Source of the DNA: Granulicella mallensis MP5ACTX8
GTDB lineage: Bacteria; Acidobacteriota; Terriglobia; Terriglobales; Acidobacteriaceae
Length of the DNA: 64,000 bases
Reading direction: 5' to 3'
Assembly: GCF_000178955.2 (NCBI RefSeq)
Contig: NC_016631.1
Location: forward strand, 5,332,001-5,396,000
The notes under the pieces were generated by a model. That model did no database searches and was not told where the DNA came from. It saw only the letters and a list, made by a program, of their open reading frames with translations. Both the position numbers and the translations under genes were made by a program. Shown in pieces: positions 1 through 64,000 of this stretch; positions within the stretch are counted from its first letter, which is position 1; each line of letters opens with the position of its first letter.

Positions 1-2
1 AG

Positions 3-1208
3 CCGTTCTATGCCAGCGCTGGAAGCGGCCCCGATGCCGGCCAGCACACCAACGTCGTCCTGATGATCGTCGATATCAGCGGCAGCATGAACCAGCCGAT
101 GGCCGGTGGCAGCACTCGATTCCAATCGCTTAAAAGCGCTATTGCGCAGTTCCTCGCAGGAATGCAGGAAGGCTCGGACCGCGTCGCCATCGTCCCCTTC
201 GAGAGCCACAACGTCGTTTCAACGATTCGATCCGCAGTCTTCACAACGCATCGGGCCGATGCCCTGGCGCAGTTGAATGCGCTTCCCGCCCCCGGCCCCA
301 AGAACAACACCGCGCTCTACCAGGCCGTCTTCTCCGGCGTTGATTCCATGAAGGGCGAGCTCGCTTCCCTGCAGCACGAGGGCGCTACCCTCGCGGAACT
401 GCAGCCCCACCTGATCGTCATGACCGACGGCAAGAACGAAGTGGCCCCCGGCGACGATCCTCAACTCTTGAACGGCGACCTTGGCCTACAGCAGGCCGTG
501 GCCCAGGTCCAGACTTCGAACCTGGACACCATCGGCATCGGTTTCGGCGATAAGAACGACATCGATGCAGGCGCCCTGCAGAAGCTCACCAAACGGTTCT
601 TCTATGCCTCGGACGCCAATCAACTGCTCGCGGCGCTGCATGTCAGCCGTTCGGCGGTCAGCCATTCGATTCAGATCACCTGGCCGCTGTCCGAGGCCAA
701 TCGCGTTGCCCTGATGGGCCGCGACCAGATCTGGACGCCGAGCATGCAGCTGGAAGACGGCTCGGTCCTGACCGGCGACCCGCTTCGCCTCATCGTCCCG
801 GCTACCAACGCCCCCGCGTACGACCGTGCAGCCTCACCCCAGGAGCTGGAAGCGCTGATCGCCACCCATCCGCCAGCGAATTCCGGATGGTCGAGCGTTC
901 TCGTCCACCTATTGCTCTATCTGGGTGCGTCAGCTATCTTGCTCATACTGTGGTTTTGGGTGCCGCGATTGATCTGGGGAGAACAATATTCTAGTTCTGT
1001 CCCTGACCGCTCACGGCGCTGGAGCAGCGATCGTTCAGGTGTCACCTCCGCCTCCGGCGTGCAGGTACGTTCGACCTCGAACCTTCCCGCAGGTTTCACC
1101 CCGGAGCTCGAATCTGCCAGCCCGCTACAACGTTCTGCTGCCCAGACGACGCAGGTTTTACCGCGTAGCGAAGCTTCCCGCACACGTCTTACTTTCGATC
1201 AGAATTAG
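3..1208 (+). CDS. VWA-domain membrane protein, 5' end cut by window edge
   Basis: The reading frame is open from the first complete codon at position 3, so the true start lies upstream; the ATG at 63 falls inside the VWA fold. The MIDAS motif DISGS, which binds a divalent metal in von Willebrand A domains, is clear, and a second acidic loop (MTDGKNE) follows. A single membrane segment lies near 893-965 (HLLLYLGASAILLILWFW), leaving a Ser/Arg-rich tail of about 80 residues. VWA proteins usually mediate protein-protein contacts. It ends 18 bases before tssB on the same strand, so a role in the secretion apparatus is inferred from context. The exact family is not recognised. Confidence 0.85.
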   Translation, partial: PFYASAGSGPDAGQHTNVVLMIVDISGSMNQPMAGGSTRFQSLKSAIAQFLAGMQEGSDRVAIVPFESHNVVSTIRSAVFTTHRADALAQLNALPAPGPKNNTALYQAVFSGVDSMKGELASLQHEGATLAELQPHLIVMTDGKNEVAPGDDPQLLNGDLGLQQAVAQVQTSNLDTIGIGFGDKNDIDAGALQKLTKRFFYASDANQLLAALHVSRSAVSHSIQITWPLSEANRVALMGRDQIWTPSMQLEDGSVLTGDPLRLIVPATNAPAYDRAASPQELEALIATHPPANSGWSSVLVHLLLYLGASAILLILWFWVPRLIWGEQYSSSVPDRSRRWSSDRSGVTSASGVQVRSTSNLPAGFTPELESASPLQRSAAQTTQVLPRSEASRTRLTFDQN

Positions 1209-1226
1209 CTGAAATAGGAGCCCTCT

Positions 1227-1727
1227 ATGCCTCTGGTAAAAGTTGTTCGTAAAGGAGTTACCCCCGCGGTTCGAAAGGTTCCCACCTCGACGGCCGCCGC
1301 GATGCTGCCGATGACGCTGAATCGCGTTGGTGGCGAAGCCGTCTCCGAGACGGAAGACCTGGTGAAGGTAGAGGACCTCGGCGATGCGTTCCGGAAGTTC
1401 GAGCCCAAGCTCAGCTTTCGTGGCTACGCCGGCCCCGAGGAGACAGAGTTCCGCTCCGAGTTAGAGTTCCGCTCCATCAAGGACTTCGATCCCGAGAACC
1501 TGCAGAAGCGGCAGGAGGTCAAGGATGCAGAGGGTAATTCTCACTTCCTGCGCAACGACCTGGCCGATCTGAAGCAGAACATCGACCTGCTCTACCGGTT
1601 GAAAGACCGCTGGAAGCTGCCGGCAGTACGCCGCGCCTGGAGCAATGCCGCCCAGCGCGAGGAGATCGTCAATGCTCTCGGCAAGCTGCGCTCCGAACTC
1701 GAACGTGTTGCGGAAGGGGAGAAGTAA
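1227..1727 (+). CDS. tssB: T6SS contractile sheath small subunit TssB (VipA-like)
   Basis: Small sheath subunit that pairs with TssC to build the contractile tube in the cytoplasm. The 166-aa product has the typical TssB C-terminal region: a DFDPENL segment followed by helices with a spaced Leu/Arg pattern (LYRLKDRW, LGKLRSELE). The N-terminal third lacks the canonical PRV..YDV start seen in proteobacterial TssB, so the assignment leans on the C-terminal half and on position directly before tssC (3-base gap). A ribosome site, AGGAG, precedes the ATG. The divergence suggests a T6SS lineage apart from the well-studied ones. Confidence 0.75.
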   Translation: MPLVKVVRKGVTPAVRKVPTSTAAAMLPMTLNRVGGEAVSETEDLVKVEDLGDAFRKFEPKLSFRGYAGPEETEFRSELEFRSIKDFDPENLQKRQEVKDAEGNSHFLRNDLADLKQNIDLLYRLKDRWKLPAVRRAWSNAAQREEIVNALGKLRSELERVAEGEK

Positions 1728-1730
1728 ACC

Positions 1731-3071
1731 ATGGCTGAGACCACGACATTGAACCGCACCACCGAGCAGATCCTGGGCAACAGCCCCGCACGTGAGTTGC
1801 TTCAGGACATCTTCGCCGATCTTCATCCCGGCCTGACCAACGAAAAGCGCGACCTGGCCAGCATCTTCTCCGCCCAGTCGGCCAAGGAGTTCCTCGGCCA
1901 GCTCACGAACTTCGAGCAACTGATCAGCGCCGACGACAGCTACGAGCAGACCGTCAAGAAGCTGCAGGGCCAGATCGACAGCGCCGAAGGCATCCGCGAT
2001 CAACTCCTGTCGCAGATCTTCGACCAGATCCGCACGCTGGAACTCTCGTACCGCCAGATCCAGCTCTTCTTTGAGAACTCCAAGGTGGGCGACGGCAAGA
2101 TTCGCAAGCCCGTCGAGCTCTTCATCCTCAACGCCGACCCGAAGGCGATGCAGGATATCTTCTCCATGAATATCGCCGCGCTGGAGCACTTCATCGTGCA
2201 GCGCAACGATAACTTCAACTTCCGCGACGACATCTGCAACCTGGTGATTCCGGGTTATTATCCGCAGCCTATCCGCGAGAAGTTCGAACAGATCGCCAAT
2301 GCCTGGGGCATGCTCCTGATCGGCGACCTGGACGATGAGACCTCCTTCAAGAACGTCGAGCGTAACTTCCTGCCCGGCGGCAAGTATGAGTTCCTGAAGC
2401 GGCCCGAAGACCAGGCTGCCTCGGACGTCTGTCTGATGGGTTATCTGCAGTTGCGCGCCCCTCACTGGTTCGAAAAGGACAGTGACGCCAGCGAAGGGCT
2501 CTACAGCCCTCCGTCGATGGTCTTTGCAGGTGCGGTTGCACGCGCGGACGATGCGCAGGGCATGGCGCAGGGTCCGGTCGGCTCCCGCTTCGGCCGGGTC
2601 CATGGCGCGGCCAAAGCTCGCATCGAGCCGCTCATCGGCCAGATGGAGCACCTCTCCATGGAACGCCAGCTGATCCCGATCATTCGCGATGCGGACAACC
2701 ACCTCTGCTTCTACGGTTGCCGTACGCAGGCCGACGATCCGTACGGCGTGCTCAAGTTCTTTACCTCCTACCGCATCCTGCGGTACCTGGAACGCTGCTG
2801 CCGCCACTACCTGCTGCAGGTCGCGGGCCAAGTGCTGACGCGCGACTTCATGGACCAGCAGATCGAGACTCCTCTGAAGCGTCTGCTGGACGAGCAGGTA
2901 GAGCAGGGCACGATTCTGGGCTATGACCTGTTCGTCGACAAGGATTCCAACAAACGCATGCAGGGCATCTGCGACATCACGCTGAACGTGATGCCTACCG
3001 GACCTGCTGAAACCTTCGTGCTCAAGATCGATGTACCGGAGTTCAGCCGCCCGGAACCCGCAAAGAACTAG
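1731..3071 (+). CDS. tssC: T6SS contractile sheath large subunit TssC (VipB-like)
   Basis: 446-aa protein with the compact C-terminal TssC-like region: IPIIRDADNHLCFYGCRT, a long helix near LRYLERCCRHYLL, and a terminal beta segment (ITLNVMPTGPAETFVLKIDV) of the sort that interlocks neighbouring sheath subunits. The N-terminal half is helical, and I do not find the WRGL motif that marks most TssC proteins. Length is slightly below the usual 480-500 aa. Translation is likely coupled to tssB. A 606-aa open frame lies antisense here (1461-3281) and is a codon-bias artefact. Family call is good by synteny and moderate by sequence. Confidence 0.78.
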   Translation: MAETTTLNRTTEQILGNSPARELLQDIFADLHPGLTNEKRDLASIFSAQSAKEFLGQLTNFEQLISADDSYEQTVKKLQGQIDSAEGIRDQLLSQIFDQIRTLELSYRQIQLFFENSKVGDGKIRKPVELFILNADPKAMQDIFSMNIAALEHFIVQRNDNFNFRDDICNLVIPGYYPQPIREKFEQIANAWGMLLIGDLDDETSFKNVERNFLPGGKYEFLKRPEDQAASDVCLMGYLQLRAPHWFEKDSDASEGLYSPPSMVFAGAVARADDAQGMAQGPVGSRFGRVHGAAKARIEPLIGQMEHLSMERQLIPIIRDADNHLCFYGCRTQADDPYGVLKFFTSYRILRYLERCCRHYLLQVAGQVLTRDFMDQQIETPLKRLLDEQVEQGTILGYDLFVDKDSNKRMQGICDITLNVMPTGPAETFVLKIDVPEFSRPEPAKN

Positions 3072-3094
3072 ACCCCCCGCTGAGGTGTATTGGG

Positions 3095-3550
3095 ATGAAT
3101 CAGGTTCGATTTCAAATTGGTGTGCCGCGCGCTGGATCGGCCGCACATCAGGCAGAACAGGAAGACCATGGGACCAACCCCGGACGGATCGTTCGTCCGG
3201 TGGCTGGCTCCGCCGCCCGGGCAGCAGAAGAAGAAAAAGCTGCCGGCGGCCGCACGACGCAAACCAGCGCCGGATTTTCATTGCGTGGTCAGAATGGAAC
3301 GGTAGTTCGTAATGCGGCCGTCACCCCGGCTGCATTGAACCACCGGGCCGGGGCGCAGACGCCCCCGGCCGAAGCGCTTGCGCAGCCCGCACGACCGGCA
3401 TCGCAACAGGCGTCCGAAACGCTGCCCTCCAACCCTAGAAGCAGCAACGCCGAACCCCCTCTCGCTGGTCCGCTGCAGCTTGCCGCGAGCCGGTTTCAAA
3501 CGCTGGTGCAATCGCTCTTTTCTCCGGGCGATAAGACCGGTAAGCCCTAA
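3095..3550 (+). CDS. hypothetical Ala/Pro/Arg-rich protein between tssC and hcp
   Basis: A 151-aa frame with a GAGGTG ribosome-binding-like site about nine bases before the ATG. It starts 23 bases after tssC and ends 46 bases before the first hcp gene. Composition is low complexity (Ala, Pro, Arg, Gln, Ser) with no membrane segment or motif I recognise, and it would be largely disordered. It fills an otherwise unexplained gap in a tight operon, which favours a real gene, but alternative frames here are also open. Function unknown. Confidence 0.5.
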   Translation: MNQVRFQIGVPRAGSAAHQAEQEDHGTNPGRIVRPVAGSAARAAEEEKAAGGRTTQTSAGFSLRGQNGTVVRNAAVTPAALNHRAGAQTPPAEALAQPARPASQQASETLPSNPRSSNAEPPLAGPLQLAASRFQTLVQSLFSPGDKTGKP

Positions 3551-3596
3551 ACTGCCCAACGCCATAACCCAACCCTCACCCTAAGGAGCTTCCCCT

Positions 3597-4073
3597 ATGG
3601 CAAATCCATACCGCACAACCGTCACCATCGATGGCCAGAAGTTTCAGGCAGTGACAACCAGCGTAAAGTTCAACACCGCAAAAGATCGTTCGGGCACGGC
3701 CCAGATGGGCTCGCTCTCCACGAAGATTCGCGTGTGGGCCGATCTTCACGACGACACCAACCTCCCCTTCTCCACGGTGAAGCACTTGTTCGATCTCTCG
3801 AACGTGGTGACCCGCGACAAGATCAAGCCCATCAAGATCGAGTTCTGGAAGGACGATTCGCAGCAGGACGCCCTGCTCTCCTACAGCTTCAATGGCTGGA
3901 TCCGCCGCTTCGAAACTTCGAACCCGCTCGACTTCCTTCCGAAGGCACAGTCCGTCAACACGGAAGATGCCCTGGCCGAGGGAGCAGCACCCAGCCTGAA
4001 CCACATGCTGGTGCTCGACATCGAGCCTGCGCTGAATCAGCAGAACTTCCAGGCTGTTCAGATGAGCAACTAG
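3597..4073 (+). CDS. hcp: Hcp tube protein, copy 1
   Basis: 158-aa Hcp-like protein that would stack as hexameric rings inside the sheath and be expelled on firing. It shows the beta-barrel pattern of the family (TIDGQKFQAVTTSVKFNT, IKIEFWKDDS, SYSFNGWI) ending in a strand LVLDIEPALNQQNF. It is preceded by AAGGAG and followed closely by a second hcp. The two copies share the start MANP and long stretches such as DDTN.PFST and FNGWI, but differ in the loop near SNPLDFLPKAQ. Two linked Hcp variants may form mixed tubes or carry different cargo; this is inference. Confidence 0.88.
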   Translation: MANPYRTTVTIDGQKFQAVTTSVKFNTAKDRSGTAQMGSLSTKIRVWADLHDDTNLPFSTVKHLFDLSNVVTRDKIKPIKIEFWKDDSQQDALLSYSFNGWIRRFETSNPLDFLPKAQSVNTEDALAEGAAPSLNHMLVLDIEPALNQQNFQAVQMSN

Positions 4074-4104
4074 CCAGGCGCTGCTCTCGCATTGTTCTGA
4101 TCAC

Positions 4105-4118
4105 GCCCGACGTCGGGC
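4105..4118 (+). promoter_or_regulatory. 14-bp palindrome between hcp1 and hcp2
   Basis: GCCCGACGTCGGGC is a perfect palindrome in the 67-base gap between the two hcp genes, 22 bases before the second ATG and just upstream of its AAGGA site. It could form a short RNA hairpin acting in processing or attenuation, or be a protein-binding site. No long U run follows directly, so it is not a standard terminator. Confidence 0.4.
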
Positions 4119-4140
4119 CCACCGAAAGGACTGATTTTTT

Positions 4141-4590
4141 ATGGCAAATCCCTCACGCAGCACCTGCACGATCGATGGACAGAAGTTCGACTGCCTCTCC
4201 ATCTCGGTCGCGTTCAGCACCGATAAAGACCGCTCCGGCATGCCCCAGATGGGCTCGCTGGCAACCGACATTCGTGTGTACGTCGACTTCCATGACGACA
4301 CGAACATCCCCTTCTCCACGATGAGCAATCTCTTCAACCTGTCCAACGTCGTCACCAAGGACAAGGTCAAGGCGATCAAGCTCGAGTTCTGGAAGGACGA
4401 TGCCCATCAGGACTCGCTGGCCGCCTACAGCTTCAATGGCTGGATCAGCGGCTTCCACACGCTCAATCCTTACCAGAGCGATGACCAGCTCGCGGACGAG
4501 AGCCATGCCGGTGTAAACCACATCCTGGTGCTCGACCTGGAAGCGCAGATGAACCAGCAGAACTTCCAGAACATCTCGCTGAGCAACTAA
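4141..4590 (+). CDS. hcp: Hcp tube protein, copy 2
   Basis: 149-aa Hcp paralog of the preceding gene, with the same order of strands (TIDGQKFDCLSISVAFST, LEFWKDDAHQ, YSFNGWISG, LVLDLEAQMNQQNFQNI). It is nine residues shorter, lacking part of the loop after the FNGWI strand. An AAAGGA site precedes the ATG. A strong GC hairpin lies right after its stop codon, separating the hcp pair from tssE, which fits the high Hcp demand of a T6SS. Cargo preference cannot be read from the sequence. Confidence 0.88.
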   Translation: MANPSRSTCTIDGQKFDCLSISVAFSTDKDRSGMPQMGSLATDIRVYVDFHDDTNIPFSTMSNLFNLSNVVTKDKVKAIKLEFWKDDAHQDSLAAYSFNGWISGFHTLNPYQSDDQLADESHAGVNHILVLDLEAQMNQQNFQNISLSN

Positions 4591-4605
4591 CGTTTTGCCT
4601 TCGGG

Positions 4606-4628
4606 GCCCGGGACGATACGTCCCGGGC
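4606..4628 (+). terminator. GC-rich hairpin after hcp2 (terminator or attenuator)
   Basis: GCCCGGGAC (4606-4614) pairs perfectly with GTCCCGGGC (4620-4628) around a five-base loop and is followed by TTT and, after GAAG, another T-rich stretch. The U run is short, so termination may be partial. Placed inside the operon between hcp2 and tssE, it would let the tube genes be expressed above the baseplate genes. Confidence 0.65.
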
Positions 4629-4662
4629 TTTGAAGTTCTTTTCGAGTACACGGAGCTACCGA

Positions 4663-5025
4663 GTGCAATCCATCGCCTTTCCGATGCGGCTTCAGGAAAA
4701 CGGACTGTTGCTCCGCGACGACAAGATAGCTTCCCTCATCGCGCTGCTCCAGATGATGGCACGCACCCCTGCCGGCTCATGGACCGCATGTCCGACGTTT
4801 GGCCTGCGCGACCTCTTCGAGAACAGCCGGCAACGTGCCGATGTGGCACGGCTTGCCGCCTTACGCATTAACGAGACCTTTGAAGACCTTGGAATCGATG
4901 GCTATACGGTGACCGAAATCGTGCGTGAGATCAGTCCGGGCCGTGAGACCGATACGTACTCCATCACACTTGAAAACACCGCGAACACAGAGACATTCAC
5001 CACGTATGTGGCACACGAGCAGTAG
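4663..5025 (+). CDS. tssE: T6SS baseplate protein TssE (gp25-like)
   Basis: 120-aa gp25/lysozyme-like baseplate protein. The GTG at 4663 is preferred because GGAG lies seven bases upstream; a TTG at 4630 is also in frame but sits in the preceding hairpin. The product shows a gp25-like pattern: a start with PMRL..NGLLLRDDK, then CPTFGLRDLFEN, and a C-terminal strand-rich domain with VTEIVREI. TssE joins the sheath end to the baseplate. Next in order is tssF, as in other T6SS loci. Confidence 0.78.
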   Translation: MQSIAFPMRLQENGLLLRDDKIASLIALLQMMARTPAGSWTACPTFGLRDLFENSRQRADVARLAALRINETFEDLGIDGYTVTEIVREISPGRETDTYSITLENTANTETFTTYVAHEQ

Positions 5026-5054
5026 CGCAAAACCGCGCGGGAAGGAGGAAGACG

Positions 5055-6746
5055 ATGAGCAGCCATACCCCAAACGTTCTTGAGATCGACCGCAAGCTCC
5101 GCGACGACTTCCGTCGCCGCGTAAAGGACTTCGGCGTCAGCACCGAGACGACCGATCCCCTGCTCGCCGTACTCTTCCGCACCGTGGCTCAGCAGATCGA
5201 TCAGGTCTACAGCGACACCGCGCAGCTTCGCCAATCGCTGCTGCATGAGCTGATGAGCGGCCTGCAGGTGCAGCAATATCTTGCGACGCCCGCACAGGCG
5301 GCGGTCCGGCTGATCAACGATCTCAGCGAGCCGCGCGTGCTGCGCGCAGGCACGGAGCTGAACGCTGTCGCCTCCACCGGCGAACGGCTCTCCTTCGGCC
5401 TCGACGCGACCTTTGAAGTCTCGCAGGCGCGCATCGCGCTTGCCCTCAGCTATCAGGACCAGTCCCTGCGCCTGCTGACCGGCGTGGAGATGAGCGATAC
5501 CATCCAGGCGATGCGGCCTTCGTCCGATCCGGTCCCCGTGGGTCTGGGGCCGCAGCCGGCGCTGTATATCGCCGTTGAAAACCTGCCGCCCGGACTACTC
5601 AACCGTCACAGTCTTTTCTTTGAGCTGAGCCCCGGCACCTACCCCGTGCAGCATGCGCTCTGCCATGAGCCATGGTGGATCTTCGGCGAGGACGGCGATC
5701 TCTCCGGCGAAGGCCTGATGCGCCCCAAGCGCATCAACGGCGGTGTCTACCGGCTCGAGTTTCAGTTGGGCCAGAATGAGCCGGTCGGCATGTTCGATGC
5801 GCCGCTGCCTTCGATCCCCAATGGCTTCTACACAGGCCGGCAGTACCTGTTTCCGCCCATGCACGCAGGCCAACCCCTGCTGTGCCGGGTGCCGCGTCTG
5901 CTGGAACCGGCGCTTACCCGCATCCTCAATCGCGACGCGGCCCAGCTGCTCTCCGAGCCTCGGCTCTGGATCAAGATTCCGATGCCGCCCGGTGTACCGG
6001 CGCTGCACCACGCGATCAACGGCATCCTGCTGCACACCATGACAGCTTCGAACGTCTTTGCGCGCAACCAGACGATCCACTTCGAGCGCGACGGCATCTC
6101 GATCCCCGTCGTCCGCGAAGGCGGCACGCCGGAGCACCTGGTGGCTCCGCTGACCGTGATGAGCGTCGATAACGATGCCTATGAGGCAGCCACTCGCCCT
6201 GGCGCGGATGCCTCCGCCGGACGCTTTGAGCTGCACAACAATCGCCTGACGCTCTACCCCGGCACGCACAGCGACGGCACGCCACACGCAGCCGCGAACA
6301 TCCGCCTGTGGCTAACCAACGGCGCACTCGGCAATCGGGTTGGCCCCGGCGACATCACCAGCTTTGCCAATGCTGCCTCGCTGACCGGGATCAGGCTCAC
6401 GCCTTTTACCGCAGCCTCGGGCGGCTCCGACGGAGAGCACATCGCCAGCGAAGAGCGGCGCTTTGCCGACGCCCTGCTGACGCGCGGCCGCATCGTGACG
6501 CGGCAGGACCTGGAGACTGCCGCACTCGCTGTAGATCGCCGCATCCTCAATGCGGTGACGGACTCCGGCATGGTGCGCAAAGAAGAAGGAATTCGGCGCG
6601 TGGAACGGCTGCACCTCACGCTCGACTCGCACGCCTTCTCGAAGCCGGAGATCGAGCTGCCCGCGCTGAAGTCACAGATTGAAACCTCGCTCGGCGCGCG
6701 CCTGGTGCAGGGGCTGGAACTGGAGGTAGCGTTCACATGGAACTAG
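5055..6746 (+). CDS. tssF: T6SS baseplate protein TssF
   Basis: 563-aa baseplate wedge component, a little shorter than typical TssF (about 600 aa). The N-terminus has helical segments with DFGVSTETTDPLLAVLFRTVA, then a beta-rich middle with features shared with phage gp6 (LRAGTELNAVA, RLSFGLDATFEV), and a C-terminal domain containing ALLTRGRIVTRQDLE, characteristic of gp6/TssF baseplate proteins. A good GGAGGAAG ribosome site precedes the ATG. The gene overlaps tssG by ten bases, so translation is probably coupled and the products act as a TssF2G complex. Confidence 0.82.
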   Translation: MSSHTPNVLEIDRKLRDDFRRRVKDFGVSTETTDPLLAVLFRTVAQQIDQVYSDTAQLRQSLLHELMSGLQVQQYLATPAQAAVRLINDLSEPRVLRAGTELNAVASTGERLSFGLDATFEVSQARIALALSYQDQSLRLLTGVEMSDTIQAMRPSSDPVPVGLGPQPALYIAVENLPPGLLNRHSLFFELSPGTYPVQHALCHEPWWIFGEDGDLSGEGLMRPKRINGGVYRLEFQLGQNEPVGMFDAPLPSIPNGFYTGRQYLFPPMHAGQPLLCRVPRLLEPALTRILNRDAAQLLSEPRLWIKIPMPPGVPALHHAINGILLHTMTASNVFARNQTIHFERDGISIPVVREGGTPEHLVAPLTVMSVDNDAYEAATRPGADASAGRFELHNNRLTLYPGTHSDGTPHAAANIRLWLTNGALGNRVGPGDITSFANAASLTGIRLTPFTAASGGSDGEHIASEERRFADALLTRGRIVTRQDLETAALAVDRRILNAVTDSGMVRKEEGIRRVERLHLTLDSHAFSKPEIELPALKSQIETSLGARLVQGLELEVAFTWN

Positions 6747-7735
6747 CCTCCGCTATTCCCACTCCCATTCCTGCCTCGACGGCACGGATGCGCCGCATGC
6801 CTGCCCTGGCCGAAGGCACCCACGCGCACAGCCACTCCATCCACTCGGCTCTGGCTTCGCTAACGGCGCTCGGAATCAGCCAGCATCGCATCGTGGTGCG
6901 CTGCACAGGGCGAGAGTCCGTCGCGGCGGGCACCGTGGTACGCCAGGAACCGGCGGCAGGCATGCCGATCTTTCCCGATACCTCCGTGCATCTCGACATC
7001 GCCGGACTGGGCTTCTCGCACTCGCTTCCCGTCGGCATGTGGGACTCCGGCGGCGAGACCCATGCAGGCACGCGCGAGATCCTCGAACCCTTCGACGATC
7101 CGCTCGAGAAGCTGAGGCACTGGTTCCATGAGGGTGCGCCGCTCTTCCGCATCTCGCCGGACGACCCCGCGGCCTGCGCCCGCTGGTTGAAGCTCTTTGG
7201 CATTAACGCCGCCGAGTGGCCGCGTCCGCTCTGGTACCGATTGGCCTCGCTGATCGCCAGCGTCTCGCAGCTTAGCTGCTCGCAGGATGGCTGTGCTTTT
7301 GTACTGCGTACGCTGCTCGATCTTCCCGTGGAGAGCTTCTCATATCATTCGTCAGTCTCTGCCCTGCCCTCGACCGCACTCTCCTCGCTGAGCACGCACG
7401 CCTCGCGGCTGGGCGTCGATCTGCTGATGGGAGACTCCGTTGAAGATCTCGCCACCTTGCAGGTAGAGATCGGGCCGGTCTCGCTCGAAACTTACGAACG
7501 TTACACCGAAAGCGAAGAGGGTGCGGCTCTGCTGCGCCGCTCGCTCGAGATGATCATGCCCGTCTCCACCCGCTATGACGTGCGCTGGTCCGTGCTGGAC
7601 CGCAACCAGGCCCCACGTCTTGGGATGAAAGAACACAACGCCCGTCTCGGCATCAACACGCACATGGGAAGACAGCTCTCCTCCGCACCACAAAACAATC
7701 AGCCGCAAGAATCTACCAGTTGGAGCAACGCATGA
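6737..7735 (+). CDS. tssG: T6SS baseplate protein TssG with an apparent PASTA-like insert
   Basis: 332-aa TssG. The C-terminal third has the family signature: VRWSVLDRNQAPRLGM followed by ARLGINTHMGRQ. Unusually, residues about 36-95 read like a PASTA domain: a predicted helix (ALASLTALGI), a GTVVRQEPAAGMPIF loop and a final strand VHLDIAGLG. PASTA domains are normally found on serine/threonine kinases and penicillin-binding proteins, where they sense cell-wall fragments. Whether this segment is a true PASTA fold or convergent is inference. It overlaps tssF by ten bases and tssK by four (ATGA). Confidence 0.75.
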   Translation: MELASAIPTPIPASTARMRRMPALAEGTHAHSHSIHSALASLTALGISQHRIVVRCTGRESVAAGTVVRQEPAAGMPIFPDTSVHLDIAGLGFSHSLPVGMWDSGGETHAGTREILEPFDDPLEKLRHWFHEGAPLFRISPDDPAACARWLKLFGINAAEWPRPLWYRLASLIASVSQLSCSQDGCAFVLRTLLDLPVESFSYHSSVSALPSTALSSLSTHASRLGVDLLMGDSVEDLATLQVEIGPVSLETYERYTESEEGAALLRRSLEMIMPVSTRYDVRWSVLDRNQAPRLGMKEHNARLGINTHMGRQLSSAPQNNQPQESTSWSNA

Positions 7736-9531
7736 ACGAATCGCGGCCAGAAACGCGCAATCTGTTGAACCTGCGGTCGGTGAACTGGGAGCATGGCATG
7801 CTTCTGACGCCCGATCATTTTCTGCGACAGGAGCAGTATCTCGAGTCGCTTTCGGCGTGGGGCCTGCGCTATCTCGCCGCGGCCAACGGCCTGGTGGGCG
7901 GCGGCGTGCGGATTCCCGAGAGCGATCTCGGCACCGTCCGCTTCGATCCCGAAGTGACGCTCAATGAGTCGGCGGAGCACCTCGACATCTCCGTGTCGCG
8001 TGCGCGCGGCATTACGCCCTCCGGCGCCATCGTCGACATCGAAACCGCGGGCAGCATTTCGAACCGCTTCTCGAAGGACCACCTCGCGGGCGTCGCCGAG
8101 TCCGTGGTCTACGTCGTCCTCGATCCGCTGGTTCGCATCAAGAGCAACGGCGTCATCGACTCTTTCAATCCGCAGATGCGCACCGAGCGCATCCCCAGCT
8201 ACCGCATCGCGCTCAATGTCACGGCAGCGGAACGAGCTAACGGCCTAGCCGTAGGCCGCATTCGCCGTCCTGCCACAGGCATGTACTTCGAGGCAGACCC
8301 AGGCTTTATTCCCGCGTGCATCTCGGTCGCCGGACACTCCGAGTTGATGACGGGCAGCCGCCGCATCCTGGACGCCATCAATCGCCTCGCCTCGGGCTAT
8401 GCGGAGCTGCATCGCGCCATGCGCGAGTTCATGGTCATCTTCACCGAGCGCGGTCTCGAGACGGAAGTCGACCGCGACTCGATGGCGTTTGCCGAACGCA
8501 TGGTGCTCGAACTGCAGGACACCGCGTACGCGCTGCTCGATCGCACTCAAACCCCTGAGAACTTCTTCGGTCGCGTGCGCCGGATGCTGCACTCCGCCGC
8601 CATCTTCTTCGATCTCGCGACCGGCATGCAGCAGTACTACGACATGCTGCGCGAGACGGGCGAAAGCGAACTGCTCGGCCTGATCGAGCTTCAGAAGCAT
8701 ACGTTGCAACTGGGCCGCAGCCTGCGGCTCGACGAGGACCTCGGGCTGGAGGTGCGCAAGATGCTTCAGTCGCTCGCCGGGCTGGAGAAGCTCGAGCGCG
8801 CGCTCGAAGGCAAGTACATCGACTTCCGCAAGAGCGCCTCGCTCGAGAGCACCAACTTCATCTTCGACCGCGGCGGCAAGGCGCTGTACAAGCTGGCGGC
8901 GCGACCGTCCCGCGTGCAGGGCGTTGCGGACGAGATGACCATCATCTTCTCGAACCTGCGGCTCGAAGGCCGCGACCGCTACCGGCTCATCCTGGTCGGC
9001 GACCGCGCCACACCGTGGCTTCGCGGCACGTCGATCGGCGCGGAGATCCGGCTGAATGAGGGCTCGGGCTTCCGCCGCGAGAGCCTCATCCTCACCGGCG
9101 ACGTAAAGTTCGACGAGCAGAACAACATCGAGCTCGACTTCGAAGCGCCCGACGTTCCCACAATCACCGACCTGCGCGTCACGGTGCCCGCGTATCACAC
9201 CGTGCACACCGCGCTGCTCTTCCTGCGCCACCGCTTCTATGCCAGCCGCCAGGACAACCTGGAGGCGCGTACCGTCGAGCGCGAATCGGAACGCACCGGC
9301 ATCCTGCCGCGCCCGGAGAACGTCTCCACGTACGCCGCAAAGAGCACGCGTACCGAGATTCCCGCGCCAGTAGCGCAACGGCCTATGACGCAGCCGATCG
9401 AGCGCATGGAGAGCACGACACCAGCCACGCCGGCACCCGTCATCCAGCCGCCGTGGATGCCTCGCGATAACCCTGCGAATGGAGCTGAGGAAGACGCCTC
9501 CAACCGCCCACGACGCCGCCGTCTGGAATAA
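7732..9531 (+). CDS. tssK: T6SS baseplate-membrane connector TssK
   Basis: 599-aa TssK. The ATG at 7732 overlaps the tssG stop and has GGAG six bases upstream; an in-frame TTG at 7720 is less likely. The family N-terminus is clear: VNWEHGMLLTPDHFLRQEQY, then LGTVRFDPEVTL. TssK normally has about 450 aa; here there is extra sequence in the middle and a Pro/Thr/Arg-rich C-terminal tail of about 80 residues (after FLRHRFYASR). TssK trimers bind the TssFG wedge and contact TssL/TssM, none of which is in view. The long form is typical of divergent T6SS. Confidence 0.85.
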   Translation: MNESRPETRNLLNLRSVNWEHGMLLTPDHFLRQEQYLESLSAWGLRYLAAANGLVGGGVRIPESDLGTVRFDPEVTLNESAEHLDISVSRARGITPSGAIVDIETAGSISNRFSKDHLAGVAESVVYVVLDPLVRIKSNGVIDSFNPQMRTERIPSYRIALNVTAAERANGLAVGRIRRPATGMYFEADPGFIPACISVAGHSELMTGSRRILDAINRLASGYAELHRAMREFMVIFTERGLETEVDRDSMAFAERMVLELQDTAYALLDRTQTPENFFGRVRRMLHSAAIFFDLATGMQQYYDMLRETGESELLGLIELQKHTLQLGRSLRLDEDLGLEVRKMLQSLAGLEKLERALEGKYIDFRKSASLESTNFIFDRGGKALYKLAARPSRVQGVADEMTIIFSNLRLEGRDRYRLILVGDRATPWLRGTSIGAEIRLNEGSGFRRESLILTGDVKFDEQNNIELDFEAPDVPTITDLRVTVPAYHTVHTALLFLRHRFYASRQDNLEARTVERESERTGILPRPENVSTYAAKSTRTEIPAPVAQRPMTQPIERMESTTPATPAPVIQPPWMPRDNPANGAEEDASNRPRRRRLE

Positions 9532-9560
9532 ACCGCGCTAACCGCAGAAAGGAGTCGTAC

Positions 9561-12305
9561 ATGGCTTTGGATCTCAGCAAACTCTCTGACGAAATGGAAT
9601 CGGCTCTCTCGGGGGCACGATTGCTGGCCGAGCAGCGCCGCCAGGCGTTGATTCAGCCCGAGCATCTGCTGCTCCTGCTGATCGACAACGAAGGCTCGAG
9701 CCTGCGTGCGATCCTCGAGCGCAAGAACGTGGCGCTGCTTCCCCTGCTCGATGCCCTCTCGCGCCGCGCGGACACGCTCTCTGCGCAGCGGCTGGAGGAA
9801 CTGCGTAGGCCTCTCGCATCGCAAGCCCTGCGCGCGCTGCTGGCGGATGCGTTCAAGCTCTCCGAAAGGCACGGACGCCCTGCTGCCGAGGCCATCGACG
9901 TACTTGAAGCTGCACTCACGACCGGTACGAACGATCTGCGCAACGACTTCCGCAAGGCCGGTTTTACGATCGAAGATATCGAGCAGCCTGTTGCCTCTGC
10001 GCCTCAGACGCGTAGGCCCCAGACAACCGCTGCCGCCCAGGCTCCGCAGAGCGCCAATGAGACGGAGCTTGCGGGCGGAGCCAAGATGCTGGAGCGCTTC
10101 GGCCGCGACCTGACCGCCGCTGCAGCCGCCGGGGAGTTGATGCCGGTGGTCGGACGCGACGAAGAGGTGCGGCAGCTCATCCAGACGCTGCTACGCAAGA
10201 CCAAATCCAATCCCGTGCTGGTCGGCGACCCCGGCACCGGCAAGACCGCCATCGTCGAAGGCCTCGCGCTGCGCATCGCCGCACAGGATGTGCCGGAGAG
10301 CATGAAGCGCTGCCGTGTGATCGCGCTCGACCTGATGGGCCTTGTTGCGGGGGCCAAATACCGGGGTGAATTCGAAGAACGGCTCAAGGCCGTGGTCGAC
10401 GAAGTTCGTCTGCGCAAGGGCGAGATCATTCTCTTCCTGGACGAGATTCATCAGCTCGTAGGCGCGGGTGGCACCGAAGGCGGCATGGACGCCGCCAACA
10501 TTCTGAAGCCGGCCCTCGCACGTGGCGAACTGCGCTGCGTAGGTGCGACTACCTTTGACGAGTATCGCGAACGCATCGAGAAGGACGGCGCTCTGGCGCG
10601 GCGGTTCGAGCGCGTGCAGGTGGGCGAGCCCAGCGATGAGGCGATGCTCTACATCCTGCGCGGTATTCGCGAACGCTACGCCACCTTTCACGGCGTCGAC
10701 CTCACCGATGAGGCACTGCACGCTGCCATCAAGCTTTCGCGCCGCTACATGCGCGACCGCTTCCTGCCGGACAAGGCCATCGATGTCATCGACGCCGCAA
10801 CAGCACGGCTGCGCATGCAGCTCGAGTCGCGCCCCACGGCGCTCGATCAGCAGGAGCGTCTGTTGACACGGCATCGTGCCGAACTGGAGACGCTGCGGTC
10901 ATTGCCGAAGCTCAGCGCCGCGCAGACCAAACAGATCACCACACTCGAAGAAGAGATTGCCACGCTCGAACCGCGCGTCGCCGCCGACTCCGAGGCCTGG
11001 GAGCTCCAGCGCAACGCGCGGATCGACCTCGGCAAGACCGTACAGGCTATTGAAGAGAACACCCGCCTGCTCGCAGCCGCCGAAGGTGCGGGAGATGTGA
11101 CGAAGGCCGCGGAGATTCGCTACGGCGCGTTGAAGCATCTCGAAGCGCAGCGTGCAGATCTTGAGGCTCGCATCGCCGCACAGCGCGAGAGCGGCAACAT
11201 CACCATCGCAGACAAGGTTCTGCCTGAACACATCGCCGAAGTCGTCGCGGAGCGCTGCGGCGTGCCTGCCTCGCGCATGCTGGAGAGCGAGCGCGACCGC
11301 CTGCTGCATCTCGAAGATCGCCTGGGCGAGCGCGTCTACGGACAGCCCGAAGCGATCCGCGCGGTGTCTGAAGCGGCACGCCGCATGCGTACCGACCTGC
11401 AACTGAAGCGCTCGCCTGCCTCTTTCCTCTTCGTCGGCCCCACCGGCGTCGGCAAGACGGAGCTGGCCAAAGCGTTAGCCGAAGCACTCTTCGACGACGA
11501 GAGCGCGCTCATCCGTATCGATATGGGAGAGTACAAGGACAGTGCCTCCGCGGCGGGCCTCATCGGCTCGCGCCCAGGCCTCATCGGCTCTGACGAAGGC
11601 GGCTTCCTCACCGAACAGGTGCGCCGCTCTCCCTACTCCATCGTGCTCTTCGACGAGGTAGAGAAGGGCCATCCCGAGATCCTCGATCTTCTGCTCGGCG
11701 TGCTCGACGAAGGCCGCCTCACCGATGCCAAGGGACGCTTCTGCGACTTCACCAACACCGTGGTGCTCTTTACCTCCAACCTCGGCGTGCGCGAGTCCAT
11801 GGCAGCGGGCGAGGACAACGCTCTCCGCGAGCAGATCATCCTCGACGCAGTCCGCGCCAACCTGCGGCCGGAGCTCTACAACCGCATCGGACAGGTCATT
11901 CCCTTCCACCCACTCGGCATGCCGGAGCTGGAGCGCATCGTCACCGGCCACCTGCGCGCGCTGAAGCGCAAGCTGGAGGACGATCGCGAGTTGCACCTCG
12001 AGACCACGCCCACCGCCATCGATCTTCTGGCGCGGCTCTCCTACGATCCGGAGTACGGCGCACGTCCGGCGGGCCGCGTGATGCAGCGCGAAGTGCTGTC
12101 GCCGCTTGCCGAGATTCTGCTCGGCGGAGACGCCATCCCCGGCTCCACGATTACCGTAGACGCCACGCCTCTTGAAACAGCCACCGAGGGAAATGAAGAA
12201 CAGCCTCCGCAGGAGATGATCTTCTCGCTCATGCAACCTCACGAGTCTGACTCATTGAACGCCGATGTAACACCTGATTCCATGCCCGAGGAGGTCGCTC
12301 TATGA
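9561..12305 (+). CDS. tssH: T6SS sheath-recycling AAA+ unfoldase TssH (ClpV)
   Basis: 914-aa Clp/HSP100 protein that disassembles contracted sheath. Domain order: Clp_N repeats (residues about 8-150, [17 protein letters not shown]), first AAA+ with Walker [13 protein letters not shown] near residue 220 and Walker [12 protein letters not shown], a long coiled-coil middle domain (about 430-540), second AAA+ with [16 protein letters not shown] near 624, and a C-terminal D2 small domain. The ATG follows an AAAGGAG site. Length and domain order match ClpV rather than housekeeping ClpB, and the neighbours confirm the role. It overlaps the next gene by four bases (ATGA). Confidence 0.93.
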
Positions 12306-14458
12306 GCCTGTCCCCGTTGCCTCAGTACTATCGAAAATCTGCCGCTCTCTTTGGCGCCTTCGCGCTTGCCACCAGCCTGTCTGCCGCGCCCGTTCCCGAT
12401 CCTTCGCTCTCGCTCTTCAACGGGACTTCGATGGCGGGTTGGAATGCTCACGGAACCTGGGGCGCAAGCAACGGAAATCTCACCAGCAATGGCACGGGCA
12501 ACCGCAATGTGCTCACCGCGGTTCCGTTCGCCGACTTCAATCTGCAGTTTGAGTACTTCGAGAGCGCTCCCACCGGAGCCAAGCTGCGCCTGTGGGCCTC
12601 GCGCGAGAATAACGGCGGCTTCACCATCGATCTCGATAACAGCGATGCTCCTTCGGGTATCGGCGGCATTGAGACCATCTCGGTCTCCTCGATCAAGAAT
12701 CTTCCGTCGGCCTGGCATCGCGTCCAGGTAGACGCCTCCCACGGCCAGATCACGGTTCGTGTCGATGGCCTGCCTTCGGGCACGGCCTCCGGGCTCGGTT
12801 CACGCGCGGGTTATATCGGCTTCGAGGCCACCGGCGGCGCAGTGCTGCAAGTGCGCAATATCAGGCTCACCCCACTCGATCCCGGCAGCACCTTCAACAA
12901 TACGGACCTCAGCGGCTGGAAGAGCATCGCGCGCAATCCCAATGCCAAGGGTGGGCTGGGTCACTCTGTCGAGAAGACCTTCACCATGGGCATCGGCGGC
13001 GGCAGCACCAAACCGCATGAGGCCAAGTGGTCAGTCCATAACGGCGCGATCCACGGAGAAAGCGGCCCCGGCGGTCTGGAGAACGGCAATACCGCCGAGG
13101 ACGCCATCATTCAACTGGTGGCGTCGGTCAAAGGCGAGATTAAAAAAGAGAACTTCACGGCTCTCCTATTGCGCAACACCGCAGGACAGCTTGAAGGGGG
13201 CTATGAGGTCGGTATCGGCCCCTACGCGGGCGGTATCGAACACCTCGAAAGCCATGCATTCGGCAGCGCCGAGACCCCGGTCAACGAGACCATCGTCATC
13301 GGTGGGCGCACCATCGCCATCTGGATCAACGGCGTCCTGACGACCGTACACACCGACTCCCGCCCGGACAGCAACAACAGCGCGCAGGGAGCCCGCACCA
13401 CCGCCGGCGCCATGACCCTGCTCCTGCCGAACGGCGGCGAACAGCTGGACGTGCAGAAGTTCATCACGACGGTCCTGCCGAAGACCTACGGCGCACCGGC
13501 ACACACTCCACCGCCACCGCCGCCTACACCCCAGCCGACACCCCAAACCGCCGCAGCCGCTGCGCCGGCGGCCCCCTCAGTAGCAGAGACGGCATTGATC
13601 CAGCAACAGCAGAGTGCCGCGAAGAAGGATGCCACCGATCAACAGAACAAGCAGAAGGTGGCGTCGCTCATGGGGCAGGCTCTGGCGACATCCGACCCGC
13701 AACAACAGATGAGCGCGTACGGCCAGGTCGTCCAGATCGATCCGTCGAACGCCGCAGCCGTGCAAGGTTATAAGGAAGCGCAGCAGAAGGTCCAGGCCCA
13801 GCAGGAAGAACAGGCCAAGGCTTCTACCACTGCCGTGGTGCAGCAGCACGACGAGCAGACGCGCGAACAGCAGACCAGCGAATCGTTGTCGAAGGCGCAG
13901 AGTGCCTTCCTCGCGGGACATCTGGCGGCTGCCAGCGGTGCCCTTGCCATTGCGGAGCGCCTGTCGCCCAGCAATCCCCTGGCCCACGATCTGCGGACTC
14001 GCATCAGCGCCGCGCAGATGCTTCGTTCGCGACTTGTCATGCTGGGCAGTGGCGCAGGCCTGCTGGCCCTCGTGGGAATGATTGCGATGTGGATGCGGCG
14101 CAGGAAGATGCAGCGCTTCCCTGTGCTTGAGATCACGCGCGGGCTCGACTCTGGCCGCACGCACCCGATCGACAAAGACATCGTCCGCATCGGCGCGGTC
14201 GCGCAGGACGGCGGCCAGAAGAACGACATCGTGATCCGCGACGTAGAGCATGCCATCTCGCGCTTCCACTGCGAGATCGTCAAGCGTGATGGCCAGCTTT
14301 ACGTCAACGATCTCAACAGCTCGAACGGCACCCGCTTGAACGGCGCACAGATCAAGCCGGGCAGTCCGGAACCTCTACGCAGAGGCAGCAATATTCTGCT
14401 GGCTAATGCCGTGGAACTGCGCTTCGATTATGACCGTGGCGCGAAGACAAAAAACTGA
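12302..14458 (+). CDS. secreted DUF1080-like domain protein fused to membrane anchor and FHA domain
   Basis: 718 aa with an unusual order: signal peptide or N-terminal anchor (residues 1-30, ending SLSAAPV), one or two concanavalin-like DUF1080 modules (about 35-190 and 195-395, with SLFNGTSMAGW and FNNTDLSGWKSI starts), a proline-rich linker (near 400-415), a glutamine-rich coiled/TPR-like segment (420-570), a membrane helix (577-597) followed by RRRK, and a cytoplasmic FHA domain (about 605-710) with RIGAV, SRFHCEI and NDLNSSNGTRLN. FHA domains read phosphothreonine and in T6SS (Fha/TagH) transmit kinase signals; the adjacent PP2C phosphatase fits. DUF1080 domains resemble carbohydrate-binding or glycoside-hydrolase modules, so the outside part may sense envelope glycans. 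That coupling is inference. Confidence 0.85.
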   Translation: MSLSPLPQYYRKSAALFGAFALATSLSAAPVPDPSLSLFNGTSMAGWNAHGTWGASNGNLTSNGTGNRNVLTAVPFADFNLQFEYFESAPTGAKLRLWASRENNGGFTIDLDNSDAPSGIGGIETISVSSIKNLPSAWHRVQVDASHGQITVRVDGLPSGTASGLGSRAGYIGFEATGGAVLQVRNIRLTPLDPGSTFNNTDLSGWKSIARNPNAKGGLGHSVEKTFTMGIGGGSTKPHEAKWSVHNGAIHGESGPGGLENGNTAEDAIIQLVASVKGEIKKENFTALLLRNTAGQLEGGYEVGIGPYAGGIEHLESHAFGSAETPVNETIVIGGRTIAIWINGVLTTVHTDSRPDSNNSAQGARTTAGAMTLLLPNGGEQLDVQKFITTVLPKTYGAPAHTPPPPPPTPQPTPQTAAAAAPAAPSVAETALIQQQQSAAKKDATDQQNKQKVASLMGQALATSDPQQQMSAYGQVVQIDPSNAAAVQGYKEAQQKVQAQQEEQAKASTTAVVQQHDEQTREQQTSESLSKAQSAFLAGHLAAASGALAIAERLSPSNPLAHDLRTRISAAQMLRSRLVMLGSGAGLLALVGMIAMWMRRRKMQRFPVLEITRGLDSGRTHPIDKDIVRIGAVAQDGGQKNDIVIRDVEHAISRFHCEIVKRDGQLYVNDLNSSNGTRLNGAQIKPGSPEPLRRGSNILLANAVELRFDYDRGAKTKN

Positions 14459-14491
14459 AATCCAGGCAACAGGAAAGAGTAATAGGGCTAG

Positions 14492-15220
14492 ATGGAAATT
14501 CGGATTCGGGCAGCGGCATCGAGCGATGTAGGGCGGCAGCGCCGCACCAATGAGGACGCGTTCGGTTTCGATTTGGATCGCGGACTTTTTGTTGTGTGCG
14601 ATGGGGTCGGAGGGGCTAACGCGGGCGAGGTCGCCAGCCGGGCCGCCGTCGACTGCGTGCTCAGTCGCTTCCCCTATACCGTCCACGATCCCAATGCAGG
14701 AGGGCCGGAGCTGCAGCGCGCCATCCAGGCCGCGAACCGCGCGGTGTACAAGGCTGCCGCCCACGAACCGCTCTACCAGGGCATGTGCACGACCATCGTA
14801 GCCGCACACTTCGACGGCGCACGCATGTGGATCGCCCACGTGGGAGACAGCCGCGCCTATCTCCTGCGCAGCCAGTCGCTGCATCGCCTGACCGACGACC
14901 ACTCCCAACTGGCGCGTGTCCTGCGCGAGGGAGATCGCCACATCACGCCGGACCAGATGGCCCGCTGGGACAGCGTTTTGACCCAGGCCATCGGCGCTTC
15001 GGAGTTTGTCATGCCTGCCGTCACCATGGTGCAGGTCCACCTCGGAGACTGCTTTCTCTTCGCCACGGACGGCATCTGCAAATCTCTGTCCAACGGCGAG
15101 ATGCTCTCGCTGTTGCTCACCACTTCAACGCCGGAGCAGGCGTGCCAGCAGCTGGTCGATGCCGCCAATCGCTCCAGCGGGTACGACAACGCGACCTGCA
15201 TCGTAGTAGAGATCGACTAA
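14492..15220 (+). CDS. PP2C-family serine/threonine phosphatase (PppA/Stp-like)
   Basis: 242-aa cytoplasmic PP2C phosphatase with all metal-binding motifs: SDVGRQRRTNEDAF, VCDGVGGANAG, HVGDSRAYLL, LFATDGI and a final DNATCI. In many T6SS loci a kinase PpkA and phosphatase PppA set the phosphorylation state of an FHA protein and thereby assembly; here the FHA protein is the immediate upstream gene. The matching kinase is not in the window and may lie before position 1. The start has a modest AGGAAAGAG site about 15 bases ahead. Confidence 0.9.
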   Translation: MEIRIRAAASSDVGRQRRTNEDAFGFDLDRGLFVVCDGVGGANAGEVASRAAVDCVLSRFPYTVHDPNAGGPELQRAIQAANRAVYKAAAHEPLYQGMCTTIVAAHFDGARMWIAHVGDSRAYLLRSQSLHRLTDDHSQLARVLREGDRHITPDQMARWDSVLTQAIGASEFVMPAVTMVQVHLGDCFLFATDGICKSLSNGEMLSLLLTTSTPEQACQQLVDAANRSSGYDNATCIVVEID

Positions 15221-15335
15221 TGCCAACCACACGCTATCGATCAGCCTTCAATCCGTCGACCAGAGAAATACCACGACCGGCAACGCAGGCATTAAGCAAC
15301 GACTCGTAAGAACACCGACTCACCAGGAGATATCC

Positions 15336-16895
15336 ATGGCCCTGCCTCAGATTCAAATTGGCGACAACCTCATCGGCGATGCCCAACTTTCCTCCGTCGA
15401 GATTGTGCAGGAGTTGAATCAACACTGGTGGTGCACCGTCGTCTGTAAGCAGACAGAAGATCAACGCATCCCAGTAGAAGACTTCCTCGGCAAAGCGGTA
15501 TCGATCAAGATCACGGACGAGGATGGCATAGAACATGTGCCCTTCTCCGGCTTCGTACTCAAGGTCGATCTGGAGTACGAGATATGGGGTAGCTACACGG
15601 CCCAACTGTTGGCTGTCAGTTCCAGTTACCTCATGGACGTAGCCCCACAGAAACAGTACTACGCCGCCCAGACGCTCTCCTCCATCGGTAACGCCGCCGC
15701 AGGGCGGGCAGGCATCTCCTTCTCGCAAAGCGGCAGCAGCTCCAAGGCGCTGAACTATGTGCAGTACGGCGAAACGGATTTCTCCTTCCTGAACCGTATC
15801 GTCGACGACTACGGCTGCTGGATGCGCCCGAAAGAAGGGGGAGTGGAGGTTTTCAACAGCTTCCAAACCGGTGTCAGCGTGCAGTGGCGCGGCGAGGGCG
15901 GCCTTCTCGATCTACGTCTCAGCGGCAGGCTCTCGCCCGCATCCATGAGTGGCGTGCACTACGATCATCACGCCATGCAGTCCAACAGCTTTGAGAAGGT
16001 CAGCACACCGCCGGACTACTACGACTCAGCCCAACGAATGACCAGCGCCGTACAATCCGCCTCCGTCGCGCTGCCCGCCGGCTTTGAGCCACAGCGCGCC
16101 CGGGCCATGACGCTCGACGATTTTCAGGACCAGTTGCACGCGGAAAGCCAGCGCTCCCTTGGCAGCGCCGTTACCGGCAGCGGCCACTCGCGCAATCAGC
16201 AACTCATGGCTGGCAATACGATCCAGATCGAAGGTACGCTGGATGCTCAGGGCATCTATGGACTCACCCGCGTCGTCCATCACTGGACGCCGCAGGGCTA
16301 CACCAACGCGTTTGACTGCACACCCTGGAAGAACTATCGCAACGCACAACCACCTGCTACGCACACCTGGAACGGTATCGTCTCCGCTCGCGTTGTCGAC
16401 CATAACGACCCGAAGAAGATGGGCCGCATCAAGGTGCAATACATCTGGCAGAGCGATAGCTCCACCCACTGGGCACGCGTGACCTCGCCCCATGCGGGCC
16501 CGGATCGAGGCTTTATGTTCATGCCGGAGATCGGCGACGAAGTCGCTGTCGCCTTTGAGGACGGTGATCCTGAAAGACCGGTAGTTCTCGGTGCGGTGTG
16601 GAATGGCGTTCATACCCAACCGCGCGACGAACTACGTGGCGGCGATGTCGAAACCAACGACGTCAAACGCCTCGTGACAAAGAGCGGCAATCGCCTGCAA
16701 TTCTCCGACAAGGAAGGTGTAGAGACAGTAGTATTGGCGACACCGAACAATAACCTGATTAAGATGACCGAAAGATCCGATCAGACCGGAAGAACCAATA
16801 TCACCATTGAATCGAAGACGGGCGATATCATTCTCCACGCGCCCAATGGGCGAGTACATATCGAATCGAAGTTCTACTCCAAAGATGTCGGTTAG
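15336..16895 (+). CDS. vgrG: VgrG spike protein
   Basis: 519-aa T6SS spike tip. The N-terminal 340 residues form the gp27-like ring module (VPFSGFVLKVDLEYE, NYVQYGETDFSFLNRIV with the conserved E..FLNRI). Near residue 344 starts the gp5 OB-fold (NGIVSARVVDHNDPKKMGRI, then GPDRGFMFMPEIGDEVAVAF and PVVLGAVWNG). The C-terminus is short, with only a little beta-prism sequence (SKTGDIILHAPNGRVHIES), and no effector extension. A separate downstream gene at 17554 encodes more beta-prism-like repeats, so the needle may be supplied in trans. Preceded by AGGAGATATCC. Confidence 0.92.
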   Translation: MALPQIQIGDNLIGDAQLSSVEIVQELNQHWWCTVVCKQTEDQRIPVEDFLGKAVSIKITDEDGIEHVPFSGFVLKVDLEYEIWGSYTAQLLAVSSSYLMDVAPQKQYYAAQTLSSIGNAAAGRAGISFSQSGSSSKALNYVQYGETDFSFLNRIVDDYGCWMRPKEGGVEVFNSFQTGVSVQWRGEGGLLDLRLSGRLSPASMSGVHYDHHAMQSNSFEKVSTPPDYYDSAQRMTSAVQSASVALPAGFEPQRARAMTLDDFQDQLHAESQRSLGSAVTGSGHSRNQQLMAGNTIQIEGTLDAQGIYGLTRVVHHWTPQGYTNAFDCTPWKNYRNAQPPATHTWNGIVSARVVDHNDPKKMGRIKVQYIWQSDSSTHWARVTSPHAGPDRGFMFMPEIGDEVAVAFEDGDPERPVVLGAVWNGVHTQPRDELRGGDVETNDVKRLVTKSGNRLQFSDKEGVETVVLATPNNNLIKMTERSDQTGRTNITIESKTGDIILHAPNGRVHIESKFYSKDVG

Positions 16896-16955
16896 GCTGT
16901 GACAGTCGTAAGCGGTAGGGTTGCCGGCAAACACAGAGGAGGATCGAAACGAGAT

Positions 16956-17537
16956 ATGTTACATACCTGGGAAGACAAGAAGGCCGTTTATATGAGTCCC
17001 ACCATTGTTGGGCTGTGCGTCGTGGCTTTCCTTCTGCTTGTCGGATGGATGAACCGTGATTTTGTGCACGGATGGTTTTCGCACATCACCCCAGCTTCCA
17101 AAAACGAGCTTCGGGGCGAATGGGTAGGACATCTCGACATTGATGGCATGCTGGAGCCAGACCAGAAAGACGTGAAGAAGAAAGCTGTGATCCGCTTCAA
17201 TCTGAAGATCACAGACTCCTTTTTGGAGAAGTATGGCGGTCGCGGTGAACTGACGATTGAAGGAGAGAAGCCTCAATCCATTGAGGTACGCGATCTCTGG
17301 CCGCAATCGAATCCAAAGGATGGCACCTTTCAAACAGGCATCTGGCTGGACACATATACGCCTGAGACCAAAAACGATTCGTTTTCAGGTGGCTTCAAGG
17401 GCATATTCAAACCGGGTTCTTTGTCTCTTGAAAGAGACGACCAGGGTGGCTATTCGATGAAGGGCGTCCTGCAAAAAGGGAGCGATGCGGACTACGACGC
17501 TCTCGTGAAACAGATGCAACAAACCGTTGAAAAATAA
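16956..17537 (+). CDS. membrane-anchored protein of unknown family, copy A1
   Basis: 193 aa from the ATG at 16956 (GAGGAGG lies about 12 bases ahead; a GTG at 16899 is also in frame). One N-terminal membrane helix (IVGLCVVAFLLLVGW), then MNRDF.HGWFSH and an extra-cytoplasmic beta-rich domain. It is a clear paralog of the gene at 20020: both carry RGEWVG, AVIRFNL, TDSFL.KYGG.GELTI, RDLWP, GIWLD and a C-terminal KG.DA.Y.AL.KQM. The two copies bracket the post-VgrG cassette. I do not recognise the family. Location beside vgrG suggests a role in effector handling or self-protection, which is unproven. Confidence 0.75.
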   Translation: MLHTWEDKKAVYMSPTIVGLCVVAFLLLVGWMNRDFVHGWFSHITPASKNELRGEWVGHLDIDGMLEPDQKDVKKKAVIRFNLKITDSFLEKYGGRGELTIEGEKPQSIEVRDLWPQSNPKDGTFQTGIWLDTYTPETKNDSFSGGFKGIFKPGSLSLERDDQGGYSMKGVLQKGSDADYDALVKQMQQTVEK

Positions 17538-17553
17538 ATCCAGGGAGGATGAA

Positions 17554-18291
17554 ATGGCTGACGGAAAAGAACAGACAAGCTCCGAACAGGGCGAAGGCGG
17601 CGGAGAGAAGAAAGAAGAAGGTGTCTTCGGCAAGATCGTCAAAACCATCACCTACAGCAATGGTTATAAGAATGACGGTAAGGATACCGGCTTCAAGGCG
17701 TTGAACACAGCAGCAATGAACTCAACGGCGGCGATTGCTGGAATGAAAACAGGAACCAAGCAGACGAAGATCAAAGGCGACACCGTCTATCACTACCTGA
17801 ACAACCATTACGTCGTCGTGGATGGCAACGACACTTTATATGTAAATAAAAAGCAGTCCCAAACGGTTCACGGAGATGCACAATTTCTGTACTCCTCCAA
17901 CTATTTGCAGGCTGTAAAGGGCAACCAGAATACTCGCGTCAACCAGAATCGCACCCTCATTGTGCTCGGCGAAAGTGAAGAAAACTACGTCGGCAAGCAT
18001 GAGGTCACCGCTCCGGAGGAGTTCGAATGGAAGTCATTCGAACGCGGTTTCAGCTTCAACAAGCTGGACCTGATGGGCGCTGGGGTGGATATTCATGGCG
18101 TCGAGATCACAGCTCACGGAGCGGATGTAGACGTAGGCATCGAAAATGCCGAAGGCTCGGTCTTTCATCATGAGATCAAACTAAATCACGATGAAGGTAC
18201 CGGGGTGATCACGCGGGTAGGCGTAGAAGCCGATGTTCTGTTACGCGGCGATATCCTGGTCGATATTGGACTGGGAACACCCTTCCGCTAG
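17554..18291 (+). CDS. VgrG-like beta-prism (spike extension) protein encoded separately
   Basis: 245 aa; the ATG at 17554 with GGGAGG five bases ahead is preferred over an in-frame TTG at 17527. After a charged Glu/Gly/Lys-rich N-terminus, the middle (about 80-150) has the short-period repeats of gp5/VgrG triple-stranded needles: strands of about eight residues with valines at fixed spacing, such as TKIKGDTVYHYL, VDGNDTLYVN, QTVHGDAQF, AVKGNQNTRVNQN and LIVLGESEENYVGKHEV. The C-terminal third (EITAHGADVDVGIEN onward) is also beta-rich. No OB-fold or gp27 module is present. It may extend the VgrG needle or carry an effector. Function inferred from fold-like repeats only. Confidence 0.7.
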   Translation: MADGKEQTSSEQGEGGGEKKEEGVFGKIVKTITYSNGYKNDGKDTGFKALNTAAMNSTAAIAGMKTGTKQTKIKGDTVYHYLNNHYVVVDGNDTLYVNKKQSQTVHGDAQFLYSSNYLQAVKGNQNTRVNQNRTLIVLGESEENYVGKHEVTAPEEFEWKSFERGFSFNKLDLMGAGVDIHGVEITAHGADVDVGIENAEGSVFHHEIKLNHDEGTGVITRVGVEADVLLRGDILVDIGLGTPFR

Positions 18292-18309
18292 AACCCAAGG
18301 AGAGCGTTT

Positions 18310-19218
18310 GTGGCAAAGCTCGAAATTTCTATTCCTCCCCTCAAGGGGCGAAAGCGCCTGCTCAACAAGCAGGACTACGCCCCTTGGGTTCGCGCCGGAG
18401 ATGGCTTGAACGATTGCATGTTGTTCTGGATGCCGGTCTCCGGATTTCCCCTCAGGGCTCAGGAAAAGGTTTGGGTTACAGAGTTTCTTCGGCGCCTGTC
18501 ATCGCGATTGAAGGACGACTTCGAGCTGCGTTGTGAGATATTTTTTCGGTATAAACAGATCACCGAGGAGTTAGGAGACGCCTACCGCGCGTACTCTCTC
18601 CAGTGCATGAAGCTGATGGGAATGGGCCGATATACCGATGCCGATATCCCACCCACCCCGACCCACGCCCAAATCAAGGAACAGGTGGAGAGCGGAAAAG
18701 AGATTGATTTTCGTGAATGGATTGCCGACTTTCTGATCTGGTTCATGACCAAACAACCGGAGCGGCAACGGGAGCTATTCCTTGGACACGGCGGCATGCT
18801 GACATTGTTTCTCCCCGCCGATCCAAAGACTGCTCCTCCCAAAACACCCTTCACTCCTGCCCTCCGCGCCTCTATGCCCGTCTTTCAAAAGATGGATGTA
18901 GATGGAATTATCGCGGGAGCTTTTGCATCCCAAGATGCCTTTCTGGAAAAGAGCAAGGCCCTGTTCGGTACCAATCTCGAGACAAGACCGGAGTACCCGG
19001 GAATTCCTTTTGTCTTACCGATGCTGGAGAGCGGCCACTTCTTCATCGCGACGGAGGAGTTACGCACGAAGTGGTTCAGCCTGTTCGACCTCTACATTAA
19101 CGAGAGCATCAAGGATAAGGGCATTCTTCTCGCCTTTCAGAAGGAACAGTATGAGGATGTGTTGCTGGATGTACTGGAGTCCATGCGCGACGATGGGTTT
19201 GTCTATCGTGTCGAGTGA
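18310..19218 (+). CDS. unknown soluble protein, copy B1, in post-VgrG cassette
   Basis: 302 aa, GTG start with AAGGAGAG seven bases ahead. No signal peptide or membrane segment. It appears related to the next gene: the C-termini align (IPFVLPML...LYINESIKDKGILLAF here against PFYLPVLD...VYIRESAEDKGVLILS there), and both have an N-terminal helix pair after a PVSGFP or SAFPVP turn. B1 has an extra 60 residues in the middle. Family not recognised; no catalytic motif seen. As a cytoplasmic protein next to a spike, it might be a chaperone/adaptor or an immunity protein. Confidence 0.75.
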   Translation: MAKLEISIPPLKGRKRLLNKQDYAPWVRAGDGLNDCMLFWMPVSGFPLRAQEKVWVTEFLRRLSSRLKDDFELRCEIFFRYKQITEELGDAYRAYSLQCMKLMGMGRYTDADIPPTPTHAQIKEQVESGKEIDFREWIADFLIWFMTKQPERQRELFLGHGGMLTLFLPADPKTAPPKTPFTPALRASMPVFQKMDVDGIIAGAFASQDAFLEKSKALFGTNLETRPEYPGIPFVLPMLESGHFFIATEELRTKWFSLFDLYINESIKDKGILLAFQKEQYEDVLLDVLESMRDDGFVYRVE

Positions 19219-19242
19219 CTTTGAACCTGTGCGAGGCGACCA

Positions 19243-19980
19243 ATGCAAATAAAACTGGATCCCATTGAGATGGCGTCCCCGTGGCAGGCTGCCCTGCTGC
19301 GCGTGTCGGCATTCCCAGTCCCCACGGGAGAACTCAATCCCATTCGCTTTTTGCTGCAAAATCTCAGCGAGGTGCTGATGCAGAAGTACGGTCTGCGTCA
19401 CGAAATCCTCCTGCAGCTCTGGAACCTCTCTCCGCAAACAGGCAGTAATGTGCTGAGTGCACATATGAAGGCATGGTCGCCGGAGTTTGGCCTTGGCGTA
19501 TGGCCGGATCGAGGAACCCCTCAGGGATGGACAGAAGAAGCTATGGTCGACGCCGCTGCTGCCGTCTTTCGCGGAGACGAGCCAGCGCGGCCCTCCCATC
19601 GTCTGCTCCGCCTGACAACACCGGAAAACCAACGGATCGATGCTGCTGCAAAGATGCGCGGCTTTGGAGTGCAGATCGAACTGTTTTCGAAGGACCCTGT
19701 CGAACGCATCGAAGAGCGCGGCAGAGAGCTCTTTCTCCCTTCCATCACGGAGGAGCGATTTCAGGGAGAGCCCTTCTATCTGCCGGTGCTGGATCGTGCG
19801 AGCCTCGCCGCGGCAGGTTCAGCCGAACAGCTTGACTCGTGGCTCTGTGGCGTAGAGGTCTATATCCGGGAAAGCGCGGAAGACAAGGGTGTATTGATTC
19901 TGTCTCGCTTCCCGCTGGAATCAGTCCTGGAGGAGGTCGCCAGGTTGTTCGCCAGCAAACAGGCCTTACAGAGCCTTTAA
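19243..19980 (+). CDS. unknown soluble protein, copy B2, in post-VgrG cassette
   Basis: 245 aa, starting 24 bases after B1. It shares with B1 the C-terminal block around VEVYIRESAEDKGVLIL and a preceding FYLPVLD segment, and is shorter in the middle. Predicted mainly alpha/beta, no export signal. Family not recognised. The paralog pair B1/B2, framed by the paralog pair A1/A2, suggests duplication of a two-gene unit with later divergence. Role unknown; adaptor or immunity functions are possible given the vgrG linkage. Confidence 0.75.
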   Translation: MQIKLDPIEMASPWQAALLRVSAFPVPTGELNPIRFLLQNLSEVLMQKYGLRHEILLQLWNLSPQTGSNVLSAHMKAWSPEFGLGVWPDRGTPQGWTEEAMVDAAAAVFRGDEPARPSHRLLRLTTPENQRIDAAAKMRGFGVQIELFSKDPVERIEERGRELFLPSITEERFQGEPFYLPVLDRASLAAAGSAEQLDSWLCGVEVYIRESAEDKGVLILSRFPLESVLEEVARLFASKQALQSL

Positions 19981-20019
19981 CTACAGCACTACAAAACGAG
20001 ATTGAGTGAAGGGTTGTCG

Positions 20020-20580
20020 ATGAAACGCTTGACCACAGGCTCTACCGTGTCTCTTTTCGCAATCCTTTTTCTTGTGTTTGCACTGATGAATCGCGATTTG
20101 ATCAGTGGCTGGTTTTCCCATGTCACTCCAGCACCCGCTGACTCCATTCGCGGCGAATGGGTAGGAAAGATGCAAATCTCCGGCATCTACGATCCAAATC
20201 TGCGAGATATCCAGAAGGATGCCGTTATACGCTTCAATCTGAATGTCACGGATTCCTTCTTGAAGAAGTACGGCGGCAGCGGAGAACTAACGATTGCCGG
20301 CGAGACGCCGCAAACCATCGAGATCCGGGATTTATGGCCCGAAACCTCCCCCGGCGACAATACGCTTCGGGCAGGGATCTGGCTTGACGGCCCCACACGG
20401 GACAATGACCCGATCTCTGGCGAGTTCAAAGGAACCTTTGAACCAGGTATCTTATCGCTCAAACGAACGATCAACGTAAGCCTGGGCTACGTCATGCAAG
20501 GGGTGCTGCATAAAGGCACCGACGCCGAGTATGAAGCGCTCCTCAAGCAGATGACACAACAGAGCAACGCAGAAAAATAA
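20020..20580 (+). CDS. membrane-anchored protein of unknown family, copy A2
   Basis: 186 aa from the ATG at 20020, with GAAGGG six bases ahead; a TTG at 20002 is less likely. N-terminal helix VSLFAILFLVFALMNRDL followed by GWFSHVTPAPADSIRGEWVG, closely matching A1 (16956). The shared extracytoplasmic domain includes TDSFLKKYGGSGELTI and RDLWPE. Conservation of the domain is higher than that of the anchor, so the domain carries the function. It is the last gene of the + strand T6SS block; the TetR gene starts 120 bases later with its own operator. Confidence 0.75.
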   Translation: MKRLTTGSTVSLFAILFLVFALMNRDLISGWFSHVTPAPADSIRGEWVGKMQISGIYDPNLRDIQKDAVIRFNLNVTDSFLKKYGGSGELTIAGETPQTIEIRDLWPETSPGDNTLRAGIWLDGPTRDNDPISGEFKGTFEPGILSLKRTINVSLGYVMQGVLHKGTDAEYEALLKQMTQQSNAEK

Positions 20581-20674
20581 GCAGACCAGGGTGCGCCAGC
20601 ACACTATTTCAGGAGCGAAGTTGATCCATGCAAGCGGTTTGTTAACACACTCTAGAAATCAAATTGCATCCACT

Positions 20675-20686
20675 CCTACTAGTAGG
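20675..20686 (+). promoter_or_regulatory. palindromic operator upstream of the TetR gene
   Basis: CCTACTAGTAGG, a perfect 12-bp palindrome, ends 14 bases before the TetR start codon. The same core recurs at 21367-21378. A TetR gene lying between two copies of one palindrome is the usual layout for an autoregulated repressor. Binding itself is inference. Confidence 0.7.
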
Positions 20687-20700
20687 TAGTCTAAAGAAAC

Positions 20701-21279
20701 ATGAGCAGCAATACGGCGGATAAAATTCGTGAGGCAGCGCATGATCTGATCGCCGCAAGGGGCTACTTCGGCTTTAGCTATGCGGATGTTGCCGAGGTAG
20801 TCGGAATCCGCAAAGCGAGTATTCATCACCATTTCCCCTCCAAGGTCGATCTGGTCGTAGCGGCTTTAGTTCAATATCGCGCGGACATGGTCGCTGCCGC
20901 CAAAGGTCTTGATAGCAAGGTCGTCGATCCCCTGCAACGCCTGAAGCTCTATGTACAGCATTGGGAGGAGTGCATTCGGAACAGCAATCGCCCGATTTGT
21001 ATTGCGGCTTTGCTCAGTGCGGAACTCCCGGCACTTCCCGATCCGATCAAGGCTGAAGTTCAGTTGCACTTCAGGTATCTTGCCGGCTGGGTTAAATCGA
21101 CGCTCAGAGATGGGGTCAAGTATGGCTCTATTCACCTGGAGCATAGCGCGGAGGTAGAGGCTCAGAGCTTTGTCGCTGTGGTGCACGGTGCCATGCTCTC
21201 GGCACGAGCCTTAGGCACTCCTGACGTCTTCACTTCGATTTCAAAAGCTGCCCTGGACCGCCTGCGCCCTTCGAACTAA
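20701..21279 (+). CDS. TetR-family transcriptional regulator
   Basis: 192 aa. The N-terminal helix-turn-helix is typical: IREAAHDLIAARGYFGFSYADVAEVVGIRKASIHHHFPSK. The ligand domain (60-190) matches the TetR group with a C-terminal segment similar to that of oxidative or drug-response repressors (NRPICIAALLSAEL), but the ligand cannot be told. A palindrome ends 14 bases before the ATG and a longer copy follows the gene, pointing to autorepression and to control of the region ahead of the AraC gene. No good ribosome site is visible. Confidence 0.9.
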   Translation: MSSNTADKIREAAHDLIAARGYFGFSYADVAEVVGIRKASIHHHFPSKVDLVVAALVQYRADMVAAAKGLDSKVVDPLQRLKLYVQHWEECIRNSNRPICIAALLSAELPALPDPIKAEVQLHFRYLAGWVKSTLRDGVKYGSIHLEHSAEVEAQSFVAVVHGAMLSARALGTPDVFTSISKAALDRLRPSN

Positions 21280-21321
21280 ATGTGGCTGGCGTAGTTCGCC
21301 TCTGCTAGTATCAGGATTATC

Positions 21322-21334
21322 CCTTACGGTAAGG
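21322..21334 (+). promoter_or_regulatory. second palindrome (CCTTAC-G-GTAAGG) between TetR and AraC genes
   Basis: CCTTACGGTAAGG is a perfect inverted repeat with a one-base centre. It differs from the TetR operator and resembles MerR-type operators in shape. No MerR gene is in the window, so the binding protein is unknown. Confidence 0.35.
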
Positions 21335-21363
21335 TTACCGGTATCGGTGGTCTACCCTTAAAC

Positions 21364-21381
21364 CTACCTACTAGTAGGTAG
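21364..21381 (+). promoter_or_regulatory. 18-bp palindromic operator, second copy
   Basis: CTACCTACTAGTAGGTAG is a perfect 18-bp palindrome that contains the 12-bp core found upstream of the TetR gene. It lies 61 bases before a short relic reading frame and about 140 bases before the AraC gene, so it probably lets the TetR protein control this downstream promoter. Confidence 0.7.
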
Positions 21382-21441
21382 TATTAGACCTAAAAGTACC
21401 TCGAACGATTTGCAGAGTCACCTCTCTAAGGAGAACCTCGA

Positions 21442-21510
21442 ATGTCCCTTTCGATCTCAGCCTGCCTCGTTGCGATCGCGTTTCCTTCACAGTCTCTGAG
21501 GAAAGGTTAG
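21442..21510 (+). pseudogene. 22-codon frame resembling the start of the DUF4126-like gene
   Basis: ATG with AAGGAGAA upstream encodes MSLSISACLVAIAFP..., ending at a TAG. The upstream 40 bases and the first codons closely match those of the gene at 24410 (AAGGAGAAC.TCGAATGTC, then MSFLIIAFVVGIA). I read it as a truncated duplicate of that gene's start, left behind after deletion. It could also act as a leader peptide for the AraC gene 11 bases downstream. Confidence 0.4.
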
Positions 21511-21520
21511 GTTTCGCGCC

Positions 21521-22456
21521 ATGGAGACGCCCATCGAAGTTCCTACGATCTGGAATCAAATCGCCGAGACGATGTATCTCAGGGATTCCCCTACGGCGGA
21601 GATCAAGCTATCCGAGCTTTCGTCCTTCTCGTTTGCAAGACTGAAGATCACCCAAGGGATCCCGGACATGACACGTCCCATCCTTGGCGAGAGTGGCTAC
21701 ATCATTGCGTTGCAGCTCAAAGCTATCCCCCATGTAGAGCTCTTTCTGGGCAAGAAAAGGGTGTCGAGTGGCTATTATCCTGTGGGGGCTGTCGGCGCCA
21801 TCCAGTTACAAGAGGAGCCCGCATGTTTCCTGCCAGATCCTTTCGACGCCTTGGCGGTGCATGTCACGCAAGCCGCTCTGGATGAGATCGCTTATGCTCA
21901 CCAGGTACCGTATGTAGACCGATTGATCTGGCCGTATGGAACAATCGATCCTATCGTGCATCACCTCGGCCAGACGCTCCTCTCTTCACTGGAGCATCCT
22001 CAGCAAACTTCAAAGATTTTCATGGACCACGTTCTGCAAGCCCTGAACTGTCATCTTGTCAGCTCCTATGGAAATGTGACGCTGTCGGATCGAAGATTTC
22101 GCGGGGGCCTCTCTCCTCGACAGGCGCGAAGGGCGACAGAGTTACTGGAGGCTCATCTGGACGGGGACATTCCTCTCCAGCAGGTTGCCGAAGCGTGCGA
22201 ATTGTCCGTGAGCCACTTTGCGCGATCCTTCAAAAAGACCTTTCGCAAGCCCCCTCATGCCTGGTTGCTGGAGCGCCGTGTAGACAAGGCCAAAGGTCTC
22301 ATGCTGAACTCACGCCTGCCCCTGGCCGATATCGCCGCGCAGTGTGGGTTTGCGGATCAATCTTCGCTAAACCGTTCCTTCAGACGAATTCATGGAATCG
22401 CTCCGGGGATGTGGCGGCGGAACTCCAAGCGCGGCAGCAGTAGCTACGCCGTTTAG
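21521..22456 (+). CDS. AraC-family transcriptional regulator
   Basis: 311 aa. The C-terminal 100 residues contain the two AraC helix-turn-helices: IPLQQVAEACELSVSHFARSF and LPLADIAAQCGFADQSSLNR, with a final RRIHGIAPGMWRR. The N-terminal 200 residues resemble the ligand-binding half of AraC regulators, but no ligand class is evident. It lies downstream of the TetR operator and upstream of exported alpha/beta hydrolases, so it may activate them. The start lacks a strong ribosome site at usual spacing. Confidence 0.9.
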   Translation: METPIEVPTIWNQIAETMYLRDSPTAEIKLSELSSFSFARLKITQGIPDMTRPILGESGYIIALQLKAIPHVELFLGKKRVSSGYYPVGAVGAIQLQEEPACFLPDPFDALAVHVTQAALDEIAYAHQVPYVDRLIWPYGTIDPIVHHLGQTLLSSLEHPQQTSKIFMDHVLQALNCHLVSSYGNVTLSDRRFRGGLSPRQARRATELLEAHLDGDIPLQQVAEACELSVSHFARSFKKTFRKPPHAWLLERRVDKAKGLMLNSRLPLADIAAQCGFADQSSLNRSFRRIHGIAPGMWRRNSKRGSSSYAV

Positions 22457-22469
22457 CTGCCCAAAGCTC

Positions 22470-22833
22470 CAGGTAGTGCCTGACGAATCGGGGACAACAA
22501 CGAATCACATATCTTGTTCCCCCACAGAGACGTCATCCTGAACGTAGCGCCTCGCGCTTTTTTGCGAGGTGCGGAGTCGAAGGACTTGATCTCACCCAGG
22601 AGGTCGGGATCTTTTCCAGCACAAGAGTCCAGGCTCAAGCGCTCGAGGTAGAAAAGCTCCAAGAGGCATAGGCAAGATGGCAATCCTCGGGGTCCTTCGA
22701 CTCCGCGTCCCCAAAAGCCGGGACGCTGCGCTCAGGATGACGCTTCTGTGGGGAAACACAAAACAAAAGCTATGCGTGTAGAGATAGTGGTTTCTCTCTA
22801 AACCACTATCTCCGATTCGTCAGACACTACCTG
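22470..22833. repeat. 364-bp composite inverted-repeat element
   Basis: The ends, CAGGTAGTGCCTGACGAATC on the left and its near reverse complement on the right (22810-22833), match at 22 of 24 positions. Nested inside are a second inverted pair (about 22514-22550 and 22725-22762, containing GTCATCCTGA and TCAGGATGAC) and a perfect 13-bp hairpin GAGATAGTGGTTT/AAACCACTATCTC (22781-22812). No reading frame inside looks real. The structure resembles a non-autonomous mobile or REP/BIME-like element. The left end starts 13 bases after the AraC stop, so it may also terminate that transcript. Confidence 0.7.
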
Positions 22834-22923
22834 ATCCAGACCAAGCATCGCAAGATTCCCTCTTTGTCTGCCAGAGAGGGCTTCGTGCAGGTGCAAAGAC
22901 TTTTCCCTCCGTTACCCATAACT

Positions 22924-22974
22924 TGTCATCTCGACCGGAAGCGGCAAAGAACGCCGCCTCCGGTCGAGATGACA
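22924..22974. repeat. 51-bp near-perfect palindrome (REP/BIME-like)
   Basis: TGTCATCTCGACCGGA pairs with TCCGGTCGAGATGACA, with an inner GCGGC/GCCGC stem and a short A-rich loop. It is followed by a run of five Ts, so it can work as a terminator. The TGTCATC(C/T) ends are similar to those in the composite element just upstream. Confidence 0.7.
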
Positions 22975-23288
22975 GTTTTTGGGGTGAATTTAAAAAGAAC
23001 CCTCTACACCTATACGGAAACGGCTCTAAGAAGCTGGCTGCCCCGTGAACTGCTGTCCTGGCGGTCTTTTTTTGTCATGCCCCAAATCTATTGAGCAGAA
23101 ATATCCAGCTTTTGATTCTTTTCGCCAAGATTATTTCGCGCGCTGTAGATACCTTCGGGTTGAACAGGATAGCGAATGTGAGAATGGCGGTAAATCCTGC
23201 CTGTTTCGCGCTTCAGCTCGGTTCGTATAGGTCCAGAGACGAGCACTCCCAGACCAGCGGCCTTCCGTTCATCAAAAGGAGAAATACC
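22975..23288. other. intergenic region ahead of the first hydrolase
   Basis: About 310 bases with no convincing gene. It carries AAAAGGAG just before the hydrolase start codon. Short open frames (22864-23094, 23045-23230) lack ribosome sites and domain features. A promoter for the hydrolase must lie here, but I cannot place it. Confidence 0.4.
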
Positions 23289-24080
23289 ATGCAAGCATTG
23301 AAATTTGTTCGGAATGGATTGGTGGCATGCGCTGCACTACTCGCGACCCTCAGCCCTGCCACCAAGGCAACGGCACAGACACAGCCCCCTTCAGGGGTAA
23401 AAACAGTTCTCCTCGTTCATGGAGCATGGGCAGACGGGTCGAGCTGGTCCAAGGTAATTCCGTTGCTGGAGGCGAAGGGGCTGCATGTTGTTGCCGTACA
23501 AATCCCATTGACCTCCTTCGCGGATGACGTTGCAGCAACAGAGCGCGCCATTGCTCTCGAGGATGGTCCGGTATTGCTCGTCGGCCACTCTTACGGCGGA
23601 GCTGTGATCACCGAAGCCGGAAACGACCCGAAGGTAGCAGGACTTGTCTTTGTTTCGGCAGTCGCGCCGGATAAGGGAGAATCCACTTTAGGTCTCATCT
23701 CAAGTGTTGCAACTCCTATCGGCTCAGAGCTGCGTCCTGACAAGAATGGTTTTCTCAAACTGACTCCCAAGGGAGTCGCTGAAGACTTCGCACAGGATCT
23801 TTCCGCCAAAGAGATTGCGGTCCTGGCAGCGACGCAGGTTCCTGTAAACGTTACCGCCATGAAGGGCGAAGTCACGATCCCAGCCTGGAAGACCAAGCCG
23901 TCATGGTACATCGTTGCCGGAAATGACCGGGCAATTTCACCTGATCTCGAAGCCGCTCAGGCAAAGAGAATCGGCGCAACGACCACCACTGTCTCCTCCA
24001 GCCACGTCATTATGCTCTCGCAGCCAGCGAAGGTTGCCACTGTGATTCTCGACGCAGCCTCGAAGGCCGTTTCGAAGTAG
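23289..24080 (+). CDS. exported alpha/beta hydrolase, copy 1
   Basis: 263 aa from the ATG at 23289 (AAGGAG upstream). A Sec signal peptide (LVACAALLATLSPATKATAQA-type cleavage after TAQ) precedes an alpha/beta hydrolase fold: oxyanion loop LVHGAWADGSSW, nucleophile elbow GHSYGG with Ser101, probable acid in GNDRAIS, and a late SSHVIM histidine. The HGAWADGSSW start and lid-less length fit small esterases/hydrolases of the salicylate-esterase (EstC/MES) type. Substrate unknown. It is a paralog of the lipoprotein hydrolase at 24992. Confidence 0.88.
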   Translation: MQALKFVRNGLVACAALLATLSPATKATAQTQPPSGVKTVLLVHGAWADGSSWSKVIPLLEAKGLHVVAVQIPLTSFADDVAATERAIALEDGPVLLVGHSYGGAVITEAGNDPKVAGLVFVSAVAPDKGESTLGLISSVATPIGSELRPDKNGFLKLTPKGVAEDFAQDLSAKEIAVLAATQVPVNVTAMKGEVTIPAWKTKPSWYIVAGNDRAISPDLEAAQAKRIGATTTTVSSSHVIMLSQPAKVATVILDAASKAVSK

Positions 24081-24409
24081 CAAACATGCACTTGTTCCTC
24101 TCTGGCTCAAGAAGTGAGCGGACGCGATTTGACGCACCTTGCGAAACAGGGTGCGTCAGATCCTCTCTTCCTCTAGAAGGACAGCAACAAGAGTGTCCTC
24201 CGGGCCCACTCTTCACTCTTGTTGGAAACATTCAGGTTTGACCCTATGGCTATGCCGGAGATGCAAGTAATGGACTGCCTCGTCTTCCTTGCGCTGATTG
24301 CTCTCCTGGTCCACTTTATTTTGGGAAACTTCGGTCTCCAACGGCCTAAGGACGGGCCCCTATTTACCTGGCGATTCGCTGAATCGTACTTTTCCAAGGA
24401 GAACATCGA
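24081..24409. other. gap with hairpin and a possible small membrane ORF
   Basis: TGACGCACC (24130-24138) pairs with GGTGCGTCA (24150-24158), a likely terminator-type hairpin after the hydrolase, though without a U run. A frame from ATG 24246 to 24422 (58 codons) has a hydrophobic stretch CLVFLALIALLVHFILGNF and overlaps the next start by 13 bases, but it has no ribosome site. I treat that ORF as doubtful. Confidence 0.35.
24130..24158 (+). terminator. hairpin after hydrolase copy 1
   Basis: Nine-base perfect stem TGACGCACC/GGTGCGTCA with an 11-base loop, about 50 bases after the hydrolase stop. The following bases are pyrimidine-rich but not a U run. Confidence 0.45.
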
Positions 24410-24865
24410 ATGTCTTTCTTAATCATCGCCTTCGTAGTAGGTATCGCGTGCGGCCTGCGCGCTCTTATGGGTCTCGCGGCCGTTAGCTGGGCAGCCAGCA
24501 GCGGAAAGCTGCCCCTCCAGGGAACCTGGCTTGCATTCCTAGGTTTCAGGGCAACGCCGTTTATTACCACCCTGCTTGCAGTGGGTGAACTGGTCACCGA
24601 CAAGCTGCCCAAAACCCCCAGCCGGCTTGTGCCTCCGCAGTTCGGTGCTCGTGTGTCGATGGGTGCACTGACTGGCGCGGCCATCGGTGCTGCCAACGGA
24701 CATCTTCTGATGGGAGCCCTGGCAGGCATCGTCGGCAGCGTCCTCGGAACTCTGGGAGGTTCCAAAGCGAGAGCTGCTGCTGCGAAATTGTTTGGGCGCG
24801 ATCTGCCCGCGGCCCTGCTTGAGGATGTTGTGGCCATTGCTCTCGTCTTCCTGGCGCTGCGCTAA
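24410..24865 (+). CDS. DUF4126-like integral membrane protein
   Basis: 151 aa, ATG preceded by AAGGAGAAC. Four hydrophobic segments with small residues (IIAFVVGIACGLRALMGLAAV, FITTLLAVGELV, ALTGAAIGAANGHLLMGALAGIVGSVLG, LLEDVVAIALVFLAL) and the G(L)RAL and GELV.DKLPKTPSR motifs typical of the DUF4126 family, whose function is not known. It lies between two exported hydrolases. A truncated copy of its start appears at 21442. Confidence 0.75.
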   Translation: MSFLIIAFVVGIACGLRALMGLAAVSWAASSGKLPLQGTWLAFLGFRATPFITTLLAVGELVTDKLPKTPSRLVPPQFGARVSMGALTGAAIGAANGHLLMGALAGIVGSVLGTLGGSKARAAAAKLFGRDLPAALLEDVVAIALVFLALR

Positions 24866-24991
24866 GACAAGCTCCACGACTTTGCTTCGCCCTGCCGCTT
24901 TCGTACGCATACCCGGAGCTCGTTGACGGGCAGCCTATCGAATCACCCACGATCCATCTTCGTTAGAAGACCAAATGAAAGGGACTACCAG

Positions 24992-25804
24992 ATGTTCGCT
25001 TCCCTATTGTCCAAGAGTTCTAAACCACTCATCCTGGCCTCACTCGTGCTCACGCTGAGCGGTTGTAATAACGCACTAAAGTCGCCTGTCGTTCAGGCCT
25101 CGGCACCTACAGGCATCAAGAATGTGATGCTCGTGCATGGGGCGTGGGCTGACGGCTCTAGCTGGACCAGCGTCATTGCGATGCTGACTGCCGACGGTTA
25201 CAACGTGACGGCAGTACAACTCCCGCTGACATCGCTGGCAGATGATGTGGCAGTCGTGCAGCGCGCCCTGGCACGCGAAACCGGCAAGACCTTGCTCGTA
25301 GGCCATTCCTACGGTGGAGTGGTCATCACACAGGCCGGGATCGACCCTAAGGTGGCAGGTCTGGTCTATGTGTCCGCCTATGCGCCTGCTTCGGGAGAGT
25401 CCGCGTTCACACTGAACGGCACCGTCCCAACTACTCCGATCATGAGTGATTTGTCTATGGATGCCTCTGGCTTTTTAACGATCTCCAATGCGGGAGTCGC
25501 CGCTGATTTCGCGCAGGATTTGTCACCTGCCGATCAGGTAACAGTCGCAACAACGCAGGGACCCATCTCAGCTTCAAACGCACTCTTTGCATCTGTGACA
25601 CAAGTAGCCTGGAAAAATGGCATCCCTAGCTGGTATATCGTCGCGAGCAACGATAGAGTCATTTCTCCGGCGCTTGAGGCGACCATGGCAAAGCGGATGA
25701 ACGCCACGACCATCACTCTTGCATCGGGGCATCTGTCCATGATTAGCCACCCTTCGGATGTATCGGCTTTCATCGAGAAGGCAGCCAGTTCGCTGCAACC
25801 ATAA
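24992..25804 (+). CDS. lipoprotein alpha/beta hydrolase, copy 2
   Basis: 270 aa from the ATG at 24992. The N-terminus is a lipoprotein signal with lipobox LTLSGC, so the enzyme would be attached to a membrane rather than free. The domain parallels copy 1: LVHGAWADGSSW, GHSYGG with Ser106, SNDRVIS, and a late SGHLSMIS histidine. Against copy 1 the core is highly similar while the export signals differ. Substrate unknown. Confidence 0.88.
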   Translation: MFASLLSKSSKPLILASLVLTLSGCNNALKSPVVQASAPTGIKNVMLVHGAWADGSSWTSVIAMLTADGYNVTAVQLPLTSLADDVAVVQRALARETGKTLLVGHSYGGVVITQAGIDPKVAGLVYVSAYAPASGESAFTLNGTVPTTPIMSDLSMDASGFLTISNAGVAADFAQDLSPADQVTVATTQGPISASNALFASVTQVAWKNGIPSWYIVASNDRVISPALEATMAKRMNATTITLASGHLSMISHPSDVSAFIEKAASSLQP

Positions 25805-25854
25805 ATCTCCGACGAGCGCCCAAAACTGAAGAGATGCTCCACGGAAGATCATTG

Positions 25855-25889
25855 TTCAGACAGGCTGCCTTACTGGTAGCCTGTCTGAA
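25855..25889. terminator. bidirectional terminator between convergent genes
   Basis: TTCAGACAGGCTGCC pairs with GGTAGCCTGTCTGAA (one G-U wobble) around a five-base loop. It lies between the + strand hydrolase and the - strand secretin gene and has TTTC on one side, suiting termination from both directions. Confidence 0.75.
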
Positions 25890-25926
25890 TTTCAACTCCC
25901 TATAGGCAAACATCGATGCAACTGGG

Positions 25927-28326
25927 CTACTTCTTCGCCTGGTCGATCTCGATGGTTGTATGCACTGGAGAGGCTTCCTGTTTCCCCTTCAAATTGGCGA
26001 GCGCCGTTGCGTTGACGAGAGCAACATCCGTCTTTCCGGGTGCGAGCGCGGTAAACTCAAGCGTCAACCGTGCGCCGTCGTGCTTCGGAGTTTTGACCGA
26101 TGAGGACGCGGACACGTGAATGCCGACGAGTCCAGGCGCGAGCACACTGCGGGTAAAGGTGAGGGGCGCACCGTCACTCGCCGTGGCCTGATCGGCATCC
26201 ACATTCGATAACGACAGATCATGAGGATCGAATTGTAAAAGCATCGGCAGCGACTGAGACTCTACAGCGCCATGGAAGTCGATGGACACCTTGAACGTTT
26301 CGCCTACGACACGATGATGTTCGTTGCTCGCGAAACTGACGGTCGTTGAATCCAGTTTTCCTGAGTCTGGCTTTCTTGTGTTGGACAAGATCTGGCCATC
26401 GCCCGCTAAGAGCTTCGAACTCCCTTTGCCGGGAAGAGTTTCATCCGCCAGGTCTTTGATCATCGCAGCCGCAGCTGTCGCCGCGGTCGTCTTCGGCCCC
26501 ACGTCTCTATCTGCCGGCTTCCGTACAGCGGGAGCGAAGGCTGAAGAATCTTCGCCAGTGGAAAGGCGCCTCAATTCGACGACGTTCGCAGTACCTGTAT
26601 CGATCGCGCGCAGGTTGAGCTTCTGCAACAGGGTCTCGCGAATGATGTGCGGGACCAGCAGGAAGACGATCTCATCGTTCTGCAATGTCTTCGTCTGGGT
26701 TCCGAACAGGTATTTGAGAACCGGCAACTCTCCCAGGCCCGGTGTGCCGGAGCCAGCAACACTATCCTGTTTCGTGACAAGCCCCGCAAGAATCGATGGC
26801 TCGCCATCCCTAAGCTTGATCGTTTGCTCGAGAACCTTCTGCCCGATCACAGGCTCCTGCACTCCGCTGATCGTGTCGTAAGTGTCGACCTGCGAGACCT
26901 CTACCTTCATCTTCAGAGAGACACTTCCATCGGAATGAACGGCAGGCGTGATGTCCATGTTGGTGCCAACATCGACATACGTGAACTGGGTCTGCACTCC
27001 AAGTGAACTCACCCCGCCTACAGGCGAGCTTAAGGATCCCGATGCAATCGGCACCCTCTGCCCTATCTTCAAAGTGGCCTTCTGGCCGTCTGTCGCCCGT
27101 AGACGAGGGTTCTGCAGGATCCTGGTATTGGTGTCCTGCAGAAGGGCATTTACTGTTCCACCAGTCACCGTGACGGCAAAGTTGGTCGCATTCGTATTAG
27201 CGAGCGTGTTGAGAGTAAAGCTGGAGGAGCTTTGACTTCCTGAATTCGAATTATTATTGGCTGCGTTGTTGTTATTGCTACTGCTGGCCTGTGGAGTGAG
27301 GCTGAAAGACTGGGGAAGAGTGATGCCCAGCGTGCGGGTCTTGTCCTTATCTACCTCCATCACAGCCACATCGATTACGACCTCTGGCTTCTCGCGGTCG
27401 AGGTCATTAATCAGCTTGCCCGCAAGCATCAACTCATCCGGCGTACCTCGCAAAACGATGGCATCCTGGGTTGAGACAAGGTAGATCTTGATTGCAGGAT
27501 CGAGCATGTTGCGAAGAGCGATGAGTATCTCGTTAGCATCATTCTGCTGGTCCGGGCTCGTCAGATAGAAGATCTGACAGGCCAACTGGTCCAGATCGGT
27601 TCTCTTCGTCCGGCTGTTCTGCGCTACAAGAATCGTGTTGGGAGTCAGCGGCTTATAAAACGTTCCTGACAGTGTCTCGACCACTCTCAAAGCCTCTTCA
27701 ACGTTGACGTCCTGGAGATCAACCGAGATACGCTTCGATTGATATTCAGGATCGAAAGCAATATTAAGCCCGGCAAGCTTTCCGAGACTTGTATAGATGC
27801 TCTTTACGTCCTCGGTCGCGTGGTATGTGACCATACTGTCCGATAAATGCTTGAGACTGACGGGAGCAGCAACGCTAGCATACTCATGCAGAAATTCATC
27901 TTCTTCGTTCTTCTGCTCTACGTGAGCAGGGTCTGACGTCGGCGTGAGCGCTGCCTGCTCGTGTTGAGCGATTCTTATCTCCTGAAGAGCGGTTTCATTG
28001 GATGGATCGATCTCTGCGGCGCGCATAAAACTGAGAATTGCGCCCGTGTAGTCGCCGTTCTGTCGGAGAACACGACCGCGATCTATGTGCTGAGTTGCAG
28101 CCATGAAACGCATATTTTGAAGATGCGTTTCATAGCGGATATCTTTTGGATTTTTATCGTGAGCCTGTTTGTATGCCTCGTAAGCGGCATCGTAGTCCTT
28201 CCTCGCCTCAGCCGTCTGCCCTTTCTTATCGAGAGCCTTCGCGCTTTCGCCCTGTGCGTTCTGCACAAATAGAAAGAGCGCGGCGAAGAACAAGGATAGG
28301 CACAGCAACTTCTTTTTCGTAATCAT
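25927..28326 (-). CDS. outer-membrane secretin (GspD/PilQ-like) with C-terminal cohesin-like domain
   Basis: 799 aa if translation starts at MITKKKLLCLSLFFAAL (28326); the frame is open further upstream, but this start gives a proper signal peptide. Order: signal peptide, TPR-like repeats (about 30-130), a secretin N0/STN region (ISVDLQDVNVEEALRVVE), N-domains (FYLTSPDQQNDANEILIAL), a Ser/Asn-rich spacer (SSSNNNNAANNNSNSGS), the secretin beta-barrel (ATDGQKATLKIGQRVPIA, VGTNMDITPAVHSDGSV, NDEIVFLLVPHII) and a C-terminal cohesin-like domain (VGETFKVSIDFHG to the end). Secretins form export pores for type II secretion or pili. No other secretion genes are adjacent, so this is an orphan copy. 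Confidence 0.88.
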   Translation of the reverse strand: MITKKKLLCLSLFFAALFLFVQNAQGESAKALDKKGQTAEARKDYDAAYEAYKQAHDKNPKDIRYETHLQNMRFMAATQHIDRGRVLRQNGDYTGAILSFMRAAEIDPSNETALQEIRIAQHEQAALTPTSDPAHVEQKNEEDEFLHEYASVAAPVSLKHLSDSMVTYHATEDVKSIYTSLGKLAGLNIAFDPEYQSKRISVDLQDVNVEEALRVVETLSGTFYKPLTPNTILVAQNSRTKRTDLDQLACQIFYLTSPDQQNDANEILIALRNMLDPAIKIYLVSTQDAIVLRGTPDELMLAGKLINDLDREKPEVVIDVAVMEVDKDKTRTLGITLPQSFSLTPQASSSNNNNAANNNSNSGSQSSSSFTLNTLANTNATNFAVTVTGGTVNALLQDTNTRILQNPRLRATDGQKATLKIGQRVPIASGSLSSPVGGVSSLGVQTQFTYVDVGTNMDITPAVHSDGSVSLKMKVEVSQVDTYDTISGVQEPVIGQKVLEQTIKLRDGEPSILAGLVTKQDSVAGSGTPGLGELPVLKYLFGTQTKTLQNDEIVFLLVPHIIRETLLQKLNLRAIDTGTANVVELRRLSTGEDSSAFAPAVRKPADRDVGPKTTAATAAAAMIKDLADETLPGKGSSKLLAGDGQILSNTRKPDSGKLDSTTVSFASNEHHRVVGETFKVSIDFHGAVESQSLPMLLQFDPHDLSLSNVDADQATASDGAPLTFTRSVLAPGLVGIHVSASSSVKTPKHDGARLTLEFTALAPGKTDVALVNATALANLKGKQEASPVHTTIEIDQAKK

Positions 28327-28411
28327 CGAGTGAAATCTACTTTCATAAAAGTACGTGGCCTCGTCCGGCACTCTTTGCCTGTAGATCCGGTGGAGAGAGA
28401 AAAGGGTTTGT

Positions 28412-28885
28412 CTAGGCCGATTTCTGCGGGCCCTTCGCTGCATTGCTGGCTCTCCACTCCCGCGGACTTACCCCAACATGCCGTACAAAGGCTCGGTAGA
28501 ATGCCACCCGATGCGAGAAACCGCACTCAACGGCGATTCGAGACACCCGCTGCGCTGGATCGAGAAGAAGCTGCTTTGCGTGCGCGAGCCTGCTCTCGAT
28601 CTGCCACGTGTACGGTGTTTTGCCCGTCGATCTCTTGAATGCCCGGGCAAAGTGTCCTACGGATAGATGACAAGCCAGCGCCAGCCCACGAACCGACACT
28701 CGGTCGTGAAGCGATGCCGCCATCAGATCTTTCGCCATCTGCACCTGCCATGGGTTAAGACGGGGACCTTGTGTGGCGTGACCTGCGGCATCCTCCGTGT
28801 CCGCCTTGCGAGATCCGTATTCCGGCTTTTGAGCGCAGGAAGACAGGGGATACTCGACACCGTATTGAGTGATGGAATCCTTCAT
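28412..28885 (-). CDS. short AraC-family regulator
   Basis: 157 aa made mostly of the AraC DNA-binding domain: helix-turn-helix 1 (VSVRGLALACHLSVGHFARAF) and 2 (VSRIAVECGFSHRVAFYRAF), ending HVGVSPREWR. There is no ligand-binding domain; the N-terminal 50 residues are short and polar. It lies 85 bases upstream of the secretin on the same strand. Similar stand-alone domains often act as activators with unknown signals. Confidence 0.85.
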   Translation of the reverse strand: MKDSITQYGVEYPLSSCAQKPEYGSRKADTEDAAGHATQGPRLNPWQVQMAKDLMAASLHDRVSVRGLALACHLSVGHFARAFKRSTGKTPYTWQIESRLAHAKQLLLDPAQRVSRIAVECGFSHRVAFYRAFVRHVGVSPREWRASNAAKGPQKSA

Positions 28886-29331
28886 TGTGTCCGATCAATG
28901 CAATAGACCGGGCCTCACTTGAGGATGTCACCCTGGCAAGGTAACCAAAACTGCGCAATCGTCATGAGGCGACGTGGGGTGTGCGTGAACAAATAGCAAT
29001 CGTTGCATCTTCTCGATCGGTCCAAACGATAACTGAGTACTTTAGGGAGGCTCGCCAGAAAGACCTTGTTGGCCGGTTCAAAGTCGCGAGCCCATCCCCT
29101 TTCCGGGTAAGCTATACAAAAACACGGGCACCACCCGCTCCTGCATTGGCTGTGCTTCACGAGCCTTCACGGCATTTGTGGCCGATTTCCGCTCTTTTCG
29201 AGGATGACGCTTAAGAAGCAACGGATATCGGCCCCAATGGGTCGACAATAGTGATGACGGCAAGGGCTGGTGAACGAATTTCGTCAGCGGTCTGGCATTC
29301 TATTGAGGTAAGAGGGAAATAAAGAACTCAC
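28886..29331. other. divergent intergenic region, no gene seen
   Basis: About 445 bases between the - strand AraC gene and the + strand aminotransferase. Open frames here (such as 28981-29214) lack ribosome sites and recognisable domains. The region should hold promoters for both sides, but no clear box stands out. Confidence 0.4.
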
Positions 29332-30513
29332 ATGAACGAAGAATTCCCAAGAATCAAGCGGCTCCCTGCCTATGTCTTCAACATCACCGGAGAGTTGAAG
29401 TCGGCTGCGCGTAAGCGTGGAGAAGACATTATCGACTTCGGCATGGGCAATCCTGACGGGGCAACCCCTTCGCACATCGTCGAGAAGATGATCGAGGCTG
29501 CCCGCAAGCAGCAGACGCACCGCTACTCGCTTTCAAAGGGCATCCCACGGCTTCGCAAGGCGATCTGCAACTGGTACGCACAGAGATACGGTGTTGACCT
29601 GGACCCAGCGACTGAAGCCATCATGACCATCGGCTCCAAGGAAGGGATCGCGCACCTGTGCCTGGCCGTGCTCGACAAGGGCGACACGGTGCTCGTACCC
29701 AATCCGAGCTATCCCATCCACATCTACGGTCCGGTCATCGCCGGGGCCGACGTGTTGAGTGTTCCGATTACGAACTCAACCGACGACTTCCTGACTCACA
29801 TTCAGGATGTGATTCCGCGCATGACACCGCGGCCGAAGGTTCTGATCGTAAACTTCCCAGCGAACCCCACCGCACAGTGCGTCGACCTGCCTTTCTTTGA
29901 GAAGCTGGTTGCCATCTGCAGGGAATATGGCATCTGGCTGGTGCATGACCTGGCGTACGCAGATATCGCGTTCGATGGCTATAAGCCTCCCAGTGTCATG
30001 CAGGTCCCCGGCGCAAAAGATATTGCCGTTGAGTTTTTCACTCTGTCGAAGAGTTACAACATGCCCGGATGGCGTGTCGGCTTTATGGTTGGTAACCAGA
30101 AACTCGTCGGTGCGCTCTCTCGCATTAAGAGTTACTTCGACTATGGAACCTTCACGCCGATTCAGGTCGCCTCTATCCTGGCGCTCGAAGGGCCTCAGGA
30201 GTGCGTCCAGCAGATCTGTGACACCTACCGCTCCCGGCGCGATGTACTAGTCCACGGCCTCAATAAGCTCGGCTGGGCGGTCGATATGCCTAAGGCGACC
30301 ATGTTCGCCTGGGCTAAAATTCCTGAACAGTACCAGCACCTGAAATCTCTTGAATTTTCAAAACTTGTTCTGGAAGAGGCGAAGGTGGCAGTAAGTCCGG
30401 GCATCGGCTTTGGAGAATATGGCGACGAATTCGTCCGCTTTTCGTTGATTGAAAACGAAGCGCGCATTCGCCAGGCATTGCGCGGATTCAAGGAGATGTT
30501 CGGACGGCGATAG
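29332..30513 (+). CDS. alaC: pyridoxal-phosphate aminotransferase, AlaC-like
   Basis: 393-aa fold-type I aminotransferase. Motifs: GMGNPDG, YSLSKGIPRLRKAI, PNPSYPIH, NFPANPTA, a likely PLP-binding Lys240 in TLSKSYNMPGWRVGF, and a C-terminal FVRFSLIENEARIRQA. The ordering and the MGNPDGATP start match glutamate-pyruvate transaminases of the AlaC type, which make alanine from pyruvate. A related assignment (aspartate or LL-DAP aminotransferase) cannot be excluded by sequence alone. Not linked to an operon. Confidence 0.85.
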   Translation: MNEEFPRIKRLPAYVFNITGELKSAARKRGEDIIDFGMGNPDGATPSHIVEKMIEAARKQQTHRYSLSKGIPRLRKAICNWYAQRYGVDLDPATEAIMTIGSKEGIAHLCLAVLDKGDTVLVPNPSYPIHIYGPVIAGADVLSVPITNSTDDFLTHIQDVIPRMTPRPKVLIVNFPANPTAQCVDLPFFEKLVAICREYGIWLVHDLAYADIAFDGYKPPSVMQVPGAKDIAVEFFTLSKSYNMPGWRVGFMVGNQKLVGALSRIKSYFDYGTFTPIQVASILALEGPQECVQQICDTYRSRRDVLVHGLNKLGWAVDMPKATMFAWAKIPEQYQHLKSLEFSKLVLEEAKVAVSPGIGFGEYGDEFVRFSLIENEARIRQALRGFKEMFGRR

Positions 30514-30642
30514 CACTGTCACTTCTGGGGATGGAATGAGGACAGGAGGATTGCCTCCCGTCGACGCAGAGCTCCGTGACTGCCGAGCCCCTGCGTCATT
30601 AGAATGAACGCGAACATGGCGCGTCTCATTAAGGAGAATCTA

Positions 30643-31362
30643 ATGGCCGACAACACCATCCTCGTCCCCGCAGTAGAACTCGCCGCAAAGAACAAAGCAC
30701 ACTTCCCCAGCGAGAGCCCCGAATACCGGCAGGCGCGCAACGCACTCCTCGCCGAGGAGATCGAACTGCGGCGCCACATCGAACGCGTTGCTGCCCTGCG
30801 GCGCACCCTTCCCCCCGGCGGGGTAATCCCCGAAGACTATACCTTCGAAGGCCAAAACGGCAGAGTCCGTCTCTCTCAACTCTTCGGCGACAAGGACACC
30901 CTCGTTCTCTACAGCATGATGTTCGGCCCGCAACGCGAACGAGCCTGTCCTATGTGCACCGCCATGCTCACGTCATGGGAGGGAACGGCCAGAAACCTGC
31001 GCGAACGTGTCGCGCTGGCCATCACCGCTCGCTCGCCGATCGAACGCCTCCTCGACTTCAAGAAAGAACGGGGTTGGAATAACCTTCAGCTCTACTCCGA
31101 CACCAAAGGCGACTACACCCGCGCCTATGTCAGCGCCGAGGATGCCGACGTTCCGGCTCTCGCAATCTTCACTCGCAGGGACGGCACAATCTACCACTTC
31201 TGGAGCGGAGAGATGAGTGGCGAGATGGCCGACCCCGGCCAGGACCCACGCGGAGCCCCGGACCTCGACCCCTTGTGGACGATCTTCGACCTCACACCCG
31301 CAGGCCGCGACGCCACCTGGTACCCAAAGCTCGAATACCCCAGCCTGACGACGATCAAGTGA
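30643..31362 (+). CDS. DUF899-family thioredoxin-like protein
   Basis: 239 aa from the ATG at 30643 (AAGGAG seven bases ahead). The family pattern is clear: VIPEDYTFEGQNGRVRLSQLF, VLYSMMFG, a Cys pair C102-P-M-C105 in ACPMCTAML, and a late DGTIYHFWSGEM. DUF899 proteins have a thioredoxin fold and are of unknown function; the CxxC suggests redox activity. Adjacent genes give no pathway hint. Confidence 0.88.
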   Translation: MADNTILVPAVELAAKNKAHFPSESPEYRQARNALLAEEIELRRHIERVAALRRTLPPGGVIPEDYTFEGQNGRVRLSQLFGDKDTLVLYSMMFGPQRERACPMCTAMLTSWEGTARNLRERVALAITARSPIERLLDFKKERGWNNLQLYSDTKGDYTRAYVSAEDADVPALAIFTRRDGTIYHFWSGEMSGEMADPGQDPRGAPDLDPLWTIFDLTPAGRDATWYPKLEYPSLTTIK

Positions 31363-31520
31363 CAACTTCGGGCCTCTTCATCGCCCGCCTATTGTTCTCG
31401 ACAGGTGCCTTCAGTTCCATTCAGTAGATAATGGATTGAATAAATAGAAAGATTGGAAGGCGTTAGGTCGGCGATTTTCTGAGATTGAAATCAAGATATT
31501 TGCCGTCCGCATTGCGATAT

Positions 31521-31997
31521 ATGGAATTACGATTTGCAAAAGTGTTTGACCTCCCTTCAATTGTCCAACTGATCAATGAAGCCTTTTCTGTCGAAGCGGC
31601 CTTTAAGGTTGGTGATCGCATAGACATTGAAGAAGTTAAAGGATTGTTCGACAAAGGATACTTTTTAGTACTGGAAGAAGACGGAATTCTTCAAGCGAAT
31701 GTGTATTTGGAATTGCGTGTCGAGCGAGCTTATCTGGGTCTACTGTCAATAAGGCAAGATCGCCAAGGTTCTGGTTTCGGCGCGCGTTTGATGGCCGCTG
31801 CGGAGAAGCTTGCACGCGAGTCGAATTGCCGTTTTATAGATCTTCGGATTGTAAATTTGCGCAAAGAGCTCTCACTCTTTTACGAGAAGCTGGGTTATCG
31901 CGTTGTCGGAGAAGAGCAAATAGACGCAGAGATACAAGCTAAGTTCACGCAATCCGCACATTTCATCAATATGTCGAAAGACCTGGCTCACAACTGA
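31521..31997 (+). CDS. GNAT-family N-acetyltransferase
   Basis: 158 aa from the ATG at 31521, giving the family start MELRFAKVFDLPSIVQLINEAF. An in-frame TTG at 31485 would add 12 residues. Acetyl-CoA loop motif RQDRQGSGFGARLM, then SNCRFIDLRIVNLRKELSLFYEKLGY. Substrate unknown. Base composition looks lower in GC than its neighbours, which may mean recent acquisition. Confidence 0.85.
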   Translation: MELRFAKVFDLPSIVQLINEAFSVEAAFKVGDRIDIEEVKGLFDKGYFLVLEEDGILQANVYLELRVERAYLGLLSIRQDRQGSGFGARLMAAAEKLARESNCRFIDLRIVNLRKELSLFYEKLGYRVVGEEQIDAEIQAKFTQSAHFINMSKDLAHN

Positions 31998-32085
31998 GAC
32001 TGTCAATTCTGATCTCAAGTTCATCCGACTTCCCCATTGAAATTGGGAATCTATCTGTGAACAGATCACCGCAGAATTGGCTTTT

Positions 32086-32170
32086 CTCTTCCGCCAAATG
32101 CCACTAAGTTATTGATTCTATGGTGGCACAGCAGGATTCAAACCTACGACTTCCACCGCGTGAAGGTAGC
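32086..32170 (-). repeat. degenerate tRNA-Val 3' half with downstream flank
   Basis: Positions 32121-32170 match the 3' half of the intact tRNA-Val gene at 46567-46617 at 47 of 51 positions (one missing base plus three changes), in the same orientation. About 35 bases beyond the 3' end (32086-32120) also match 46531-46566 with several differences. The 5' half is missing, so it is not a working tRNA. The pair forms a direct repeat around the hydrogenase cluster. The rest of this 327-base gap holds no gene. Confidence 0.75.
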
Positions 32171-32324
32171 GTTGAGCCAGCCGGTTGCACATTCTATTAG
32201 CCGGTACAGTCGGGGAAAACCGGTATTTTTGGGCTAGTAACGATCATTTCTTCTCCTCCCGAACCCTCTCCCGTGAAAATAGCCTCTCGTCGCTGTCAAG
32301 AGCGGCATCACCTGCGATGATGAT

Positions 32325-34709
32325 GTGCAAGCTGAAACATCGCCGATGATGGATACGGATGCAACAACCCGGCCAAAAGCAATTACCAGGCTCCAGGTTC
32401 AGGTGCGTGGCATTGTGCAAGGTGTCGGCTTCCGCCCGTTCGTGTACAAACTAGCTCACAGGCTGGGCCTCTCGGGCCACGTCTTCAACTCCACCTCCGG
32501 CGTCACTATCGAAATTGAAGGCAGTAAACCCGCCCTCGATTCCTTTCTAAAGACGCTAAGAACGGAGCCACCTCAACTCGCAGATATACAAGAAATAACC
32601 GTCTCGCACATCGTTCCGTTTGGGGTCGCGGGCTTCTCCATCCTCCACAGCCGCGAGGAGGGAGGCGCAATGGCTCTCGTTCCAGCAGACGCAGGCACCT
32701 GCGACGCGTGCTGGCAGGACTTTAGTGATCCCAATAACCGCCGCTTTGGCTATCCCTTCACCAACTGTATCCATTGTGGTCCGCGCTACACCATCACCGA
32801 GGGCATCCCGTATGACCGCCCCAGCACCACTATGTCAAACTTCACGATGTGCAGCGCCTGTGCGGCTGAATACGCTGACCCCAATGATCGCCGCTTCCAT
32901 GCGCAGCCCAATGCCTGCAGCCTCTGTGGACCTTCACTCGCGCTTCTTCCGCGCGGTGCCGCCTTGCCGGAATCATTTACAGACACAGATGCACTCCCCA
33001 TTCTTCATCACGCGCGTGGCCTTCTTCGCGAAGGAAAAATTCTCGCTGTCAAAGGCCTGGGCGGCTTCCTGTTCGCGTGTGATGCCACTAACGAAACTGC
33101 GGTCGCCGAACTTCGCCGCCGCAAACACCGTCCGCATAAACCATTCGCTTTAATGGTCCGCGACATCGACGCTGCTCGTGCGTTGTGCGGAATCACCACC
33201 GAAGATGAAGCCGCTCTTCGTCACCTGCGCCGCCCCGTCGTCATCCTTCCACGGCGTCTCGATACGAATCAGGTGCCTGGCATCGGGCTTAGTGTCGCTC
33301 CAGGCAACAACACTTTGGGGATTATGCTTCCCTACACCCCTCTGCATTACCTGCTCTTCAGCGATTCACCTCAGAAAGACTCGGCATTCTCTGCATTGGT
33401 AATGACCAGCGGCAATATCAGCGAAGAGCCTATTGTGATCTCGAACATTGACGCACTTCTACAGCTCGACGGAGTCGCCGACTGGTTCCTTCTGCATAAC
33501 CGCGAGATTGCCACGCGCGTTGACGACTCCGTCGTCCGCACCTTCGAAGGCCGTGAGCGCGTCCTCCGCCGGTCCCGAGGCTTTACTCCCCAGGCCCTAT
33601 CTCTGGCATCCGCGAATGAATCGGTCCATCCATCGGTACTGGCCTTTGGCGCCGAACTGAAGAACACCTTCTGCCTCACCCGAGATGGCCATGCCATTCT
33701 TAGTCAGCACATCGGAGACCTGCAGAATTACGAGACCTTGCAGTTCTTCGAGGAAACGCTTGCGAAGATGAAGCGTCTCTTCCGGGTCACGCCGCAGGCC
33801 GTCGCTTACGATTTGCATCCGCACTATATGAGTACCCGCATGGCGCTGGCCTCCAGTATTGAGCGCAAGATCGCCGTGCAGCATCACCACGCCCACATCG
33901 CCAGCTGTATGGCGGAAAATCACTTGAGCGGCGAGGTCATTGGTGTAGCGCTTGATGGTACCGGTTACGGCACCGACGGCAAGATCTGGGGCGGAGAATT
34001 TTTTACCGCCAACCTCGGCAGCTTCAGCCGTCGTGCGCACCTTCGCTACGTCCCGCTCCCCGGCGGCGATGCCGCTGTCCGTCAGCCCTGGCGCATGGCG
34101 CTCAGCTACCTGCGCGATGCCTTCGGCCCCGAGGTCCCCGATCTTGCCTGCCTCCGAGCTATCCCTCTAAAGCAGCGCGATATCGTCAACGCGATGATCG
34201 CTAACCAGATCCAGACCGTCGAGACGTCCTCCTGCGGCCGGCTCTTCGACGCCGTCGCTGCACTTCTCAACCTTTTCTCGGAAGTCACCTTCGAAGGCCA
34301 GGCCGCCATCGCGCTTGAAAGCATTGCGCTCGCCGGTGTCACCGGAGGCTATGAATTCGACCTGCACGATGGCGAACCCATCACGATAGACCTCCGTACC
34401 ACGATCCTCGCCATCGTCAACGACCTGGCCGCCGGCAAACCCGCCGGTGAGATATCCGCCCGCTTTCACAACACCTTGAGCACAGTGATTGCTGCAACCT
34501 GCTGCCGGATCCGGGACCTCAGTGGACTGGATCGAGTCTGTCTTAGCGGAGGAAGCTTCCAAAACATGGTGCTTTTACGTCCGACAGTGGTACAGTTACG
34601 CCGCCACGGCTTTCAGGTTTTTCTGCACTCTATGGTTCCGGCAAACGATGGTGGCATCTCGCTGGGACAGGCAGCCATAGCCTGCGAACGAATCCGAACA
34701 GGAGCGTGA
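32325..34709 (+). CDS. hypF: carbamoyltransferase/maturation protein HypF
   Basis: 794 aa. HypF makes the CN ligands of the [NiFe] site from carbamoyl phosphate. Domain order: acylphosphatase (about 25-110, VRGIVQGVGFRPFVY), two zinc fingers (CDACWQDF...CIHC and CSACAAEY...CSLC), a YrdC-like domain (LREGKILAVKGLGGFLFACD), and the Kae1-like carbamoyltransferase (VAYDLHPHYMSTRMA, HHHAHIASCMAENH, GVALDGTGYGTDG). GTG at 32325 is in frame; ATG at 32346 is an alternative. First gene of the hydrogenase block, three bases before hypC. Confidence 0.95.
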   Translation: MQAETSPMMDTDATTRPKAITRLQVQVRGIVQGVGFRPFVYKLAHRLGLSGHVFNSTSGVTIEIEGSKPALDSFLKTLRTEPPQLADIQEITVSHIVPFGVAGFSILHSREEGGAMALVPADAGTCDACWQDFSDPNNRRFGYPFTNCIHCGPRYTITEGIPYDRPSTTMSNFTMCSACAAEYADPNDRRFHAQPNACSLCGPSLALLPRGAALPESFTDTDALPILHHARGLLREGKILAVKGLGGFLFACDATNETAVAELRRRKHRPHKPFALMVRDIDAARALCGITTEDEAALRHLRRPVVILPRRLDTNQVPGIGLSVAPGNNTLGIMLPYTPLHYLLFSDSPQKDSAFSALVMTSGNISEEPIVISNIDALLQLDGVADWFLLHNREIATRVDDSVVRTFEGRERVLRRSRGFTPQALSLASANESVHPSVLAFGAELKNTFCLTRDGHAILSQHIGDLQNYETLQFFEETLAKMKRLFRVTPQAVAYDLHPHYMSTRMALASSIERKIAVQHHHAHIASCMAENHLSGEVIGVALDGTGYGTDGKIWGGEFFTANLGSFSRRAHLRYVPLPGGDAAVRQPWRMALSYLRDAFGPEVPDLACLRAIPLKQRDIVNAMIANQIQTVETSSCGRLFDAVAALLNLFSEVTFEGQAAIALESIALAGVTGGYEFDLHDGEPITIDLRTTILAIVNDLAAGKPAGEISARFHNTLSTVIAATCCRIRDLSGLDRVCLSGGSFQNMVLLRPTVVQLRRHGFQVFLHSMVPANDGGISLGQAAIACERIRTGA

Positions 34710-34712
34710 AGC

Positions 34713-35036
34713 ATGTGTCTCGCCATTCCAGGGAAAGTCGTTGAGACCTTCGACAAGGGCGGCATGCTGATGGCGCGCGTGCAGTTTGGCGGCATCACCC
34801 GCGAGGCTTGTCTCGAATACGTTCCCGAGACCATCGTCGGCGATTATGTGCTGGTCCACGTCGGCTTCGCCATCAGCCGCATCGATGAGGCGGAAGCCGA
34901 ACGTACCTATCAGGCTCTTAAGGAGTTGGATCAGCTCACGGAGCTCGAGTCTCCTATCGTCGAAGAGGTGGAAGAGCCGCCGCCGGTTGACGAGCCTATC
35001 GACGAACCCGTGGTTGCCGGGGGTAAAACCCAATGA
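34713..35036 (+). CDS. hypC: hydrogenase maturation chaperone HypC, extended tail
   Basis: 107 aa. The N-terminal [10 protein letters not shown] with the essential Cys2 and the following [17 protein letters not shown] are diagnostic. HypC moves the Fe(CN)2CO unit between HypD and the large subunit. The C-terminal 30 residues ([17 protein letters not shown]) are an acidic, proline-rich tail beyond the usual 75-90 aa. It overlaps hypD by four bases. Confidence 0.95.
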
Positions 35037-36187
35037 AATACCTCGATGAATATCGTGACAGCGAAGTGGCCGCAAAGATCCTGGCCGAGATGCGCCGCAT
35101 CCAGACGCGTCCCTGGGTGCTCATGGAAGTCTGTGGCGGCCAGACGCACTCGATCGTCAAGCACGGCATCGATCATCTGCTGCCGCCGGGCATGGAGCTC
35201 GTCCACGGCCCCGGTTGCCCCGTCTGCGTCACGCCGCTTGAGATGATTGATAAAGCCCACGCCATCGCGCGCTGCCAGAATGTCATCTTCTGCTCCTTCG
35301 GCGATATGCTTCGGGTCCCTGGCTCGGACGGCGATCTCTTCACCATCAAATCTCTCGGCGGCGATGTCCGCATCGTCTACTCGCCGCTCGACTGTCTCAA
35401 GATCGCCCGCGCCAATCCCGACAAGCAGGTCGTCTTCTTTGCCATCGGCTTCGAGACCACCGCTCCCGCCAATGCGATGCTCGCCTGGCGCGCACGCGAG
35501 GACAAGGTGAACAACCTCTCCCTGCTTGTCTCGCATGTGCTCGTCCCGCCTGCGCTTGAAGCGATCCTCAGCGCGCCGGACAATCGAGTGAACGGTTTCC
35601 TGGGTCCCGGTCACGTCTGCGCTGTCATGGGTTACAGCGAGTACGAGCCCATCAGCGCCCGCTTCCATGTGCCTATCGTGATCACCGGTTTTGAGCCCAT
35701 CGATATCCTTCACGGCGTACTCATGACGCTGCAGCAACTTGAAGAAGGCCGCGCCACCGTTGAGAATCAGTACTCCCGCATCCTCGACCGCACCGGCAAT
35801 CTGCCCGCACAAAATCTCATCGGCAAGGTCTTCGAAGTCGGCGACCGCAAGTGGCGCGGTATCGGCTCCATTCCGCGGAGCGGCTATCGACTGCGCCCGG
35901 AGTTTGCCTCTCACGACGCCGAAAAGATCTTCGACGTCGCGGAGATCGCCACGCTCGAGCCTGCTATCTGTATCAGCGGCGAGATTCTGCGAGGCATCAA
36001 GAAACCTCACGATTGCCCCGCCTTCGGCACGCAGTGCTCTCCGCAGCGTCCGCTCGGGGCAACGATGGTTTCGGCGGAGGGCGCTTGCGCCGCCTACTAC
36101 GCCTATGGCCGGCATCTCAATCCGCAGGGCCTGAATGCGCCGCTGCATCAGATCGAGTCCGCGCCCGTCCCCGTAGTCCTTGGATAA
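35033..36187 (+). CDS. hypD: hydrogenase Fe-ligand assembly protein HypD
   Basis: 384 aa, standard HypD length. Motifs: [25 protein letters not shown] with the reactive cysteine pair, [19 protein letters not shown], and a C-terminal cluster-binding region with [13 protein letters not shown] and [10 protein letters not shown]. HypD assembles Fe(CN)2CO with HypC and HypE. It starts within the hypC stop (ATGA), so translation is coupled. Confidence 0.95.
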
Positions 36188-36201
36188 GAAAGCGAGACCG
36201 T

Positions 36202-37311
36202 ATGCCCATGGCGATCGCACCGGAGACCGTGAAGGTAAAGGAAGAAGAAAGAGTCTCGCCCGTCTTCGGCTCGTGTCCGCTGCCCATCTTCGATCACAAG
36301 CAGATCGTGCTCGGTCATGGCAGCGGTGGCAAGCTCACTTCCGAGCTCATCGAGAAGATCTTTCTTCCCGCCTTCAGCAATCCCATCCTCGACAAGCTGG
36401 ACGACCAGGCGTTACTCAACATCGGAGACACGCGTCTTGCGTTCACCACCGACTCCTTCGTCGTCACCCCCATCTTCTTCCCCGGAGGCGACATCGGCCG
36501 TCTCGCCGTGCACGGTACCGTCAACGATCTGGCCATGAGCGGTGCCCGCCCCCTCTACCTCTCAGCCGCGTTCATCCTGGAGGAAGGCCTGCGGGTTGAG
36601 GATCTCTGCCGCGTCGTCGAATCCATGCGGGCCGCCGCTGCCGATTCCGGGGTGCACTTCGTCACGGGGGACACCAAGGTCGTCAACCGGGGCAAGGGCG
36701 ACCAGATCTTCATTACCACTACCGGCATCGGCGTCGTGGAGGCGAACGTCAACATCTCCGCCAGCCGCGCCCAGCCTGGCGATTGCATCCTCCTGAGCGG
36801 AACCATCGGCGATCATGGCATGGCCATCATGTCGCAGCGTGAGGGCTTGGAGTTCGAGAGCGAGATCGCCAGCGACTGTGCCTCTCTCCACGATCTCGTC
36901 GCACAGATGCTAGCCACACCCTCAGAGACGACAGACTTCCTTCACTGCCTGCGAGACCCGACGCGCGGCGGCGTTGCAACCACGCTCAATGAAATCGCTA
37001 AAGCCAGCCACTCCGGCATGCTTCTGCACGAGCAGTCCATCCCCGTGCGGGAGTCCGTCCGCGGCGCCTGCGAGATCCTCGGGCTAGACCCGCTTTACGT
37101 CGCCAACGAGGGCAAGCTGCTAGCCGTTGTGGCGCCCGAGATGGGCGAAGCTGTCCTCGCCCGTATGCGCCAGCATCCCCTTGGGCGGGACGCTGCGATC
37201 ATTGGCGAAGTCGTCGCCACCCATCCGGGCATGGTGTTGATGAAGACCGGTATCGGCGGTACCCGTGTGCTTGACGTCATGTTCGGCGAGCAGCTGCCGC
37301 GCATCTGTTGA
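36202..37311 (+). CDS. hypE: hydrogenase maturation protein HypE
   Basis: 369 aa from the ATG at 36202, 14 bases after hypD; the frame is open further upstream but overlaps hypD. HypE converts the carbamoyl group passed by HypF to thiocyanate on its C-terminal cysteine. The C-terminus ends PRIC, as required. Other motifs: GHGSGGKLTSELI, TTDSFVVTP, GDIGRLAVHGTVNDLAMSGA, RDPTRGGVATTLNEIA. Confidence 0.95.
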   Translation: MPMAIAPETVKVKEEERVSPVFGSCPLPIFDHKQIVLGHGSGGKLTSELIEKIFLPAFSNPILDKLDDQALLNIGDTRLAFTTDSFVVTPIFFPGGDIGRLAVHGTVNDLAMSGARPLYLSAAFILEEGLRVEDLCRVVESMRAAAADSGVHFVTGDTKVVNRGKGDQIFITTTGIGVVEANVNISASRAQPGDCILLSGTIGDHGMAIMSQREGLEFESEIASDCASLHDLVAQMLATPSETTDFLHCLRDPTRGGVATTLNEIAKASHSGMLLHEQSIPVRESVRGACEILGLDPLYVANEGKLLAVVAPEMGEAVLARMRQHPLGRDAAIIGEVVATHPGMVLMKTGIGGTRVLDVMFGEQLPRIC

Positions 37312-37619
37312 GGAGTTTATTGTCAGATCGCATGGATGCAATCAACAAAAACTGCATGCAACAAGAAATAATTTGAAATGCTTTGACATACCGAATGGCA
37401 AGGCGTAGGTTAGAGCCCGCTTGAAATTTGCCGTTCTTGCTCCTTTGAAGTTCCAGTCGGAATGTACCTTCTGCTGATGTACCTTTTCTCAGGAAGCTTG
37501 CATCGTAACTCTTACGGCCTGTAGCCCGGCAAGCCACGATCCCGGACATTCGTATGCTGTAAAGCCCCGCCCAATGGGGTGCACTCCCGCACGCATTTAG
37601 TACCGCGAAGGAGGATGCA
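37312..37619 (+). promoter_or_regulatory. promoter region ahead of hydrogenase structural genes
   Basis: A 308-base gap that starts a new transcription unit. TTGACA (37383-37388) is followed after 17 bases by TAGGTT (37406-37411), a plausible -35/-10 pair that leaves a leader of about 200 bases. GGAGG sits just before hhyS. No open frame here is credible. Confidence 0.4.
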
Positions 37620-38672
37620 ATGGCTGAACAAGCAAGCACGATCACTAAGGCTCCAGCTGTCTCCGATATACACATTGTCTGGATCACTGCCGGTCTGGGT
37701 TGCGACGGGGACAGCGTCTCCATTACCGCAGCCGAGCAGCCCAGCATCGAAGACGTTCTCCTGGGAGCTATTCCCGGCCTGCCCAAGGTCCACCTGCACA
37801 ACCCCGTTCTTGCTTACGAGAACGGCGATGATTTTATGAAGTTCTACTACGACGCCGAAAAGGGTTTGCTCGATCCTTTTGTGTTGGTCGTCGAAGGCTC
37901 CATCCCTAACGAGAAGATCAAAGAAGAGGGCTACTGGGCCGCCGTCGGCACTAACCCCGAGACAGGCCAGCCGATCACTACCTGCGAATGGATCGATCGC
38001 CTCGCGCCGAAGGCTCTCGCGGTAATCGGTGCAGGAACTTGCGCAACCTATGGCGGAATTCACGCCATGGCGGGCAATCCTACTGGCTGCATGGGCCTCG
38101 CCGATTATCTCGGCTGGGACTGGCGCTCCAAGGCCGGTTTGCCCATCGTCAACGTGCCTGGCTGTCCGGTGCAGCCCGACAACTTCATGGAGACCGTACT
38201 CTATCTGCTCTATCAAGTCGCTGGCCTCGCGCCTATGATTCCTCTGGACAAACAGCTCCGTCCGACATGGCTCTTCGGCAAGACGGTGCATGAAGGCTGC
38301 GACCGAGGTTCCTATTATGAGCAGGGCGACTTTGCTCACAACTATGGCTCCTCCAAATGCCTCGTCAAACTTGGCTGCTGGGGCCCGGTGGTCGATTGCA
38401 ATGTGACCAAGCGCGGCTGGATGCGCGGTATCGGCGGCTGTCCGAATGTTGGCGGTATCTGCATCGGCTGCACCATGCCCGGATTCCCCGACAAGTTCAT
38501 GCCGTTCATGGATGAGCCGCCGGGCGGCACGCTCTCTTCCACCATCATCGGTACCTATGGGCGCATGATCCGCACCCTTCGCGGCATCACCAACACGACG
38601 CTCAACAAAGAGCCGAAGTGGCGCCATTCAAGGCCAGAGCTCACCACCGGCTATCACCCCACGACCTACTAA
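37620..38672 (+). CDS. hhyS: [NiFe] hydrogenase small subunit, group 1h type
   Basis: 350 aa. Carries the FeS clusters that pass electrons from the active site. The N-terminus has no Tat signal, and near it C28-D-G-D31 replaces the usual CxxC of the proximal cluster: Asp for Cys is the hallmark of actinobacterial group 1h (former group 5) enzymes, tied to oxygen tolerance. Other motifs: AGTCATYGG, NVPGCPVQPDNFMETV, and a C-terminal run of cysteines (KCLVKLGCWGPVVDC, GGCPNVGGICIGC). Such enzymes take up H2 at atmospheric levels. GGAGG precedes the ATG. Confidence 0.93.
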   Translation: MAEQASTITKAPAVSDIHIVWITAGLGCDGDSVSITAAEQPSIEDVLLGAIPGLPKVHLHNPVLAYENGDDFMKFYYDAEKGLLDPFVLVVEGSIPNEKIKEEGYWAAVGTNPETGQPITTCEWIDRLAPKALAVIGAGTCATYGGIHAMAGNPTGCMGLADYLGWDWRSKAGLPIVNVPGCPVQPDNFMETVLYLLYQVAGLAPMIPLDKQLRPTWLFGKTVHEGCDRGSYYEQGDFAHNYGSSKCLVKLGCWGPVVDCNVTKRGWMRGIGGCPNVGGICIGCTMPGFPDKFMPFMDEPPGGTLSSTIIGTYGRMIRTLRGITNTTLNKEPKWRHSRPELTTGYHPTTY

Positions 38673-38698
38673 TTAAAACGGAACGCAAGGATAATTCC

Positions 38699-40501
38699 AT
38701 GGCGACGATTCCTGAAACTCTGGCCCACGAAGCACAGAAAAAGCGCACTCTTGTCGAGATGAACTGGGATCCGATCACCCGCATCGTCGGGAGCCTCGGT
38801 ATCTTCACCAAGATCGACTTCCAGAACCGTGAAGTCGCCGAGTGCTACAGCACCTCGTCCATCTTTCGCGGGTACTCTGTTTTCATGAAGGGGAAGGATC
38901 CGCGCGATGCCCACTTCATCACCAGCCGCATCTGCGGCATCTGCGGAGACAACCACGCGACCTGCGCTGTTTACGCGCAGAACATGGCCTTCGGCGTGCG
39001 CCCGCCCGCGTTAGCCGAGTGGATCATCAACCTCGGCGAAGCGGCCGAGTACATGTTTGACCACAACATCTTTCAGGACAATCTCGTCGGCGTCGACTTC
39101 TGCGAGCAGATGGTGAAGGAGACCAATCCCGGCGTCTGGGACAAAGCCCAGTCCACTCCTTCGCCCAACGCGGACAAGCATGGCTATAAAACCATCGCCG
39201 ACATCATGACGGCGCTCAACCCCTTCACCGGCACCTTCTATCGTGAGACGCTCGCGATGAGCCGCCTCACCCGCGAGATGTTCTGCCTCATGGAAGGTCG
39301 CCACGTTCATCCGTCTACCCTCTATCCGGGCGGCGTCGGCACCGTGGCCACCATTCAGCTCTTCACCGACTACCTGGTTCGCCTGATGAAGTATGTCGAG
39401 TTCATGAAGAAGGTTGTGCCGCTACACGATGACCTCTTCGACTTCTTCTACGAAGCTCTTCCCGGCTATGAGAAGGTCGGCCTGCGCCGCACGCTGCTGG
39501 CCTGTTGGGGCTCCTACAACGATCCCGATTATTGCGACTATCAGTACAAGAACATGGACGCGTGGGGCAAGAAGATGTTCGTCACCCCCGGCGTCGTCGT
39601 GGACGGCAAGCTCGTTACGAATAACCTGGTCGACATCAACCGCAACATCCGCATCCTGCTTGGCAGCTCCTACTACGAGGACTGGCAGGGCAAAGAGACC
39701 TTCGTCAAGAAGGACCCGCTTGGCAATCCGATCGACCAGAACCATCCCTGGAACCAGACGACTACGCCGCGTCCGCAGAAGCGCGACTTCAACGGCAACT
39801 ACACCTGGGTTATGTCGCCGCGCTGGTATGACGAACGTACCGGCGATCATCTCGCGCTCGACACTGGCGGCGGCCCCATCGCGCGCCTCTGGTCCACTGC
39901 GCTCTCCGGCCTGGTCGATATCAACTACGTGAAGGCCACCGGTCACAGCGTCAAGATCAATCTTCCCAAAACCGCGCTTCTTCCCGAGGTTGAATTCGAG
40001 TGGAAGATCCCGCAGTGGAGCAATACCATCGAGCGCGATCGCGCTCGCACCTACTTCCAGGCCTACGCCGCTGCCACCGCCCTGCACTTCGTTGAGAAGG
40101 CCCTCGCCGAACTGCACGCTGGCCGCACCGCCACCTGGTCTGAGTTCAAAGTTCCCGATGACGCTATCGGTTGCGGATTCCACGAGGCGGTACGCGGCGT
40201 GCTTTCGCATCATGTTGTCATTCGCGACGGCAAGATCGCCAATTATCACCCCTATCCGCCTACTCCGTGGAATGCAAATCCGCGCGATATCTATGGCACG
40301 CCCGGCCCCTATGAAGATGCGGTGCAGAACACGCCGCTCTTCGAAGAGAACGGTCCCGACAAGTTCAAGGGAATCGATATCATGCGAACAGTTCGCAGCT
40401 TCGATCCCTGTCTCCCCTGCGGCGTGCATATGTATGTCGGCGACGGCCGCACCATTGAGGTCCAACACTCGCCCATGTTTGGGGCTGCGGGGAACAAATA
40501 A
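38699..40501 (+). CDS. hhyL: [NiFe] hydrogenase large subunit, group 1h type
   Basis: 600 aa from the ATG at 38699 (26 bases after hhyS). The four nickel ligands are present: RICGICGD (C79, C82) near the N-terminus and DPCLPCGVH (C571, C574) near the C-terminus. The 23 residues after H577 form the tail removed by the maturation protease. The WDPITRIVGSLG and GRHVHPSTLYPGGVG segments are typical of uptake hydrogenases. Its stop overlaps the start of the next gene (TAATG), so expression is coupled. Confidence 0.95.
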   Translation: MATIPETLAHEAQKKRTLVEMNWDPITRIVGSLGIFTKIDFQNREVAECYSTSSIFRGYSVFMKGKDPRDAHFITSRICGICGDNHATCAVYAQNMAFGVRPPALAEWIINLGEAAEYMFDHNIFQDNLVGVDFCEQMVKETNPGVWDKAQSTPSPNADKHGYKTIADIMTALNPFTGTFYRETLAMSRLTREMFCLMEGRHVHPSTLYPGGVGTVATIQLFTDYLVRLMKYVEFMKKVVPLHDDLFDFFYEALPGYEKVGLRRTLLACWGSYNDPDYCDYQYKNMDAWGKKMFVTPGVVVDGKLVTNNLVDINRNIRILLGSSYYEDWQGKETFVKKDPLGNPIDQNHPWNQTTTPRPQKRDFNGNYTWVMSPRWYDERTGDHLALDTGGGPIARLWSTALSGLVDINYVKATGHSVKINLPKTALLPEVEFEWKIPQWSNTIERDRARTYFQAYAAATALHFVEKALAELHAGRTATWSEFKVPDDAIGCGFHEAVRGVLSHHVVIRDGKIANYHPYPPTPWNANPRDIYGTPGPYEDAVQNTPLFEENGPDKFKGIDIMRTVRSFDPCLPCGVHMYVGDGRTIEVQHSPMFGAAGNK

Positions 40502-41094
40502 TGGCCGCCTCTGCTGTTGTCATTGAAAGCATCGGAGAGAACCAGTCTGCTTCGGCTGCGTCGCCGCAACCTCGCAAACCCAGTGAGTTCAAGGTTCAAA
40601 CCGATCGCGTCGAAAAGCTCGCAGCCCGTCTCGAACAGGCCAACGATCCCGAGACCCGCGCCACGGCGCTTGAACTCGTGCAGTCCGTCATCGAATTGCA
40701 TGGTGCCGCATTGCAGGCTCTCATCGACCGCTGCATCGCTACCGAAGAAGGCGAACGCATCCTCAATGAGGCCCTGCAGGACGATCTCGTCTCCAGCATG
40801 TTCCTTCTGCACAACCTGCATCCCGACGATCTCGAAACCCGCGTTCTGCGCGGCATTGAATCCGTACGCCCGTATCTGCAGGAGCATGGTGGCGACTGCG
40901 AGCTTGCCGGACTGGACAACGGCATTGTGCGCCTGCGTCTTCACGGTAACTGCGGCAGTTGTCCTTCGTCCTCGCTCACTCTCAAAAACGCCGTCGAAGA
41001 GGCACTCTTTCAGGCCGCGCCGGATATCAAAGAGATTATTGCGGAAAACTCGGCAGCCAAACCTGCCACCTCAAACCTTGTGATGATCCAGTAA
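40501..41094 (+). CDS. NifU C-terminal-like Fe-S scaffold protein
   Basis: 197 aa. The C-terminal domain (about 118-185) is NifU-like: RPYLQEHGGDCELAGL and the cluster-binding C151-G-S-C154. The first 110 residues are helical with no assigned domain. NifU-like proteins are a usual companion of group 1h hydrogenases and probably deliver the Fe-S clusters of the small subunit, which is inferred. It starts in the hhyL stop codon. Confidence 0.88.
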   Translation: MAASAVVIESIGENQSASAASPQPRKPSEFKVQTDRVEKLAARLEQANDPETRATALELVQSVIELHGAALQALIDRCIATEEGERILNEALQDDLVSSMFLLHNLHPDDLETRVLRGIESVRPYLQEHGGDCELAGLDNGIVRLRLHGNCGSCPSSSLTLKNAVEEALFQAAPDIKEIIAENSAAKPATSNLVMIQ

Positions 41095-41103
41095 AGGAGA
41101 CCT

Positions 41104-41283
41104 ATGGCACACGACGACGTAAAGCCGGACGCCCCTTCGCATACGCCTGGCACACCTCGAGGCGAGAACCGCGCCGCGCCTCTCAAGACTCGGATGACGC
41201 GCACGGCAAAGGATGCCACAGGGATCAATGTTGCCGATCGCAAGCCGATTCATCCGCTGATGCCGAATCTTCCTCCAGCGTAA
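41104..41283 (+). CDS. small protein (59 aa) in the hydrogenase operon
   Basis: ATG with AAAGGAG seven bases ahead, 59 codons, ending 21 bases before the DUF5947-like gene. The product is polar and proline/threonine-rich, with no membrane segment: MAHDDVKPDAPSHTP at the start and IHPLMPNLPPA at the end. Position, frame and ribosome site make it credible; family not recognised. Confidence 0.65.
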   Translation: MAHDDVKPDAPSHTPGTPRGENRAAPLKTRMTRTAKDATGINVADRKPIHPLMPNLPPA

Positions 41284-41304
41284 CGAGCAAAGCCAGGGCA
41301 TGCC

Positions 41305-41964
41305 ATGAGTGAAGCCTTCAATGAGACACCGGAACGCGACGCGGCGTCTTCGTTCCTGCGCCAGTTTGCCCGCCGGCGCACGTCCGCGGAACCGGAAGAG
41401 CGCTGCGAACTCTGTAGCACCGCGCTTAATCCTCTGCATCAGCACCTTCTCGATCCAAAGAAACGGCAGATCCTTTGCGCCTGCGACGGGTGCGCCATTC
41501 TCTTCTGCGGTCAGGCGGGAGCGCACTATCTTCGCGTGCCGCGCCGTCTCCGCAGCCTCATCGACTTCCAGATCAGCGATCTGCAGTGGGAGGCGTTGAT
41601 GGTTCCCATCAACCTCGCCTTCTTCTATCGCGACACCGCCGCCGACAAGGTCTTCGCAATGTATCCCAGCCCGGCTGGCGCCACCGAATCTCTTCTCACA
41701 CTCGATTCCTGGCAGGAGATCGTTGCGCAGAATCCGGATCTCCAGACCATGGAGGCTGATGTCGAAGCACTTCTCGTCAACCGGGTCGGCAACAGTTCGG
41801 AGTACTATCTCGTGCCGATCGATGAATGTTATCGCCTGGTTGGAATCATCCGCATGCATTGGCGCGGACTATCCGGCGGCACCGACGTGTGGAAAGAGAT
41901 TCAGCGGTTTTTTGACGACCTGCGCGCACGCAGTACAGAGAGCCGGAGGCCCGTGCATGCCTGA
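41305..41964 (+). CDS. DUF5947-like protein with rubredoxin-like double CxxC
   Basis: 219 aa. Cysteines C34/C37 (CELC) and C60/C63 (CDGC) make a rubredoxin-type iron or zinc site in the N-terminal third; the rest is a mixed alpha/beta domain with LGVP-type strands ending near GTDVWKEIQRFFDDL. Such proteins are known as neighbours of group 1h hydrogenases but have no proven function; an electron-transfer or maturation role is inferred. The family name is from memory of such clusters. It overlaps the next gene by eight bases. Confidence 0.75.
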   Translation: MSEAFNETPERDAASSFLRQFARRRTSAEPEERCELCSTALNPLHQHLLDPKKRQILCACDGCAILFCGQAGAHYLRVPRRLRSLIDFQISDLQWEALMVPINLAFFYRDTAADKVFAMYPSPAGATESLLTLDSWQEIVAQNPDLQTMEADVEALLVNRVGNSSEYYLVPIDECYRLVGIIRMHWRGLSGGTDVWKEIQRFFDDLRARSTESRRPVHA

Positions 41965-42625
41965 GCTTCAGTTCCAGATCGAGGGCGCAGAGGCGGTGAA
42001 GCACGCGGCTACGCCCTTGCTTGCACTCAAGCTGCGCATCACGAATCTTCCCGCGAGCGAGCCCATCCATACCCTCACGCTCAAGTGCCAAGTCCAGATC
42101 GAGCCGGCAAAGCGTCGCTATCTTCCGCCCGAGCAGGAAAAACTCGCCGACCTCTTCGGCGAACCTTCGCGCTGGAGCCGTACCGTCAAGCCGCTGCACT
42201 GGATGAACACCAGCGTCGCCGTGCAGGGATTTACCGGCAGCGTTCTCGTTGACCTCGAACTTCCGTGCACCTTCGACTTCAACGTCGCTTCCACCAAGTA
42301 CTTCCACGCGCTCGAAGCGGGTGATATCCCCCTCTGCGTCATGTTCAGCGGAACGGTCTTCTATCAGTCACAACAAGAGACGCTGCAAGTGGCGCAGATA
42401 CCGTGGGATCGTGAGGCTTATTTCAAACTTCCTGTCTCCATTTGGAAGGAGATGATGGACGCACACTTTCCTAACAGCGCCTGGCTCAGTCTGCGCCGCG
42501 ACACTTTCGAACAGCTCTACGACTACAAGGTTCGTAATGGTCTGCCCACATGGGAGCAGGCCATCGAGCGTCTGATCTCCTCGAACGAGGTCGTCGCTGA
42601 GAGACCTGACGAGGTGACGGCATGA
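41957..42625 (+). CDS. DUF6084-like protein of hydrogenase cluster
   Basis: 222 aa from the ATG at 41957, which overlaps the previous gene. Beta-rich, with PELQFQIEGAEAVKHAATP at the start, CQVQIEPAKRRY and a C-terminal helix region (SWLSLRRDTFEQLYDYK-like, here NSAWLSLRRDTFEQLYDYK). The gene order (DUF5947-like, then this) matches that seen with actinobacterial hydrogenases. Function unknown. It overlaps the following gene by four bases. Confidence 0.72.
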   Translation: MPELQFQIEGAEAVKHAATPLLALKLRITNLPASEPIHTLTLKCQVQIEPAKRRYLPPEQEKLADLFGEPSRWSRTVKPLHWMNTSVAVQGFTGSVLVDLELPCTFDFNVASTKYFHALEAGDIPLCVMFSGTVFYQSQQETLQVAQIPWDREAYFKLPVSIWKEMMDAHFPNSAWLSLRRDTFEQLYDYKVRNGLPTWEQAIERLISSNEVVAERPDEVTA

Positions 42626-43941
42626 ACTTCGAGAACGCTGAAAAGATCGCCGCCGCCATCCTCTACGAGGGATACATCCTCTACCCCTATCGCCCTACCG
42701 CGATTAAAAATCGCCAGCGCTGGAACTTCGGCACGCTCTATCCGCGCGTCTACGCCGCAGCTCAAAGGCCGAAGGAGCCCTTTCGCCTGCAAGCCGAGTG
42801 CATCGTCCTCGCGGAGGAAGGCGCGACTCTCGACATCAAGATCAGCTTTCTCCAACTCATTCGCCAGGGCCGCGCCCTCGACGGTACGGAGGATGCAGCC
42901 GCCCTCGCCGATCCCTCCCTCGCATGGGAAGAAGCGGTCGAGCGCACCTCCGAGCATCCACAGCTTCTCCTTGGCGATCTTCTCGCCCAACCTCAGCAGC
43001 TCACGCTTCATCTCGGAGCAGCCACACTCCCGGGAGATCAGGTCGTCGCACCTCAGACAGATCTCCAGGCACTCTTTACCGTGCGTGTCGAGGCTCTCGA
43101 GTCCGGTGCCATGAAGCTTCACATTGAACTGGATAACATCACGCCACTGCGCAGCGAAGCCGCCGCCAAACGTGACGAAGCGCTTCCGCACTCACTCGTC
43201 TCCGCGCACATGCTTCTCGGTCTCACCGGTGGCGAGTTCGTCTCCCTGCTCGATCCGCAGGAGAGCTATAGCGGGGCCGTCGCCACCTGTAGCAATATCG
43301 GCGTCTTTCCTGTTCTTGTCGGCACCGAGCCGAAGCGCACCATGATGTTGTGTTCGCCGATCATCCTCTACGATTATCCGCAGATTGCGCCTGAAAGCGG
43401 CGGTGATTTCTTCGATGGCACCGAGATGGACGAGATGCTCACCCTCCGCGTCCTCACCCTGACCGATGCGGAGAAAGAGGAGATGCGCAATGGCGATCCA
43501 CGCGCTCGCCAGATCCTTGAGCGCACGGAAAATATGACACCCGAAGCAATGCTCAAAGCGCATGGTGTTGTTCGCTCCTTGCGCCAGATTCGCGAGATCC
43601 CTGCCAACGAACCCTTCGGAGAATGGAATCCCTTTGCGGAAGCCAAGGCGCCGCCGGAGAGCGTTACCGTCTTCGGAGTGGCACTTCGCGTCGGCGACCG
43701 TGTGCGCATCTGGCCGCAGAAGAACGCCGACATCATGGACATGGCACTCGAGGGCAAGGTCGCCGTCATCGAAGCGATCGAGCAGGACTTCGAAGACCAG
43801 GTACAGTTCGCCGTTGTACTCGATGACGATCCCGGCCGCGAGTTCGGCATGATGCGTCAGCCTGGGCATCGCTTCTTCTATTCGCCCGAAGAGGTTGAAC
43901 CGGTCAGCGAAGCGTTTGCTACGGAGAGAGAACTCAAATGA
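42622..43941 (+). CDS. 439-aa protein of unknown function in hydrogenase operon
   Basis: No signal peptide or membrane segment. N-terminus AILYEGYILYPYRPTAIKN; C-terminal 80 residues form a small beta domain (VFGVALRVGDRVRIWPQKN and VQFAVVLDDDPG), similar in outline to SH3/KOW-like folds. No catalytic motif found. It is joined to both neighbours by four-base overlaps, so it is made together with them. Probably a maturation or assembly factor, on context alone. Confidence 0.75.
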   Translation: MNFENAEKIAAAILYEGYILYPYRPTAIKNRQRWNFGTLYPRVYAAAQRPKEPFRLQAECIVLAEEGATLDIKISFLQLIRQGRALDGTEDAAALADPSLAWEEAVERTSEHPQLLLGDLLAQPQQLTLHLGAATLPGDQVVAPQTDLQALFTVRVEALESGAMKLHIELDNITPLRSEAAAKRDEALPHSLVSAHMLLGLTGGEFVSLLDPQESYSGAVATCSNIGVFPVLVGTEPKRTMMLCSPIILYDYPQIAPESGGDFFDGTEMDEMLTLRVLTLTDAEKEEMRNGDPRARQILERTENMTPEAMLKAHGVVRSLRQIREIPANEPFGEWNPFAEAKAPPESVTVFGVALRVGDRVRIWPQKNADIMDMALEGKVAVIEAIEQDFEDQVQFAVVLDDDPGREFGMMRQPGHRFFYSPEEVEPVSEAFATERELK

Positions 43942-44468
43942 CGGGCACAACTTTAGTTGCGGGCGTTGGCAACATCTTCCTCGGCGATGACGCCTTCGGT
44001 GTCGAGGTAGCGCGCTCTCTCGCTCGCCGCACTCTTGCGCCCGACATCCTCGTGAAGGACTTCGGCATTCGCGGCTTCGATCTCGCATACGCACTGCTCG
44101 AGCCCTGGGACGCCGTCATCCTCGTCGATGCACTTCCGCGCAACGATGCTCCGGGCACGCTCTACATCGTTGAACCCGACCTTTCGCAGATGGGCGATCC
44201 CTCCACTCCGGGGATGGAGATGAATCCACACAGCATGGATCCGGTGCGCGTTCTCAATCTTGCGCTCACGATGGGACCGATCACAGCCCCCGTCTTTGTC
44301 GTCGGCTGCGAGCCCCACGACTTCGGTGATGAATTGGAGGGCCGTATGGGCCTCTCCGCGCCGGTGCAAGCCGTAGTAGAAGAAGCGTCCAACATGGTGG
44401 AAGGACTTGTCGCAAGGATCAGGGCAGACGCAACCACCATACAACCGCCGGTATTGGCGGCAATGTAG
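43938..44468 (+). CDS. hydrogenase maturation protease (HyaD/HybD family, M52)
   Basis: 176 aa. The peptidase that trims the C-terminal tail of the large subunit after nickel insertion. The N-terminal LVAGVGNIFLGDDAFGVEV holds the metal-binding Glu/Asp region (GN..L.DD.. GVE), VDALP carries the second acidic ligand, and MNPHSMDP the His. Its product is needed for the 23-residue tail of HhyL. It overlaps the 439-aa gene by four bases. Confidence 0.92.
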   Translation: MTGTTLVAGVGNIFLGDDAFGVEVARSLARRTLAPDILVKDFGIRGFDLAYALLEPWDAVILVDALPRNDAPGTLYIVEPDLSQMGDPSTPGMEMNPHSMDPVRVLNLALTMGPITAPVFVVGCEPHDFGDELEGRMGLSAPVQAVVEEASNMVEGLVARIRADATTIQPPVLAAM

Positions 44469-44495
44469 TAACAAGAGAGGTAATGGAGGAAGTCC

Positions 44496-44600
44496 ATGAC
44501 AGAGAAAATTTTCTTAGGCGTGGTCGGATTAGTCATTGTCGTCATCGCGGTAGCAACGGCTCCGGATCTGATTCGCTACATGAAGATCCGCTCTATGTAA
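44496..44600 (+). CDS. 34-aa single-helix membrane protein
   Basis: ATG with GGAGGAAG ahead, a hydrophobic stretch of about 18 residues (FLGVVGLVIVVIAVATAP) and the tail PDLIRYMKIRSM. The last segment resembles DUF6893-type small proteins found near group 1h hydrogenases. Small helical proteins can anchor or stabilise membrane-bound enzymes; the soluble hydrogenase here lacks its own anchor, so a docking role is plausible but unproven. Confidence 0.7.
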   Translation: MTEKIFLGVVGLVIVVIAVATAPDLIRYMKIRSM

Positions 44601-44618
44601 AAACCGGAAGGCCGGCAG

Positions 44619-44966
44619 ATGCACGAACTTTCGATTGCCATCAGCATGATCGATCAGATCGCCGAGGAGTCCGCAAGCCGCGGAGGCCTGGACGTGGAGG
44701 CTGTCCATCTGCGTCTCGGTGTCTTCGCCGGCGTGGACAAGAATGCTCTACTCTTTGCCTATGAACTTGCCTGTGAAGGAACTCCTTTACAGGGTTCACG
44801 CCTGATCATCGAAACGGTTCCCCTGCTGGTCTACTGCCCTGTCTGTCGGCAGGAGCGCACGCCGCCCTCCGTGTACCAGATCTGCTGTCCGGAGTGTCTT
44901 GCGCCGACACCGGAGATTCTTACCGGCCGCGAGATGGAAGTCGCATCCCTGGAGGTTGCCGCATGA
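44619..44966 (+). CDS. hypA: nickel-delivery metallochaperone HypA
   Basis: 115 aa. N-terminal MHELSIAISMI holds the nickel-binding His2; two CxxC pairs, CPVC and CPEC, form the zinc site. HypA hands nickel to the large subunit with HypB. It overlaps hypB by four bases. Confidence 0.95.
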   Translation: MHELSIAISMIDQIAEESASRGGLDVEAVHLRLGVFAGVDKNALLFAYELACEGTPLQGSRLIIETVPLLVYCPVCRQERTPPSVYQICCPECLAPTPEILTGREMEVASLEVAA

Positions 44967-45658
44967 GTACGCGCATGGTCGAGGTCCGGGCAAAGGTGAT
45001 GAAGCAGAACGATCTGCTCGCACGCGCACTTCGCGAACGCTTTCAGCAGCAGAGCACCTGCGTCATCGGTCTCGTCTCCAGTCCCGGCTCGGGTAAGACG
45101 GCCTTTCTCGAAAAGGTCTTAGCCGGACTCGCTGGCGATCATGGTGTTGCCGCCCTCGTTGGCGATCTCGCTACCGAAAACGATGCAGCCCGCCTGCAAC
45201 GGGCCACACCGAACGTCAAACAGATCACCACCGGCACGATCTGTCACCTCGACGCTTCGATGATCGAGAGGGCGTTGGAGGACTGGCATCTCGACAACGT
45301 CGATTTCCTGTTCATTGAAAACGTGGGTAACCTCGTCTGCCCCTCCAGCTACGACCTCGGCGAGGAACTGCGCTTCGTTCTGCTCTCCGCCACCGAGGGC
45401 GAAGACAAACCGCTGAAGTATCCCACCATCTTCAACAGCTCTGACGTCGCCATCATCACAAAGATGGATATGGCAGACGCCGCCGAGTTCGATCTCGCCA
45501 CCGCACGACGCAATATTGAAAGCGTTCGCCCCGGCATGAAGATCTTCGAGGTCTCCTCGAAGACCGGTCAGGGCATGGGAGAGGTCTTCAACTTTCTCCG
45601 CGCACAGCTTGCGCGCCCGCGTACGACCGCACCCCTGCTTGAGGAGGCCGCGCTATGA
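44963..45658 (+). CDS. hypB: GTPase HypB, short form without His-rich N-terminus
   Basis: 231 aa from the ATG at 44963 (GGAGG ahead). P-loop SSPGSGKTAFLEK, GDLATENDAARL, ENVGNLVCPSSYD and TKMD follow the HypB pattern. The nickel-storing His/CXXCGC N-terminus of many HypB proteins is absent, so nickel supply must rely on HypA and the adjacent transporter. It overlaps both neighbours by four bases. Confidence 0.93.
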   Translation: MSTRMVEVRAKVMKQNDLLARALRERFQQQSTCVIGLVSSPGSGKTAFLEKVLAGLAGDHGVAALVGDLATENDAARLQRATPNVKQITTGTICHLDASMIERALEDWHLDNVDFLFIENVGNLVCPSSYDLGEELRFVLLSATEGEDKPLKYPTIFNSSDVAIITKMDMADAAEFDLATARRNIESVRPGMKIFEVSSKTGQGMGEVFNFLRAQLARPRTTAPLLEEAAL

Positions 45659-46392
45659 CCTCGCCCTTGCAGATTACGCTTATCTCCTGCGCCATTCTTG
45701 GCTTTCGCCATGGCTTCGATTACGACCACATCGCCGCCATCTCAGACATCACAAGTGTGCAGACCAAGACCTCCACGGCCATGCGCCTCGGCCTACTCTA
45801 TGCGCTCGGTCATGCCACAATGATCGCTCTGCTTGGCAGCATCGTCATTCTTTTTCAGCTCTCTCTGCCGCAGCGCATGGACTCATGGGCTGAGCGACTT
45901 GTAGGTGTCACACTCATCATCCTCGCCGTCTACGTCATGGGCAGTCTTGTCTGGGGAAACGCGCGCGCCGTGCCGCCTTCGCGGGCTGCCATTATCATCC
46001 GCTGCTACCGCAAACTCCGCCGTAAGATCTGGCCCTCCGGCGCCGCCAGCGATTCGCGCACCGACGATGACGTCAACTACACCGGTCCCGTCGCCTTCGG
46101 CATCGGCCTCATCCACGGACTTGGAGCAGAAACACCTAGCCAGCTCGCACTATTTCTCCTCGCGGCAAATCTAGGCGGCATCGCTAAAGGCGCCGGCGGC
46201 ATGGCCATGTTCCTTGCCGGGCTGCTCATCATGAACACCCTGATGACCGCTTCTGCCACTGGTCTTTTTCATGGGGCTGTCCCACATCCTCGAGTCATGC
46301 GACTCTTCGTCGGCCTCACTGCGGTCTACAGCTTCGTTGTCGGCTGCATCTTTCTGCTTGGTTCCTCCGGCCACCTTCCTCAACTAAGCTAA
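45655..46392 (+). CDS. nickel/cobalt transporter-like membrane protein
   Basis: 245 aa with about six membrane helices. The first helix carries GFRHGFDYDHIAAI, a variant of the NiCoT signature (HX4DH). Later helices include LGLLYALGHATMIALLG and GIGLIHGLGAETPSQL. It is somewhat shorter than typical NiCoT (about 330 aa). It is the last gene of the hydrogenase run and would supply nickel. A HupE-type assignment is also possible. Confidence 0.82.
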   Translation: MTSPLQITLISCAILGFRHGFDYDHIAAISDITSVQTKTSTAMRLGLLYALGHATMIALLGSIVILFQLSLPQRMDSWAERLVGVTLIILAVYVMGSLVWGNARAVPPSRAAIIIRCYRKLRRKIWPSGAASDSRTDDDVNYTGPVAFGIGLIHGLGAETPSQLALFLLAANLGGIAKGAGGMAMFLAGLLIMNTLMTASATGLFHGAVPHPRVMRLFVGLTAVYSFVVGCIFLLGSSGHLPQLS

Positions 46393-46530
46393 AAAGCAAA
46401 GCAGATGGTTGGGACGGTCTACGCGATGCTCACATCAGCGGCGACACAGCAGCAGGCAGGGTAGGTTTGAGCCGGTAAAAACCGGCGCATTTGATGCCAG
46501 CCGGTAAAAGTTTGGCAAATGGCATTAAAT

Positions 46531-46617
46531 CTCTCTCTTGCCAATGCCGCTAAGCTGTTGATTTGATGGTGGGCACAGCAGGATTCGAACCTACGACTTC
46601 CACCGTGTGAAGGTGGC
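46531..46617 (-). repeat. right copy of the tRNA-Val direct repeat
   Basis: The 3' half of the tRNA-Val gene plus about 35 bases beyond it, matched by the degenerate copy at 32086-32170. Between the two copies lies the hydrogenase cluster. A GCCGGT/ACCGGC hairpin (46471-46486) lies in the same flank. Confidence 0.7.
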
Positions 46618-46641
46618 ACTCTACCGCTGAGTTATGCGCCC
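46567..46641 (-). tRNA. tRNA-Val (anticodon CAC)
   Basis: Read on the minus strand: acceptor GGGCGCA pairs with TGTGCCC (one G-U), anticodon stem CCACC/GGTGG with loop TTCACAC, T arm GTAGGTTCGAATCCTGC, and an encoded CCA end. All cloverleaf arms are present. Its 3' end faces the hydrogenase cluster. Confidence 0.93.
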
Positions 46642-46809
46642 ATCGTCCGCTGAGCTTCAAATTGAAGCCTCACAGAACTGTTTTGACGGAACCCCACGCC
46701 CACCGCAGTGGTTCCAGAGATTCAGTTTAGCATCGCAACCCTGGCCCGCCAACCGTGTTCCTGTCTATGGCATCCAATTTGCCGCTTCAAAAGATACAAT
46801 TACACCCTG

Positions 46810-47649
46810 ATGAAGTCTTCGCGAACACCCGTGACACCCCCCTCAGAGCCCCGCGCCGAGGTCGACGATCCGCAGTTCCCTGCGGAATCCGACGACCTGC
46901 CGCAACCTGAGGCCGAAGATGGGGTTTCAGAAGATATGGGTACGCTGGCCATCCATCCCGGGCTCCTGAATACGCCGCAGGACGTGCATCTTCCGGCCGA
47001 CCGGCCCCTGGGTGCCGAAGCGCTGACACCTGAACAGGCTCGTATCCGGGCCGAGGCCATCGCGCGTGGCGACTTCTCGCAGCTCTCCGATGCCGAAGTC
47101 ATGCTGGAACTGCGTTCCGGGAACCTGGCTGCCTTCGATATCCTGCTTGCAAAGTACCGTAAGCCGATCATTCACTTCATGTTCCGCATGGTGCATAATC
47201 AGGCCGTGGCCGAAGAGCTTGCACAGGAAGTCTTTCTTCGCATCTACCGTTCGCGCGAGACCTATCGTGCCGAGGCCCGCTTCAGCACCTGGCTGTACCG
47301 CATCGCGACGAACCTGGGCGTCAACCACGCCCGCGACACGCGCCACGAGCGCTCTGCCTCGACGATCTATCTGGATGAGACGGACGCCGAGACCGGCACG
47401 ACGCCCGATGTCGCAGACTCTACGCCCTCCGCCGAAGCCAACATGCTCCGGCGCGAGCGCATGAACGCCATTCGCCAGCACGTACTGGCGCTTCCGGAAC
47501 GGCAGCAGCACGCCGTTCTTATGCACAAGTACGAAGGCATGGACTACAAGCAGATCGGTGAGGTACTGAAGCTCTCCGAGTCTGCAACCAAGTCTCTTCT
47601 CTTCCGCGCGTACCAGACCCTGCGCGAGAAACTTAAGGATTTCGTTTAG
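46810..47649 (+). CDS. ECF-type RNA polymerase sigma factor, extended N-terminus
   Basis: 279 aa from the ATG at 46810. Sigma region 2 (residues about 105-175: KPIIHFMFRMVHNQAVAEE, STWLYRIATNLGVNHAR) and region 4 (about 215-275: LPERQQHAVLMHKYEGMDYK, LSESATKSLLFRAY) are clear. The first 100 residues are acidic and proline-rich and are not part of a typical ECF factor (about 190 aa). It is paired with an anti-sigma factor 137 bases downstream. No clear ribosome site ahead of the ATG. Confidence 0.88.
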   Translation: MKSSRTPVTPPSEPRAEVDDPQFPAESDDLPQPEAEDGVSEDMGTLAIHPGLLNTPQDVHLPADRPLGAEALTPEQARIRAEAIARGDFSQLSDAEVMLELRSGNLAAFDILLAKYRKPIIHFMFRMVHNQAVAEELAQEVFLRIYRSRETYRAEARFSTWLYRIATNLGVNHARDTRHERSASTIYLDETDAETGTTPDVADSTPSAEANMLRRERMNAIRQHVLALPERQQHAVLMHKYEGMDYKQIGEVLKLSESATKSLLFRAYQTLREKLKDFV

Positions 47650-47786
47650 GCCGTTATCAACCGAATTACTGGATAGTTATGGAACAAAATGGCCCAGCAG
47701 ATCGTCGAACCGTAGAGAGCCGCTGCAGCATTCCGGCGTACCCGGTATCGACATGATAGCAACACCACCCTGATAGGGGGTATTAA

Positions 47787-48326
47787 ATGATTACCGAGAT
47801 GAATCACAAGATCGATTGCAAAGACTGCCGCTCGCACCTCCCCGATCTCCTCTTTGAAGAGGGCTTCGCGGCGGCGCACCCTGAGCTGGCGGCGCACATC
47901 GAGTCCTGCACCGAGTGCCGCACCGAACTGAACGAACTGCGCTCCACGCTGGCCCTGCTCGATGAGTACACCGCGCCGGAGCCCTCGCCCTACTTCGACT
48001 CAAAGCTGTATGCACGCCTGCGCGAGGCCCAGGCTGCCGCTCCCGAAGGCATCGTTGAACGAATACGCTCCTTCTTCCTGTTCAGCACGGGGCGGAGCTT
48101 CCGTCCGGCCCTTACGGCAGCGCTCGCCGCAGTCCTCCTGGTTGGCGGAGGCGGCACCTTTATCGGACTTCATGGCACCTCCGGGACAGCACCCGCGACC
48201 CCAGCTACATCCGCTGCGGTCGATGATCTCAAGGTGCTCGATAACAATGTTCAGGCCGAGCAGCAGATGGGGCAGCTCCTCGACCTGTCCGGCTCCGAGG
48301 ACGAAGACACACCGCCTGAGAGTTAA
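47787..48326 (+). CDS. zinc-finger anti-sigma factor
   Basis: 179 aa. The N-terminal domain has the ZAS signature H37-x3-C41-x2-C44. One membrane helix near 108-128 (AALAAVLLVGGGGTFI) places the C-terminal 50 residues outside. Anti-sigma factors of this type hold the partner sigma at the membrane until a signal. It directly follows the sigma gene in the same direction. Confidence 0.85.
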   Translation: MITEMNHKIDCKDCRSHLPDLLFEEGFAAAHPELAAHIESCTECRTELNELRSTLALLDEYTAPEPSPYFDSKLYARLREAQAAAPEGIVERIRSFFLFSTGRSFRPALTAALAAVLLVGGGGTFIGLHGTSGTAPATPATSAAVDDLKVLDNNVQAEQQMGQLLDLSGSEDEDTPPES

Positions 48327-48417
48327 CCGCCGCTGATTCCCTCCCTCACCCTTCGCAGCGATTGCTTTCGGTATGATGGAAAACGTTCAGCACCCTCAAG
48401 ACCCGGCAGTTAAAGTG

Positions 48418-48484
48418 GACAGACGGCTTTTCTCCCGAGTCTTCGTTGATTTCGATCGAAGAGGATTCAGAGATGCCGTCTGTC
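48418..48484 (+). promoter_or_regulatory. structured leader before the DUF3106 gene
   Basis: GACAGACGGC (48418-48427) pairs with GCCGTCTGTC (48475-48484), with a nested TCTTCG/CGAAGA pair, ending ten bases before the start codon. It could fold over the translation start region. No riboswitch class is recognised. Confidence 0.4.
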
Positions 48485-48494
48485 TCATAACAAA

Positions 48495-49151
48495 ATGACC
48501 AGTTTGCTTCCAACTCGCGCTGTCGCAACACTTGCAGGCTTCGTTCTCTGCCTGTTGGTGGCTATTTCAACGCCGGAACAGCAAGCCACCGCAGCAGCTC
48601 CTCCACAAAACAACGCAGCAGCTCCGCACTCCGGCAGCGTCCCTGGGGAACATCGAACGAATACGATTCCCACCTCCAATACGATCGCCGCTAAAAATGA
48701 GCATCTGCTGCAGTGGATCGATCGTCACAGCAATCTGACACCGGAACAGCAGCTGCAGGCCTTTGGACAAGAGCACCCTGGCTTCCGCAGCCTGCCGCCG
48801 GAGAAGCAACAACAGCTGCGGACTCGCCTAGCAGAACTCAACGCGATGCCCCCGGCCAAACGCAAGCACCTGCTGGAGTGGAATGAAACGATGGCGCGGC
48901 TGAACCCTGCCCAACGCAGCCAGGTGAACAATGCGATGAAACAGCTTGCGGCCCTTCCCCAGGACCAGCACCTCTACGTTGCCCGCACCTTCCGCGGGCT
49001 TCGCGAACTTCCTCCCGAGCAGCGCAAGGCAGTCTTGAGCTCCGATCGCTTCGACCATCTCAACGCCGCCGAACGGGCCACGCTGAACAGCCTGATGGCG
49101 GTGGAATCCCTACTTCCACCACCCTACGACCCGGACCAGCCAGGCCACTAA
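48495..49151 (+). CDS. DUF3106-like secreted protein
   Basis: 218 aa. N-terminal hydrophobic segment (ATLAGFVLCLLVAIST) acts as signal peptide or anchor. The body is made of repeated helices with LPPEKQQQLRTRLAELNAMPP and LNPAQRSQVNNAMKQLAALP motifs, each like a short TPR-type helix pair, the usual DUF3106 pattern. Function unknown; likely periplasmic. It follows the sigma/anti-sigma pair. Confidence 0.78.
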   Translation: MTSLLPTRAVATLAGFVLCLLVAISTPEQQATAAAPPQNNAAAPHSGSVPGEHRTNTIPTSNTIAAKNEHLLQWIDRHSNLTPEQQLQAFGQEHPGFRSLPPEKQQQLRTRLAELNAMPPAKRKHLLEWNETMARLNPAQRSQVNNAMKQLAALPQDQHLYVARTFRGLRELPPEQRKAVLSSDRFDHLNAAERATLNSLMAVESLLPPPYDPDQPGH

Positions 49152-49260
49152 AGCAAATCTCCTGTAGGTTTATAGCGAAACCACGACACTTATGGCCGTT
49201 TTTCCCCAGAAAAACGGTACTGAAAGCCCGATTCAACTGCCCAGTAACAGGAGATTTGCT
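49152..49260. terminator. inverted repeat between convergent genes
   Basis: AGCAAATCTCCTGT (49152-49165) and ACAGGAGATTTGCT (49247-49260) are perfect complements at the two ends of the gap, with an inner CCGTTTTTCCCC/AAAAACGG hairpin. It separates convergent genes and could end transcription from both sides; its size also fits a small palindromic repeat element. Confidence 0.6.
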
Positions 49261-50190
49261 CTAATTCCGGAAGAAGTTCTTCGCTAGGAACAATACATTC
49301 GCCGGCCGCTCAGCCAGGCGCCGCATAAAGTACGGATACCACTCCGTCCCGAACGGCACATAGACCCGTACGCCGAATCCCTCCGCCGCAAGCTTCCGCT
49401 GCAGATCGCGCCGCACGCCGTAGAGCATCTGGAACTCAAAGGCCCGCTTGTCCAGACCGGTTTGGGCGACAAACTGACGCATCGTCTCGATGATCGCCTC
49501 ATCGTGCGTGGCGATCCCACAGAAGACGCCGCTGGAAGCCACCCGCTTCATCAGCTTGACGTAGTTCGCATCCACATCAGCCTTGAGGGGAAAGGCAATC
49601 TCCGCCGGCTCTTTGTAGGCTCCCTTGCACAGCCGCATCCGAATCCCCTGGGCGATCAGCCGCTCCACGTCGTCCGCGGTGCGGAAGAGATAGGCCTGCA
49701 GCACTGTACCTACGGCACCGGGCCAGCGGGCGTTCAGCCGTTCGGTCATGGCAATTGTCGCCTCGGTGTAATCCGAGCCTTCCATGTCGATGCGCACAAA
49801 GTTAGCCGTCATCGCCGCGTGCTCCACCATCTCGCCGACGATGCGCTCGGCCAGCTCCGGCCCCGCTCCGTGGCCGCCGATGTCCATGCCCACTTGGGTC
49901 AGCTTTACGCTGACGTTCGCCCTCAGCTTGCGGGCGGCGATCTCATCCAGCAACTGGTGATAGATCGCGGCGCTCTCCTCGGCCTGCGATACCTGCATCA
50001 CGCTTTCGCCCAGTGAGTCGAGCGTCGCCTCGATCCCTTCGGCATTCAGATGCTCGGCGGCTGCAATCGCCTCCTCGACACTCATACCTGCGACAAAGCG
50101 CCGCGACACACGCCGGCCCATCGTCGACCGCTCGGAAAATGCACGAAATGCCTTGTTCGTGGACAAAGCAATAAAGAAAGACCTTAACAA
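49261..50190 (-). CDS. proline dehydrogenase
   Basis: 309 aa. FAD enzyme that oxidises proline to pyrroline-5-carboxylate. The TIM-barrel motifs are present: SVKLTQVGMD, VRIDMEGSDYTEAT, RLCKGAYKEP and a C-terminal YVPFGTEWYPYFMRRLAERPAN. It is the stand-alone form, not fused to P5C dehydrogenase. Start taken as TTG at 50190, with GAGGTGAGG ahead. Confidence 0.92.
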   Translation of the reverse strand: MLRSFFIALSTNKAFRAFSERSTMGRRVSRRFVAGMSVEEAIAAAEHLNAEGIEATLDSLGESVMQVSQAEESAAIYHQLLDEIAARKLRANVSVKLTQVGMDIGGHGAGPELAERIVGEMVEHAAMTANFVRIDMEGSDYTEATIAMTERLNARWPGAVGTVLQAYLFRTADDVERLIAQGIRMRLCKGAYKEPAEIAFPLKADVDANYVKLMKRVASSGVFCGIATHDEAIIETMRQFVAQTGLDKRAFEFQMLYGVRRDLQRKLAAEGFGVRVYVPFGTEWYPYFMRRLAERPANVLFLAKNFFRN

Positions 50191-50428
50191 CCCTCACCTC
50201 ACACAAACTGGATGCAACCGCTTATTTTCGCACGCCGCCGGGGTGCTGCGTTTCCTGCATGATCGCTCACCAGTGAGAAATGAAGGTAAGAGAGGTCAGG
50301 AGTCTTCACCTCAAGAGACAACCCACCAGAGCGTGCCTGGCCTCTTAAAGTCCTTTGAAACTTATAAAAGCCCTCTTCCGTTCTCCCTGACAGAATAGGG
50401 ACGAAGGCAAGCTGTCGCGGAGGATCGA

Positions 50429-51490
50429 GTGGAGAGTCTGATGAGTTTTTTGTTTCCGGTGCTGATGATCGGCATCTTCGTCGCCGTCTTTGGAGGGATC
50501 TATCTTCGTCGCCGTCGCAACCAAAGAATCCTGACGGAGGGCGACCTGACGGTGGCCCTGGTGCTCGACATTCATCAGACAGGCACCGTGATCAATCAAT
50601 CTCCGGTGATGGCCTTGCAGCTGCGGCTGGAGCAGACCGGACAGGCCACGCGAGAGCTCAATCTGCGCCAGGTGATCGACCTCGGCAACATCCCTCGGGT
50701 CGGGGAGCAGGTTTATATCTCGGTCGACAAGAAGAATCCCAATGCGGCGGTCTATATGGGATTGGTGACCGCACTCAATAGCCAGGCGGGAATAGCTGCA
50801 AGCCAGACGCAGATGGTCGCCGACGCCGCTTCCATCTCCCCCAGATTGCGCGAGAGCAAAACCTTTGGCGTGGCGACCATTCAGGGAATGGCCGCCGGAA
50901 CAGCGCCAGGAGCGACAGTCTTCACCCTGGAGATCGACTCCTGCGTAGAGCCGAAGCGCGTGGTGACGATCGAGCAGGTAATGCAGAACAATCCCTTCCG
51001 TGTGGGAGACCGCGCGTACCTCTTCGTCAGCAAAGAAGATAAAAACGCTGTGGCCGTAGTCCCGCTCTCCCTGGTCGGCGGCCAGAAGATCGATCCGAAT
51101 AATAACCGCCTGGACGCTCTCGTGCTGGGCCCGCAGATCCTGCACGAAGGCAAGAAGGCGATGGCGACCGTCACCGAAGCGGACGAGGTCAAGGTGAACA
51201 ACGGCTTCCTGGAGAAGCGCGGCGTACAGCGCTGGCATATGCAGTTTCTCGTGAAGCCGGAAGACGGCAGCATGGCCTATGCGGCGGAACAGACCCTCTC
51301 ATTCACCAAGCCGGAGAGGGTACAGCGCGTCTGCAGAATCGGCGCGGAGGTTCCGATACGCATCGACTGGAACGATCCCCACACCATCGTCACAGACCCG
51401 CTGGCCATGGGATATCCAGACCCCTATGTAACTGTCATGGATATGTACAAAGATGCTTTGGCGGCAGGTGAGATTGAACAGCCGAAGTAA
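50429..51490 (+). CDS. membrane protein of unknown function
   Basis: 353 aa. One N-terminal helix (SFLFPVLMIGIFVAVFGGIYL) followed by RRRRNQR, then a cytoplasmic region of repeated beta-rich modules: LVLDIHQTGTVINQSPVMAL and VFTLEIDSCVEPKRVVTIEQV show similar layouts, suggesting a duplicated unit. GTG at 50429 has GGAGG five bases ahead; ATG at 50441 is the alternative. Family not recognised. Likely monocistronic. Confidence 0.75.
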   Translation: MESLMSFLFPVLMIGIFVAVFGGIYLRRRRNQRILTEGDLTVALVLDIHQTGTVINQSPVMALQLRLEQTGQATRELNLRQVIDLGNIPRVGEQVYISVDKKNPNAAVYMGLVTALNSQAGIAASQTQMVADAASISPRLRESKTFGVATIQGMAAGTAPGATVFTLEIDSCVEPKRVVTIEQVMQNNPFRVGDRAYLFVSKEDKNAVAVVPLSLVGGQKIDPNNNRLDALVLGPQILHEGKKAMATVTEADEVKVNNGFLEKRGVQRWHMQFLVKPEDGSMAYAAEQTLSFTKPERVQRVCRIGAEVPIRIDWNDPHTIVTDPLAMGYPDPYVTVMDMYKDALAAGEIEQPK

Positions 51491-51679
51491 CTAAGTGCAA
51501 TTCAAATTGTTAGTGGTTAGGTGCCTTGAAGCCAAGAACTACGAGGAGCCTTTTGGGGTGCATTCTGCATTTTTCTGGGGGAAGATGGATTCGAGCCTCA
51601 GTTCGTGCGAATATCGATCACAGCTTCGTAAGGAACTGAAATGCATTGGCACTTCTCTAGTTACGTGAGGCGAGAGAAA

Positions 51680-52027
51680 CTAGGTAGCTATTTGGGCAGA
51701 TGGAAGTGAAGGCCGCTTGCAACGATATCGTCCGGCCATAACTGTTTGCCTTCGCGGTTCGCTGTCTATAGGCAAAGATGTGATCGCATCATGGGCCTTT
51801 GCCAAGATCGCCCGTTTGGGTTCGCTGATCAACAGATGCACATGCTCTGGCATCACAACATAGGCATTGATATAGAAGTCGTACTTTATACGCATCTTTT
51901 CTAAAGACTCTTCGAAGAGCTCGCGCATCGCAGGAGTACCGAGATACGGAAGCCCCGATAACAAGAGAAGGTCAAAAAATAGAGGTTTCCCGTCTATTGA
52001 TAGCGAACTAGATCCTTCGCGTGTCAC
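51680..52027 (-). pseudogene. degenerate REP-associated tyrosine transposase (Y1 family)
   Basis: 115 codons with the telltale FYINAYVVMPEHVHLLISEP segment of RAYT/IS200-type single-strand nucleases (the MPNHVHLL motif). The protein is truncated at both ends; the C-terminal half after KAHDAI is scrambled, and the start is a GTG without ribosome site. The genome's palindromic repeats elsewhere in the window are of the type such enzymes mobilise. Confidence 0.65.
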
Positions 52028-52104
52028 TCATCCTACAGCCCATATATCAAAAGTGAGATGTCGGGCACCCTCTTTGCTTTCGATTCAGACCTTGGCCATC
52101 CGCC

Positions 52105-52140
52105 CCTATACGTTGGCTCACCCGCCCCCTCACCACCCCA
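52105..52140. repeat. 36-bp direct repeat, left copy
   Basis: CCTATACGTTGGCT and CCCTCACCACCCCA are shared exactly with the copy at 59535-59570; only the middle eight bases differ (four changes). The two copies flank the RHS toxin locus. Confidence 0.75.
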
Positions 52141-52225
52141 CGCATCACGATGGCACTATCGTGAATAAGTCCCTCAATATTTTCAAGTACATGTGAGCGA
52201 CCCGTTTTTGTAGCATGGCGGACTT

Positions 52226-52900
52226 TTACCTGATGCTGCTTGGAATGTTATGGCGATCGAGATTTTCAGGCGAAAACCGGTATGACATTCGCCCTGGGCT
52301 CAGCTCATCCTGGGGTTCTAAATCTTCAATAGGTTTAAGTTCAAGCCCGGTGAGTCCAGAGTCCTTCAGGATCTGGGCAGTGTCAAACTTAGTAAAGATG
52401 TAGCTGGGAAGAGGCCAGACCATGAAAATATCCGATCCATCCCACTGACTCCAATCAACTAATTTTGTCCAGTCCTTAACGCCGCTGTACTTTAACATGC
52501 CACAGGCCGAGCACTCGTAAGTTAAATGCACACCAGATTCCGGAGCTGCGATTCCACCCCAACCGGTCGCGAAAAACTCCACATATTCATCTGTATAAAT
52601 CTGCTTTCCGCTTGTCACTACAGCAGGACGCGTGGAAAGTCCAGTTAGCCCCATCGAATTCAGCGCGGCAGCCACATCCTTGCGTACAAGGCATTCCGAG
52701 TACCAACTCCAAATAAAATCGTTCTTGAGTGCCGCCTTGGCGAAATTGACGTTCAGCTCAGTTAATCGAGCGCCCGCTCTTTGGTGGCCTGGATCAACTG
52801 GACAAATAACCGACGCAAGGTCTGTGGACTTGTTCCAAGTACCACGTAAGTCCCACGAGTCGGCTTGTAAACGAAAAACTTCTCTTTTCACTGTTTCCAT
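52226..52900 (-). CDS. likely immunity protein for the RHS toxin (CxxCG type)
   Basis: 224 aa. It overlaps the RHS stop by one base (TGATG) on the same strand, the usual layout of toxin/immunity pairs. A CSACG motif sits near residue 130, and a lone cysteine in VICPVDPGHQR sits near residue 32. Similar double-CxxCG proteins (SitI6 family of myxobacteria) protect against the matching toxin. The match is by motif and context, not by search. No export signal, consistent with neutralisation in the cytoplasm. Confidence 0.7.
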   Translation of the reverse strand: METVKREVFRLQADSWDLRGTWNKSTDLASVICPVDPGHQRAGARLTELNVNFAKAALKNDFIWSWYSECLVRKDVAAALNSMGLTGLSTRPAVVTSGKQIYTDEYVEFFATGWGGIAAPESGVHLTYECSACGMLKYSGVKDWTKLVDWSQWDGSDIFMVWPLPSYIFTKFDTAQILKDSGLTGLELKPIEDLEPQDELSPGRMSYRFSPENLDRHNIPSSIR

Positions 52901-55900
52901 CAGATCCCGAAAGCCTTTCGCATTCTTGCTAGCTGTGCAAGGATTTGTTGTTTCGACGCGTTACCATTGTTCTCGATCCATCTGGCCCATGTCTGGTTCC
53001 AACCATCAGACCCCTGTGCATGCACACCATTTGGCTTGAGCCTATGTTGAGTTCTGCCCAACGGAATTGTATGATCTTCCACGTCTAGGCCCGCCCGCTC
53101 AAAGAACGAAGCGAACTGTCGAGGAAGCAGATGGTGGATTTCGATTGCGTCGGTGGCTTCTCCAGCATCTGGAATGGCAAGCATTCCCGCAAAAATAATA
53201 CCAGCACCAATCCGCTGTGAATCATTGTTTAGGGGGATCGGAGGCTGTCCCTGCCCTTGATGTCCTCGCAGCGAGCCATATGCATCTTGGCTCTCATTGC
53301 GTAGCTCGGTCACCATTCCTGAAGCAACCCCGCCTACGTTAACCGAGACAGGACCTACAGAAACAAAGCCGGTCTGAGAAGTCGTGACCGACGAATTATC
53401 GTTGCTCGCCGCAAAAAGGTTGTGAAAGAAACCGCCAATGCACGACCAAATGGAGCTTTGCGACTGCCCGTAACAGTGGCCGTCGTCATCCGTCTGTGAA
53501 AGAGGGTTATTGCCAACATATCCGTATAAATTCAGACTCTGGGGATCGCTCAGATCAGCATATGGAACAGGGTCAGGATCATGACTGTAATCGGGGGACA
53601 TCCAGCGGCCCATGTTTGAACCGTAGTATCTGGCCCCGAAGTAGTCCAGCCCTGATTCTGTGTCGCGTTCTTTGCCGGTAAAGAACGTTGGAGACGGAAA
53701 GCAGGTCCCGCTGCTTTGTTGGTTATCCCCGAAAGGTTGACTGGTAGTAGTCTCGCAGAGCGTTCCAGCGCTATTGGCTCTGGCACGTTCCGTGCCAAGC
53801 CAATCCGACAACACGTAGGTCAGATTGCCATTCTGGTCATAGGTTCCCAGATGTCGCGATCCAGCATAGACCTCCCGGCGGATGACATTGAAGGAACCAT
53901 CCAGTTCGGTGATCACGTGGCCCGCTTGGTCATACAGGTAAACGTTGGTGAGCGTGTTGCCACTGTACTTGGCCACACGCTGTCCCTCGGCATCGTAGAC
54001 ATAGCGGGTACCGTTGGCGTTGATCAGCCTACTCTCGGCGTCGTATTGCAGTGGAACTACACCAGTGCCCAGAGCATTCCCGGCCGCATCGAAGGCCACA
54101 TCGTTCGGCTGGTTTTTCGCATTGAACGTTTCGTAACTGCTGGTTCCCGAACCAGCAGTTACCACCTGCGAGGTCCGGTTTCCGAACGAGTCATAGCTCC
54201 ACTGCAACCCTGTGGTACTCGATCCCGCGGCTACAAGACGGTTGAGGTTGTCGTATAGATAGGCATAGTTGCCATTCACCGAGTCGAACGCGTATCCCAC
54301 ATTGCTGTTCGGCTCATACCCCAGCGACCAGGCGTATTGCGATGGCAGAGGATTCGTTACCGATGCGGGGGACAGTTGCGCATTGATCTGCATCGTCATC
54401 GGCCCGACGCTTGTGACTATCGTCGATCCACCGGTTTCATCGTATGCCCTTGCCGTAAAGGTATGGACTCCAGGGTCGATATTGCTCACCTGGCCAGTGA
54501 ATTGCCAACCGCTGTTTAGACAACTCTGATTTTGCAAATTGGCCGCCACATCTGTCCGAGTGATGCCGGTCTGCGCCTGTCCCACGTAGTTGCCATCCAC
54601 CAGGATATCGACCCGGCTAATATTCGCCGCACAGGAGGTCTCGTTCTGGAATTCACCAACCCACCCTTTAGCAACGATGGTCCCGTTGAGCGGCATCACG
54701 GAAGTCTGGTTCGACGCGTTCTGCAACACATCGAAATTACTGCGCACAGCTGCCGTGTCTGCAACTACGCTGATGGGAACTGCCGCCGGTGAAAAACTCT
54801 GTCCTCCACTGTCGTAGACGATAACCGAGGCAGTGTGTTGCCCCACAGAGAGGTTTCCAATACTTCCGGTAAAATTCCAACCGCTATTGGCATACCGCTG
54901 ATCCCCGAAGAAAATCGCGACATCGGGACGAGCCCCGCCTAGTGTGGCATATCCGATGGGCACACCATCGATTAGAACTTTTACAGCCCCGACAGGGGCA
55001 TGCATCTGACTGTCGATTGCCCATCCACCAAGGGTCATCAGTCCCCCCGAGGTGATTTGGCCTGGGAGCGTGCCGTCTATGGTCCCGTTAGGAGCGGCAT
55101 CGGCGCTGACGGTGATCGTGTTGTTGCCAGGCCCATCCACCAGGATTTGGCGATTTCCAGAGGCATCCAGGGCATAGGCATTTACCGTATGCGGCCCTAC
55201 GGAAACGCCCCCGATGCTTCCGGTGAAGTTGTACCCGCAGTTCGCATGCTGCCCGTCGTTGCCATATATGATCTGTTGCACGTCGGGCCGGGATACTCCC
55301 AGAGAAGCATAACCAATGGGCGTCTGGTCGATGTCGATCTCAACGGCAGCCACTGGGCAGCTTTGCGCGTCACCTGCCCATCCACCAACCGTGAGCAAGC
55401 CGTTCTGGGGCAGTGCACTTCCGTTGATAGACAAATTGGGGAAGCGGACAACATCGTTATTGTAAAAAGTGTCCATGTTCCCAATCAAAGACGATGGGGA
55501 AGATGTCGGGGCCGCATTGAGGGCGTTATAGCTCGTCTGCCGCATTCGATTGTCGTACGAGCGGGTCTCATTCAGACCATTCCCCAGGCTCGACTCCAAT
55601 AGACCCACCGGTCCATAAGAGGTAGCCTTGAAGAGATTAGACGGGCTCGCTGGCTGCTGGTATCCAGTGACAAGACTCAACCGGCCAGCGCTGTCATAAC
55701 TCAATCCATGACCGCCATAATAGGCATTTCGTCCCACATCAGTGCCATGATCGTAACTGGTAGGGTTTCCTGCCAGGTCGTAAGTAAAGAATTGATCGAT
55801 CCCGTCAGAGCCACACAGGCTGGCCACACAGGTAGACTTCATCGTCATCCGGCCCATCGCATCATAACTGTATATAGATTGGGTCACGTTAGGCACGGTA

Positions 55901-58900
55901 GCCGACGATAGCCGGCCAATCGTGTTGCACTGCACAAAACCAGTTCCCCCACAGCCGGCGGCTCCCCAATCGCCGGTTTCGTCGTAGCCAAAGGAAGCGC
56001 TAGCGGTCCCGTCCGAATACGTCTTCGATATCAACCGATTCAACGCATCGTAGTTGTAATTCGTCGTGATGCCGCGTGCATCCGTCTTGCTCTTTAGATT
56101 ATTGTTGACGTCGTAAATGTAACTGATTGTTCCTGTTTCTGGATTTTGCGTTGCGAGCAGGCGGGAAAGTGAGTCGTAGGAGAAGGTGCGTGCGAGGTTA
56201 GGCCCAAAATGGACCGAGCATACCTTCGCGCCACCACCTTCGTTAATGCATTGCGTGGGCGCATATTGAGATATGCTTGCTAGATTATTAAGTGCATCGT
56301 AGGTGTACGCGGCGGAAGAACCTGCCGGCTCAACCACATTCGTCAGTCGACCAAATGCGTCTGATGTTCTCTGCCATGAATTACTTGCTTCATCAGTCTC
56401 TGTCACAGTGTTCTGAGAAAACTTCCACTGATGAGATGCGCCATCGGGCCACGTTGCTGAAACCTTTCTTTCGAGACCATCATAGGCAGATATTGCCAAT
56501 CCATAGGTTGGGTCGGTGGCGCTTAGATATGGATTAGATTGCTTCCATATCTGCCCCATGCCATCGTATGTCGTATCTACAATGGCACCGCTGCTGACAT
56601 TCTTTACTTCAACTGTTCGACCAAAACCATCCAGTTGGGTTGTTGTAACAACTCCGATCGGATTTGTGTCTTGCCAGGATGGATTTATGCCATCCGTATA
56701 AGCTCTTTGCGTATGTGCCCGCTGGCCATTGGTAGTTGGCCCATAGATATCCGTCAGGCGTCCCATTGTATCGTTGTAGTAAAAGTCGGTAGGCTGCAGA
56801 TTTTCATCTACGCTCTCAGACATTTGGCCGTCTGAGAGACGATACGTATACGTCGTGACATGCGACACCCCATTCGTAGGGGGTGAAGTGACTGATGCTA
56901 CGTAAGCATTCGTGTTTCCACTCGCGCTTGTATCGAAGAATTTTGATCCGGTATATGTATACTTTGTTGTTTCCGAAGCTGCATTTACATCGGAACAAGT
57001 CACGTTTCCACAAGGCGCTGTATGCGAAAGGATCTGACCAGTCTCGTCGTATGAATATGTATCTTCAGGCGATTGGCCTCCGGCAAGAACCTGAACTTGT
57101 TCCGTTAAATTGCCCCGAGCAACACTTACCCCTGTTCCATAGAGAGTTTCATCATGAGTGCCGGAGACTAATGATGAAACTGAGGCAAGTGATTGCCCCG
57201 TTCCCTGAGTGCATAACGAACTCCCGCCATCGTAGTAGAAGTCGGTCTCCGATACTGGAGTGGTGGAGCCGGAGCCATCGAATACTTGTTTCTTACAAGG
57301 ACTATAAAACGTCCCGCCGAGCCCGCCTGTGAACGCTTGATATGTTGTTTGCGTCGAGCGATATTTAGCTGATTGACCGAAGTCGTACTCGTCTACTTCA
57401 GTGGGATAATTGAGAAAAGACGCACCTGGACCTGTCCATGTTGTAACGACGCTGGAAGAGGGTCCGCTGTTGAAACTTGTTGTTTTATTTAGAAGATGAA
57501 AGAGTTCGTCCCAGGTCTCGGTAACGGATTCCAGTGGAGTGGTGGGGCTCGCCCAATCAAAATATTGGATGGAACTTTCTACCGGCACTTGGCTAGGCCT
57601 GACACCCGCGACCTGGAAAGAAGGGTTTCCTCCAAACTGCGCAGGGACTTCAACACCTGTCATTGTGAATGCATTTTGTGGAGTATAGGTATATTGGGCC
57701 GTTTTTGTCGTCTGCCGCAGAACGTCCTGGGTAGTTACGGCTGTCGATTTGGTCTTCCACAAAATAGAATTAGCAGGATCCCATTGCGTGGAATACGTAA
57801 AAGTCTGTACCTGTGTCGTCGTCGTTCCTGACCCTACAGTTCGAGTACCAATGACGGCATTTTGATACTTGAAAACGCATGCATTTTCAAAGTAATGCCA
57901 TCCCTCATTGGTTGGCCCGGCAGACTCATACCCATTGTCAAGAATGCTCGTGACCGACTGAATCCCAGTACCTCCCCCGCCGGGTGGAATCTGTTCGATT
58001 CCATCGAAGGTAACCACATCTGAAGGCTGATCGCTTTGCTTCCACTCATATTTGACCCACTCTCCTGATGGATAATCTATTTCAGATAAGAGGCCCCAAT
58101 TGTTGTAATGAAACTGAAACGTATCCCCGTTTGGTAGAGCAATAGAGGAAATAGCTATATTTCCGCTGCCAAGTGTGGGCACTGTCGAGCAGTGAATAAT
58201 GTCTACAAATGCACTCGACGAATACGAGGATGCTCCCAGTTGGCCGAAATCCTGCACGGGATTTGTGTTGAAGCCTGCAGTGCTACTCAAGAGGGATGCC
58301 CAGGTCAGCTTATAGTTATAATTTCCCACCTGAAGATTGGAGATCAGGGACGTTGGTACCTGCTTGGGAAATGATAATGCCGTCCGGCCAAGCGTGTCTG
58401 TAAAGCTATATGAGCCACTGGTACTACTCGATTTAATAATGTTGCCGTTACGATCCTCGATGCTATCCGGGAAGGATAACCACGATGATTGGGAGGCCGT
58501 GCTTTGATCCCCCAACAAAATGCCAGCAGGAGTACCGCCAGGCTGGGTAAATGAATAGGTCGTGCCATTAGAGTCATAGACCTTCAACGGAGGGACAACA
58601 TTCTCTTGAGCTGGCACCCCTAAGGTTGCATAGACATAGGTATCCCCATTTGTGGAGTAATCTGTTGGGGGAGGGCAACCTCTCGTCGGTATCACCGAGG
58701 CAACTCGCAGGGGGTGCTGCTCACCACTTCCATCCTCGAAGATATAGTCGTCTGTACCTTGGTACGAATAGCCATTGTTATACGGACACCATGTCTGATA
58801 CTCCTCCAGACTCACAGAAGGATAGCCGTATGACCAACCAGCCGTGTCATTAATGCCAAGGACGTCTTTCTGGAACCACTGAACAGCAGGTACATTTCCT

Positions 58901-59250
58901 TGGTCCGGGTCCGGCACGTAAGGGTCTGCACGCAATTCCCCTCTGGCATTCGAGTCATAGCGCATCATGAAGGGCTCCGTTAAACCCCTCCCAGCCGGTA
59001 CAGGAAGCTGAATGCGTACGCTAACCGAGCCGTTAGCGGGATTCACAGTTTCAGCAAGATCCTGGATATAAGAGTGCCCGGCACCGAAAGTCGGCGTCAT
59101 CGTTTCATTGCTGATGTTGATTGTCTGCGCTTGTATTTTGAATGAAGCACCGAAAATAACTACGACGAGCGCGAGTAACTTAAAATTCACAACATTGGAA
59201 GCCAAAAAACACCTCACCTGCATATTTGTGGGCATAAGGGCAAACGCCAC
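52900..59250 (-). CDS. RHS/YD-repeat polymorphic toxin with HH-motif C-terminal domain
   Basis: 2116 aa if started at the GTG (59250); ATGs at 59235 and 59223 are alternatives. A signal sequence (LLALVVVIFGASFKIQAQ) precedes YD-repeat sheets (YDALNNLASISQYA, YDVNNNLKSKTDARG and many others). Near residues 1290-1640 three tandem modules of about 120 aa interrupt the shell, each with GW, a DG..IGYA step, RPDV and a W.FTGS strand. The RHS core signature ends in SGLDYFGARYYGSNMGRWMSPD, followed by a variable C-terminus with EIHHLLPRQFASFFERAG and a WNQTW end, resembling SitA6-type toxins. Such proteins cage a toxin tip for delivery to neighbouring cells. Confidence 0.88.
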   Translation of the reverse strand: MAFALMPTNMQVRCFLASNVVNFKLLALVVVIFGASFKIQAQTINISNETMTPTFGAGHSYIQDLAETVNPANGSVSVRIQLPVPAGRGLTEPFMMRYDSNARGELRADPYVPDPDQGNVPAVQWFQKDVLGINDTAGWSYGYPSVSLEEYQTWCPYNNGYSYQGTDDYIFEDGSGEQHPLRVASVIPTRGCPPPTDYSTNGDTYVYATLGVPAQENVVPPLKVYDSNGTTYSFTQPGGTPAGILLGDQSTASQSSWLSFPDSIEDRNGNIIKSSSTSGSYSFTDTLGRTALSFPKQVPTSLISNLQVGNYNYKLTWASLLSSTAGFNTNPVQDFGQLGASSYSSSAFVDIIHCSTVPTLGSGNIAISSIALPNGDTFQFHYNNWGLLSEIDYPSGEWVKYEWKQSDQPSDVVTFDGIEQIPPGGGGTGIQSVTSILDNGYESAGPTNEGWHYFENACVFKYQNAVIGTRTVGSGTTTTQVQTFTYSTQWDPANSILWKTKSTAVTTQDVLRQTTKTAQYTYTPQNAFTMTGVEVPAQFGGNPSFQVAGVRPSQVPVESSIQYFDWASPTTPLESVTETWDELFHLLNKTTSFNSGPSSSVVTTWTGPGASFLNYPTEVDEYDFGQSAKYRSTQTTYQAFTGGLGGTFYSPCKKQVFDGSGSTTPVSETDFYYDGGSSLCTQGTGQSLASVSSLVSGTHDETLYGTGVSVARGNLTEQVQVLAGGQSPEDTYSYDETGQILSHTAPCGNVTCSDVNAASETTKYTYTGSKFFDTSASGNTNAYVASVTSPPTNGVSHVTTYTYRLSDGQMSESVDENLQPTDFYYNDTMGRLTDIYGPTTNGQRAHTQRAYTDGINPSWQDTNPIGVVTTTQLDGFGRTVEVKNVSSGAIVDTTYDGMGQIWKQSNPYLSATDPTYGLAISAYDGLERKVSATWPDGASHQWKFSQNTVTETDEASNSWQRTSDAFGRLTNVVEPAGSSAAYTYDALNNLASISQYAPTQCINEGGGAKVCSVHFGPNLARTFSYDSLSRLLATQNPETGTISYIYDVNNNLKSKTDARGITTNYNYDALNRLISKTYSDGTASASFGYDETGDWGAAGCGGTGFVQCNTIGRLSSATVPNVTQSIYSYDAMGRMTMKSTCVASLCGSDGIDQFFTYDLAGNPTSYDHGTDVGRNAYYGGHGLSYDSAGRLSLVTGYQQPASPSNLFKATSYGPVGLLESSLGNGLNETRSYDNRMRQTSYNALNAAPTSSPSSLIGNMDTFYNNDVVRFPNLSINGSALPQNGLLTVGGWAGDAQSCPVAAVEIDIDQTPIGYASLGVSRPDVQQIIYGNDGQHANCGYNFTGSIGGVSVGPHTVNAYALDASGNRQILVDGPGNNTITVSADAAPNGTIDGTLPGQITSGGLMTLGGWAIDSQMHAPVGAVKVLIDGVPIGYATLGGARPDVAIFFGDQRYANSGWNFTGSIGNLSVGQHTASVIVYDSGGQSFSPAAVPISVVADTAAVRSNFDVLQNASNQTSVMPLNGTIVAKGWVGEFQNETSCAANISRVDILVDGNYVGQAQTGITRTDVAANLQNQSCLNSGWQFTGQVSNIDPGVHTFTARAYDETGGSTIVTSVGPMTMQINAQLSPASVTNPLPSQYAWSLGYEPNSNVGYAFDSVNGNYAYLYDNLNRLVAAGSSTTGLQWSYDSFGNRTSQVVTAGSGTSSYETFNAKNQPNDVAFDAAGNALGTGVVPLQYDAESRLINANGTRYVYDAEGQRVAKYSGNTLTNVYLYDQAGHVITELDGSFNVIRREVYAGSRHLGTYDQNGNLTYVLSDWLGTERARANSAGTLCETTTSQPFGDNQQSSGTCFPSPTFFTGKERDTESGLDYFGARYYGSNMGRWMSPDYSHDPDPVPYADLSDPQSLNLYGYVGNNPLSQTDDDGHCYGQSQSSIWSCIGGFFHNLFAASNDNSSVTTSQTGFVSVGPVSVNVGGVASGMVTELRNESQDAYGSLRGHQGQGQPPIPLNNDSQRIGAGIIFAGMLAIPDAGEATDAIEIHHLLPRQFASFFERAGLDVEDHTIPLGRTQHRLKPNGVHAQGSDGWNQTWARWIENNGNASKQQILAQLARMRKAFGI

Positions 59251-59534
59251 CGTTAGCGCTCAGAACGCACAGTAGCAAAAATATAGATACGAATTCAATG
59301 GAGCTATCGTATTTGTCTGTCAAGATGACTTTGGTAGTCTACGACAGATATACGAATACTATGTTGCAACATCGGCGATTTGAGCTCGTACGTCTGTCAT
59401 ATCTGACCCTCTGAGGTTGGTGCAGGATACAGATTGCAAGATCAAAGCTGGCCACAATATTCCACGACGGGCCGTCGAGTGGAATTCAATTCCGACTGCG
59501 CCCACGGAGACTTTTTCTTATCTAGAGCAGGGTA

Positions 59535-59570
59535 CCTATACGTTGGCTAACTCACTCCCTCACCACCCCA
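59535..59570. repeat. 36-bp direct repeat, right copy
   Basis: Matches 52105-52140 at 32 of 36 positions, with identical 14-base ends and changes only in the middle. Forms the right border of the RHS segment. Confidence 0.75.
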
Positions 59571-59612
59571 CTCAGATGGTTCCCGATACGCATGGTCAAC
59601 CGCCGATAGATC

Positions 59613-59694
59613 GCCCTTTCAGGGCTCGCCTTCTCGCTGGGTATTGTTACCCAGGGTTTCACCCTGGGCTATGATGGCGTCGCCCCTGCGGGGC
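59613..59694. repeat. cluster of three short hairpins
   Basis: GCCCT-TTC-AGGGC (59613-59625), CCCAGGGT-TTC-ACCCTGGG (59650-59668) and GCCCC-TGC-GGGGC (59682-59694) follow one another at short intervals. The recurring three-base loops and near-identical style suggest a REP-type array. Confidence 0.65.
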
Positions 59695-59707
59695 TTAGTT
59701 TTGAGGC

Positions 59708-59760
59708 AGGTCTACAGGTCTGCAGGTCTGCAGGTCTACAGAAGGTCTGCAGGTCTGCAG
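59708..59760. repeat. eight-base tandem repeat (AGGTCTGC/AGGTCTAC)
   Basis: About six copies of AGGTCTGC or AGGTCTAC, one interrupted by AGA, run in direct series and then fade into a CAGAGCACC-type degenerate repeat. Spacer-free, so not CRISPR. Confidence 0.7.
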
Positions 59761-59938
59761 AGCACCAGAGCACCGGAACATCGAAACCAGAACACCGAAA
59801 CCCCAAAGCGACAGAGCACTAGAGCATCGGAGCGCTGGGGCACATGTGATTCACATGCAGGCTTCGCGTGACTCGATGACACGCCTACAGAAACAGGCTC
59901 GGATTAAGGTGCACCGGGCTTCGACAGGCTCTGCGGTT

Positions 59939-60790
59939 TTACCGGGCTTCGACGTGCTCTGCGTTTTCGACGCGTCCTACCTGCGGGGTCACCATGTTGC
60001 TGGTGTCCTTCATCGCGGCGATCGCCTCGTCGTAGCGTCCGCGCAGGGAGTTGGCGCGGATCTCTGCCATCTCTTCCAGCATCTTCATGCCGTCCTTGAG
60101 ATAGCTGATGCGGCTGCGCTCGTCGTGGCCCCAGGTTACAGGGACCTCCGAGATTCTGTACTTCAGCCTTTGGGCAATAAATAAGATCTCTGGGTCGAAG
60201 CCCCAGCGCTCGATCGTCTGCAGACGGAAGATCGTCTGCGCGGCCTCGCGCTTGAAGGCTTTGAAGCCGCACTGCGTGTCCTTGAATGGCAGCCCGATCG
60301 CCAGCCGCGTCACCCTGTTGAAGCAGCGCCCAAAGAACCGGCGATACAGCGGTTGATGCACTGTTTGTTTTTGCTTGTCGAGCCAGCGCGAGCCGATCGC
60401 AACATCCGCACCGGCTTCGAGAGCCGCAAATAGCCGCTCCGCCTCTTCTATAGGTGAAGAGAGATCGGCATCGGTAAACATCACGATGTCGCCCGCGGCC
60501 TGGAGCAATCCATTGCGCACCGAATAGCCCTTGCCGCGATTGCCCGGATTCTTTACCAGGTGCAACCGCGAGTGCGTCTCCATCCAGTGCTGAACGATCG
60601 CGACCGTCTCGTCAGTCGAGCCATCGTCGACGACCAATACTTCGGCATCCCATCCACGCTGCTGCACGCAACTCATCACGCGCTCGAGTGTGCCCTCGAT
60701 GCGCGCGTGCTCGTTAAAAGCCGGGATGATGATGCTCAAAGCTGGATGCGCCACGTTGTCTCTCTGTCCTTCTTCGCCTGTCGGCTCCAT
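59939..60790 (-). CDS. family 2 glycosyltransferase (dolichyl-phosphate mannosyltransferase-like)
   Basis: 283 aa from the ATG at 60790; a further upstream ATG (60847) would add 19 residues but has no ribosome site. GT-A fold motifs: SIIIPAFNEHARI, VVDDGSTDET, GKGYSVRNGLLQAAGDIVMFTDADLSSP and a late GFKAFKREAA. It would transfer a sugar from a nucleotide donor to a polyprenyl phosphate, on the cytoplasmic side. No C-terminal membrane helices, so it is the soluble type. Sugar not assignable. Confidence 0.85.
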   Translation of the reverse strand: MEPTGEEGQRDNVAHPALSIIIPAFNEHARIEGTLERVMSCVQQRGWDAEVLVVDDGSTDETVAIVQHWMETHSRLHLVKNPGNRGKGYSVRNGLLQAAGDIVMFTDADLSSPIEEAERLFAALEAGADVAIGSRWLDKQKQTVHQPLYRRFFGRCFNRVTRLAIGLPFKDTQCGFKAFKREAAQTIFRLQTIERWGFDPEILFIAQRLKYRISEVPVTWGHDERSRISYLKDGMKMLEEMAEIRANSLRGRYDEAIAAMKDTSNMVTPQVGRVENAEHVEAR

Positions 60791-60973
60791 TCGTGCTCTT
60801 TCCCAAGCCAGCAGCGGCGGAGACGCCGGAAATACGCGCCCAATCATACGCTATCCATTTGACGCTTTGATATCTCTATCGCTCCAAAATTATCGCAGCC
60901 ATCAGGCCTTTTGTGCACTTCGGCCCGGTTATTCCCTATCTCCCTACTTTCGCGCCCTGCTACACTCCACCTC

Positions 60974-62029
60974 ATGCCGGAAGATTTTCCTCAACAGCCG
61001 CCGCCCTCCGCTCCCTACACCCCTGGAAGCTATGCCGCGCCAGCAGGCCAGCCGGGCGATCCCAATTTATATGGGCGCGCGGCCTATGGAGCTCCTCCAC
61101 CGTATGGACGTCCTCCGGCTCCGCGCCGGTCCGGCTGGTTCTGGGTGGCCCTGATCGGGGGCATCGCCGCAGTCGTCATCATCGCGATCTGCATTACTGT
61201 CGCGTCCCTGGCGAAATCTCTCGGCAGCGATGCCGACGGCACTTCGAGCCTCGATTCCGACTCGATTGCGGTCATTGATGTCTCCGGCGTGATCCTCGAC
61301 GCCGATAAGGTCGACAAGCAGCTCCAGAAGTTTGGAGATGACGATAACGTAAAGGCCATCATCCTGCACATCGACTCTCCCGGCGGCGGAGCGGCCGCCT
61401 CGCAGGAGATCTACCATGAGGTCTTGCGCATCCGGCAGGAGAAGCACAAGAAGATCGTCGCCTCCATTGAGAGCGTCGGAGCCTCCGGCGCGTACTATAT
61501 TGCTTCGGCCTGCGACAAGATTTATGCCAACCCGGCTTCGGTCGTGGGCTCGGTCGGCGTCATTATGGAGTGGACCAACTACGGCGATCTGCTGCGCTGG
61601 GCCAAGATGAAGAATGTCGTCATCCATGCCGGAGAGCTCAAGGATGCAGGCGACCCCACCCGCGACCTTACCCCCAAGGAAGAGGCCTACTTCCAATCGC
61701 TGGTCGACAATATGTATGTCCAGTTCATCCATGACGTCGCCACCGGTCGCCATGTAGGCGATGACAAGATCAAGCCGCTCGCCACCGGACAGGTCTGGAC
61801 CGGCGAACAGGCGCTTCCGCTCGGACTTATCGACGCCCAGGGCGGATTCCGGATTGCCCTCATCGATACCGCGCGTTCGGTGGGTATTAAGGATGAACCG
61901 CATATCGTTCGCCCCGCGAAAGAGAAGCACGGGCTGGCAGCTCTACTGAGCGACGGCACGGACGAGATCTTCCCAAATCCGTCGAAACTGCTCGATCGCG
62001 CTCCCGGTTTTTACTTTCTTTGGAAGTGA
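60974..62029 (+). CDS. sppA: signal peptide peptidase SppA, short form
   Basis: 351 aa from the ATG at 60974. A proline-rich N-terminus (PPPYGRPPAP) leads to one membrane helix (WVALIGGIAAVVIIAICITVA), then a single S49 domain. Catalytic residues fit Ser171 in ESVGASGAYYIAS and Lys223 in GELKDAGDPTRDL. This short form digests signal peptides left in the membrane. 64 bases separate it from the HU gene. Confidence 0.9.
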   Translation: MPEDFPQQPPPSAPYTPGSYAAPAGQPGDPNLYGRAAYGAPPPYGRPPAPRRSGWFWVALIGGIAAVVIIAICITVASLAKSLGSDADGTSSLDSDSIAVIDVSGVILDADKVDKQLQKFGDDDNVKAIILHIDSPGGGAAASQEIYHEVLRIRQEKHKKIVASIESVGASGAYYIASACDKIYANPASVVGSVGVIMEWTNYGDLLRWAKMKNVVIHAGELKDAGDPTRDLTPKEEAYFQSLVDNMYVQFIHDVATGRHVGDDKIKPLATGQVWTGEQALPLGLIDAQGGFRIALIDTARSVGIKDEPHIVRPAKEKHGLAALLSDGTDEIFPNPSKLLDRAPGFYFLWK

Positions 62030-62094
62030 TGGCATAAACTGAAACCGTCGGCAGGTTCTACCCGCCGGCACTTTGCATTCCCGGAGTCCTTGCC

Positions 62095-62448
62095 ATGACC
62101 AAAGCCGAACTCGTCGACCACGTCATAGCCCTCGGCGATCTGACCCGCCGCGATGGCGAGGTTATCGTCGATACACTCTTCGACTCGATTATTGGAGCCG
62201 TCAAATCGGGCGACAAGGTTGAAGTCCGCGGATTTGGAAGCTTCCGTACGCGCCAGCGCAAGCCGCGCACCGGACGCAATCCGAAGACCGGGGCCTCTGT
62301 CTCGGTCCCGGCCAAGCGCGTCCCTTACTTCAAGCCAAGCAAGGACCTGCGCGACCTGATCAATCCAGGAGAGTCGAAGCCTGTCAGGGCTGCAAAGACT
62401 CAGGAACCTCATCAGCCCATCGATCCCCACCATCCGCCCGCAATGTAG
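62095..62448 (+). CDS. HU/IHF-type DNA-binding protein with extended tail
   Basis: 117 aa. The HU fold is full length (MTKAELVDHVI... to about residue 92), with DNA-contact arm VRGFGSFRTRQRKPRTGRNP. The last 25 residues (RAAKTQEPHQPIDPHHPPAM) are an unusual His/Pro-rich tail. HU proteins bend DNA and shape the nucleoid. A weak AGTCCTTGCC leader precedes the ATG; start reliable by homology. Confidence 0.92.
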   Translation: MTKAELVDHVIALGDLTRRDGEVIVDTLFDSIIGAVKSGDKVEVRGFGSFRTRQRKPRTGRNPKTGASVSVPAKRVPYFKPSKDLRDLINPGESKPVRAAKTQEPHQPIDPHHPPAM

Positions 62449-62592
62449 TTGCGTTGCGCGGCCAGGATCATGAGCGTGCGGCGGAAGTACGCGGAGCCGC
62501 GCGCTGAAAGTAAGCGGTAACGTTTAAATTTCCCGGTAGCCCCATCACTCCTCATCACACCAAGGCAATCCCTTTGCTATTCTGACAGCCCC

Positions 62593-64000
62593 ATGCAAAT
62601 GAGACTGCTTGCTGCTATTCCACTCTTCGCGTTCCTCGCCCTGACCGGGTGCACCAGCAGCAGTATCAGCCCTCATGGAACATCCACGCCTCCACCGGTA
62701 GTAACTCAACCGCCGCCTCCCCCGCCTCCGCCACCTCCGCCACCTCCGCCACCTCCGCCTCCTCCGCCTCCACCGCCACCACCACCACCGCCGCCTCCGC
62801 CACCGCCACCGCCACCGCCACCACCACCACCTCCATCAGGATCCGGAGTCGGTTTTAGCGGCAAGGTACAAGGGCGTCAGCAGGCGATCGTCGGGGCTTC
62901 GGTGCAACTTTATGCAGCGGGCACTTCGGGAAATGGTTCTGCCCCACAGGCCTTGCTGTCCAGCGCGGTCACGACCGACGCAACCGGCAGCTTTACCGTG
63001 CCGTCCGGGTACACCTGCCCTTCCGCAACTGCTATCACTTATTTACTGGCAGAAGGCGGCCAGGCCGCAGGTGCGTCTTCGGCAAATGCCGATCTGTGGC
63101 TGATGGCTCCGATCGGCGCGTGTGGAGACATCACAGCATCGACCACAGCCGTTCTGAACGAGGTGACGACCGTGGCCTCGGCCTGGGCGCTGTCGCAATT
63201 TCTCGCGCCTGAAGGCAATCTGGGTGCGACCTCCACCAATGCCCTGGGCCTTGCCAATGCCGTTATCGTTGCGAATAACCTGGTCAATATCGCCACGGGA
63301 ACCTCCCCGGGAGCGGCGGTGCCTGCCAACGTTACGGTTTCCACCGCGAAGCTGAATACGCTGGCTGATGCACTCTCATCGTGCATGGCTCCGGCGGGAG
63401 AGACAGCCTGCGCGGCGCTGCTCTCCGCTGCGACGACAAGCGGAACGACTCCCGGCAATACGCTGGATGCGGCGCTCAATATCGCACGTCATCCAGCCAA
63501 CAACGTGAGCAGCATCTATACGCTGGCACAGGCGAATGCTATCTTTCCATCCTTGACCGCCGCTCCGCCGGACTGGCTGCTCTACAGGACGATTACGGGC
63601 GGCGGCCTGGAGCAGACGCCAAGGGCCATCGCCATCGATTCTGCCGGTAACGTCTGGGTAGCGACTGACTATGGTGCGGTCGCGAAGTTCTCTACGAACG
63701 GCACTCCTGTCGCCCCAGAAGGGTTCACAGGTACCGGTGTTAACGAATCTAGAAGCATGGCACTGGATGTCCATGACAACGTATGGATCGCAAACCGGGA
63801 GACCACGCAAAACAGCGGCCTTGGCGATGTTATAGAACTGTCCCCAACAGGTCAGTTACTCTCCGGCACAGGCGGCTTTACGGACGGAGGCATCAATTTC
63901 CCCCAGGGCATTGCTACCGATCCGAACGGAAATGTATGGGTAGCGAACGCCAATCTCTCTACGGTCACCCTGCTCAATGACAGCGGCACGGTGCTTGCTG
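62593..64000 (+). CDS. NHL-repeat lipoprotein with 42-proline tract, 3' end cut by window
   Basis: Open from ATG 62593 to the window end, at least 469 codons. Lipoprotein signal with lipobox LALTGC; residues 40-81 (62710-62835) are 42 consecutive prolines encoded by mixed codons; then a carboxypeptidase-regulatory-like domain (GFSGKVQGRQQAIVGASVQL), a helical stretch, and NHL-type blades (AIAIDSAGNVWVATD, MALDVHDNVWIANRE, GIATDPNGNVWVANAN). The blades would form a beta-propeller outside the cell. Function unknown; probably surface display or binding. Confidence 0.88.
   Translation, partial: MQMRLLAAIPLFAFLALTGCTSSSISPHGTSTPPPVVTQPPPPPPPPPPPPPPPPPPPPPPPPPPPPPPPPPPPPPPPPPPSGSGVGFSGKVQGRQQAIVGASVQLYAAGTSGNGSAPQALLSSAVTTDATGSFTVPSGYTCPSATAITYLLAEGGQAAGASSANADLWLMAPIGACGDITASTTAVLNEVTTVASAWALSQFLAPEGNLGATSTNALGLANAVIVANNLVNIATGTSPGAAVPANVTVSTAKLNTLADALSSCMAPAGETACAALLSAATTSGTTPGNTLDAALNIARHPANNVSSIYTLAQANAIFPSLTAAPPDWLLYRTITGGGLEQTPRAIAIDSAGNVWVATDYGAVAKFSTNGTPVAPEGFTGTGVNESRSMALDVHDNVWIANRETTQNSGLGDVIELSPTGQLLSGTGGFTDGGINFPQGIATDPNGNVWVANANLSTVTLLNDSGTVLA

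Follow-up and report, generated by a model that had tools for sequence, protein, structure and literature searches.

We consider it likely that the hydrogenase cluster of Granulicella mallensis MP5ACTX8 (Acidobacteriota; genome of 6,237,577 bases) is horizontally gained cargo left in a decayed integrative element, probably a conjugative one, whose attachment site was the 3′ half of tRNA-Val(CAC). The cluster is flanked by an attachment core, an element end and an integrase relic, and as a complete gene set for the use of H2 lies between the worn ends of a mobile element inserting at a tRNA, the trait was probably gained by transfer. All coordinates refer to the window, the 64-kb stretch of DNA that was analysed; compared genomes are numbered, with MP5ACTX8 as G000 and its sister strain X5P3 as G003.

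The hydrogenase block and its borders

The features of the locus are as follows.

32085–32170, minus strand: attR scar, a copy of tRNA-Val nt 25–75 (32121–32170) together with about 35 flanking bases on the 3′ side
32171–32236: element-end sequence just inside attR
32237–32309: spacer separating the element end from the hydrogenase block, outside the block common to X5P3
32310–46405, plus strand: hydrogenase block, a single unit also at another X5P3 locus (95.6% identical to G003:C3:268453-282546)
32325–34709, plus strand: hypF (TIGR00143 above cut-off)
34713–35036, plus strand: hypC (TIGR00074, PF01455)
35033–36187, plus strand: hypD (TIGR00075, PF01924)
36235–37311, plus strand: hypE (TIGR02124)
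37620–38672, plus strand: [NiFe]-hydrogenase small subunit (PF14720, PF01058), named hhyS after an excerpt of PMC5900883
38696–40501, plus strand: [NiFe]-hydrogenase large subunit, hhyL (PF00374 on the longer reading 38618–40501)
40501–41094, plus strand: NifU-like domain protein (PF01106)
41305–41964, plus strand: DUF5947 protein (PF19372)
41957–42625, plus strand: DUF6084 protein (PF19562 on the longer reading 41723–42625)
42622–43941, plus strand: conserved ORF, no Pfam/NCBIfam family match, kept in clusters of relatives
43938–44468, plus strand: hydrogenase maturation protease (TIGR00072, PF01750)
44619–44966, plus strand: hypA (PF01155 above the Pfam cut-off, just under the NCBIfam cut-off)
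44966–45658, plus strand: hypB (PF02492, CobW/HypB/UreG)
45655–46392, plus strand: NicO-like nickel transporter (PF03824 at 24.2 bits, just short of the 27.7 cut-off)
46402–46464, plus strand: tyrosine integrase relic, last 20 codons and stop (QMVGTVYAMLTSAATQQQAG against the matching end in G002 and G005; DNA match)
46465–46566: attL side, element DNA from the integrase relic to the tRNA 3′ end (DNA match to G002, G005 and G003)
46567–46641, minus strand: intact tRNA-Val(CAC), attachment target (ARAGORN)

The initial annotation had placed an intact tRNA-Val at one end of the cluster and a copy of its 3′ half at the other, and both were borne out. ARAGORN calls tRNA-Val(CAC) at the expected place as the sole tRNA of the 64-kb window, which also disposes of the objection that the repeat might belong to a wider tRNA array. 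The direct repeat (32125–32170 and 46572–46617) is identical at 43 of 46 ungapped positions, and with the flank included the match over 32085–32170 is 86%. The fragment begins at nt 25 of the tRNA and continues to its 3′ end, in the same orientation as the intact gene and with the acceptor arm short of one base. The match is beyond chance, because the controls reach only 26/46 (best on the other strand of window positions 1–46530) and 28/46 (best in 60 equally long order-1 random sequences). The shared flank had likewise been read as a sign of integration; the sharing was seen, but part of it, a CTAAGTTGTTGATT-like stretch, also adjoins tRNA-Val in several other genus genomes, and therefore not all of these bases support integration.

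Just inside the scar, the element end agrees with that beside the tRNA fragment of G005 at 53 of 64 positions (score 56, with 0 of 1000 shuffles as good), and it does not resemble the G001 and G011 ends. The margin over the best shuffle, which scored 51, is narrow. At the opposite border no integrase had been visible in the initial annotation; a relic does exist there, and together with the attL flank it is identical at 140/159 positions to G002, 120/149 to G005 and 116/146 to G003. An intact integrase, as expected of a functional integrative and conjugative element, is absent, only this relic being left between block and tRNA, and no conjugation genes were found between the attachment sites, the genes at 32325–46392 all being hydrogenase-related or without a Pfam/NCBIfam family.

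One hydrogenase cluster fills the interval between the repeats, and its large and small subunits, hyp genes and maturation protease agree with the complete unit proposed earlier, with H2 uptake at atmospheric levels as its predicted function. The placement of the hydrogenase in group 1h follows an excerpt of PMC5900883 on this strain. Base composition, which had been suggested as a test of the island, proved uninformative: the GC content of the block is 59.2% (genome 57.9%) and its GC3 is 0.715, where seven flank genes have 0.694. As these values are close, foreign composition was dropped as an argument for transfer.

Related elements in the genus and the sister strain

We examined the tRNA-Val 3′ flank in 23 of the 28 genus genomes (all except G006, G011, G013, G015 and G027) and found a full-length integrase at the tRNA 3′ end in four of them, namely G001, G005, G020 and G021, with its identity backed by Pfam for G001 and G005. 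In G001 genes of a type IV secretion system (T4SS) adjoin the integrase, and a matching tRNA fragment lies 89 kb from tRNA-Val in the same orientation. Elements with an integrase, one of which also has conjugation genes, thus use tRNA-Val as an integration site within the genus. The flanks in the other examined genomes differ from one another. The tRNA fragments of the window, G001, G005 and G011 share a breakpoint at nt 25–27, and the repeat at 32085–32170 is an attachment scar. Breakpoint, element end and integrase relic all match same-genus elements at tRNA-Val, which upholds the proposed integration at a tRNA 3′ end. The G001 element has the same tRNA-Val, the same breakpoint and a related integrase; it differs from the window in its intact integrase and T4SS genes, in the absence of a group 1h hydrogenase and in its element end, the window's end resembling that of G005 instead. 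An intact element carrying the hydrogenase was not found.

Comparison with relatives had been proposed in order to find an empty tRNA-Val site. In X5P3 the cluster and the tRNA fragment are indeed missing there, yet the site is an element scar and not pristine. The same 14.1-kb block with the same ends (32310 and 46405) lies at the C3 locus of X5P3, next to a tRNA-Val-like fragment, a P4-type integrase fragment and an element end like that of G005 (51/62, a score reached by 0 of 1000 shuffles). The block-side ends in G000 and in G003 each resemble the one in G005; a direct likeness between the two (39/52) was not borne out, as 45 of 1000 shuffles were as good, and a second comparison was likewise non-significant. 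Synonymous divergence between both strains is 0.172 for the block, near the 0.201 of nine flank genes. The left flank of the C3 locus gave only two short matches when sought in G000 at 2260000–2322000, and the tRNA neighbourhood of G009 gave only weak matches elsewhere in G000 and G003.

Distribution and phylogeny of the hydrogenase

Full-strength HhyL is present in only two of the 28 genus genomes, and G009 with an RpoB identity of 98.5% is without it. At the family level, 42 of 300 genomes, from 21 of 79 genera, have the hydrogenase. The nearest relative of HhyL (96.0%) belongs to G166 from another genus, and the HhyL tree (37 rows, without G225, G234, G261, G084 and G266, whose hhyL is in two pieces) is in conflict with the AlaRS tree, as supported by AU tests from which the AlaRS of G001 (branch length 10) was excluded. 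AlaRS was missing in one of 20 genomes and RpoB in six of the 30 genomes asked, including G166 and G162, and the RpoB of G067 (21.3%) was not used. Judged by this distribution, these trees and the gene order of the whole cluster, the hydrogenase looks horizontally gained, and the cargo is patchy with a history unlike that of the species. The suggested check of hhyL against the species tree therefore favours transfer.

In G166 the cluster is situated beyond the tmRNA gene's 3′ end, where synteny with the congener G144 breaks, and the two genomes differ in cluster gene order. G166 and G162 are both 77% complete; of their two contigs, that of G166 was verified via its flank. A general link between cluster and tRNA was rejected, with a tRNA or tmRNA nearby in only three of 35 loci scanned: besides the tmRNA of G166 these are a tRNA-Pro in G054, which turns its 5′ end rather than its 3′ end towards hypF at a distance of about 150 bases, and a tRNA-Arg call in G219 that is doubtful because it lies inside hypD.

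Origin of the cluster and known systems

In the course of events that we favour, an element carrying the cluster near its attR end would have integrated at tRNA-Val, and a later deletion would have removed the transfer genes and the integrase except for its last 20 codons, fixing the cluster. As X5P3 has the block elsewhere and only a scar at tRNA-Val, arrival by this particular insertion is unproven. As an end of this element family also adjoins the X5P3 copy, the block would have moved again or entered twice. It is also conceivable, if rather unlikely, that the block entered an old tRNA-Val scar later by illegitimate recombination, for example from a C3-type locus, so that the element was landing site and not vehicle. 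The second locus with identical ends, the scar without block in X5P3 and the similar divergence of block and flank genes, by which the block was possibly present in the common ancestor of G000 and G003, speak for such a movement; against it, the X5P3 copy likewise adjoins a same-family element end and a P4-type integrase fragment, and thus both known sites of the block are element remains. Delivery by the element is likelier, though unproven.

Vertical inheritance of a cluster ancestral in the genus, with loss in most members and a coincidental scar, would agree with the hydrogenase occurring in 21 genera of the family and with a G000–G003 divergence at about the genome-wide level, but the two carriers in the genus, the lack in the close relative G009, the conflict between HhyL and AlaRS and the differing gene orders of G166 and G144 make it very improbable. 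The initial annotation had offered as an alternative a tandem tRNA-Val duplication in which one copy then decayed, and this suits a degenerate copy in the same orientation. As the fragment starts where the element-borne fragments of three other genomes start and runs into element-end DNA, and as an integrase relic adjoins the intact tRNA, this poor fit is to be regarded as ruled out.

The trait is bracketed by the ends of an element family that can be named and has intact members in relatives. This makes transfer testable, and carriage on elements would help to account for the scattered occurrence of the trait in the bacterial family. More tentatively, the use of trace H2 by acidobacteria may be a transmissible trait, the hydrogenase unit sitting near attR of a tRNA-Val-specific conjugative family and having been deposited at a different locus in each of the two sister strains, with copies in other genera, such as that of G166 at tmRNA, as further landings. 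Soil acidobacteria are counted among the atmospheric H2 oxidizers in an excerpt of PMC8027828, and the survey PMC5900883 calls the hydrogenase gene order of G. mallensis "very distinct" and treats it as unsettled whether genes relevant to metabolism reached acidobacteria on mobile elements. Our literature search brought up no papers about conjugative elements of acidobacteria or about genomic islands in Granulicella. A Pre_GI table includes MP5ACTX8, with the figure 26.

Hydrogenases on conjugative elements are already known. The known integrative conjugative elements likewise carry hydrogenase and hyp genes, but with other hydrogenase types and hosts and with the T4SS present, and the entry of hyp/hox genes into islands is ascribed to IS elements. 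Group 1h also occurs on plasmids that are not tRNA-integrated, for example in Cupriavidus necator H16 (NC_005241.1), and relatives of HhyL with 72–81% identity are found on 12 of 72,556 plasmid records. A further similar case is Hydrogenovibrio SP-41, an unrelated host in which a whole hydrogenase cluster occupies a region that is specific to the strain and predicted to be a genomic island, the excerpt of PMC6501319 mentioning no tRNA attachment repeat for it.

tRNA-Val as an integration site

The window carries a single tRNA gene, and the hydrogenase cluster lies between it and a partial copy of it:

32121-32170, copy of the 3' part of tRNA-Val (the fragment)
32310-46405, hydrogenase cluster from hypF to a NicO-like gene, including HhyS and HhyL (the block)
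46567-46641, minus strand, intact tRNA-Val(CAC)
G003:C3:268453-282546, the block in the sister strain X5P3 (G003), 95.6% identical to window 32310-46405

The intact tRNA-Val and the degenerate copy described in the initial annotation could be confirmed, as 43 of 46 positions are identical between the tRNA and 32125-32170, while the best of 60 random sequences reached 28 of 46. In the one-contig genome of MP5ACTX8 (G000; 6,237,577 bases), of which the window covers G000:C1:5332001-5396000, seven matches to the tRNA-Val region were found; two others are tRNA genes with the anticodons GAC and TAC, and three further ones are short fragments without a tRNA.

We inspected the 3' side of tRNA-Val in 23 of the 28 genomes of the genus. 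Integrases of 397-432 aa, the C-terminal end facing the tRNA, are located there in four of them (G001, G005, G020 and G021), and those of G001 and G005 show Phage_integrase and Phage_int_M domains. G002 retains 82 integrase codons at this site and G012 has recombinase-like pieces that are just 24-28% alike. In G001, G020 and G021 the integrase reading frame enters the tRNA-Val gene at its 3' end, and thus its last residues (GTAGFEPTTSTV) are encoded by the strand opposite the tRNA. The G001 integrase adjoins genes for a coupling protein, VirB8, TrbL/VirB6, TrbI, CagX, CagE/TrbE and a T2SSE ATPase, and the 3' half of the tRNA recurs 89 kb off on the same contig and in the same orientation. Together, integrase, conjugation genes and tRNA copy have the structure of an integrated conjugative element.

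The fragments of the window, G001, G005 and G011 all leave the tRNA sequence at nucleotides 25-27. Just inside the window fragment, 53 of 64 bases are identical to the G005 element end (score 56, against 51 for the best of 1000 shuffles), with no match to the ends of G001 and G011. Contrary to the earlier statement that no integrase is visible, the last 20 integrase codons are still present between cluster and tRNA. This relic and its flank resemble those of G002 (140/159) more than those of G005 (120/149) and G003 (116/146), despite the sigma factor next to the tRNA being 98% identical to that of the window in G003 and 74% in G002; turnover of element ends at the site would explain this. That the tRNA-Val repeat is an attachment scar is well supported.

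Another tRNA-Val fragment of MP5ACTX8 (G000:C1:2617312-2617341), flanked by sequence similar to the G001 and G011 element ends, lies 7 kb from a broken P4-type integrase (G000:C1:2610285-2610542) with a 137-aa open frame, the sole PF13356 match in the genome. Within the window itself, type VI secretion-like genes (TssF-, TssK-, ClpV- and VgrG-like by eye) occupy 5055-16895, to the right of which G+C drops from 0.65 to 0.52. The stretch 52226-59250 encodes a 2116-aa minus-strand protein with YD/RHS-like repeats by eye and, after it, a 224-aa ORF that could be its partner.

The cluster in the sister strain

At tRNA-Val of X5P3, 14 other bases separate the left flank, which reaches the point corresponding to window 32084, from the right flank, which restarts at 46410. 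With regard to the empty site that had been proposed as a check, block and fragment are absent, but a worn element-end scar is left. The block is instead located on contig C3 (406,056 bases; NZ_JACHIO010000003.1 by length and coordinates). On its hypF side there is a 35-base stretch resembling tRNA-Val (89%, E 1.2e-5), after which comes sequence similar to the element end of G005 (51/62, equalled by 0 of 1000 shuffles); a P4-type integrase fragment (PF13356) lies on the opposite side. The element ends beside the block in the two strains are not clearly similar to one another (45 of 1000 shuffles scored as well), and at the location in MP5ACTX8 that corresponds to the right side of the C3 locus there is no cluster. 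Between the two strains the block has a synonymous divergence of 0.172 (0.154-0.185) and nine flank genes one of 0.201 (0.182-0.222), so that the block either was already there in the shared ancestor or entered at about that point, and has moved since. Two more tRNA-Val-like fragments are found 14.8 kb apart in X5P3 (L119 and L120, G003:C10:195704-195737 and 210499-210530), the flank of the former resembling a G001-type element end by eye.

Distribution and phylogeny of the hydrogenase

HhyL matches occur in 9 of the 28 genus genomes, at full strength only in the two sister strains; the remaining seven are partial and 28-39% identical. Family-wide, 42 of 300 genomes from 21 of 79 genera gave matches (E up to 1e-150). 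HhyL of G166 (genus g70) is 96.0% identical to that of MP5ACTX8 and that of its congener G144 82.2%; in genus g35 two genomes show 88% and four 83%, with RpoB identities of 91.7-92.3%. In the tree comparison that the initial annotation had proposed as a check, HhyL and AlaRS conflict: the HhyL tree groups both strains with G166, whereas the AlaRS tree groups G166 with G144. AU tests rejected single HhyL clades for g35 (p 4e-17) and g70 (p 0.004), as well as an AlaRS clade of both strains and G166 (p 0.0004; group chosen from the HhyL tree). Maturation genes precede the structural genes in 10 of 33 loci compared, including X5P3 and G166 (the latter to the contig limit), and hypCDE follows them in G144 and four g35 genomes. 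Of 72,556 plasmid records, 12 carry HhyL relatives; the best 80 of 589 genome loci include relatives from several phyla. Patchy distribution, tree conflict and differences in gene order all favor the proposed gain by transfer, and horizontal acquisition of the cluster is well supported. In the complete g35 genome G266 (L183, G266:C1:569567-571365) hhyL consists of two overlapping pieces, suggesting a frameshift.

The non-cluster flank of G166 matches G144 by 83-93%, and this similarity stops 7 bases past the tmRNA gene, an exact 28-base copy of whose 3' end is present at another place in G144. Beyond the tmRNA 3' end (L152, 1386-3541) lies the hydrogenase cluster, terminating 1.7 kb on in a 41-residue NicO match; a weaker match to X5P3 continues to base 1930. 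G166 may represent a further insertion at an RNA gene, although a single case is weak evidence. In G054 (L166, 16519-16748) hypF is preceded at a distance of about 150 bases by a tRNA-Pro(TGG) whose 5' end faces the cluster.

Likely vehicle and known systems

From its sequence, the block is predicted to encode a [NiFe]-hydrogenase of the uptake type together with the proteins for its maturation. An element at tRNA-Val is likely the vehicle of this cluster. At the level of titles, abstract openings and passages, the literature searched places the hydrogenase in group 1h (PMC5900883, PMC8027828), holds no description of the locus as an island and already knows conjugative elements with hydrogenase clusters (PMC2864759). 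The novelty here concerns the host group, the family of elements and the trait.
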